Below are positions 1 to 33,802 of a DNA stretch of 33,802 bases, one piece after another. The position numbers and the translations under genes were made by a program. This stretch comes from Deltaproteobacteria bacterium (GTDB lineage Bacteria; Myxococcota; Myxococcia; Myxococcales; 40CM-4-68-19): contig JANYKT010000116.1 of assembly GCA_025358085.1 (NCBI GenBank), positions 1 through 33,802 of the forward strand. Reading direction: 5' to 3'. Position 1 is the stretch's first letter. The number at the start of each line of letters is the position of its first letter. A model generated the notes under the pieces. The model saw only the letters and a list, made by a program, of their open reading frames with translations, was not told the origin of the DNA and searched no databases.

Positions 1-445
1 AGCAGTAGGACTGGACATCGAAGAGGCGCCCGCCCGGGGGCAGCGTTCCTGCGCAGCTCGGATAGACCGGGTAGCAGGCCGCTGGCGTGAGCACGACGCC
101 GGTCATCTTTTGGAACCCGCTCCAGTCGCCGCGCTCCTTCACTTTCGCGAGGAGCGCGGCCTGCTCGCGATCCTTGCCCTCGAAGCTGAAGACGGTCCCG
201 GCGAGGTGCGGGAACGATTCGAGGTACCCGCTCTGCTCGAAGTTCTGCCGTGGCAGCGCCGGGGGAAAGCGCCAGACCTCGGCGCGCTCGTCCTGGCCGG
301 CCTCGGTGACGAGCCGCTCGATGCCCGCGACGATCTCCTCGAACGCGCCGCTGCGGCCGTAGACGCCTGGCGCTTCGGACGGAAGCAGCAGGTGCGCCGC
401 CACGAGCTCATCGTGGAACGCCTTCTGGTTCTCCGTATCTCCCAC
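1..445 (-). CDS. Amino acid:[carrier protein] ligase (class II aaRS paralogue), N-terminal part
   Basis: The 148 residues visible match, from memory, the N-terminal domain of the Bradyrhizobium/Agrobacterium amino acid:[carrier protein] ligases. These are seryl-tRNA-synthetase-like enzymes that adenylate glycine or alanine and load it on the phosphopantetheine of a small carrier protein rather than on tRNA. Matching landmarks are RFPP (59-62), QSGYLESFPHLAG (71-83) and PAACYPVYP (121-129). Cys124 aligns with the zinc-ligand Cys of that family. The gene runs off the left edge just before motif 2, so most of the catalytic core is not seen. The start is GTG at 445, 9 nt after the TGA of the dehydrogenase gene, with a GAGGGGG ribosome site between them, so translation is probably coupled. 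The upstream carrier protein and dehydrogenase support the call. Substrate cannot be read from this fragment. Confidence 0.85.
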   Translation of the reverse strand, partial: MGDTENQKAFHDELVAAHLLLPSEAPGVYGRSGAFEEIVAGIERLVTEAGQDERAEVWRFPPALPRQNFEQSGYLESFPHLAGTVFSFEGKDREQAALLAKVKERGDWSGFQKMTGVVLTPAACYPVYPSCAGTLPPGGRLFDVQSYC

Positions 446-454
446 TGGTCCCCC

Positions 455-1639
455 TCAATCGTCCTTGTGGACGAGGAGAAGCGAAGCGTTGGTCTGGTGG
501 ATGCGGTCGTTGTTGATCATCAGCGTCGCCGAGTGGGCGTCGCGGAGCTGCCGGCCGAGCGAATATTTCCCTTCGTTTTTGTAGCCCGCAATCCCGCAGA
601 TCTGCAGCGCCTGCCCGACGATCTGCACGGCGAGCTGCGACGACGAGATTTTCAGGTTGTTCATCTTCAGGACGAAGCCCATGTCGGTGAGCGACTCGTT
701 GTCGCTGCCCTGCATGCGCTCGTCCGACTCCTCGGCCACGTCAAAGACGTTGTTGCGCATGAGCTGCAGCGTGCTCGTCACCTCGGCGAGACGGAGCCCC
801 GCGGGCGGCATGGTGCCCGGCTTCTGGCGCGCGGCGGCCCGCACGAAAGCGCGCGCGCGGGCCACGGCGTCGGTGGCGATGCCCAGCCACAGGCCCGACC
901 AGAGGACGTGCGAGAAGGGGACCTGCGTCTGCGGCGCAATCTCGGCGAACGGCGTCGGCAGCACCTGCTCGAGCGAGCCCTGCGCCTCGACGAGCGCGGG
1001 CGGGCTCCGCGTGCCCCGCATGCCGAGCGTGTCCCAGGTCCCGACGTTCGAGAGCCGGTACGTCTCCTTCGGCAGGAAGACCATGACCTGATCTCCCGGC
1101 GCGGAATTCGCAGCACGCCGCGCGGTCAGGAGCAGCGCGTCGGCTTCGGAGCCGTACGAGATCGTGGTTGCGTCCTTGCGGAGCTTGAACCCGGCACCGT
1201 CGGTCTCGACGTGGCAGATGCTGCTGCGCAGGTCGCCCGACGTCCCCACTTCGGAGGTAACGGAGGCGATGAGAAGCTGCTCGGACGCGAGCTTGCCCAG
1301 GTAGCGTTCGAACCAGGGCTGCGGCAGCCCGTGGCGCACGAGGCTCGCCACCTGGATCTGGTGCATGGCGTAGACCATCGCCGAGTTCGCGCACTGCTGG
1401 CCGAGCACGAGGCACTGGCGGACGAGATCGGTGATCGAGCAGCCGTCGCCCCCCAGCTCGCGTGGAACGTAGCTGCTCAGGAGCCGCTCGTTGCGCAAGG
1501 CTTCGATGGATTCCGACGGGAAGCGCGCTTCGCGATCGACCGACGCTGCGTGCTTGCCTGCCACCGCAGCGACCCGCTGTGCGCGGAGCAGCGGAGCGTC
1601 AGCGAGTGAGAGCCCGGTCTTTGCGATCGAATCGTTCAA
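455..1639 (-). CDS. Acyl-CoA dehydrogenase-family flavoprotein of the amino acid-carrier protein module
   Basis: About 394 aa, the full length of the acyl-CoA dehydrogenase family: N-terminal helical domain (to about 115), beta domain with SEVGTSGD (129-136) and LGMRGTRSP, then a C-terminal helical domain with QIVGQALQICGIAGY. FAD binding is expected from the family. The usual catalytic Glu motif near the C-terminus (YEGT in MCAD) is replaced by MINNDR (374-379), so either the base lies elsewhere or the chemistry differs. A TTG at 1639 has a GAGG ribosome site 5 nt upstream. A longer TTG start at 1672, overlapping the carrier-protein stop, has no good site and is less likely. Position between a carrier protein and its ligase suggests that the substrate is carrier-bound aminoacyl or acyl. 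That is inference. Confidence 0.8.
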   Translation of the reverse strand: MNDSIAKTGLSLADAPLLRAQRVAAVAGKHAASVDREARFPSESIEALRNERLLSSYVPRELGGDGCSITDLVRQCLVLGQQCANSAMVYAMHQIQVASLVRHGLPQPWFERYLGKLASEQLLIASVTSEVGTSGDLRSSICHVETDGAGFKLRKDATTISYGSEADALLLTARRAANSAPGDQVMVFLPKETYRLSNVGTWDTLGMRGTRSPPALVEAQGSLEQVLPTPFAEIAPQTQVPFSHVLWSGLWLGIATDAVARARAFVRAAARQKPGTMPPAGLRLAEVTSTLQLMRNNVFDVAEESDERMQGSDNESLTDMGFVLKMNNLKISSSQLAVQIVGQALQICGIAGYKNEGKYSLGRQLRDAHSATLMINNDRIHQTNASLLLVHKDD

Positions 1640-1668
1640 GGCAGCCTCGTTTCGGCGGTTGCTCGGAG

Positions 1669-1911
1669 TCAACGGCCTGCCGTCAGCTCTTCGATCGCTG
1701 CCCGGATCGAGCCGGCGCTGCTGAAGACGCGGGCGCGCAGCATGCGGTCGGGAAACTCGATGTCGAACTCGCCCTCGAGCGCCAGCATGACGTTGACGCT
1801 CGCGTGGGAGCTCATCCCGGCCCGGTACAGATCCGCGTCTTCGGCCAGACCGGAGGAGTCGACCGCAAGCCCTCCGTGCTCTTCAAGAATCTTCCTGATC
1901 CGATCGATCAC
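1669..1911 (-). CDS. Acyl/aminoacyl carrier protein
   Basis: An 80-aa four-helix carrier protein. The phosphopantetheine site lies in DLYRAGMSSHASVNVMLALE. It follows the Gly-Met/Leu-Ser/Thr-Ser-His pattern of carrier proteins that partner amino acid:carrier-protein ligases, rather than the usual Asp-Ser-Leu, and Ser35 (counted from the start chosen here) is the expected attachment residue. The start is GTG at 1911, preceded by AGGGGG at 7 nt spacing. An in-frame GTG at 1950 would add 13 poorly conserved residues. Its stop lies just upstream of the dehydrogenase start, and the ligase follows, giving carrier - flavoenzyme - ligase in one transcript. It is divergent from the glycosyltransferase at 1995; about 80 bp between them must hold both promoters, but I see no clear -35/-10 pair. 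Confidence 0.87.
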   Translation of the reverse strand: MIDRIRKILEEHGGLAVDSSGLAEDADLYRAGMSSHASVNVMLALEGEFDIEFPDRMLRARVFSSAGSIRAAIEELTAGR

Positions 1912-1994
1912 AACGCTGCCCCCTGAGTTTCTGGACGCTGTTTCTACCACGCCGAAACTTGTGCGAGCCAGATCAGTTAAACTCCAGACCGCAC

Positions 1995-3068
1995 GTGCGC
2001 ACGCTCATCCTCGCAGCGGGACGTTTCGGGTCCCCACTCCAGCAGGAGATAGCCGCTGGCCGGGAACCCCGGCTGGATGTTTTCGAGCTGCGCGACGTGC
2101 TGGGCGCCGACGTCCTGGACCATGACAGCGTAGATGCGTCGCCGCTCGGCTCGGTGCGCGCGCTGCGCCGGACCGCCGGAGTCTCCGTTGCCCTGGCCTG
2201 GCTGGGCGCCCTCTCCGCGCCGCGCTACGACGCCGTCCTCACCACGGGCGAAGAGTTGGGCATTCCGTTGGCCGCGCTGCTCCTCGGCCGCCGCAAGCGC
2301 CCGGCGCATACGATGATCGCGCACACGCTCACGCCGTGGAAGAAGCAGATCTTCTTCCACGGACTGCGGGTGCAGTCGCGCATCGACCGCATCCTCTGCT
2401 ACGCGAGCAGCGAGGAGCGCCACATCGTCGAGCGGCTGGGTGTTCCCCGGCACAAGGTCGTCCGCATCAATTACCAGGCCGACGAACGCTTCTTCCGGCC
2501 GATGCCCGAGGTCCCCGTCGAGCTGGATCTGATCTGCAGCGCCGGGCAGCTTCTGCGCGACTACGACTGCCTGATCGCGGCGACGCGCGACCTGCCGGTG
2601 CGCGTGCACATCGCGGCCGGGAGCCCGTGGATCTCCCGCGAGCTCGGCCCCAGCGCAGCGCTGCCGCCCGGCGTCGACTGGAGGCGGTACAACCGGTACG
2701 ATCTGCGAGACCTGTATGCCCGGTCCGCGATCGCCGTCGTGCCAATCCTGCAGAACGATTACCAGACCGGCATTTCGACCATCCTCGAGATGATGGCGAT
2801 GGGGAAGTGCGTGATCGCGACGCGGACGCGCGGGCAGACGGACACGATCATCGACGGGGTCAACGGGGTCTATGTGCCGCCGGGCGACCCGCAGGCCCTG
2901 CGCGCTGCGATCGAGCGGCTGCGCGGGGATCCGGAGCAGGCGCGGCGCATCGGAGAGGAGGCGCGGCGGTTCATCGAACGCGAGGCGGGGCTGGGTGTAT
3001 TCGTCGAGCGGATCGTTGATACGATGCAACGCGCGCACCGCGATCTGTCGGGAGAAGAGGCGCAATGA
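1995..3068 (+). CDS. GT4-family glycosyltransferase
   Basis: 357 aa in the GT-B fold. The N-terminal half begins with a Rossmann strand followed by AAGRFG. The C-terminal nucleotide-sugar domain has the GT4 pattern: TGISTILEMMAMGKCVIATR, with the conserved Glu of the E-x7-E region, and then TIIDGVNGVYVPPGDPQAL. It probably transfers a sugar from a nucleotide donor on the cytoplasmic side; donor and acceptor are unknown. GTG at 1995 places the start at the first Rossmann strand. An in-frame TTG at 1959 would add 12 residues, and neither has a clear ribosome site. The stop overlaps the ATG of the next gene (ATGA), so the two are translationally coupled. The neighbouring polysaccharide genes make glycan assembly the likely role. 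Confidence 0.87.
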   Translation: MRTLILAAGRFGSPLQQEIAAGREPRLDVFELRDVLGADVLDHDSVDASPLGSVRALRRTAGVSVALAWLGALSAPRYDAVLTTGEELGIPLAALLLGRRKRPAHTMIAHTLTPWKKQIFFHGLRVQSRIDRILCYASSEERHIVERLGVPRHKVVRINYQADERFFRPMPEVPVELDLICSAGQLLRDYDCLIAATRDLPVRVHIAAGSPWISRELGPSAALPPGVDWRRYNRYDLRDLYARSAIAVVPILQNDYQTGISTILEMMAMGKCVIATRTRGQTDTIIDGVNGVYVPPGDPQALRAAIERLRGDPEQARRIGEEARRFIEREAGLGVFVERIVDTMQRAHRDLSGEEAQ

Positions 3069-4165
3069 GCCGCGTGGCTTCGTTATTGACGTTGGCGGCT
3101 ATCTCCACTGCTGCGGCCTGCGGCGAGCCTCGTGTTGCAGGCCCTGGGGAAGTCGGCGGCGGGCTGGATGCGGGCCCGTGGGAAAACGTCACTTCCAATC
3201 TCGCGGGCGAGCAGTCCGAGTGCGGCAACCTGTCCTGGCTGTCGGCGCGGCCCGATCGCGACGAGCTCATCGCGGGTATCGCGCGCCACGGGCTCTGGTC
3301 GCTGCCGCCGGGAAGCTCCGCCTGGGCTCAACTGGGAACGGGCGCCGGCTCGGCCTCGATCGTCAATCGACCCACCCAGGTCATCTACGACCCGTCGAAC
3401 GCCGGCACGTTCTGGGAGGCGGGAATCTATAATTCCTTTGGCATCTACCGGACCACCGACGACGGCAGGACGTTCACCCAACTCGGGTTGGGTAGCGGCA
3501 GCGGAGGCGTCAATTGCTGTGACGAGGTCAGCATCGACCTGACCGATCCTGGGCGCCGTACCATGCTGGCCGGCAGTCACGAGAACAGCGGGCACTTGTT
3601 CCGTTCGCTGGACGCCGGGGCCAGCTGGGTCGACCTCGGCGCAAATCTTCCGGCCGGCAACGGCTACGCGAGCTTCCCTCTCGTTTTGTCCGCCAGGGTC
3701 TTTCTGCTCGGCACCTGGACCTCACCCGGCGCAGGCATTTTCCGATCGACCGATGGCGGGGCCAGCTGGACGAGAGTTTCGTCCGTTGCAGTCCGATCGC
3801 ACCCTCTCGTCGCCTCGGACGGGTCACTGTTCTGGGTCGCCGATGCGAATGCGGGGGTCACCCGCAGCACTGACCAGGGAGCGACCTGGAGTCAGGCTGC
3901 GGTGGCCGGCCGTTTGCTGACCACCACGGCAGGGATCGCAGAGCTCCCGGACGGCAGGTTGGCCGGACCGGGCGTCGATGGTCATGTCCTCGTGTCCGGG
4001 GATCACGGCCAGACCTGGCAACCCATCAAGACCTTGTTGCCCATTCAGCCGACGGGGTTGCTCTACTCGCAGCGACAAAAGGCGTTCTACGCGTGGTACT
4101 GGACCTGCAACCTGAACGGCGATCCGGTGCCGGCCGATGCGATCCAGAGGCTTGCTTTCCCTTGA
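3065..4165 (+). CDS. Asp-box (BNR) beta-propeller lipoprotein
   Basis: 366 aa. The signal peptide ends in a lipobox, STAAAC, with Cys19 as the lipidated residue, followed by a flexible stretch with GGLDAGP. The mature part carries repeated Asp-box motifs: TTDDGRTF, SLDAGASW, STDGGASW, STDQGATW and SGDHGQTW. These are the hairpin turns of sialidase/Vps10/photosystem-stability-type propellers. No sialidase catalytic Arg triad or Tyr-Glu pair can be assigned, so a binding or scaffold role is as likely as hydrolysis. The ATG overlaps the stop of the upstream glycosyltransferase. This coupling to a cytoplasmic sugar transferase suggests that the propeller acts on or binds the glycan product at the cell surface, which is inference. 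Confidence 0.8.
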   Translation: MSRVASLLTLAAISTAAACGEPRVAGPGEVGGGLDAGPWENVTSNLAGEQSECGNLSWLSARPDRDELIAGIARHGLWSLPPGSSAWAQLGTGAGSASIVNRPTQVIYDPSNAGTFWEAGIYNSFGIYRTTDDGRTFTQLGLGSGSGGVNCCDEVSIDLTDPGRRTMLAGSHENSGHLFRSLDAGASWVDLGANLPAGNGYASFPLVLSARVFLLGTWTSPGAGIFRSTDGGASWTRVSSVAVRSHPLVASDGSLFWVADANAGVTRSTDQGATWSQAAVAGRLLTTTAGIAELPDGRLAGPGVDGHVLVSGDHGQTWQPIKTLLPIQPTGLLYSQRQKAFYAWYWTCNLNGDPVPADAIQRLAFP

Positions 4166-4220
4166 TTCGCGCCCGGCAACCGACGGCTAAATTTGTTCTG
4201 CCAGGTGGGTCAAGATGAAT

Positions 4221-4255
4221 GGCGTGGCGCCCGACGCGCCGAGCCGGACCACGCC
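4221..4255 (+). promoter_or_regulatory. Inverted repeat in the leader of the SGNH lipoprotein gene
   Basis: GGCGTGG (4221-4227) is repeated as its exact reverse complement CCACGCC (4249-4255) with a GC-rich 21-nt loop. It lies 38 nt upstream of the ATG at 4294 in a 128-bp gap. There is no U-tract, so it is a weak candidate for a terminator of the upstream pair or for a leader structure. At this base composition it may be chance. Confidence 0.22.
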
Positions 4256-4293
4256 GGGCGGCCGGTAACACGTTTGAGAAGGGGGAATGCACA

Positions 4294-5421
4294 ATGCCTC
4301 GTATCCTGATCGTTTCGCTCGCCTTCGCGACGCTTGTGGCGTGCGGATCTTCCTCGAGCGGCCGGGAATTGCCGGATGGCGGTCCGCCCGATTCGGGCAC
4401 GCTGCCCTCTCTCCAGGTTTCGCCGATGCCCCTCTTGAGCTTCGGAGTTCCCGCCTTTTCCTCGAGCGATCAGAACTCCTCGACGGGCGCTTCCAGGGCC
4501 AACGGTACCGATCCTGCGCAAGCCTGGGTTTCAGCGTCGATGCCGGCCTCCCTCGCTTACGATCTGTCGGGCGTCCCCGCCGACCGCCGGCAGAAAGTCC
4601 TCGCTGCCTGGTACGCGCTCCATGTGCCGGACTACATTCCAGCGAACGGGCTTCAGCCGGGTGAATCTGCTCCGATCGATTACACGCTCGAGGTCAACGC
4701 TGCACCGGGGGGAGGGAGCCCTCCGGCCAGCGGCTGGAGCCAGGTCGCCTCGGTGACCGGAAACGCGCGGAGCGGCGCCATGCTCCCCTTCATGATGAGC
4801 GGAGCGAACTGGCTGCGGATGAGCTTCACGCGCAGCAGCGATACGAATTTCGTCGGCGTGAACCTCGATCTCTATTCCACCGCTGGCGGTGCAGGCGACA
4901 CCTGGATGTTCCTGGGAGACTCGATCACGCACATCTCGATGCCTCGCGCGTTCAGCGATCTCCCCTCACTTGTTCACGCGCTCAAGCCCGACCACTGGCC
5001 CGCTGTAATCGAGGCGGCCATCGGCGGAACGCGCACGGTGGACGCGGTGAGCGCGTTCGACAACACCCTGCGCGATTTTCCCGGAAACTTCGTCGTCCTC
5101 GCCTATGGCACCAACGATGATCCTGCCAACTTCCAGCTGGAAACCCTGGTGCAGAAGGTCATCGCCTTGGGCAAGACCCCGGTGGTCCCACACATGCCGT
5201 GGAGCGATCGCGCGGACATCCAGGCCAAGGGGCCGACCATGAATGGAATCATCGACGGCCTCTACGTTAAATATCCGCAGATCCTGCGCGGGCCGGACCT
5301 GTGGACGTTCTTCAAGGAGAACCCCAGCTACATCCCCTCCGGGGACATTCATCCGAACGACGCGGGCCGCGAAGCGCTGCGGCACCAGTGGGCGTCCTTG
5401 ATGGCCAGTGCCTACAAGTGA
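4294..5421 (+). CDS. SGNH/GDSL-hydrolase lipoprotein (probable carbohydrate esterase)
   Basis: 375 aa. The signal peptide has a lipobox, LVAC, with Cys17 lipidated, then a Ser-rich stretch and an LPDGGPPDSG linker. Residues of about 40-195 look like a beta-sandwich accessory domain. The C-terminal half shows the SGNH blocks: GDSIT (nucleophile Ser210), GG (244-245), GTND (272-275) and DIHPND (Asp351, His353). The family removes acetyl or other ester groups from glycans. The start at 4294 is chosen because the signal peptide begins there and GAAGGGGG lies just upstream; longer in-frame extensions are Arg-rich and unlikely. It ends 1 bp from the convergent acyltransferase-3 gene, an acyl adder and a probable acyl remover side by side. 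Confidence 0.85.
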   Translation: MPRILIVSLAFATLVACGSSSSGRELPDGGPPDSGTLPSLQVSPMPLLSFGVPAFSSSDQNSSTGASRANGTDPAQAWVSASMPASLAYDLSGVPADRRQKVLAAWYALHVPDYIPANGLQPGESAPIDYTLEVNAAPGGGSPPASGWSQVASVTGNARSGAMLPFMMSGANWLRMSFTRSSDTNFVGVNLDLYSTAGGAGDTWMFLGDSITHISMPRAFSDLPSLVHALKPDHWPAVIEAAIGGTRTVDAVSAFDNTLRDFPGNFVVLAYGTNDDPANFQLETLVQKVIALGKTPVVPHMPWSDRADIQAKGPTMNGIIDGLYVKYPQILRGPDLWTFFKENPSYIPSGDIHPNDAGREALRHQWASLMASAYK

Positions 5422-5422
5422 A

Positions 5423-6676
5423 TCAGGCTGCGGCGGCCGCTGGAACTGGTGGCGGTTGCGCCTGGCCTAGCCGCCTTCGCAATCGCGCGGCGGGCACTTC
5501 GATGAAGCGCTGGAGGATCTCCGCGAGCGCAATGGCGACGAGAAGCCCGATGGCGCCGCGCGCGGGAGGGAAGAGATGCGGGGCGCGCTGCTCGAGCACG
5601 TAGAGCACGACGTGATGAACGAGATAGAGGGAATAGCTCCGGACCCCGATGCGCCGGGGAAGCGGCCGGTTCAACCAGCGGAACGGCCACCAGCCCGGAT
5701 CGCGCATGGCGACGATGAAGATTGGGGTCAGCGCTACCCCTTGCATCGTGTAGCGGATCGTTTCCCTGAACCAATCGGCGCGATAGAGGAACGAGACGGC
5801 CAGCAGGACGACACCGGCAGGCAGCAACACGCGACGCAGCAGGCGCGACGCCGGGCCGGGCCGGTCGAGCATCGGATTGGCGCCCAGAGCGAGCGCGCAC
5901 CCGAACAGGATGGAATCGACGCGCGTGTCGGAAGCGAGGTACGTTCGATCGCTGTCCGCGTGCAGGATCAGCACGAGCGCGAGGCGCCAGAGGCAGACCG
6001 CCAGGGTGAGGACCAGCAGCACCAACGCCTGCGAGCGCTCGCGCTGTGGAAGTCGTCGTTGAAGTAAGATGAAGAGCGCGGGGAACAGCAGGTAAAAATG
6101 CTCCTCGACGGCGAGAGACCAGTAGACGGCCGTTCCCGGAGGCTGGCCGCTCGCCCCGTGAAAGACGTTCCAGTAATTGGAGAAATGAAAGACCAGGGCG
6201 AACATCGGGCGCGCCTGCAGCGTCCCGCGCAACAGGCCGCAGGCCACCAGCAGCGCGCTTGCGGCCAGGACTGTATAGAACGGTGGGAAGATGCGAAGGA
6301 CGCGCCGCAGATAGAAGTCGCCGAGACGAACCGTGCCGCTCGCGGCCTGTTCCATCCGCAACAAGGTCGTGATCAGGAACCCGCTCAGGAAGAAAAACAC
6401 GGTGACGCCGAAGCCGCCGGGGATGAACCCGCCGTAGCCTGCGTGGGCAACGAAGACGATCAGGAACGAGACCGCCCGGATCCCGTCGAGGCTGGGGATG
6501 TGAAATCCGCCCCGTGGAGCGGAAGCTGCCGGGGCTGGATGCGATTGCGACAGAGAATCCTCGGGTCTGGCGATCCGGGCAGTATCGCCAGCGGGCCACG
6601 GCGAAGGCAATGCGTTTAGCGAGTTCGCGCAGCCGTACTGCAAAGGTCTTCGAGCGCGCGCGTACAGGCCTCCCAT
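5423..6676 (-). CDS. Acyltransferase-3 family membrane O-acyltransferase (OafA-like)
   Basis: 417 aa with about ten hydrophobic segments. The family hallmark IPSLDGIRAVSFLIVFVAH sits at the start of the first helix, with the catalytic His at its end, followed by FFLSGFLIT and FYLRRVLRIFPPFY. The middle loop has YWSLAVEEHFYLLFP, which is also typical. Such proteins move acetyl or similar groups across the inner membrane onto periplasmic glycans or lipids. The ATG at 6676 overlaps the end of the upstream GT4 gene by 61 bp and has GGAGG 10 nt upstream. The conserved part begins only near residue 56, so a start nearer 6610 (TTG) cannot be excluded. It is the last gene of the twelve-gene minus-strand run. 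Confidence 0.9.
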   Translation of the reverse strand: MGGLYARARRPLQYGCANSLNALPSPWPAGDTARIARPEDSLSQSHPAPAASAPRGGFHIPSLDGIRAVSFLIVFVAHAGYGGFIPGGFGVTVFFFLSGFLITTLLRMEQAASGTVRLGDFYLRRVLRIFPPFYTVLAASALLVACGLLRGTLQARPMFALVFHFSNYWNVFHGASGQPPGTAVYWSLAVEEHFYLLFPALFILLQRRLPQRERSQALVLLVLTLAVCLWRLALVLILHADSDRTYLASDTRVDSILFGCALALGANPMLDRPGPASRLLRRVLLPAGVVLLAVSFLYRADWFRETIRYTMQGVALTPIFIVAMRDPGWWPFRWLNRPLPRRIGVRSYSLYLVHHVVLYVLEQRAPHLFPPARGAIGLLVAIALAEILQRFIEVPAARLRRRLGQAQPPPVPAAAAA

Positions 6677-7821
6677 CCGTACGCCGCCTCCACACGCTTC
6701 CTCGCTCGAAGTCCGAGGGCCGCCGCCTCGGCGGGCTGGCTCAGGAGCCGGACCACCGCCTGTGCGAAGTCTGCCGGAGCGTCGGCGATCAGCAGGTCCC
6801 GCTCGGTCGTCACGTCGAGCCCTTCTGCGCCGATGCTGGTGGCGACCACAGGCCGTGCAAGCGCCATGGCCTCGATGACCTTGAGCCGTGTCCCTCCGCC
6901 GATCCGGAGCGGCGCGATCGCCACCGCGGCACGACCCACCTCCGCCACCACGTCGGGCACGAAGCCCGCGATGGTCACGCCGGGAGGCGCGGCGATGTCG
7001 GGGGGCGGCGGCGGTCCCACGACGCGAAGGCGCGCCGTGGGCCGGGCGGCCAGGACGCGCGGCCAGATCTCGCCGAGGAAGAAGCGCAGGGCGTCCGTGT
7101 TGGGAAAGTAATTGTGCGCGCCGAAGAAGACTACGGTGTCCGGGTCGGGGGGGGCGGTGGGCGGCGCGAACTCCTCGAGATCGACGCCGTTCGGCACCAC
7201 CGCACAGAGCTTCCCGGGAACCTCGGCGTGGACCAGGGATTGGTCGCGGGACGAGGTGACGGAGACGCCGGCCGCTCCGCGCCAGGCCGCGACCTCCTCG
7301 CGCTTCAGCTTGCGCCAGTTTGCTTCGGCAAAAATCCGTCTCACGCCGTCCGCGCTGTTCGCGACGCGCCGCTGCAGGTCGAACTCGATGTTGTGCTCAT
7401 CGAGCACCACCGGGGGCAAAATCTCCCGCGGAACGCCGCGCAGGTTGGACGTCATCTGCACGAACTCGACCAGCAGCACGTCCCAGCGTTGCGCCGCGAG
7501 CTTCTCTCGGAGCTTTCCGACGAGCGGCTCGCTGCGATGCGAGATCAGATCCCAGCTGCGCGGGCGGAGCAGGGTGCCCAACTGGGCGAGGCGCTTGCGC
7601 CCTCCGACGAGCCCGAAAGGCGGCTGCGGAAAGACGCTGACGTCCGGACACCAGGCGCGGGTCGCCGCGGTCCACGCGCCAAGGTCGTCGAGCGGGTTGT
7701 GCAGCGCCAAAAGCGACAGCTCATGATCGCGCGCGAGCTGTTTCAGGATGCCCTGCAGTCGCCGCTGTCCGCCAAAGGTCGGCGGGCTCGGCAGATAAGG
7801 GACCAGCGCCAGGATTTTCAT
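6616..7821 (-). CDS. GT4-family glycosyltransferase
   Basis: 401 aa. The N-terminus has VPYLPSPPTFGGQRR, the glycine-rich acceptor-side loop typical of GT4 enzymes. The donor domain has FFGAHNYFPNTDALRFF, then AIAPLRIGGGTRLKVIEAMA and ARPVVATSIGAEGLDV, the conserved C-terminal GT4 block. This version resembles sugar transferases found in exopolysaccharide clusters. The ATG at 7821 overlaps the GH44 stop (ATGA). A longer reading frame exists upstream but is Pro/Arg-rich and lies inside the GH44 gene. Sugar donor is unknown. With the GT2 in the same operon and the GT4 at 1995, three transferases are visible; a first-step phosphosugar transferase is not. Confidence 0.9.
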   Translation of the reverse strand: MKILALVPYLPSPPTFGGQRRLQGILKQLARDHELSLLALHNPLDDLGAWTAATRAWCPDVSVFPQPPFGLVGGRKRLAQLGTLLRPRSWDLISHRSEPLVGKLREKLAAQRWDVLLVEFVQMTSNLRGVPREILPPVVLDEHNIEFDLQRRVANSADGVRRIFAEANWRKLKREEVAAWRGAAGVSVTSSRDQSLVHAEVPGKLCAVVPNGVDLEEFAPPTAPPDPDTVVFFGAHNYFPNTDALRFFLGEIWPRVLAARPTARLRVVGPPPPPDIAAPPGVTIAGFVPDVVAEVGRAAVAIAPLRIGGGTRLKVIEAMALARPVVATSIGAEGLDVTTERDLLIADAPADFAQAVVRLLSQPAEAAALGLRARKRVEAAYGWEACTRALEDLCSTAARTR

Positions 7822-9929
7822 CGGGAGGGCTTGAACTCGAGGACGGCCAACGACCAGGGGCGAAGGCGGAACCGGGAGGCAGGGCCCTGGAACTGTGAGG
7901 GCAGGAGGCCTTCCGCATCGGACAGGACCCAGGCTCCGGCCGGGGCGACGGCCCCGCACCCGGCCGTCTCCAATCCCAGGTCGAGGGCGGTCTCCGGATC
8001 GCGGTTCAAGGCGATGACCACCAGCTTCCCGTCGGGCGCCCGCGACGCGAACACCGACGCGAGCGCGTCGGAGCCGCCGCGGACCTCGATCGATTCGCTC
8101 CCGAAGGTGGCGCCCTTGCCGTCGTAGTTGCGGAATGCGCGAAACGCCCAGGCGGCCAGCGATCCCTTCTCGGGCCAGGGAAAGTAAAAAGCCGCGTCGA
8201 TGCCGAGGGTGCCGAAGTGGCCCAGCGCCTCGGCCAGCGCCAGCCCCCCGCTGATGTGCTTCTCCGCGCCGAAGTTGTACTCGCCGATCACAACGCCGAG
8301 CCCGGGGTATTCAGCGTCGATGGTCTTCCGGATTCGCGGAATCAGCATCACGGTGTCGTCGATCCAGGATTCGTCCCGGTAGGCCGGATCCCACAGCGAG
8401 CGCACCGCGCGCATCCTCCGCATCGCGGTGTCGCGATCGACGGCGCCATCGTGTCCCATACCGATGTTGGTACCTTGCGAATAATAATGGACGTCGACGT
8501 AATCCACCGTTCGCGATCCGCTCTTTGCGTCGTGCTCGCGCAGCCGCGCTAGCCACCACGGGAGCAGCGCTGCACCCGCGTGGCGGAGGCGCGACAGGGG
8601 TACGCCGGCAGGTCGCGCCTCTCCGGTATCGAAGAGCGATGGGTATCCCCAACCGGTAAACCCGGCGATTCGCGCCCGGGGATCTGCGCGGCGAATGGCT
8701 GCCGAGGTCTCCAGCGTGCGCTCCAGGAGCTCCTCATAAGTGACGGGTTGGGGGTGGACGTCGCGATGGGTCGAATTCCAGAGCGTAGGCTCGTTGTCGA
8801 GCATGTACATCGCCAGCGCCTCCTGGCCGGTGGCACGCAGCTCGCGTACCCATGGCTCGTTCGACGCCGGGCCTGCGGCGACGCTGGTCTGCTCGGGTCC
8901 GCGGGGAGCCAGGAGCGCGCCATCCCGCCCGACCCCGTCGCCGCAGTCGTTGCGGTACGGGTCCACCTTCCTCTGCGGCGGATAGAAGTCGGTGGAAAAG
9001 GCGCAGGATCGGTCGTCCTTCGCGATCCAGCCGATCATCGGAAGCGTGAACGCGATCTGCCGATGGTCCGCCTTCGCGTGTTCGACAAACGACCGCCAGC
9101 CCCCGCTCGGCTTGTCGCTGGACACGTTGCGAAAAAACCAGTCTGCGCCTGTGTTCCACGTCCCCAGTTTCCAGTTGTAACGGGTGCTCGTGTTGCCTCC
9201 CCAACGGAGGGCAGTGGCGCCGAGCTCGCTCGCCAATTGCGGGTCTCCCTGGGCGACGCCATAAATGAGGGGATTGATCGGGTGCGAGTGCTGGCAGTCC
9301 AGCACCGCGCCGAGCTTCCGCACCGGACCCAGCGAGGAATGCCTGACGGTGAATTCGGGCGGCTCGCGCAGCGCGAAGCCTACCGAGGAGATCTCGACCT
9401 GGTGCTCGCCAACTGCGGACGCCGCTCGCAGGGTGAGCCGATCGAACGGCTCGAGCGCCGGATTGAGCGAGTCCATCGAAATCCAGATCTCGGTCCAGCC
9501 GTCGGGCTGCTCCACGCGCGAGGCCTTGCCGGGGCGAACCCTGGGGAAGGCGTGGGCTGCCCGGGAATCGAGGGAGATCTCGAGAAAGTCTCCGTAAGCG
9601 GCGGGTGCGCGCAGCCGCAGAACGAGGCCGCCGAAGCCCGGTTTCACCGCGGCGTGGCCGAAGATCCAGCCGGCTGCTGCGGAGAAGTCGACGCGCGCTG
9701 GCTGGCCCGGGCTCAGCGTGTGCTTCGCCCAGCCCAGGTCCTTCCATCCGGCAGCGACCTGGCCGTCCTCGAGGACCGGCAGGTCCGATCGGAGTGGTGG
9801 GGACGCCGGCCCGCCCTCGGCTCTTCCAAGCCCTGAGTACGCGCCCAGGGCAAGTAGCCAGAGGACGGCCGCCGCGACGGGTCCGGGCCGCAGCCTGTCT
9901 GCGACTCCGGAAAAGGATGGAGCGGCCAT
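7818..9929 (-). CDS. Secreted glycoside hydrolase family 44-like endoglycanase
   Basis: 703 aa. An N-terminal signal peptide (hydrophobic 19-38) is probably cleaved near GRA-EG. Residues of about 55-195 form a beta-rich module, perhaps carbohydrate-binding. The catalytic part carries GH44 landmarks: HPINPLIYGVA, TALRWGGNTSTRYNW, MLDNEPTLWNSTHRDVHP and VVIGEYNFG. Glu380 (DNEP) is the expected acid/base and Glu550 (GEYN) the nucleophile; their spacing of 170 is close to that of the clostridial GH44 cellulase. The family cuts beta-1,4-glucans, xyloglucan or mannan. Placement inside a Wzy operon suggests trimming or release of its own polymer. ATG 9929 lies 4 nt after the stop of the upstream gene. 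A longer in-frame ATG at 9980 would overlap that gene and spoil the signal peptide. Confidence 0.85.
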   Translation of the reverse strand: MAAPSFSGVADRLRPGPVAAAVLWLLALGAYSGLGRAEGGPASPPLRSDLPVLEDGQVAAGWKDLGWAKHTLSPGQPARVDFSAAAGWIFGHAAVKPGFGGLVLRLRAPAAYGDFLEISLDSRAAHAFPRVRPGKASRVEQPDGWTEIWISMDSLNPALEPFDRLTLRAASAVGEHQVEISSVGFALREPPEFTVRHSSLGPVRKLGAVLDCQHSHPINPLIYGVAQGDPQLASELGATALRWGGNTSTRYNWKLGTWNTGADWFFRNVSSDKPSGGWRSFVEHAKADHRQIAFTLPMIGWIAKDDRSCAFSTDFYPPQRKVDPYRNDCGDGVGRDGALLAPRGPEQTSVAAGPASNEPWVRELRATGQEALAMYMLDNEPTLWNSTHRDVHPQPVTYEELLERTLETSAAIRRADPRARIAGFTGWGYPSLFDTGEARPAGVPLSRLRHAGAALLPWWLARLREHDAKSGSRTVDYVDVHYYSQGTNIGMGHDGAVDRDTAMRRMRAVRSLWDPAYRDESWIDDTVMLIPRIRKTIDAEYPGLGVVIGEYNFGAEKHISGGLALAEALGHFGTLGIDAAFYFPWPEKGSLAAWAFRAFRNYDGKGATFGSESIEVRGGSDALASVFASRAPDGKLVVIALNRDPETALDLGLETAGCGAVAPAGAWVLSDAEGLLPSQFQGPASRFRLRPWSLAVLEFKPSR

Positions 9930-9933
9930 CGGT

Positions 9934-10431
9934 CTACCGCCGGTCCATGACTGTGCACCCGACGAAGTGATTGCGGCCAATCTGCTCGAGGGTGCGCGAA
10001 GCGTCGTCGAGCCGGGTATCGCCGTATTCGACGCAGAGCAGCGCCGCGTCGCAGGCGAGGGCGATCGCCGTACCCAGCGGGTTGGTCGTGATCGGCTCGA
10101 TTACGATGAGCCGGCCGGGGACCCCGGGCCGGGGCGGCGCCTGCAGGGAAGACAGCAGGTCGGAGAGCTCGCTCAAGCCCATCCCCTCGGTAGAGATGAT
10201 CTGTAGCGCGCTCCCGCGGTGCATCTGCCCGATGGTGGCGAGGGCCTTGGCGAGCGAGAGGACCGAATCCGCGCGCTGGGTCGGCACCAGGGCGAGCGTC
10301 TGCCAGGGGCGCCGCAAGGTCGCGAACCAGAGCTCCTGCAGCTCCCGCGACGGCAGGCCGGTCAGCTCCGCGCGGGAAGCGGGCCTCACCAGCGAGGTGA
10401 CGGGTGCAGTCTTGGTGCCGCCGTTTCTCAC
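9934..10431 (-). CDS. Degenerate CpsD/BY-kinase-like P-loop protein (pseudo-ATPase)
   Basis: 165 aa. The order of segments follows the cytoplasmic domain of bacterial tyrosine kinases of the CpsD/CapB/Wze type: RELQELWFATLRR ahead of the first strand, TLALVPTQRADSVLSLAKAL where the Walker A loop should be, GRLIVIEP in the place of Walker B, and ACDAALLCVEYGDTRLDDA, which fits the later ADGVLLVV-type strand. There is no GK[S/T]; residues 49-58 lack both Gly and Lys. The Walker A' Asp is also absent (ALQIIS), and the C-terminus has no tyrosine cluster. ATP binding or autophosphorylation is therefore unlikely. GTG at 10431 overlaps the stop of the GT2 gene (GTGA). The probable role is a structural partner of the Wzz-type protein encoded three genes upstream. 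Confidence 0.7.
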   Translation of the reverse strand: MRNGGTKTAPVTSLVRPASRAELTGLPSRELQELWFATLRRPWQTLALVPTQRADSVLSLAKALATIGQMHRGSALQIISTEGMGLSELSDLLSSLQAPPRPGVPGRLIVIEPITTNPLGTAIALACDAALLCVEYGDTRLDDASRTLEQIGRNHFVGCTVMDRR

Positions 10432-11621
10432 TTCTGTCGTTCCCCCTGGCGCTGCGTTCGCACCCAGATGCCGCTGCCGCCCTGTTTGCCGCGGACCGCA
10501 AGGGTAGCCTTCCAGATGACGTATAGGGGGGAAACGGCAAGGTCAAGAAGGCCGCGCAGGCCGGTTCCCGAAAGGGACCAGCCCCGCAGGACGTACAGGA
10601 ACAGCGCGGCGGCGCAGGCCGAGTACAGCGTCGCTGCCGCGATCCAGTGCCCCGCCCGGCCGGACACCACCAGCGACACCACCAGGCCCAGCGCCACCGT
10701 CACGGCGATCTTCGCGAGCGGCGGGACCAGCACGTCGAATGCGAGATCGAGGAGGACCGGATCCTTCCGGCGGAGCGCGCCCGCGAGGAGCCTTGGGCCG
10801 TGGAGCCGCGCCATCTGCCGCCGCCCGCCTTCCCAGCGCAGTCGCTGCGACTTGCTCGCACTTCCGCCGGGGACCATCTCGCCCCAGACGTGGGCCTCTC
10901 CGGCGTACTGGATCCGGTGTCCCGCTTCGCCGATCTGGATGCCGAACTCGAGATCCTCGACGAGGGAGAACGCCCGATGCGGCACCTGCTCAAGCAGCGA
11001 CCGGCTGAAGCACATGCCATTGCCGCGCAGGCCGCAAGAGAGCTCGAGCCGCTCGCGGCCTCGCGAACGCAAGACGTGGAACGCACCCAGCGCGATGGCG
11101 ATGAGCCGCGTGCGCCACGATTCGTGCGGGTTCCGCACGCCGTAGTCCGCTTGGACGGCGAGGGCGCCAGCCTCGAGTCGCGCAGCAAAAGCGGAGAGAA
11201 GGTTGGCGGAGACGAGCGTGTCCGCGTCGACAACCACCAAGGCGTCGGCGTTGCCTTGCAACGAATGCTCGAAAGCGGCTTCCAGCGCGAACCCTTTTCC
11301 GCGCTTCTCCAGATCGACGCGCTCGAGCACTTCGGCGCCTGCGGCCCGCGCGCGCGCGCCCGTCGCATCCTGGCAGTTGTCGGCCACGACCAGCACGCGA
11401 ACCAGATTCCGCGGCCAGTCGACGGCGCGTAGGCTCGCGACGGTAGCCGCGATGCCGCGCTCCTCGTTGTGCGCGGGGACGATGAGGTCGAAGCGAAGAC
11501 GGCGTTCGAGCGCGGCCGGGGCCTGCGCCCGCGCCGAAGCGAGCGTCAGGATCAGGAGATAGAGGCATGCGAGCCCGACCGGCAGACCGCACACAAGGAG
11601 CGCCACGGTGAGGATCGTCAA
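10428..11621 (-). CDS. Membrane GT2 glycosyltransferase (processive-type)
   Basis: 397 aa. One N-terminal membrane helix (about 2-28) is followed by a GT-A domain: LIVPAHNEERG (47-55), VVVDADT with the metal-binding DAD at 132-134, VEDLEFG with the catalytic Asp near 223, and QRLRW (259-263). The Q-x-x-R-W motif is that of cellulose/hyaluronan/poly-GlcNAc synthase-type GT2 enzymes. Three more hydrophobic segments lie between about 295 and 373. It may extend the lipid-linked repeat or act as a partly processive synthase. The TTG at 11621 overlaps the polymerase stop (TTGA) and lies at the first hydrophobic helix; the open frame continues upstream without conserved sequence, and the exact start is uncertain. 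Confidence 0.85.
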   Translation of the reverse strand: MTILTVALLVCGLPVGLACLYLLILTLASARAQAPAALERRLRFDLIVPAHNEERGIAATVASLRAVDWPRNLVRVLVVADNCQDATGARARAAGAEVLERVDLEKRGKGFALEAAFEHSLQGNADALVVVDADTLVSANLLSAFAARLEAGALAVQADYGVRNPHESWRTRLIAIALGAFHVLRSRGRERLELSCGLRGNGMCFSRSLLEQVPHRAFSLVEDLEFGIQIGEAGHRIQYAGEAHVWGEMVPGGSASKSQRLRWEGGRRQMARLHGPRLLAGALRRKDPVLLDLAFDVLVPPLAKIAVTVALGLVVSLVVSGRAGHWIAAATLYSACAAALFLYVLRGWSLSGTGLRGLLDLAVSPLYVIWKATLAVRGKQGGSGIWVRTQRQGERQK

Positions 11622-13216
11622 GTGGCCCAACCCGATTCGGATGACCCTTTCGCCTCCGCCGCGCGCACGCGCGCCAGCTTGCGGAGCGAGGTTTCCCTCG
11701 GCACCCAGCGCCACGCGCCCGATTCGATCGAGAGCTTTCCGGCCATCAACATCGCCGGCGCGAGCGTGAAAGTCGTCAACCATTCGCTGACGCCGATGTC
11801 GCCGTAGGACTGATTCAGATGGAGATAGACGAGCACGATCGACATCAGCGCCGCTGTTCGCACTGCGGGATCCGCCGACCAATGGTAGGTGCGCGCCGCC
11901 AGAAACACCGTGGTCAGCAGCATGGCAAAGACCCCTGCGAACCCCAGCGGACCTGCGAATGGGAAGAACGCGACCAGGCTGTTGTGCGGGATGTATTTGA
12001 AGCGCGGATATGCTTGGGAAACGTCGGGCAGCAGGATCTTCTCGACGTATTCATGCCCGAAGCCGACCCCCCAGAAGGGATGCGCCGAGATGTTGAGCAC
12101 CAGGTTCATGTTTTCCAGGTCGCGCCAAAGGGTCGATCCGTCGCTCTTCGAATCCAGGACGGAACGGATGGTGGTGACCGGACGGAAGATCGTCGAGTAC
12201 GGAGAGTTCCACCCGGCGGCCAGGTAAAGCGCCGCGATGGGCAGGGAGATCAGGGCCACGCGCACGATGCGACGCTTCAGGGGCGTCCAGGTGCTGAGCG
12301 AGCCAGCGACGATCAGCCCGCCCACCAGCGCGACCCACACCAGGCGGCGGTGATTGAACACCATGCCCAGCAGGATGACTCCGGCGGCGACGAAGCGCGA
12401 CCAGTGAAAGGCGCCGCGCACGCGCTCATTCATCATCACCACCAGCAGGAGAATGGCGGCTGCGAAAAGTCTCGAATCGGCGTGGGTCGTCGAACACGCG
12501 AGGCGGCTGCCATCGGGGAAGCGGACAGTGTAATAGATATAGACGGCGAGCAGCGCGCGGTACATCGCCGAGCCCACAAGCACGAGTCCGAGGGTCCGGA
12601 GATCGCGCGATCCGCGATAGGCGCCGTGCATGAGGATCATCAGGAGGACGGAGTAGACGAGACGCTGGATCTGCGCCAGCGACTCGAAAAACTGGCCGCC
12701 GTTCGCCAATCCCCACGCCCAGAGCACGACCATGCTCACCATTGAGATGGCCGCGCCGATGACCATTGGTCGCGCGAGCGGGATGGTGCCCCGGGTGTCG
12801 ATCTCGACCCCCTTCGCGCGGCGCACCCAGTGAACGATGAGGAGATACACGAGCAGGATATCGAACCCGGTGAACTTCAGCGCCGCGACGTGTGTCACCA
12901 GGTTCAGGTTCCCGAGCAGAGCCTTGCCGATGATGCAGAACGGCGTAGTCCATTGGTAGACCGCGAATGCCTCGTAGGGCGCCTCCATGGTGACGCCGAG
13001 GATCAGCAGCGCGGTGACAGACCAGCGCAGCGGGATGACCCACACCAGCGCGAGCGCTCCGAGAGCGAGCATCAGTCCGAGGCAGGCCGCGATGTCTCCG
13101 CCCGTCACGAAATCCGCTACCAGTGCGACGACGCCCAGGCCAACGACGGTCGCTAGCGCGGCGCGGTCCACCCCGCGTGCGCGGGGCCTTTCAGGGCCAG
13201 CGGCCGGATTCGTCAC
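11618..13216 (-). CDS. Wzy-type polysaccharide polymerase / O-antigen ligase-like membrane protein
   Basis: 532 aa with about 12-14 hydrophobic segments and a large loop between about 330 and 405. In that loop SAHPFWGVGFGHEYVEK, followed by YIPHNSLVAFFPFAGPLGF, matches the Wzy_C (O-antigen ligase/polymerase) signature of a Gly-rich turn followed by His-Asn-Ser. Such proteins join lipid-linked repeat units in the periplasm, or ligate glycans to lipid A or protein. Position beside Wzz- and Wza-type genes favours polymerase over ligase. The GTG at 13216 overlaps the Wzz-type stop (GTGA) and the GT2 follows by a TTGA overlap, so three products are made from a coupled message. Confidence 0.87.
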   Translation of the reverse strand: MTNPAAGPERPRARGVDRAALATVVGLGVVALVADFVTGGDIAACLGLMLALGALALVWVIPLRWSVTALLILGVTMEAPYEAFAVYQWTTPFCIIGKALLGNLNLVTHVAALKFTGFDILLVYLLIVHWVRRAKGVEIDTRGTIPLARPMVIGAAISMVSMVVLWAWGLANGGQFFESLAQIQRLVYSVLLMILMHGAYRGSRDLRTLGLVLVGSAMYRALLAVYIYYTVRFPDGSRLACSTTHADSRLFAAAILLLVVMMNERVRGAFHWSRFVAAGVILLGMVFNHRRLVWVALVGGLIVAGSLSTWTPLKRRIVRVALISLPIAALYLAAGWNSPYSTIFRPVTTIRSVLDSKSDGSTLWRDLENMNLVLNISAHPFWGVGFGHEYVEKILLPDVSQAYPRFKYIPHNSLVAFFPFAGPLGFAGVFAMLLTTVFLAARTYHWSADPAVRTAALMSIVLVYLHLNQSYGDIGVSEWLTTFTLAPAMLMAGKLSIESGAWRWVPRETSLRKLARVRAAEAKGSSESGWAT

Positions 13217-14676
13217 GGCAGTGTGATTTCGGCAAGCACCTGCATTCCGAGGAGCCGCTCCACCTGCCAGCGCTGGTAGATCCGGCGCGAGCGCAGGTCC
13301 GTGATCACCGCGGCGCTGATCCCGAGGAGCACGCCGATGAGGCCGGCCGCGGTCAGCACCAGCGCGGGCTTCGGCTTGGTCGCGGTCAGCGGCACCGTCG
13401 CCGGGCGAAGGACGCTGTAGCGATACCGGAAGGCCGCGCGCTGCGTCTCGCGCTCCAACTCGACCGCGTCGATGCGCTCGATGAGCGTGGAGTAACGGCC
13501 CAGTTCGTACCGCAGCTCGCTCTTTGCTTGTTCGATCTCGGGCTGTTCGATCTCGTCGGTGGGGTTCTGCGTGAGGCGCAGCGCCTCCGCCGGGATGCCC
13601 GTGTTGCGGTTGCTGGCCGTGCGGGCGTCGAAGGCGGGTCCACCGAGAGCCTGGTATTCCTTCTCCAGCTTTCGATATTCCTCGCGCAGCGCGACGAGTT
13701 GTACCGGCTCCGAGGTCTGCTGCTGCCGGATCGTCTCCCGCAGGTCGATCACCTCAGGGTGGAACTCGGAGTAGGTCTGCTGCAGGCTAGCCATCTTCGA
13801 CTCAAGCTCGGCGACGTGCCGTCGCCGGAACTCCTCGAGCTCCTGGATCGCCTGCTGCTTGGCCTGCAGCGAGTCGCGCAGCCGCTGCAGCTCCGGATTC
13901 ATCGGCGGTGGGCGATGCACGACGGGCCGCGGAGCCTGCGCCGCGGCGGTCTTCGTTTTGACCGGGCCCCGCAGCGTCAACACCTTTTCGACCGACGCGC
14001 TCACCTTTTCCTTCTCTCCCTCGGCTCGGCTCTCGAGCAGGCCGATGGCCTCGGAGACCGCGGAGACCTCCTTGAACTGCCGCGCTTCGAGGAAATTTTC
14101 GTAGGCCGCGACTGTGAGCCGGTAGGCGGTCACGGCATCCCACCAATCGACCGAGATGGTCACCGTCTCGTCCGCGGTGGCGACCTCCAGCTGCTTTTCG
14201 AGGGTCCCGACGAGCATGTCCTCCTTGTCCTCCGCGGTCATGGGCTTGCGCACGAGGCGCACGATCTTGTCCTTGAGCGACTGGATCGGGGCCCGGTTCG
14301 CGTCCCAGGTCTCGGCGAGATTCGTCTTGCGCACCAGCGAAACGAGGTTGTCGGTGCGGAGCACCAGATCGCTGGCGGCCCGCGTGGGAGTGTCGAAGTC
14401 CCACGAGCGGTCGAGCCCGGCGAGCGTGCTGATCACCTGGTTCCGCTGCGCCTGGATCTTGATCTCCGCGTGATACAGCCGGGGCATCACGATAAGGCCC
14501 AGCCAGCCGAACAGCAGCATCCCCACGGCCACCTCCGCCGTCAGCGCGCGGTGGCGGCGTATGGCGCCAGCGACGAAGCCGCTGTAGTCGCGCAGCTTGG
14601 TGTAGTCGAAAAGGTCGGACTCCGCGCCCTCGATTTCCTGAGGAGGAAGCGGAACCGGAGATCGGTCGCCACTCAT
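13213..14676 (-). CDS. Wzz-type polysaccharide co-polymerase (Wzz/GNVR family), no kinase domain
   Basis: 487 aa. A short cytoplasmic head is followed by a first membrane helix (about 45-65). A long periplasmic part includes a strongly charged, Gln/Glu-rich coiled coil (about 275-350, with SEFHPEVIDLRETI as in the GNVR/Wzc periplasmic region). A proline-rich segment, ATVPLTATKPKPAL, leads into the second helix (about 435-456), and a 30-residue cytoplasmic tail follows. This is the PCP-2/3 layout that controls chain length. The tyrosine-kinase domain of Wzc is not fused; the only candidate partner in the operon is the degenerate protein at 9934. The ATG at 14676 has AGGGGG upstream, 18 nt after the stop of the small protein gene. 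Confidence 0.88.
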   Translation of the reverse strand: MSGDRSPVPLPPQEIEGAESDLFDYTKLRDYSGFVAGAIRRHRALTAEVAVGMLLFGWLGLIVMPRLYHAEIKIQAQRNQVISTLAGLDRSWDFDTPTRAASDLVLRTDNLVSLVRKTNLAETWDANRAPIQSLKDKIVRLVRKPMTAEDKEDMLVGTLEKQLEVATADETVTISVDWWDAVTAYRLTVAAYENFLEARQFKEVSAVSEAIGLLESRAEGEKEKVSASVEKVLTLRGPVKTKTAAAQAPRPVVHRPPPMNPELQRLRDSLQAKQQAIQELEEFRRRHVAELESKMASLQQTYSEFHPEVIDLRETIRQQQTSEPVQLVALREEYRKLEKEYQALGGPAFDARTASNRNTGIPAEALRLTQNPTDEIEQPEIEQAKSELRYELGRYSTLIERIDAVELERETQRAAFRYRYSVLRPATVPLTATKPKPALVLTAAGLIGVLLGISAAVITDLRSRRIYQRWQVERLLGMQVLAEITLP

Positions 14677-14694
14677 CGTGATTTCCCCCTGCGG

Positions 14695-14865
14695 CTAGAT
14701 CAACTTGAAATAGAAGTACTTGAGAGCGAGAACGTAGCAGAAGCAGAATACCACGTAGAAGAGCAGCGACCGCTTGAAGCCGCGCGATGGATTCGGATCG
14801 CGCGCCATCCGGACAGGGATGACGATCGCCATGATGATCGCCGAGAGAAGGAGCAGCTTGGCCAT
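14695..14865 (-). CDS. Small two-helix membrane protein (56 aa)
   Basis: A 56-aa reading frame from ATG 14865 to TAG fills the gap between the outer-membrane barrel gene and the Wzz-type gene. It has two hydrophobic segments, about residues 2-18 and 33-53, separated by a polar loop, ARDPNPSRGFKRS, with net positive charge. The second helix is rich in aromatic residues and Cys (LLFYVVFCFCYV). Codon third positions are mostly G or C, like its neighbours, and gaps of 10 and 18 nt fit the operon. The ribosome site is weak (GAAGG about 14 nt upstream), so it may be translated by re-initiation from the barrel gene. No family is recognised; a helper of the co-polymerase or polymerase is plausible. 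Confidence 0.65.
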   Translation of the reverse strand: MAKLLLLSAIIMAIVIPVRMARDPNPSRGFKRSLLFYVVFCFCYVLALKYFYFKLI

Positions 14866-14875
14866 GGGTTAAAGG

Positions 14876-16099
14876 CTACCTTCGCGCCACGCCGGGGAAG
14901 GTCCCCGTGAAGCCAGCCAGGACCGTCCATTGATGGACCGGATCCTCAGTGGGCCCGAGCAGGCGGGTGGGAGAGACGAGCGCGAGGCGGGTCCCGAGGT
15001 GAACGCTGGCGCTGGGCGAGAGCCGGTGCATGAGGGACGCATCCGCACCCGCTCCCCACGCGCCCGCGAGCGTGCCTCCAAGGATTCGATCACCTGATCC
15101 CGAGGCCGTGAGGGTCCAGTCCGGAACCGGCGACCAGGTCGCGGACAGGCGCGTCAGCCCGCGGAGATAGGTGACTCCTGAAAAAGGATCGAGAGCCGGC
15201 TGGACGTTGCCGTCTGCCGCGAAGCCGAGGTGCTGCGATCGGACCGGAATGTCCCATCCCAGGGATGCCTGCGCGGTAGGGGCCAGCAGCAGGTCGCCGG
15301 GATTCGCGAGGAGTCCGTTGGCTGCGGTAGCTGCCCCGTTGTACACGAGGGTCAACCCGACACCCGCCGTCGCCCGCACGTCCGGATCGAGGCTGCGCGC
15401 CCACCTCACCATGACATCGACGGCCCGCGACTGCAGGTCGGCGCCGGTCACCGACGAACGTCCGGTCGCCGTGAGCGCGACGCTGTTCAGCCGATCGAAG
15501 ATGTACGTTGCGTTGACGCCCAGGGTGGCCGAGCGCTGGAGGGGCAGCGTCGCGCGGCCGAAGCTTCCCTGGCCCCCTCCCACGGTGAAGGTCGCGCGCG
15601 CGTCCGCGACCAGCAGCCGCGAGAAATGCTCCAGCACAGACGCCGTCGTGCTGGACGACAAAGTCGAGATGAAGCGGCGTCTGGGCAACCGGTCGAGTCC
15701 GGGCTGTCCAGCCTGGGGCGGAGGAGGCGCAGTTCCCGCCAGCCCCGGTGCCAGGCCTTGCCCGAGCAGCGAGAAGTCCTGCTCGCCAAAGAGGAAGGTC
15801 TCGCTGAGCGAATAGCGCTGGGTTCCCTCGCGCAGGTCGAAGCTCGCGGTCGTTCCTTGAAAGTAGTTCACCTGCGAAACGCCGGAACCGTGCGGGCTGG
15901 AGAGCGCGAGGCGGGGAGCGTAGCTGAGGGCGAACGAGCCGTCCCCAATCGTGTCGGAGATCGACAAGAGCCCGCCGAGGACGCCGCTTCCATACGCGGA
16001 CGGCGACTGCACGTCGTTGCCGAGGGTGCTGTCCGCCGTGAGCGAGGTGGTGAGGATCGGCGCGCCCAGCGCAGCAATCGCTATGAGCACGCCAGCCAC
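14876..16099 (-). CDS. Outer-membrane beta-barrel protein of the export operon
   Basis: 407 aa. A short hydrophobic signal (about 1-20) is followed by a Gly/Ser/Thr-rich sequence with many alternating amphipathic strands, such as ATLGVNATYIFDRLNSVALTA and HLGTRLALVSP. The protein ends in a strand-rich tail. A proline-rich loop (TAPPPPQAGQPG, about 122-133) interrupts one hairpin. This is the composition of a large outer-membrane barrel. In Myxococcota and related groups such a barrel is often encoded beside a short Wza-type lipoprotein, where it may form the outer-membrane pore that Wza of E. coli forms alone. The GTG at 16099 follows the upstream stop by 3 nt, with GGAG at good spacing. Confidence 0.72.
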   Translation of the reverse strand: MAGVLIAIAALGAPILTTSLTADSTLGNDVQSPSAYGSGVLGGLLSISDTIGDGSFALSYAPRLALSSPHGSGVSQVNYFQGTTASFDLREGTQRYSLSETFLFGEQDFSLLGQGLAPGLAGTAPPPPQAGQPGLDRLPRRRFISTLSSSTTASVLEHFSRLLVADARATFTVGGGQGSFGRATLPLQRSATLGVNATYIFDRLNSVALTATGRSSVTGADLQSRAVDVMVRWARSLDPDVRATAGVGLTLVYNGAATAANGLLANPGDLLLAPTAQASLGWDIPVRSQHLGFAADGNVQPALDPFSGVTYLRGLTRLSATWSPVPDWTLTASGSGDRILGGTLAGAWGAGADASLMHRLSPSASVHLGTRLALVSPTRLLGPTEDPVHQWTVLAGFTGTFPGVARR

Positions 16100-16102
16100 G
16101 CT

Positions 16103-16729
16103 CTACTCCACCACGACGGAGTCGCCGGACTGCAGGGCGAACGCGGTCGCGTGCTCGTCGCCCCGCGTGAGGGCATCCCAGGTGAAGCGGATGCGCTGGA
16201 TCGGCGCTGCGCGGCGGAGTACGAAGATGCGGTCCCGGTGCGCGTATTCAGTCACGCCCCCGGCGGCGAGCAGCGCCTTCAGGACGCCGGCGCCGCGCTC
16301 GATCGTGACGATGCCCGGCTTGAGGACCTCGCCACCTACCGGTACGGTCAGCGGCTGGACCTCCTCGACCGCGACGCTGACCACCGGCAGCTTGAGGAAC
16401 TCCTTGAAGCGGGTTTCCAGCTGCTGGCCGAGCGTGGTCGGGTTGTAGCCGGCGGCCTCCACGTCGTTCAGCAGCGGCAGGGTGATGCGGCCGTCCTCGC
16501 GGACGCGCGCCTTCGTCGTGAGAGCGTCCTGGTTATAGACGCGAACGAGAAGCTGGTCGCCGGGGCTGATGACAAACCCGCGCTCGGACGCATGGGGCAT
16601 CGGGTAGTCATTGACCCAGACGAACTTGCCCACGTCGGCACAGGCCGACACGGCGAGTGCGGCTGCAAGGAACATTGGTGAAAGTCTCAAGGCAGTCCCG
16701 GGGTCGTAAGGAGTGGTCGGGCTTCTCAC
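16103..16729 (-). CDS. Wza-type polysaccharide export lipoprotein
   Basis: 208 aa. The signal peptide has a lipobox ending LAVSAC. A polysaccharide-export domain begins SPGDQLLVRVYNQDAL and continues with VREDGRITLPLLNDVEAAG. One SLBB-type domain follows (VPVGGEVLKPGIVTIERG, then VLKALLAAGGVTEYA). It is much shorter than E. coli Wza (about 380 aa): it has a single SLBB domain and lacks the C-terminal amphipathic helix that forms the outer-membrane pore. The barrel encoded next may supply the pore. The GTG at 16729 overlaps the upstream stop (GTGA), as elsewhere in this operon. A TTG at 16690 would give a tidier signal peptide and is a real alternative. Confidence 0.9.
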   Translation of the reverse strand: MRSPTTPYDPGTALRLSPMFLAAALAVSACADVGKFVWVNDYPMPHASERGFVISPGDQLLVRVYNQDALTTKARVREDGRITLPLLNDVEAAGYNPTTLGQQLETRFKEFLKLPVVSVAVEEVQPLTVPVGGEVLKPGIVTIERGAGVLKALLAAGGVTEYAHRDRIFVLRRAAPIQRIRFTWDALTRGDEHATAFALQSGDSVVVE

Positions 16730-18753
16730 TTATCTAACTGGCTCGTGCAGGGGATCAGCCTTTCGTCCCAGCTGGGTGCTGGCTGGTTCGACGAAAACCC
16801 CAGGTTATCGAAGACGCGGCGAGTCGCCGTCAGCTGGTGGTCCTTCAGGAACGGATACGACTGCTGATTGCGCACGACCGCCTCGTCGACCTGTGAATGA
16901 TAGAGCACATCGCCGAAGGTGACCGTGGCCGGACCCGCCGCCGGCGCGGCCGGAAGATTGGCGCAGCCAAACGGGGAGCCGTCGTAGAGCAGATAGGCCC
17001 GTTGGCGCGAAACATACAGGTCGAGTCTGCCCAGCCGCATGGGGGATCCTCGCTCGGAGGCCATGGGGGTGGGGGGCCACTTCTCCTGCGAGACCTGGTT
17101 GGGCTGGAGGTGAAAGTGCGGGCACTGGCTGTTCGTGTCCCAGGTGCTGTGGTCGCAAAGCTGGAGCTCGACATCCCAGGGCCAGCCGGCGCGCGTCTGC
17201 GCGATGACGGTCACGCCCTGGGGCAGGTTGTCCTGCACCGGCGAGGGTTGATCGCTGATCATCAGCTGCGGGTACCTGCGGCCGGTCGCCCAGAGCTCGG
17301 TCATCATCGTCGCGTGCACGAAGCTGTCGCTCTTCATGGTGGCGGTCGTCTTGGGGGTGAGCCGGAACTTGCCGGTGGTGTCCGAGGCGGCATCCGCGTA
17401 GGTGGCCCACAGCTCTCCATTCACCACGCCGAGTCCGTAGGTATTGGTCGAGATGGTATAGAACTGGGCGGTATATCCGGCCGATTCGAGAAACGGATTC
17501 CAGCCGCCGTGCTCTGGCGGCGTGCCGACCAGGTTGAAGGCGAGCGAATTCTCCTGGGGCCCGAAGGTATCCTGCCAATCCATCGGGGCGCGCGGGGCAG
17601 GCGCGACCTTCACGAAGCTTCGTGCAACGGCGCGAGGCTTGTTGCTGGAGTCGTGCTGGCCGTTCACGAATACCTCTCCGCTCGAAGAGGCAGCGCGAAC
17701 GTCGCCGAGGGTTACGAAAGGCATGGCGAAGTCGAAGGCCGGTCGCGATTGCGCGGAGAGGTGGCCCTGGAAAGGACAACCGTTGTCCAGCGCCTCGACG
17801 ACGAGGGTCGTCTCCTGCGTGAGGCCGGCCCATTGCACCTCGAAGACGGGCTGGTTCCCCTGCGTGGAGAGGCGCTCATACCAGCCGTCCCCGGCGGCCA
17901 GTTCGTCGTGATTCCCCTGCCCGTTGAAGCAGCGGCCGACATAGTGCACGCGCACCAGCGGCTGGGTGCCTTCGGCTGGCGCAGCCAGCGCGGTGAAAGC
18001 ATCTACCGGCGCGTTCGCGGCGCGTGCCTGCCCCTCGGCGCCAGCCTTGACGAAGTAAAGGCGGTGCAAGCTGGTGTTCTCCATCGTGGTCGCCGTCTGA
18101 ATCTGCACGTCGCCCGCGGCCGGGGCGTAGAAAGCCACCCCATCGTCGCGCCAGCCGGCCGCGACGAGCGACTGCCGCTCGGAGTCCGACGTTGTGTACG
18201 TCTTCGAGCGCGACGCGCCCCATATCCAGGTGCCGCACATGTTGTCGGCTCCCGGGCTGGGATCGCCCAGGGCATAGACAGGCAGGCGCCCTGCTCCAGG
18301 TTCGACATAGACGTACCCCAGGTGCGAGTCCGCCTGCGCGCGCCGGAAGCCGTCGACCACTGCTGCGACCGCGGTATAGGTCCAGCCGAGGTCCGTTCCT
18401 TGGGGCGGATCGAGTTGGGCTTTGACGGCGAATCGGTCGCCCGCACAGCGATAGGTTGCGTTGTGGAGCGTCACGAACCCCGAGCCATCCACGGAGATAT
18501 CGGCGGCCGCCGGCAGCGGATAGATGCGGTAGTCTTTTGCGCCGGCGATGGGCTGAAAGGTGACGGCAACCCGGTCGTCGTCGACGACGGCATCGACCCG
18601 CTGCAGCTTCGCAACCAGAGGAACGCCGGGGCCAGCCGGGGGCTGGGGAAAAGTGCCGTCGACCTGCCCGATCACGCCCGGGTGCCCGCTCGATTTTCCG
18701 CAGGCAGCGGCCATCAACAAGGCAGCAGCGATTCGCTTCGGAAGCGTTCTCAT
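16726..18753 (-). CDS. Large secreted lipoprotein of unknown function (675 aa)
   Basis: I do not recognise the family. The signal peptide MRTLPKRIAAALLMAAAC gives a lipidated Cys18. Residues of about 45-150 contain a stretch that could be an Ig/FN3-like fold (VAVTFQPIAGAKDYRIYPL). The rest is rich in aromatic residues, Asp, Asn and Thr, with beta-strand character, and includes scattered Cys (YRCAG, NMCGTW, GRCFNG, NGCPF, LQLCDH, SQCPHFH, PFGCANLP, LIPCTS) that may form disulfides or bind metal. The C-terminal half has WATGRRYPQLMISDQ and TFGDVLYHSQVDEAV, as in a concanavalin-like jelly roll. The ATG at 18753 is preceded by AGGGGG; a longer in-frame extension is Arg/Ser-rich and overlaps the peroxidase gene. 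It lies between the peroxidase and the Wza-type gene. Confidence 0.75.
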   Translation of the reverse strand: MRTLPKRIAAALLMAAACGKSSGHPGVIGQVDGTFPQPPAGPGVPLVAKLQRVDAVVDDDRVAVTFQPIAGAKDYRIYPLPAAADISVDGSGFVTLHNATYRCAGDRFAVKAQLDPPQGTDLGWTYTAVAAVVDGFRRAQADSHLGYVYVEPGAGRLPVYALGDPSPGADNMCGTWIWGASRSKTYTTSDSERQSLVAAGWRDDGVAFYAPAAGDVQIQTATTMENTSLHRLYFVKAGAEGQARAANAPVDAFTALAAPAEGTQPLVRVHYVGRCFNGQGNHDELAAGDGWYERLSTQGNQPVFEVQWAGLTQETTLVVEALDNGCPFQGHLSAQSRPAFDFAMPFVTLGDVRAASSSGEVFVNGQHDSSNKPRAVARSFVKVAPAPRAPMDWQDTFGPQENSLAFNLVGTPPEHGGWNPFLESAGYTAQFYTISTNTYGLGVVNGELWATYADAASDTTGKFRLTPKTTATMKSDSFVHATMMTELWATGRRYPQLMISDQPSPVQDNLPQGVTVIAQTRAGWPWDVELQLCDHSTWDTNSQCPHFHLQPNQVSQEKWPPTPMASERGSPMRLGRLDLYVSRQRAYLLYDGSPFGCANLPAAPAAGPATVTFGDVLYHSQVDEAVVRNQQSYPFLKDHQLTATRRVFDNLGFSSNQPAPSWDERLIPCTSQLDK

Positions 18754-18778
18754 GACCCTGTTTCCCCCTGTCCAGATT

Positions 18779-20152
18779 TCAAGGCGCATGCTGCAGATCG
18801 ACCGACGGGCCGGACCCATCGAGCGCGTGCAGGAAGGCGACGAGATCGCTCCGCTCCTGTGCAACCAGGCCCAGTGAATGCAACTCGTTTTGCCCCGGGT
18901 ATCCGCCCAAGTGTCCGCCGGCGTCGAAAAACGCGACGACCTCCTCGAGTGAATCGATCTGCGCCGTGTGCATGAACGACGGTCGCCGCGCGACACAGCG
19001 TAGCTTCGGGGTGCGGAAGGCCCCCAGCGTCTGCTGGACCGCCGCTGTCTCGAGCCGGCCGTCGTTCCCGTCGCTGAAGCGGCCGCGGCTGTTTAAGGGA
19101 TCCGCCAGGAGGGCTGCAATGCCAATGGATGCTCCCGGGTCGTTCTGGTCATTCACGATGACCGACACTGTCACGGCGTGCAGTCCGACATTGTGGAATT
19201 TTTCGTCGGAGAGAAACGGTCCGGAGTGGCACGAAGTGCAGTTCGCCTTGCCCGTGAACAAGGCCGCGCCCCGCTGCTCGGCCGCTGACATCGCTGAGTC
19301 GTCGCCGTGAACGAAGGCATCCATGCGCGATTGGCCGCAGGACAGCTTGCGCAGGTAGGCGCCGACGGCCTTGCCCGCATTGACCACCGCCTGTGTCACG
19401 GCGACCTGATCGGGGCCTGAGAGCCCGTCGTACTCCGCGTGATCTCCGGGCCGCCCGTGACAGGTGGAAGGCTGGTTGGGCATGGGGAACGTGCACCCCG
19501 CCCGATCCGCCGAGAGCTGGGGAAAGCGTGTGTTGTCGTCGAAGGCCGGCATGAGCCCGAAGAGGAGCTCATACTCGCCGCGGTAGGTCGAGCGCAGTTG
19601 CTCCGCGAGGAACAAACGCGAGGAGTTCATCTCGTCGGTGTTTTCGAGCGGGCTGAAGAGCTGGCTCCATGTCGAGTCGCGCCGGCCGTCCCATCCAAGC
19701 AATTTCGAGTGCGCCACATCGAGCAACGAAGGCGTGCGACGAAGGGTCCACCCTGCGGCCAGAGACGCCTGCGCCGGGCCGCCCGACCCGCCCATGCTTC
19801 GGTTGTCGAGGAAGCCGGCTGTGCCCACGTGGCAGCCTGCGCACGAAACGCGGCCGGTTTGGCGCATGACGCCGAGCGTGTGGATGCTTCCGTCGTTGTC
19901 GCCCTCGATGAGCACGCCCGAAAAGCCCGGGTCGAAGAAGAGCTTCTGGCCCAGGGCGGCCGCGTGCGGGTCGTCAGCAAAACGATTCGTCACGTCGGGC
20001 GGCGCGGGCGGCAGAGTTTCCGGAGACAGAGGCGAAAGGAGCGCGCGAAGCTCCGCCGGGTCCGGCTTGGCGGGCGGCGAAGCCGGGCGCCCGCAGGCGA
20101 GGATTCCCATGGCCGCGAGCGCCAAGCGCAAGGGCAAAACACCCAGCTTCAT
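18779..20152 (-). CDS. MauG/cytochrome c peroxidase-like di-haem lipoprotein
   Basis: 457 aa with a lipobox, MGILAC, lipidated at Cys20. Two haem c motifs are present, CAGCH (104-108) and CTSCH (305-309), with the family features ALGQKLFFDP (66-75), RRTPSLLDVAH, WDGRRDSTWSQL and KFHNVGLHAV. Near the C-terminus FMHTAQIDSLEEVVAFFDAGG is the conserved end of the family. Relatives reduce H2O2 or oxidise proteins (MauG). The insert at about 205-250, with two extra Cys (GCTF, STCHGR), is less usual. It is the first gene of the polysaccharide operon, with a strong ribosome site, AGGGAGGGG, and a sigma-54-like promoter upstream. That position suggests an oxidative role at the cell surface linked to the polymer, which is inference. 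Confidence 0.9.
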   Translation of the reverse strand: MKLGVLPLRLALAAMGILACGRPASPPAKPDPAELRALLSPLSPETLPPAPPDVTNRFADDPHAAALGQKLFFDPGFSGVLIEGDNDGSIHTLGVMRQTGRVSCAGCHVGTAGFLDNRSMGGSGGPAQASLAAGWTLRRTPSLLDVAHSKLLGWDGRRDSTWSQLFSPLENTDEMNSSRLFLAEQLRSTYRGEYELLFGLMPAFDDNTRFPQLSADRAGCTFPMPNQPSTCHGRPGDHAEYDGLSGPDQVAVTQAVVNAGKAVGAYLRKLSCGQSRMDAFVHGDDSAMSAAEQRGAALFTGKANCTSCHSGPFLSDEKFHNVGLHAVTVSVIVNDQNDPGASIGIAALLADPLNSRGRFSDGNDGRLETAAVQQTLGAFRTPKLRCVARRPSFMHTAQIDSLEEVVAFFDAGGHLGGYPGQNELHSLGLVAQERSDLVAFLHALDGSGPSVDLQHAP

Positions 20153-20194
20153 TGCCCCTCCCTAGATGAGAGCCTATCAAAGAACGCCCTTGCC

Positions 20195-20210
20195 GGCCAT
20201 TGGAGTGCCA
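20195..20210 (-). promoter_or_regulatory. Candidate sigma-54 promoter of the twelve-gene operon
   Basis: Reading the minus strand from 20210, the sequence TGGCACTCCAATGGC has the -24 element TGGCAC and a -12 element TGGC, with the GG and GC dinucleotides at the fixed sigma-54 spacing. It differs from the consensus TTGC at one base. Transcription would start near 20184, about 30 nt ahead of the ATG at 20152. Sigma-54 control is common for surface genes in Myxococcota. No enhancer site was identified. Confidence 0.45.
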
Positions 20211-20303
20211 GCGGCCAACCGACAGGTTCGGGGCTGCATTCCCTCAATGGCTTGAGACGGAACGGTAGCCCGGGCCGGCGCGCTCTCATGTTATGGGACC
20301 CTG

Positions 20304-20912
20304 ATGCGAAGCCCCGAGGAGCGGCCCTCGCTGACCAACCACCACCTGTCTTCCAGCTTCAGGCGCGCCGGCGAGGTCATCCTGGGGGAAGTCCGGCACC
20401 TGCAGCCCCGGGTCCTGCTCGTTCAGCTGCTGGTGGGGGTCCTGCCGCGCCTCTCGTTTGCGCGCTTTCGCGCCGCGGTGTACCGGCTCACGGGTGCCAG
20501 CATTGGGACAGGGACCCTGATCATGGGACGCATCGAGCTGAGCGGAGAGGCCGGAGCTGCGCGGCTGCTGCGCGTCGGAGCGCGCTGCTTCATCAATTCG
20601 CCCTGTTTTTTCGATCTCAATGCAAGCATTACACTGGGAGACGACGTCTCGCTCGGGCACCACGTGGTGCTCGTGACCTCGTCCCACCTGATCGGCGCGC
20701 CCGACCGCCGCGCCGGCCTCCTGACCCGTGCCCCCATCTTCATCGGGGATGGCGCGTGGCTCGGAGCGCGCTCGACGGTGTTGCCCGGCGTGACAATCGG
20801 CAAGGGCGCGATCGTCGCGGCGGGCTCGGTTGTCCGGACGGACGTCGCGGACAATGCGTTGGTCGGCGGCGTGCCGGCCCGGCCAATAAAGGCGTTGCCT
20901 GATTCCGCCTAG
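20304..20912 (+). CDS. Left-handed beta-helix (hexapeptide) O-acyltransferase
   Basis: 202 aa. After about 50 mostly helical residues comes a series of hexapeptide repeats (SIGTGTLIMG, FINSPCFFDL, ITLGDDVSLGHHVVL). The WbbJ/NodL-type ending is IFIGDGAWLGARSTVLPGVTIGKGAIVAAGSVV, then ALVGGVPARPIK; only parts are quoted here. The His pair in LGHHVVLVTSSH probably contains the catalytic His. Such enzymes acetylate sugars with acetyl-CoA in the cytoplasm. The ATG at 20304 follows GGGA at short spacing, and TGTTAT about 15 nt upstream may be a -10 box. It is divergent from the peroxidase gene; 151 bp separate them. It probably acts on a nucleotide sugar or lipid-linked sugar of the same glycan. 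Confidence 0.88.
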   Translation: MRSPEERPSLTNHHLSSSFRRAGEVILGEVRHLQPRVLLVQLLVGVLPRLSFARFRAAVYRLTGASIGTGTLIMGRIELSGEAGAARLLRVGARCFINSPCFFDLNASITLGDDVSLGHHVVLVTSSHLIGAPDRRAGLLTRAPIFIGDGAWLGARSTVLPGVTIGKGAIVAAGSVVRTDVADNALVGGVPARPIKALPDSA

Positions 20913-20995
20913 AGTAGACCGCTGCGCGCTGCGGTCCAGGAATGCTATACCTCCCGGAATGGGCGCGTCTCGCTCCAACGTTCCCTTTGATTCGT

Positions 20996-22525
20996 ATGGT
21001 TGAACCGAGCGCTGCGACCGCTGGAGCCGGCCCTGGCGCGATGTCACCCAACGTCAATCCCAGGAACCTGCTCCGAAACACGCTCTTCCTCGTCCTCTCC
21101 CAGTTCGTGACGATGCCGATGGGCGTTCTCGTGAACGCCGTCCTCGCGCGCAAGCTAGGCGCCGACGACTTCGGTCTCATCTACCTCGCCAGCACGATGG
21201 CGGGGCTCGGGTTTCTGTTCGTCGACTGGGGGCAGCAGGCAACCGTCGCGGCACGCGTGGCCCTGAAGCGCGAGGAGGCGGCCGAGACGCTGGCCACCTC
21301 TCTCGCGCTCAAGGCGCTCTCGGTGGTGGTGGTGTCCGCTGCCCTGATTCTCTGCGCCTGGTTCCTCGGATATTCCCGGGCGCTCTTCGTCGCCCTGGCG
21401 CTCACGATCGTCCAACAGGCGTTCATGTCGCTCTCGGCCAGTTATGCGGCCGTGATGCGCGGCTTCGAGCGCCTCGATTGGGTCTCGGGGCTGAACATGA
21501 CGAGCACCTTGCTCTCCGCCGCCATGGTCATTCCGGTGGCGCTTCTTGGCGGAGGGCTCGCAGGGACCCTGTCCGCCCAGGCGGTCGCCGCGCTCTTTGG
21601 TTTGGTAATCGCGCAGTTGCTCCTGTCGCGCCTCTCGCTTGGGCGTCTGCTACCGACGGCGGCCACCGCGCGCAGACTCCTGCAAACGGGCGGTGGCTTC
21701 GTCGTGTTCGGCTTGGTGCTGGCGGTCCAGCCTTACGTGGACGCGGTGATCCTCTCGCGGCTCGCGCCCGCGGAGGCCGTGGGCTGGTATGCGGCCGCTC
21801 GTCGTCTCCTGGGCACCCTCATCTTCCCTGCGACGACCATCGGTTTCGTGCTCTACCCTACCGTCGTACGGCTGTTCCACGAGAACCGCGAAAGATTTCA
21901 GGCCTTGGTCGGCTCAACGCTGCGCCTCGTCATCCTGATTGGCGTCTGCGCCTCCCTCGGAACTTACTTGTTCGCAGGCTACGCGATCCAGGTCGTCTAC
22001 AGCAGCAAAGGATTTGGTCCAGCGGTGGCCGACCTTCAGGTGCTCGCCGTTTTTGTCTTCCTGCTCTACTTCACCATGATCCTTGGACAGGCGGTCGCCG
22101 CTTCGGGGAAGCAGCTGGTCTGGGCCGGCATTCAGACGCTCTGCATCGTGGTGAGCGCCGTCGGTGACCCACTCCTTGTCCCCTACTGCCAGCGCCGCTT
22201 TGCGAACGGTGGGTTGGGCGTGTGCATCAGCACCGTTGTCAGCGAGATTCTCATGGTCGCGGGCGCGATGATTCTCCTGCGGGGCGAAAACGTGATCCGT
22301 CCGCTGGTTTCGGCAATCGTGCCCGCGATCGCGGCCGGTGCTGCGATGATCGGCGTTGCCACGCTCTTGCGGCCGTTCCACCCCCTGATTGGAATCGTTG
22401 CGAGCTGCTTAGCCTACGTTGCCGTGGTCATCGCGCTCGGGGGCGTGGACCGCACCCATCTGGCGCTCATCAAGGACGTGGTGAACATGAAGTCACGCAA
22501 GGCCCAGGCGACCGGAAGTGCTTGA
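20996..22525 (+). CDS. Wzx-type polysaccharide flippase (MOP superfamily)
   Basis: About 509 aa with 12-14 predicted membrane helices. The first segment (NLLRNTLFLVLSQFVTMPMG, then AVLARKLGADDFGLIYLA) is the classic N-terminus of the polysaccharide-synthase/Wzx family. Later features include AVMRGFERLDW and LAPAEAVGWYAAARRLLGTL. It would flip the lipid-linked repeat unit to the periplasm for the Wzy-type polymerase encoded on the other strand. The start is uncertain: ATG codons at 20942, 20996 and 21041 are in frame, none has a good ribosome site, and the conserved part begins just after 21041. A 6-bp inverted repeat (GACCGC at 20917, GCGGTC at 20931) follows the acyltransferase stop. Confidence 0.87.
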   Translation: MVEPSAATAGAGPGAMSPNVNPRNLLRNTLFLVLSQFVTMPMGVLVNAVLARKLGADDFGLIYLASTMAGLGFLFVDWGQQATVAARVALKREEAAETLATSLALKALSVVVVSAALILCAWFLGYSRALFVALALTIVQQAFMSLSASYAAVMRGFERLDWVSGLNMTSTLLSAAMVIPVALLGGGLAGTLSAQAVAALFGLVIAQLLLSRLSLGRLLPTAATARRLLQTGGGFVVFGLVLAVQPYVDAVILSRLAPAEAVGWYAAARRLLGTLIFPATTIGFVLYPTVVRLFHENRERFQALVGSTLRLVILIGVCASLGTYLFAGYAIQVVYSSKGFGPAVADLQVLAVFVFLLYFTMILGQAVAASGKQLVWAGIQTLCIVVSAVGDPLLVPYCQRRFANGGLGVCISTVVSEILMVAGAMILLRGENVIRPLVSAIVPAIAAGAAMIGVATLLRPFHPLIGIVASCLAYVAVVIALGGVDRTHLALIKDVVNMKSRKAQATGSA

Positions 22526-22591
22526 GTCCGACAAACAGCGGTTCCGCTCATGTAGTGCGAAAGGCAACGGACAATGGAGGGCAATGGAACA

Positions 22592-24082
22592 ATGACCGAA
22601 GATGATCGACGCGTAGTCGTCGTCGGCACCGGGCCGGCCGGAGCTGCTGCTGCCTTGACTCTCTGGCGCGCCGGCATCGCGGTCACCGTGCTCGAGGCCG
22701 GGAGCGACCGCGCGCGGCGAGGCTTCACTGTCCGCGCTCCGGGCCTCACCCTGCTGCGCCTCCGGGGCTCCGACCTCGACTATCCGCATGACAGTCGGCA
22801 GACTACGGACAGCGCACCGCGATGGGTTTTTGACCTTTCACCGGGCGGCCTGTCGAATCACTGGAGCTGCGCTGTGCCCCGGTTCCATCCGCGGGATTTC
22901 ACCGACGGTGATGCCCTGGGCGAGGAGTATCGTTGGCCGCTCGGGTACGACGACCTCCGCGAGGACTATGCGGAGATGGAGCGGTTGCTCCACGTCTCGG
23001 GCTGCGGCCGGGACGTGATCGGGCTTCCTGGTGGCGAGGTCAAACACCGCATCGACCTCCCGAAAAGCTGGAGACCGGTCATCGATCGGGCCGCCGCCCT
23101 CGGACATGGCCTGACGTCGCTGCCCAAAGCCTACGGCGAAGACTGGACGATGACGCGCGCCGCGACCCCATTCAATTCCTACGTTCGGATGATCAAGACG
23201 ATTCCGCGCTCGCCCCGATTCGACGTGATCTTCGGTGCCCGGGTAACGAAGTTGGAGGTTTGCGGAGGCGATGCCGCCAAAATTCGCGTTCATTACACGA
23301 ATGAAGCCGGGCAGGAACGATCGATGCCCGCCGCTGCCGTCGTGGTCGCCGCGGGAGCTCTGGCCTCCGCGCGCCTCCTTCTGGAATCGCAGGACAGGCG
23401 CTTCCCCGAGGGACTCGGCAACGACAATGGCCTGGTCGGGAAGTATCTGCATGATCACCCCTTGGGAAAGCTGGCGATCGAGCTGCGCCGGCCGTTGGGA
23501 ATTCATCCCGCGGCGTACCTGACGCGCGCGCCGTATGGCGAGGTCCCGCCGCTGTCCGGGGTCGCCGGCATCCTCTGGAGTGGAACCGGCGCCCGGCTCC
23601 GATCCTGGTTGCGCCTCGCACCGGACCAGGCGACCGAGATGGGCTTCAGTCTCTTCGGCACCATGGTTCCTGACCCGACGAACCGGATCGAGTTGCGCAA
23701 GGGGGAGCGCGACAAATCCGGCGGCACACGGATCTCTGTGAAGCTCCGTTTCGACGACGCATGCCTGCGAGAGATGGATCGCGCCAGGGACCGGCTCATG
23801 GAAATCCTGCAATCCGCTGGCATGGCTCCGGTGCTCAAGGAATGGTTCGTAGAGAAGCCCGGCTGGGCTGTCCATTTCGGCGGCACCACCCGCATGCACA
23901 CTTCTCCAAGGTATGGGGTGGTCGACGCATTCTGCGCCGTCCACGGCGTACCCAACGTGCGCGTCGTTGATTCCGGGGTTTTTACTACCGGCCCTGAAAA
24001 GAATCCCACGCTTACCGCGATGGCGATCTCCGCTCGCGCATGCCGCCACCTGGCTGCCTGCTTGCGAACCGCAGGCAGATAG
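22592..24082 (+). CDS. GMC-family FAD-dependent oxidoreductase
   Basis: 496 aa. The N-terminal dinucleotide-binding loop is VVVVGTGPAGAAAALTL with the acidic Glu at VLEAGS. A substrate-binding middle part follows. The C-terminal GMC block is HFGGTTRMH, then VHGVPNVRVVDSGVFTTGP and KNPTLTAMAI; the first His and the Asn of KNPT correspond to the catalytic His/Asn pair. Members oxidise alcohols, including sugar hydroxyls, with FAD. ATG 22592 is preferred over 22574 because GGAGGG lies 10 nt upstream of it. It follows the flippase gene by 66 bp on the same strand, so it probably oxidises a sugar or polyol of the glycan pathway. No signal peptide is seen, so it acts in the cytoplasm. Confidence 0.87.
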   Translation: MTEDDRRVVVVGTGPAGAAAALTLWRAGIAVTVLEAGSDRARRGFTVRAPGLTLLRLRGSDLDYPHDSRQTTDSAPRWVFDLSPGGLSNHWSCAVPRFHPRDFTDGDALGEEYRWPLGYDDLREDYAEMERLLHVSGCGRDVIGLPGGEVKHRIDLPKSWRPVIDRAAALGHGLTSLPKAYGEDWTMTRAATPFNSYVRMIKTIPRSPRFDVIFGARVTKLEVCGGDAAKIRVHYTNEAGQERSMPAAAVVVAAGALASARLLLESQDRRFPEGLGNDNGLVGKYLHDHPLGKLAIELRRPLGIHPAAYLTRAPYGEVPPLSGVAGILWSGTGARLRSWLRLAPDQATEMGFSLFGTMVPDPTNRIELRKGERDKSGGTRISVKLRFDDACLREMDRARDRLMEILQSAGMAPVLKEWFVEKPGWAVHFGGTTRMHTSPRYGVVDAFCAVHGVPNVRVVDSGVFTTGPEKNPTLTAMAISARACRHLAACLRTAGR

Positions 24083-24105
24083 CGCGGCCGCCCTCGCCCG
24101 CGAAG

Positions 24106-24849
24106 TCACCGCACGCTGTAGCGCGCTTTCGCCTCGTTGTACCTGTCCACATAGCCGAACTCGTTCGAGACCTTGTTGTCGCGGAACTTCTCCGCGAAGC
24201 GCGCGTGGTAGCGCGCGAACGCGAGCGGGTTGTTCCCGAGGAAGACGATGTCGCGCACGTCCACGTGCCGCAGTACGAAGCACGGAAGCGGCGACTGGAA
24301 GACGTGGAACTCGGGGTTGGAGATGGAGGGCTTCACGCTCTTGGCATAGAAGGGCGAGAGCATCACGTCGTGCGCCATCAGGTCGCTCTTGAGCTGCGAG
24401 TGCAGCTCATCCAGCACTCCCAGATCACTTGCGGGCAGCAGCGGAAACACGATCACGAGCCCGGTGAAGGCGCCCTCAGGATCGGTCTCGGGGAAATTCT
24501 TTTTCAGGCCCTCGGCGTGCGAGAAGACGATGTCGCGCAGCCGCCAGACATCGGGGTCGCGCACCTCATCGTGCAGCGCGATCAGGTACCGATCGACTCG
24601 CATGGTCTTCTGCATGAACGGGCAGACCGGACCTTTGCGCCCGAGCATCGGGTGGGGCTGGCAGATGAACTCGTCGGCCCAGCGCATCATCTCGTTGGCC
24701 CAGGCGATGCGCGAAGGCGTGAGGATGTTGCCGCCGGGGGCCGAGGCGCCGTTGCGATAGCGGCGCCCGATTCCGCGCTGCTGCAGCCGCCGTCCGATGA
24801 CGTTGCTCAGGTTCAAGCGGGCTCTGCCAGGTTCCGATTCATGGTGCAT
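24106..24849 (-). CDS. Uncharacterised protein with a PHP-x-LGR-x-GPVCPF signature
   Basis: 247 aa, no signal peptide or membrane helix. The striking segment is QPHPMLGRKGPVCPFMQKTM (about 64-83). I recall this pattern from a family of unknown function, possibly DUF6875, found near peptide or natural-product genes; this link is from memory and should be treated as tentative. A second conserved-looking part contains DPEGAFTGLVIVFPLLPASD and VMLSPFYAKSVKPSISN. The last third has FVLRHVDVRDIVFLGNNP. The Cys in GPVCPF and several His may be functional. The ATG-side start lies 6 nt after the stop of the ATP-grasp gene, so the two form one transcript. A role in the same amide- or ester-forming reaction is inferred from this pairing only. 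Confidence 0.6.
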   Translation of the reverse strand: MHHESEPGRARLNLSNVIGRRLQQRGIGRRYRNGASAPGGNILTPSRIAWANEMMRWADEFICQPHPMLGRKGPVCPFMQKTMRVDRYLIALHDEVRDPDVWRLRDIVFSHAEGLKKNFPETDPEGAFTGLVIVFPLLPASDLGVLDELHSQLKSDLMAHDVMLSPFYAKSVKPSISNPEFHVFQSPLPCFVLRHVDVRDIVFLGNNPLAFARYHARFAEKFRDNKVSNEFGYVDRYNEAKARYSVR

Positions 24850-24855
24850 CGTAGG

Positions 24856-26196
24856 TTAGCGCGGCGGCAAGCGGAGAAGAATCCGCTTCAGCTTTCGTCG
24901 AACACGGTTCCGGAGGCTGATGAGTTCGACAGCGGCTCTCCGCAGCCACGACCGCGGCGCCGCTGGTTCGAGCAGGAGACGCAATGTTTCGGCGTGCTCA
25001 AGCAACGAGGGACGGGAACCTTTGGGGCCCTCGAGGACCAAAGCCCAGGGAGTGGAAAAAAGATCCACGGTCGGCTCGGTTCGCTCGCCAACGTGCGGCG
25101 CGCGCACCCAGCCGCTGAAAAAAGGGTCTTGCTCGACCTTCTGGCTACCCGCGATTTCGTAAACCAGCGCTCTCTCGAAGCTGATTCCGTGCAAGTACGA
25201 AACGTCCCTGGATTCGTAGCTGTCCCAGTCCAGCCGCGCGACCGTCTGGGGCCGATCGTTGAGATAGTTGTCGGCTGCGAGCAGAAAAACGTCCAGTCCA
25301 TCGCCATGCAGGCGGTTGCACAAGAGCGCGTTGCCATTGCCAGCCAGCCGCGCCCCCAGCTCGACGAGGCGGGGAACGCCGTCCTCGAGCTTGACCTCGA
25401 GGTGAAACGGCGAGCGCCGAAGCCCGACCGCGGTCAGGACCGAGCGAGCATATCCCTCGAGAACGGGAAAGGCCGGGTCGCTCCGGCTCACCTTGTGCGT
25501 GAGCCAGTCGACGTTCCGGCCATTGGCCCAGACGCGTTGATAGCGGAAGACGGCGTTGACGGTGCAGGCGCCCTGCTCGTCGAGTTGCCCGTTCAGGAAG
25601 TACTCGTCCCCCGGAAAGAACTCCTCCAGGACGAAGTTTTTTTCGCCGGAGCCCCGGATGAATTGCTCGATGACCTCAACGGGTGTCCGGTAGTTGAAGA
25701 AACCGATTGCCCGGTTGCCGTATCCCGAGTTGGGCTTGAGCACGAACCGCTCGGGCAGGTCCTTTTGCGGGAATCCCGCTCCGTCGGATGTGAACCGCCT
25801 CGAGACCCCGATGTCGAGCCGCGGGCGGCTCTTCCGCAGATGTTCCTTCAGAGCAAACTTGTCGCGCAAGAGCGCAAGGACCGAGCGATGGTTCCAGCTC
25901 GAGCCGAGCCCCTCCAGCAAGGCAACACTGGGGGTAATCGCGACCTCATTGAAGGGAATCACTCCGGCGATGTCGCGCTCGCTGCGCAGGCGCTGCCCGA
26001 GCGCCTGCAAACCGCTCAGTGGAACGACACAACTCTCCAGGCCGCGCAGCTCGGGAAAGTCTCTGGCCGCCGCCCGCTGCAGCGCGCGTTCCGTATAGAT
26101 GCAGAGCGGGTGGTATCCGAAGTGGTCGGCCACCACCCGCAGGAAGCGGAGCGCGTAGTCGTGGAGTGGGTCGACGACTATGAAGTGCTTGGTCAT
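24856..26196 (-). CDS. ATP-grasp carboxylate-amine ligase family protein
   Basis: 446 aa. An N-terminal Rossmann-like domain starts MTKHFIVVDPLHDYALRFLR and has PFNEVAIT. The ATP-grasp part shows RFVLKPNSGYGNRAIGFFN (nucleotide-binding loop), FVLEEFFPGDEYFLNGQL (the lid strand with Glu-Glu) and HLEVKLEDGVPRLVELGARLAGN, where Glu residues and the Asn bind Mg-ATP. The layout matches enzymes that couple an amino acid to another amine through an acyl phosphate. The last about 120 residues contain a small beta region and an Arg-rich amphipathic tail (SLRNRVRRKLKRILLRL) that may touch the membrane. It is in an operon with the PHP-x-LGR protein and divergent from a second ATP-grasp gene 88 bp away. 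Confidence 0.85.
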   Translation of the reverse strand: MTKHFIVVDPLHDYALRFLRVVADHFGYHPLCIYTERALQRAAARDFPELRGLESCVVPLSGLQALGQRLRSERDIAGVIPFNEVAITPSVALLEGLGSSWNHRSVLALLRDKFALKEHLRKSRPRLDIGVSRRFTSDGAGFPQKDLPERFVLKPNSGYGNRAIGFFNYRTPVEVIEQFIRGSGEKNFVLEEFFPGDEYFLNGQLDEQGACTVNAVFRYQRVWANGRNVDWLTHKVSRSDPAFPVLEGYARSVLTAVGLRRSPFHLEVKLEDGVPRLVELGARLAGNGNALLCNRLHGDGLDVFLLAADNYLNDRPQTVARLDWDSYESRDVSYLHGISFERALVYEIAGSQKVEQDPFFSGWVRAPHVGERTEPTVDLFSTPWALVLEGPKGSRPSLLEHAETLRLLLEPAAPRSWLRRAAVELISLRNRVRRKLKRILLRLPPR

Positions 26197-26284
26197 TGGA
26201 GCGGCGCGCCTGGATTAGTAGCTGCAAGGCCCGGCACGGCACAAGCACTTGTCCACTGCCTCGCGGCTCCTGTACTAAAAGGCC

Positions 26285-27559
26285 GTGCCGGATCGCCAGC
26301 TTTTGCGACCTCCAGTCCTCCTGCAGACAGCGGGGGCGTACGGAACGCTCGCGGCGGTCAGGGCGCTGGGCCGCGCCGGCATCCCCGTTTTCGTCGCCGA
26401 TCCCTCTCGCTTCGCTCCGGCGCGCTGGTCAAGATACGCGAGCCGACGGCTGACCTGTCCATCCCTGAATCACCTGGCGAGATATCTGCGCTGGCTGCTT
26501 GCCTTTGGCGCCTCCCATCCTGGGACCGTGCTTTGTCCGACCAACGACGAGCTGGCCTGGGTCTTTGCCACGCACCTGGGGGAGCTCCAGCGCAACTTCA
26601 ACCTCGCGACGCCGCCTCCCGAGACGCTGCTGCGACTGCTCGACAAAGGGCGGCTGCACGAAGCGTGTGGGCTGGCGGGTCTGGCGACGATGCCGAGCTG
26701 GTTTCCGGGGACCGAAGAGGAGCTGGATGAGCCGCCGCCGGAACTTGCTTTTCCCGTCGTCGTCAAGCCACGGACACAGCTCTTTCATGGGACCCGATCG
26801 AAGGGCGGTGTGGCGACCGGCCCCCGCTCGCTGCGTGCGCACTGGCGCCGCCTGGCGCGCATTGGCTGCAACGAGCCTGGCCTTCGGCAATCGTCGCCCG
26901 AGCTCGCCGGTCCCTTCGTGCAGCAGTACGGCCCCGTGGCAACAGAAGGCGTGCTGTCACTCTCGGGATTCGTCGATCGCACCGGCGAGGCCTTCGTGGT
27001 GCGCGCGTCGCGCAAGGTCGTGCTGCGCCCGATGGAACTCAGCGTCGGCGTCTGGTTCGAGGCGGCCTCCGTCGATTCGGCGCTGGCCGAAGCGGTGCGC
27101 CTCCTCTGCCGGCAGACCGGCTACTTCGGGGTATTCGAGGCGGAGTTTGTCCGCTGGGAAGGACAGCCGAGACTCATCGACTTCAATCCGAGGTTCTACG
27201 GAGAGATGGGATTTGATCAAGCCCGTGGTTTGCCGCTCGCGCAGCTGGCCTATCTCAATGCGCTGGGCGACGAGGAAGGCGCGCGAAAACTCGCGCTGGC
27301 GTCGATGGACGACCGGCCCGTGAGACCATACCTCCACCGCTTTGCGCTCGGCCTCGAACGAGCCGCGAGCAACCGCCGGGTGCTTCTGGTCAGCCCCGAC
27401 CTCGTAGCCGCGCCTGCGGACGGGGCCGGGCTCGACTTCACCCGGGACAGCGACGACCCCTGGCCCGCGCGGCTGGACAACGCCAACATCGTCGCGGGGT
27501 ACCTCCGGCACCCGCGGTCCGTTCTGCGGCTCTTTCGCTCCAAGGCCCAGACAAGCTAA
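26285..27559 (+). CDS. ATP-grasp ligase family protein
   Basis: 424 aa. The N-terminal domain begins with QTAGAYGTLAAVRALGRAGI and PVFVADPSRFAPARWSRY, the pre-ATP-grasp fold seen in D-aspartate ligase-like and carbamoyl-phosphate-synthase-like proteins. The catalytic part has FPVVVKPRTQ, then FVQQYGPVATEGVLSLSG and a metal-binding block, VFEAEFVRWEGQPRLIDFNP, with Arg after the Pro (IDFNPR). This suggests acyl-phosphate chemistry on a small carboxylate. The GTG at 26285 has AAGG only 2 nt upstream, so the start is uncertain but fits the first strand. It faces away from the other ATP-grasp gene, and its last 4 bp overlap the convergent EEP gene. The two ATP-grasp proteins are not close copies. 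Confidence 0.83.
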   Translation: MPDRQLLRPPVLLQTAGAYGTLAAVRALGRAGIPVFVADPSRFAPARWSRYASRRLTCPSLNHLARYLRWLLAFGASHPGTVLCPTNDELAWVFATHLGELQRNFNLATPPPETLLRLLDKGRLHEACGLAGLATMPSWFPGTEEELDEPPPELAFPVVVKPRTQLFHGTRSKGGVATGPRSLRAHWRRLARIGCNEPGLRQSSPELAGPFVQQYGPVATEGVLSLSGFVDRTGEAFVVRASRKVVLRPMELSVGVWFEAASVDSALAEAVRLLCRQTGYFGVFEAEFVRWEGQPRLIDFNPRFYGEMGFDQARGLPLAQLAYLNALGDEEGARKLALASMDDRPVRPYLHRFALGLERAASNRRVLLVSPDLVAAPADGAGLDFTRDSDDPWPARLDNANIVAGYLRHPRSVLRLFRSKAQTS

Positions 27560-28584
27560 CGGCCAATTTCAGCGACAATGGGGCGGTGCCCGGCGACGTG
27601 GCGGGCAAGCACCTCGAAGGACACCGCGCGAAGACCCGGGCCCAGCAAGACGCGGTCGAGACGCAGCCACGGCAGCTTTGCCGGATGCGTGTATCCGAAG
27701 CCCCAGCCAGACTCGGCGAAGACGTCCTGCAGGCTGCCGAAGTATTTCCGCAGGAACAGGCTGCTCCCGGGCAGGTTTGTGTCGCCACCAACGAGGATCG
27801 GATGGGTCGCTTTTCGAATCGCCTCCGCAATCGAGCGGATCTGTTGCTCGCGAAAGCTGGCGTGCCCGGCGAAGCGGTCAGCGCGCTCGTCGGTGATGAA
27901 ATCGCGCAACCTTTGGCGCAGGCCCTGGTTGCGCTTCGCGCCGATCTCCTCGCGCGCGGACTGCGGCCGGATGTTGAAGACATCGAGAGTTCCCAGAGGC
28001 GTGTCGATCACCGCATGGGCGCAGGGCGGGCCGCTGCCGGAGGGAAGCCCCACTCCCTCCATCGAGAGCAAAGGATAGCGCGTCGCGATCGTGAACTGCC
28101 CCCGGCGCTGCACCGACCAGCCCTCGAACCCCGGGCCGCTCAGGGCTTCGTCGACGAGGTGCGAGGTCCACTGGAAGAGCGCGATGTCGGCGCGCGTCTG
28201 CAGAACCAGAGCGCGCAGGCCATCGACGCCGTCGACCGCGTGGGAGGTGTTGAAGCTGAGGACACGCACGCGGGGGCCGCCGGCAGGTGTCGTGAGATGG
28301 GGCAGGACGAAGCCCATGACGGGAAAGAGCCACAGCAAGAAGCCGGCACCGAGTGGCAAAAGGATACGGCGCCGGCCGCGCCGTGAGGCCGGCCACAACA
28401 GGAGCAGTCCGGGAAGCAGCCACAGGTGCCGCGGCAGATAGAGCAGGAGCACCACCTGCCACGCCGCCTCGCCTACGTAAGGGAAGAGAAGGAGCAGCGC
28501 GCCCAGCATGATCAGCCAGAGCAGCGCGGCCGCCCAGAGCAGCGCGCGCATTCTTGCGAGAGGCAAACTTGCAGTAGGGGTCAC
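27556..28584 (-). CDS. Membrane-anchored endonuclease/exonuclease/phosphatase (EEP) family protein, VanJ-like layout
   Basis: 342 aa. Three hydrophobic segments in the first about 100 residues are followed by an EEP domain: VRVLSFNTSH (metal Asn), HPILVGGDTNLPG (GDxN motif), WLRLDRVLLGPGL and AGHRPIVAEI (final His). The canonical Gln-Glu of the first half is FQWTSH here, so the metal-binding Glu is not where expected. Proteins with this layout (VanJ group) act on the periplasmic face and have been linked to undecaprenyl-pyrophosphate dephosphorylation. Recycling of the lipid carrier for the neighbouring glycan pathway would fit, but is inference. The GTG at 28584 has AGGA upstream; an ATG at 28551 is a possible alternative. 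Confidence 0.8.
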   Translation of the reverse strand: MTPTASLPLARMRALLWAAALLWLIMLGALLLLFPYVGEAAWQVVLLLYLPRHLWLLPGLLLLWPASRRGRRRILLPLGAGFLLWLFPVMGFVLPHLTTPAGGPRVRVLSFNTSHAVDGVDGLRALVLQTRADIALFQWTSHLVDEALSGPGFEGWSVQRRGQFTIATRYPLLSMEGVGLPSGSGPPCAHAVIDTPLGTLDVFNIRPQSAREEIGAKRNQGLRQRLRDFITDERADRFAGHASFREQQIRSIAEAIRKATHPILVGGDTNLPGSSLFLRKYFGSLQDVFAESGWGFGYTHPAKLPWLRLDRVLLGPGLRAVSFEVLARHVAGHRPIVAEIGR

Positions 28585-28652
28585 GCGCGCATCCTACCGG
28601 CAGGAGTAGCCGGACGGTACGGACTCGCATCGTTCGCGGTAAAGGGGAGTGC

Positions 28653-29864
28653 ATGAAGCTGCTCGTGTTGTCATTTCTGGTGGCGGCCTGCGCGCAATCG
28701 GCAAGCGTGTTGATGCCCGACGGCGGCACAGCGGCCGATGGCGGATGCCTCGGGTCCGCGCTGCTTGACGGACTTGGAAAGCAGAACGTCCTGGTTGGCG
28801 CATCCATGACGGATGCGACCTCGTCCGCGGCGACCTGGGACGTGCGTTACACGTATCTCTCAGGCGGCTTGTTCGACTCCCCGGCGCCGTGCACCTCGTG
28901 CGCCAGCGGCTGCAGGGCGCAGAACAAGTCCTGTGCGAACGCGGCCGGCGGCTGCGCCTGGTGGGGTTGCTATCAATATGATCAGGATCCGCCCGGCGCC
29001 TATGCGCGCAACTTCGTGACCAATGCCGCGACCGCCGGGCAAATTTTTCATTTCACTTATTACGAGCTGCTGCAGGCGAGCGGCGTCAGCGAAGGCGCGA
29101 GCGAAGTGACGCAGGCGGCGACCAACGCGAGCTTCATGACCCGCTACCTCGCGGACTTCCGTTTTCTGCTGCAGCAGATTGGCTCGCACGCTGCCTTTGT
29201 GCAGGTCGAGCCGGATTTCTGGGCGTACGCCCAACAGGTGAATCCTGACCCCCACCAGATCCCGGCGGCCGTTGCATCGGCGAATCCGACGGATTGTGGA
29301 ACCCAGGAGAACAGCATCGCCGGGATGGGCCGCTGCATGATCGCCATGGCGCGCAAGTATGCGCCAGGCGCGCGCATCGGTCTGCACGGGTCGGGTTTTG
29401 CGACCGGTACGGACGTGCTCCAGAATGCCAATGCGTCCCTCGACGTGCGAGGCGAGGCGGCCAAGCTCGGCGCGTTCCTGCTCGCGTGCGGCGCGGGGGA
29501 GTCGGACTTCATCACTGTCGACGCTTCGGATCGCGACGCGGGCTTCAACCACAAGTTCTGGGACGCCACCAATTCGACGCTGCCCAACTTCCATCAGGCG
29601 TTCGTCTGGGCGACGGCGCTGGCGGAGACCGTGAAGAGGCCGCTTGTCTGGTGGCAGGTACCGCTTGGCAACAGCACCACCACGTACAAGGACAATCGCG
29701 TCGATTACTTCTTCAGCCACACCGGCGAATTGGCCGCGGCGCATTCCGCAGGCATGTTCTTCGGCGCCGGCGCCGTCGGACAAGCCACGCCCGAGACGGA
29801 CAACGGCAATTTGATCGCCAAGGCCAAGGCGTACGTGAAGGCGCCGCAGCGACTCTGCTTTTGA
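28653..29864 (+). CDS. Secreted lipoprotein, probable beta/alpha-barrel glycosidase-like, Cys-rich
   Basis: 403 aa. A short signal, MKLLVLSFLVAAC, is lipidated at Cys13 and followed by MPDGGTAADGG. A Cys-rich patch at 80-106 (CTSCASGC, KSCANAAGGCAWWGC) probably forms disulfides. From about 128 onward alternating strand/helix segments resemble a TIM barrel: IFHFTYYELLQ, FVQVEPDFWAYAQQ, RIGLHGSGFAT, FITVDASDRDAG, PLVWWQVPLGN and AGMFFGAGA. Glu186 and Asp188 (VEPD) and Asp290/Asp293 sit at strand ends as in glycoside hydrolases, but I cannot assign a family. The ATG at 28653 has AAAGGGGAG upstream. It is divergent from the EEP gene by 68 bp and convergent with the cytochrome gene. Confidence 0.75.
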   Translation: MKLLVLSFLVAACAQSASVLMPDGGTAADGGCLGSALLDGLGKQNVLVGASMTDATSSAATWDVRYTYLSGGLFDSPAPCTSCASGCRAQNKSCANAAGGCAWWGCYQYDQDPPGAYARNFVTNAATAGQIFHFTYYELLQASGVSEGASEVTQAATNASFMTRYLADFRFLLQQIGSHAAFVQVEPDFWAYAQQVNPDPHQIPAAVASANPTDCGTQENSIAGMGRCMIAMARKYAPGARIGLHGSGFATGTDVLQNANASLDVRGEAAKLGAFLLACGAGESDFITVDASDRDAGFNHKFWDATNSTLPNFHQAFVWATALAETVKRPLVWWQVPLGNSTTTYKDNRVDYFFSHTGELAAAHSAGMFFGAGAVGQATPETDNGNLIAKAKAYVKAPQRLCF

Positions 29865-29865
29865 A

Positions 29866-29899
29866 CGACGCTGGCGAGCGACGCTGGCGAGCGACGCTG
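29866..29899 (+). repeat. Short tandem repeat, 13-bp unit x 2.6
   Basis: The unit CGACGCTGGCGAG occurs twice in full and then as an 8-bp partial copy, starting 2 bp after the stop codon of the barrel lipoprotein gene. It is non-coding in this position and probably a replication-slippage product. Confidence 0.85.
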
Positions 29900-29981
29900 T
29901 TGTTCGCATTGCGGGCAGCTGTAAAGTGAAACGCTGATCAACGCGGATCTTCAAACAGGTTTCCTCGCGGACGCAGCGTGA

Positions 29982-30178
29982 AGGCAGCTTTTCTGGTCCG
30001 GCAGAGAGCTCCCGTGCTGGCCGACACGGGAGTTGGTCAATTGCCGCGGCCGCTACGACCTGGACGGCGGCGGCCCCGCGCAAATGGAATGCGAGCAGGA
30101 TCCGTACTTCGCCCGGCTCGGCTCTTTGGCCTGCTTCGTCAGCGATCGAATGCGCCCGCCGACCACTGCGCCTTCAGG
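29982..30178 (+). pseudogene. Possible gene remnant in the 314-bp intergenic region
   Basis: The stretch between the barrel lipoprotein (ends 29864) and the cytochrome (ends 30179) has no complete gene I can support. One plus-strand frame, open from 29982, shows coding-like codon use with G/C third positions. It reads, among other things, CRGRYDLDGGGPAQMECEQD followed by PYFARLGSLACFVSDRM, and continues without a stop into the cytochrome region. It has no start with a ribosome site. It may be a decayed C-terminal fragment of a secreted protein, or chance. The rest of the region holds the 13-bp tandem repeat and the hairpin at 30007-30034. Confidence 0.25.
30007..30034. terminator. Hairpin between convergent genes
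   Basis: AGCTCCCGTG (30007-30016) pairs with CACGGGAGTT (30025-30034) over 10 bp, including one G-U pair, with an 8-nt loop. It lies between the 3' ends of two convergent genes. No T-tract follows on either strand, so it would be an atypical or factor-assisted bidirectional terminator. Confidence 0.4.
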
Positions 30179-31912
30179 TCAACCGGGTGGGCCGTTCGGG
30201 TGGCACACGAGGCAGGTCGAGGTCGCCATCTTTCCCTGGATGTGCGGGAACACCCAGGCCCCGCTCGAGCCGTTACCGCCCGAGCCGATGCGCAGATAGG
30301 CGTCCCCGGTGGTGACATGCGAAATGCCCGCCGGCACCGTGTGACACTGATTGCAATCGATGGGATAGAAATGATTCGGATAGGTCACGGTACGCGAGTT
30401 GCCACTGAAGTATGCATAAACGCTCGCGAGCGTGAATGGCCGCAGATCGCCGGCGCCGGCTGATTCGCTGACCGCGTTGTTCCACCCGGTCCCGACCAGA
30501 TTGCTTCCGGCCTCGTGGCAGGCCGCGCAGCTGGCGGTGGCCAAAGGGGAGGCGTGGTCATAGCCATTGGCGTTCTTGCCGCCCGAAGCGTCTGCGTGAC
30601 AGGTGGTGCAGGAGGTGCCCGCACTCAGCGTGGGATGAGGAAGATTATTGATACCTCCCTGTGTGGCAGGCGCCGCTGCCGGCGGCTGCGGTATGGGGAA
30701 TCCGCCCACGGTAATGAATTGCGGGCTGGCGCTCGCGCCGAGCCAGTCAGGCGCTGCCGCGGTGCCGGTTCCAGGTAGCGCGTGACAGGAGTTGCAATCG
30801 GTGAGCGCCCCCGGCGCGGTATGGTCGAAGGGCGACTTGGCGACGGGCCTCGAGTTGGCGTGGCAATCAATGCAGGAGCCTGGCTGCGGCGCGAGCGCCT
30901 GGGTCAACGAAAAGTGGAAGAGAGCGGGACCCGTTCCGGAGCGGCCCGTTCCCCACTTGGCCCGGGAGGTTTGCGAAGGCGCCACGTGACAAACGGCGCA
31001 GTCGTTCGCGACCAGCGGGGCCGGGGTCGGTTGAAGGTTGAGCCAGGCGACGGCGTCGTGCTTCATCTCCCCTGAAGGCGGAGCCCGCCCGGGATTGGTC
31101 GCGAGGGGGCCGACGAAGCCAGCCGGTACCGAGCCCGCATGACATTCGAGACAGCCGGTGGGCTGGGCCAGTCCGAGGTTCGCAAGCGAGGCGTGGAACT
31201 CGCCAGGATAGTAAGTGCCAGTATTCGCTTTCAGATGACAATTGAGGCAGCTGCTGAATGCGCCTGCGGGCGTGCTGGTGGTGCCGTGATTCATCGGCAT
31301 TGGCAACAACTCGGTGCGCGGAGTGAGCGAGGCAATGAAGATCCCCGAATAAGCAGGGACCAAAGCTTCGACAGAGACGCTGCGGGACGGGTCACTCGGT
31401 GTGCCGGCAGGGCCCGTGCTCCGGGTCCAGTCTGCGGTTGTATGGCACGCGGCGCAGTCTGCGCCAACCATCGGCGGGTGCGTCGAGCCGCTCACCGGCA
31501 AGGCAGCGAATGCCGCACCGACATCGTGGCAGGAGGCGCAGTTCGCGGTGATTCCGGGGTGACTGAAGACTTGTTTGCCCCCGTCGGCTGCCTGGTGGCA
31601 CGAATAGCAGGCCGCGCTTGAATAACTATAGTTGCTGACGGCGCGGTGCACCGAGTCGGTGGGCGCCTGTTGGTGCACGTGGCAGCCGAGGCAGTCGAAT
31701 TGTTTGAAGGTCGGGAATGCCCCATGGCAGGTATTGCAATCTTGCGCATGCGGTCCGCTCGCGATGGCAAAGAAGGTGTGATTCGACGCGTTGACCGCGG
31801 GATTGCGCGGCGCCTCACGCCCAGCCGGACTGCACGCGGCGAGCGCCAGAAGCAGCGCCCCGAGCGAAATAGCCCGGACTCGTGAGCTTGTTTTGTGACA
31901 GTAAACGATCAT
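30179..31912 (-). CDS. 14-haem c-type cytochrome lipoprotein
   Basis: 577 aa. The signal peptide with lipobox LALAAC is lipidated at about Cys27. I count fourteen CXXCH motifs spread evenly through the chain: CNTCH, CLGCH, CYSCH, CASCH, CAACH, CLNCH, CLECH, CAVCH, CIDCH, CNSCH, CTTCH, CAACH, CNQCH and CLVCH. Many are preceded by conserved His residues that can serve as second axial ligands. Spacers are rich in Gly, Ala, Pro and Thr, as in large extracellular electron-transfer cytochromes of Anaeromyxobacter and Geobacter. The lipid anchor places it at a membrane surface. The ATG at 31912 has GAGGG at 6 nt spacing, and a sigma-70-like promoter lies upstream. No porin or inner-membrane partner is visible in the window. 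Confidence 0.92.
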   Translation of the reverse strand: MIVYCHKTSSRVRAISLGALLLALAACSPAGREAPRNPAVNASNHTFFAIASGPHAQDCNTCHGAFPTFKQFDCLGCHVHQQAPTDSVHRAVSNYSYSSAACYSCHQAADGGKQVFSHPGITANCASCHDVGAAFAALPVSGSTHPPMVGADCAACHTTADWTRSTGPAGTPSDPSRSVSVEALVPAYSGIFIASLTPRTELLPMPMNHGTTSTPAGAFSSCLNCHLKANTGTYYPGEFHASLANLGLAQPTGCLECHAGSVPAGFVGPLATNPGRAPPSGEMKHDAVAWLNLQPTPAPLVANDCAVCHVAPSQTSRAKWGTGRSGTGPALFHFSLTQALAPQPGSCIDCHANSRPVAKSPFDHTAPGALTDCNSCHALPGTGTAAAPDWLGASASPQFITVGGFPIPQPPAAAPATQGGINNLPHPTLSAGTSCTTCHADASGGKNANGYDHASPLATASCAACHEAGSNLVGTGWNNAVSESAGAGDLRPFTLASVYAYFSGNSRTVTYPNHFYPIDCNQCHTVPAGISHVTTGDAYLRIGSGGNGSSGAWVFPHIQGKMATSTCLVCHPNGPPG

Positions 31913-31939
31913 CCGAGGCCCTCTACCAAGCGTTGGAAT

Positions 31940-31969
31940 CTTATAAGCCCCTCGCCGGCCTGGTGTCAC
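31940..31969 (-). promoter_or_regulatory. Sigma-70-like promoter of the 14-haem cytochrome gene
   Basis: On the minus strand GTGACA (31969-31964, five of six matches to TTGACA) is followed after 18 bp by TATAAG (31945-31940, five of six matches to TATAAT). The ATG at 31912 lies 27 nt further on. This is an unusually good match in GC-rich DNA and indicates that the cytochrome has its own transcript. The -35 box overlaps the stop codon of the small upstream ORF. Confidence 0.6.
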
Positions 31970-32286
31970 GGAAGGACCGCCTGTTGTTGGCTATCGGGCG
32001 CATTCGTCCAGTCCGGTGGATTCAACGAGTCACCTGTGACTTTTCTTGCTGCCTCCGTTCCGGTTTGCCGGTTGATTCGGATTTCGGTCATCATGCTGCT
32101 GAAGTTTTCGGCGTCCTCCGAGAGGTGATCAAGGTTCGTGCTCTTGATCGAGTTCATCAGGAAGCTGGTATTGCCGCCAGCCACGTCGCGCAGCAGCACG
32201 GTGTGCTGCTCGAAGAGGTCCGGCCGCATGATCATGCCGGGATTGCCGAGCGAGCGGAAGAACTCGTCATCTTCGTCAATGGCCAT
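31966..32286 (-). CDS. Small protein of unknown function (106 aa)
   Basis: No family recognised. The first about 70 residues, beginning MAIDEDDEFFRSLGNPGM and including MIMRPDLFEQHTVLLRDVAG, use codons with strong G/C third-position bias. The region is therefore very probably coding. The last about 30 residues (after EIRINRQTG) have more A/T-rich third positions, which may mark a truncated or frameshifted 3' end. The ATG at 32286 lacks a clear ribosome site, and the frame stays open upstream into the pxpA 3' end. No signal peptide or membrane helix is seen. It lies 62 bp after pxpA on the same strand and could be read through from that operon. Confidence 0.5.
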   Translation of the reverse strand: MAIDEDDEFFRSLGNPGMIMRPDLFEQHTVLLRDVAGGNTSFLMNSIKSTNLDHLSEDAENFSSMMTEIRINRQTGTEAARKVTGDSLNPPDWTNAPDSQQQAVLP

Positions 32287-32348
32287 CAAGGGTGCTGGTG
32301 CGCTACCGGCGAGCACGGCACGGGGAGTTGCGTATGGTGTCCCCAATC

Positions 32349-33086
32349 TCAGGGCGGCGTGACTTTGATCCCGGCGGACTCGAGCCGTTCGCGGATGGCG
32401 CGGGCAATCAATGCCGCGCCCGGAGTGTCGCCGTGGAGGCACAGAGTCTGCGCGTCCACGGCGACCCGTGTACCGTCGGAGGCGATGGCGAACCCGTCGC
32501 GGACGATACGGAGCGCTTGAGTCGCGGCTTCATCGGGATCGTGCAGCAGCGCGCGGGGCTGCGAGCGCGGGACCAGCGCGCCGGTGGGAAGGTAGCGGCG
32601 GTCAGCGAATGCTTCGCCGATTGCCCGCAGGCCTTCGTCGCGCGCGGCCAGGAGCTGAGCCGAGCCGGCGAGGCTGAAAAGCGCGAGGTCTCCGCGATAG
32701 CTGCGCACCGCGCGCGCGATGTCCCGCGCCAGCACCGGGTCACGTGCGGCGCGGTTGTAGAGCGCGCCGTGCGCCTTGACGTGCGAGAGCCGGCCGCCGC
32801 GGCGCTGCACGATGGTGTCGAGTTCGGTGAGCTGCTCAGTAATGAGCCGTTGCACTTGCATGCTGGATAGCTCCACATCGAGCCGTCCGAAGTTCTCGCG
32901 GTCTTGATATCCCGGGTGCGCGCCGATGCAGATGCCGCGCTCGAGGAGCAAGGCGACTGTCCGGTCCATGATTTCAATGCTGCCTGCGTGCGCGCCGCAG
33001 GCGACGTTCGCCGAAGTGAGCCAGGGCAAGAGAGGGGCGTCGGTCAGGCCTTCACCGAGATCTGCATTGAGGTCAATGACCATCAT
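32349..33086 (-). CDS. pxpA: 5-oxoprolinase subunit A (LamB/YcsF family)
   Basis: 245 aa, full length for the family. It opens with IDLNADLGEGLTDAPLLPWL, then TSANVACGAHAGS and GAHPGYQDRENFGR, with HVKAHGALYNRAARD in the middle and LCLHGDTPGA near the end. These are the signature blocks of PxpA, which with PxpB and PxpC forms the ATP-dependent enzyme that opens 5-oxoproline to glutamate. The ATG at 33086 overlaps the pxpC stop (ATGA), so the order on this strand is pxpC then pxpA. pxpB is not in the window and probably lies beyond the right edge. This is housekeeping metabolism, not part of the glycan cluster. Confidence 0.95.
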   Translation of the reverse strand: MMVIDLNADLGEGLTDAPLLPWLTSANVACGAHAGSIEIMDRTVALLLERGICIGAHPGYQDRENFGRLDVELSSMQVQRLITEQLTELDTIVQRRGGRLSHVKAHGALYNRAARDPVLARDIARAVRSYRGDLALFSLAGSAQLLAARDEGLRAIGEAFADRRYLPTGALVPRSQPRALLHDPDEAATQALRIVRDGFAIASDGTRVAVDAQTLCLHGDTPGAALIARAIRERLESAGIKVTPP

Positions 33087-33802
33087 GGGTATGAGCTCTT
33101 CCGCGCCGCGAGCGCCTCGGCAAGAGACACCCGGCGAAAGCGAAGCGTCGCGCCGGGCCGCAGCTGCGCGAGGAAGGGCAAGTCGGCCGAGATGACGGTC
33201 GCGATTTTTGGATAGCCGCCGGTGACTGGCCGGTCGGGGCCCAGCACGATGGGCAAGCCGTCGCCTGGCACCTGCACGGCGCCCGGCGCGGTGCCCTCAG
33301 GAGGCAGATCAGCGGCGCGCGCAAAGGCGAGCGCGGGGCCCAGCAGGCGCAGTCCGCGGCGGTCGCTGTTGGGAGACACGCGGTAATCAATACTGAAAAA
33401 CATCTCGACAGCTTCGGTCGTGAAGAATTCGAGTTGCGGGCCGGGCATGGCGCGGATGATTCCAGGGAATGCTGCCCGAGCGGGAGCGCCGCTGGCGGCT
33501 AGAGTTGCGGCAGTCAAACCATGGGCGGCAAATGGCTGCTCCGGGACGAGCGCGGGCGAGCCGCGATAGAGGACCTCGCCGCGCTGGAGCGCTCGCGGCA
33601 GCTCCGGCTGCAGCAGTCCTCCCGCGACGCCGAGGTAACCGCGCACGCCCTCTTGCACCGCTCCCAGCTTGATGCGCTCGCCTTCCCGAAGCTGGCCGGT
33701 CGAAAGCGTCACCGGTGCGAGCGCTTCAAGCTCCGGACCAACAAGCGTGATCTCCAGCCCTGCCGCGCCGGCCGGATTGCCGACCTGCCGGTTCACGAAC
33801 GC
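33083..33802 (-). CDS. pxpC: 5-oxoprolinase subunit C (biotin-dependent carboxyltransferase/KipA family), 5' end missing
   Basis: About 240 residues are visible; the N-terminus (roughly 40-60 residues in relatives) lies past the right edge. The first codons read Ala-Phe-Val-Asn-Arg, then QVGNPAGAAGLEITLVGPE, the usual NxLVGNPxGAAxLE block. Later blocks are GYLGVAGGL, PQLEFFTTEAVEMFF, SPNSDRRGLRLLGP and LPIVLGPDRPVTGGYPKIA, all typical of PxpC/KipA. A GTG at 33796 is an internal Val, not the true start. It is translationally coupled to pxpA by an ATGA overlap. Confidence 0.93.
   Translation of the reverse strand, partial: AFVNRQVGNPAGAAGLEITLVGPELEALAPVTLSTGQLREGERIKLGAVQEGVRGYLGVAGGLLQPELPRALQRGEVLYRGSPALVPEQPFAAHGLTAATLAASGAPARAAFPGIIRAMPGPQLEFFTTEAVEMFFSIDYRVSPNSDRRGLRLLGPALAFARAADLPPEGTAPGAVQVPGDGLPIVLGPDRPVTGGYPKIATVISADLPFLAQLRPGATLRFRRVSLAEALAARKSSYP

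Follow-up and report, generated by a model that had tools for sequence, protein, structure and literature searches.

The window, the whole stretch of 33,802 nucleotides analysed here, corresponds to contig C98 in the draft genome (5.4 Mb) of a member of the Myxococcota, and its position 1 is the first base of that contig. Three genes at the left edge, on the minus strand (1-1911), encode a carrier protein, a flavoprotein and the beginning of an amino acid:[carrier protein] ligase (Table 1). The initial annotation had described these genes as a triad; all three are indeed present, but the unit is larger and comprises at least five genes. The carrier reading frame starts with GTG at 1911 and stops with TGA at 1671-1669, and a possible TTG start of the flavoprotein gene overlaps this stop codon (TTGA). 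The ligase gene starts with GTG at 445, 9 bp past the flavoprotein stop, and is open at position 1 after 148 amino acids. Such spacing suggests that the module genes form one coupled transcript.

Table 1. Features of the window, with positions, strand and the basis of each assignment.
Feature	Position	Strand	Basis
Amino acid:[carrier protein] ligase, N-terminal half (truncated at contig end)	1-445	-	PDB 4h2w/3mey
Acyl-CoA-dehydrogenase-fold flavoprotein	455-1672	-	Pfam PF02771 and PF00441, AF2 model, Foldseek
Carrier protein, 80 aa	1669-1911	-	NF005480/PRK07081, PDB relatives, phosphopantetheine site
Divergent glycosyltransferase, GT4 type, 47 bp from carrier gene start	1959-3068	+	PF13692 (63 bits), PF00534 (54 bits)
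Membrane acyltransferase of polysaccharide locus	5423-6676	-	PF01757 (89 bits)
Wzx/Wzy-type polysaccharide locus	6616-22525	both	Pfam scans
GT4	6616-7959	-	Pfam
GH44, endoglucanase type	7818-9980	-	Pfam
GT2	10428-11882	-	Pfam
Wzy	11618-13216	-	Pfam
Wzc-like	13213-14676	-	Pfam
Wza/Poly_export	16103-16729	-	Pfam; Poly_export domain at G000:C98:16367-16588
MauG-type di-haem peroxidase	18779-20152
Hexapeptide transferase	20304-20912	+	Pfam
Wzx	20942-22525	+	Pfam
DUF6875 protein and ATP-grasp protein	24106-26196	-
ATP-grasp protein	24856-26196	-	Amide-forming type gene
Multihaem MtrC/MtrF-like cytochrome	30179-31969
LamB/YcsF and carboxyltransferase A/B genes	32349-33802

The module is divergent from a glycosyltransferase gene, as had been stated from the sequence at the outset. 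It was also said to lie close to acyl- and amide-forming enzymes; a membrane acyltransferase and an ATP-grasp protein are present, but neither is conserved in the module. The ATP-grasp gene lies next to a gene for a DUF6875 protein just past the polysaccharide genes. The GH44 gene and a gene for a MauG-type peroxidase lie inside the polysaccharide locus, a multihaem cytochrome gene lies to its right, and the right edge of the window holds the usual 5-oxoprolinase set. In the Shinella module locus (L119), a cellulase gene is found beside genes for an O-antigen ligase and GumC. No amino-sugar biosynthesis gene was identified in the window.

The carrier protein, with its GMSSHAS site, was confirmed by a score of 96.1 bits with the NCBIfam model NF005480 (PRK07081; cutoff 72). 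Ser35 in this motif, the phosphopantetheine site, is invariant among orthologues. The PDB relatives of the carrier, at E 4e-14, are Atu2571 (2jq4) and chain 4h2w_C, an 'Aminoacyl carrier protein' co-crystallized with its ligase. Immediately ahead of the carrier gene, some Myxococcota (L021, L103, L104-L108) have a gene for a phosphopantetheinyl transferase (ACPS), perhaps as a dedicated activation step. In 33 loci from Paraburkholderia (e.g. L067 7476-8012), the carrier gene is preceded by a GNAT acetyltransferase gene encoded on the other strand.

The truncation of the ligase gene follows from the window beginning where its contig begins. The missing part was found on a second contig of the same genome, C80, whose last 132 bases (G000:C80:29674-29805, equal to L003 7675-7806) match window positions 1-132 in the same orientation with 91% identity. 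The nucleotide differences in this overlap are mostly silent, with a single amino-acid difference. From this end, C80 carries the C-terminal half of the ligase gene and the genes for a DUF1839 protein and a GH2 glycosidase, all in one direction, followed by an alpha/beta hydrolase gene in the opposite direction. Since the genome contains one DUF1839 gene and one split ligase (one N-terminal and one C-terminal piece), and relatives carry the same genes unbroken, the simplest reading is that C80 and C98 are adjacent parts of one locus. As judged from the 91% overlap, strain variation probably broke the assembly inside the ligase gene. A second, paralogous copy of the ligase was also considered as the source of the mismatch and is less likely given the single DUF1839 gene and the single pair of ligase pieces. 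Because the two halves lie on contigs that overlap at 91%, the exact full-length protein is not observed. C80 further encodes a type I polyketide synthase with KS, AT, KR, DH, ACP and TE domains (L116 10838-17035) and, further left, a GT4 glycosyltransferase (L116 3122-4351).

The proposal that the truncated gene encodes a class II synthetase paralogue was upheld by both halves. For the N-terminal half (148 aa), the PDB search gave E 9e-26 with 4h2w and 3mey, entries for Bll0957 (amino acid--[ACP] ligase 1), and the half on C80 matched PDB entries at E 1e-65; by itself, the latter scored 313.9 bits with NF005479/PRK07080, for which the cutoff of 357 applies to the whole protein. Six residues (C124, E167, C270, R150, E152 and R277) are conserved across 96 aligned ligases. 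In HMMER alignments, C124, E167 and C270 correspond to C131, E176 and C279 of Bll0957, its zinc ligands; R150 and E152 belong to class II motif 2 and R277 is the motif 3 arginine. Only the predicted zinc ligand Cys124 lies within the window, and the other active-site residues are on C80. The active site is thus not lacking: C80 supplies motifs 2 and 3 as well as the two other zinc ligands. Counting the C80 half, these alignments support a ligase of a biochemically known family with its active site kept. Homologues of this ligase activate an amino acid with ATP and load it onto the phosphopantetheine of a carrier protein. In Sorangium cellulosum So ce26 (L024 6591-19277), a ligase with 54% identity occurs without the DUF1839, flavoprotein or GH2 genes; it adjoins genes for an ornithine-cyclodeaminase-like protein, an ABC transporter and an amine oxidase; here the ligase has a different use.

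A scan of 84,980 species genomes yielded 80 close ligase loci. The genome's own order added 10 close and 5 distant ligase loci, giving 90 close loci and 95 scanned loci in all. The gene order carrier, flavoprotein, ligase, DUF1839, GH2 was present in about 85 of the 90 close loci and recurs in Myxococcota, Burkholderiales and Alphaproteobacteria; on plasmids from Azospirillum sp. B510 and Shinella, annotated independently, the genes are arranged identically. By gene, the 95 scanned loci contained the carrier in 86, the flavoprotein in 87, DUF1839 in 87 and GH2 in 85 cases, and where a gene was missing, the contig was cut, the locus was one of three variants, or the ligase was one of the 5 distant ones. 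In the 145 genomes that make up this order, DUF1839 occurred in exactly the 11 with a close ligase, with a chance probability of 1e-16 if the genomes are taken as independent and their relatedness is ignored. The edge of the window is thus probably the start of a conserved operon of carrier, flavoprotein, ligase, DUF1839 and GH2 genes, often with an alpha/beta hydrolase gene nearby; the product of this operon would be a sugar unit bearing an aminoacyl group, probably destined for the Wzx/Wzy polysaccharide encoded next to it.

The DUF1839 member of this operon lies beyond the window edge. The DUF1839 protein on C80 scored 406.7 bits with PF08893 (cutoff 22.5), while its profile gave nothing significant against PDB by sequence. 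An AlphaFold2 model was built for the L021 orthologue (326 residues, 54% identical to the C80 protein) and reached a mean pLDDT of 90.9. All 14 of its Foldseek matches to PDB at E <= 0.001 are AziU3, CtaG or CcbD, with full-length alignments of 323-369 columns and moderate TM values of 0.50-0.61. C29 is invariant and opens a helix, a placement typical of papain folds, and T129 and H147 (query numbering) are conserved. A published classification puts DUF1839 among papain-like proteins, gives its triad as Cys-(Thr/Ser)-His and suggests a possible role in glycan processing from genome context (PMC10318531). CcbD passes carrier-tethered proline to its own cysteine and then to the amino group of a thiooctose, an amino sugar (PMC12945683), and CtaG is described as a peptidyl transferase between carriers (PMC6772006). 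Because the model best matches these proteins, and CcbD acylates an amino sugar, DUF1839 is very probably the transferase of the operon, the enzyme that would deliver the amino acid to a sugar. The conservation of C29, T129 and H147 suggests that its triad may differ from that of CcbD: Cys-Thr/Ser-His is reported for DUF1839, Cys-His-Glu for CcbD and, judging from mutant names, apparently Cys-His-Asp for CtaG, and the acid position of a Cys-His-acid triad is not evident from the conserved residues or model of DUF1839. A solo DUF1839 gene with no ligase or carrier gene nearby was found on the conjugative plasmid p3 of Rhizobium sp. NZLR1 (L120 14962-15948), which, like the moderate TM values and the differing reported triad, counts against the preferred explanation.

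The GH2 protein resembles beta-mannosidases. E414 and E495 are conserved in 85 orthologues and align with conserved glutamates of the beta-mannosidase 6bye; since both catalytic positions are kept, the enzyme should be active as a glycosidase or transglycosidase. A bifunctional alpha/beta hydrolase is encoded near the module in about half of the loci. It resembles TIGR03100/TIGR03101 and scores below the cutoffs of these models, and an association with exosortase A was rejected.

The flavoprotein had been called acyl-CoA dehydrogenase-like, which holds for its fold and domains but not for the classical catalytic residue. Both the N-terminal (PF02771) and C-terminal (PF00441) Pfam domains of acyl-CoA dehydrogenases scored above cutoff, and Foldseek confirmed this fold for an AF2 model with a pLDDT of 87.6. 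None of the NCBIfam models scored above cutoff, and the RedW model gave a weak match. A true acyl-CoA or acyl-carrier dehydrogenase forming a dehydroamino acyl group is, for this step, possible and somewhat doubtful. Besides the Pfam assignment, it agrees with the Foldseek ranking, in which dehydrogenases stand level with TdsC/DszC monooxygenases. Against it, the aligned catalytic Glu (EGT position) is replaced by Asn-Asn-Asp-Arg, with N377, D378 and R379 invariant in 39 orthologues; an IVD-type alternative Glu site was placed by eye only. Searched as a single sequence against PDB, the flavoprotein best matched the sugar N-oxygenases KijD3 and DnmZ, although the matches are mixed, with acyl-CoA dehydrogenases at similar scores. 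Further, were the substrate glycine, as is presumably so for Bll0957, an alpha-beta double bond could not be formed. The invariant N-D-R, together with KijD3 and DnmZ among the nearest solved relatives, makes oxygenation plausible, and the flavoprotein may tentatively be considered a candidate for modifying the carrier-bound amino acid by oxidation or N-oxygenation.

The association of the module with polysaccharide genes was surveyed with home-made profiles from the data set (undecaprenyl-phosphate sugar transferase, GT4, GT2, Wza, Wzc, Wzx, Wzy, ManC and polysaccharide deacetylase). Of the 90 close loci, about 70 had at least one glycan gene no further than 10 kb away and 58 had two or more, a few of the counted matches being weak (35-68 bits; L026, L030 and L066). 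As a control, Poly_export was seen within 10 kb of the ligase gene in 8 of 38 genomes versus 0.35 expected from density; Burkholderiales are over-represented, so that significance values overstate independence. The sets of glycan neighbours differ between Paraburkholderia, Cupriavidus, Stappiaceae-type Alphaproteobacteria, Shinella and three myxococcal genomes (the window, L021 and L110). The expected co-occurrence with glycan genes thus holds far above chance in several lineages, but not in all. About 20 of the 90 loci have no recognized polysaccharide genes within 10 kb, and none were recognized near the module in the Myxococcota L104-L108, L101, L102 and L109 or in Azospirillum B510; the acceptor in such loci may therefore not be a polysaccharide. 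Since modules such as those of L104-L108 and Azospirillum B510 stand without recognized glycan genes close by, the module moves in part independently of a glycan cluster, yet the GH2 glycosidase travels with it almost everywhere. The association is real but not obligatory.

These exceptions bear on a rather unlikely alternative, in which the same chemistry makes a small diffusible or membrane aminoacyl-glycoside (a natural product, glycolipid or signal) and polysaccharide genes are close because sugar precursors or regulation are shared. It would explain the Myxococcota and Azospirillum loci without close polysaccharide genes, and all three DUF1839 fold matches are natural-product enzymes. Also in line with this alternative are the polyketide synthase gene on C80 and the separate cluster, with transporter and oxidase genes, that holds the So ce26 ligase. 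However, several lineages that differ in their surrounding genes carry the module amid Wzx/Wzy/Wza/Wzc genes. Aminoacylation of a surface glycan or lipid had been suggested initially; the glycan part is backed by the nearby genes and the DUF1839 fold, while for lipid A or other lipids no supporting gene was found and this destination was rejected.

Aminoacylation of a surface sugar is not a new idea, as a note added in proof in 2010 (Biol Direct 5:48; PMC2922099) already predicted amino-acid ligation to a cell-surface sugar amine for the same neighbourhood: a StRS paralogue, ACP (carrier), a redox enzyme, the highly conserved uncharacterized Atu2574, a glycosidase and liposaccharide genes. We infer that Atu2574 is a DUF1839 protein. 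This paper was the only literature found on Atu2571-2575, and no test of its prediction was found in the open-access literature, although subscription journals could hold one. Carrier proteins that receive amino acids from relatives of tRNA synthetases have been recognized since 2010, and these ligases and carriers form an established family (Mocibob 2010, 2013, as cited in PMC9437257). The destination of the carrier-bound amino acid was said at the outset to be generally not known, and a 2022 review agrees, still calling the biological role of aminoacyl carrier proteins unknown (PMC9437257). What is new here is that the module is described in full for Myxococcota, that its co-occurrence and its linkage to glycan genes are quantified, and that DUF1839 is assigned from its structure model as a probable carrier-dependent transferase.

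It is considerably less probable that the aminoacyl carrier feeds another pathway, such as that of a peptide or an oxidized-amino-acid precursor, with DUF1839 acting as a thioesterase or peptidase. Acyl-CoA-dehydrogenase-fold enzymes that oxidize carrier-bound amino acids are known for proline, and this precedent and the RedW match are compatible with such a pathway. A link to nonribosomal peptide synthesis was proposed in the original ligase biochemistry, so far as that work is reported in PMC2922099. In contrast, recurring peptide-assembly genes were not seen near the module, a GH2 glycosidase almost always accompanies it, and the folds matched by DUF1839 are mostly amide-forming, one with a sugar.

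For the preferred aminoacylated sugar unit, four steps may be proposed. By analogy with its homologues, the ligase would activate a small amino acid with ATP and load it onto the carrier phosphopantetheine. The flavoprotein might then oxidize or N-oxygenate the bound aminoacyl group. Cys29 of DUF1839 would accept this group for transfer to a sugar intermediate, at an amino group or perhaps at a hydroxyl, a step modelled on CcbD in celesticetin biosynthesis from the fold, conserved residues and co-occurrence. Finally, the beta-mannosidase-type GH2 enzyme could trim or remodel the decorated glycoside. In its most specific and rather speculative form, the proposal is that an oxidized (e.g. N-hydroxylated) amino acid is put as an amide on an exopolysaccharide sugar by the ligase, carrier and DUF1839 in several proteobacterial lineages and Myxococcota. 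If true, the oxidized-aminoacyl amide would be a widespread, chemically unseen glycan decoration. Naming DUF1839 as the likely transferase, with an amino-sugar precedent, makes the role of these carriers testable in vitro, and glycan analysis is feasible in culturable Paraburkholderia, Roseibium or Azospirillum.

Several known systems resemble parts of this scheme. Bll0957 and Atu2573 from Bradyrhizobium and Agrobacterium, with their carriers, share ligase and carrier families, zinc ligands, class II motifs and, according to PMC2922099, types of neighbouring genes with the module, whereas the ligase here is from Myxococcota and its gene is split over two contigs. Compared with the pathway in PMC2922099, the conserved open reading frame is here DUF1839, with a predicted CcbD/CtaG/AziU3-like fold, and is quantified across many genomes. 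Lincosamide synthetase (CcbD/LmbD with the CcbZ or LmbN carrier domain) likewise uses a carrier-bound amino acid, a papain-like transferase and an amino sugar acceptor, the last of which is presumed here. It differs in loading by an NRPS adenylation domain instead of a class II synthetase paralogue, in a product that is an antibiotic and not a surface glycan, and in its Cys-His-Glu triad. The BtrH/BtrI pair of butirosin biosynthesis performs a papain-like, acyl-carrier-dependent transfer to an aminoglycoside amine, as is proposed here, but by sequence DUF1839 matches BtrH_N only weakly, under the cutoff at E 6e-4. The delivery of glycine to lipid A by AlmEFG and of D-alanine to teichoic acids by DltABCD likewise brings an amino acid via a carrier protein to a surface glycoconjugate; the loading and transfer enzymes of these two systems are from families unrelated to those of the module and offer an analogy only.

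A variant module without DUF1839 was found in an Acetobacteraceae MAG (L039 5087-9473) and in Paracraurococcus (L066 9609-13808). It contains genes for the carrier, the ligase, an alpha/beta hydrolase and a membrane acyltransferase (Acyl_transf_3), and the latter might replace DUF1839 as the transferase.
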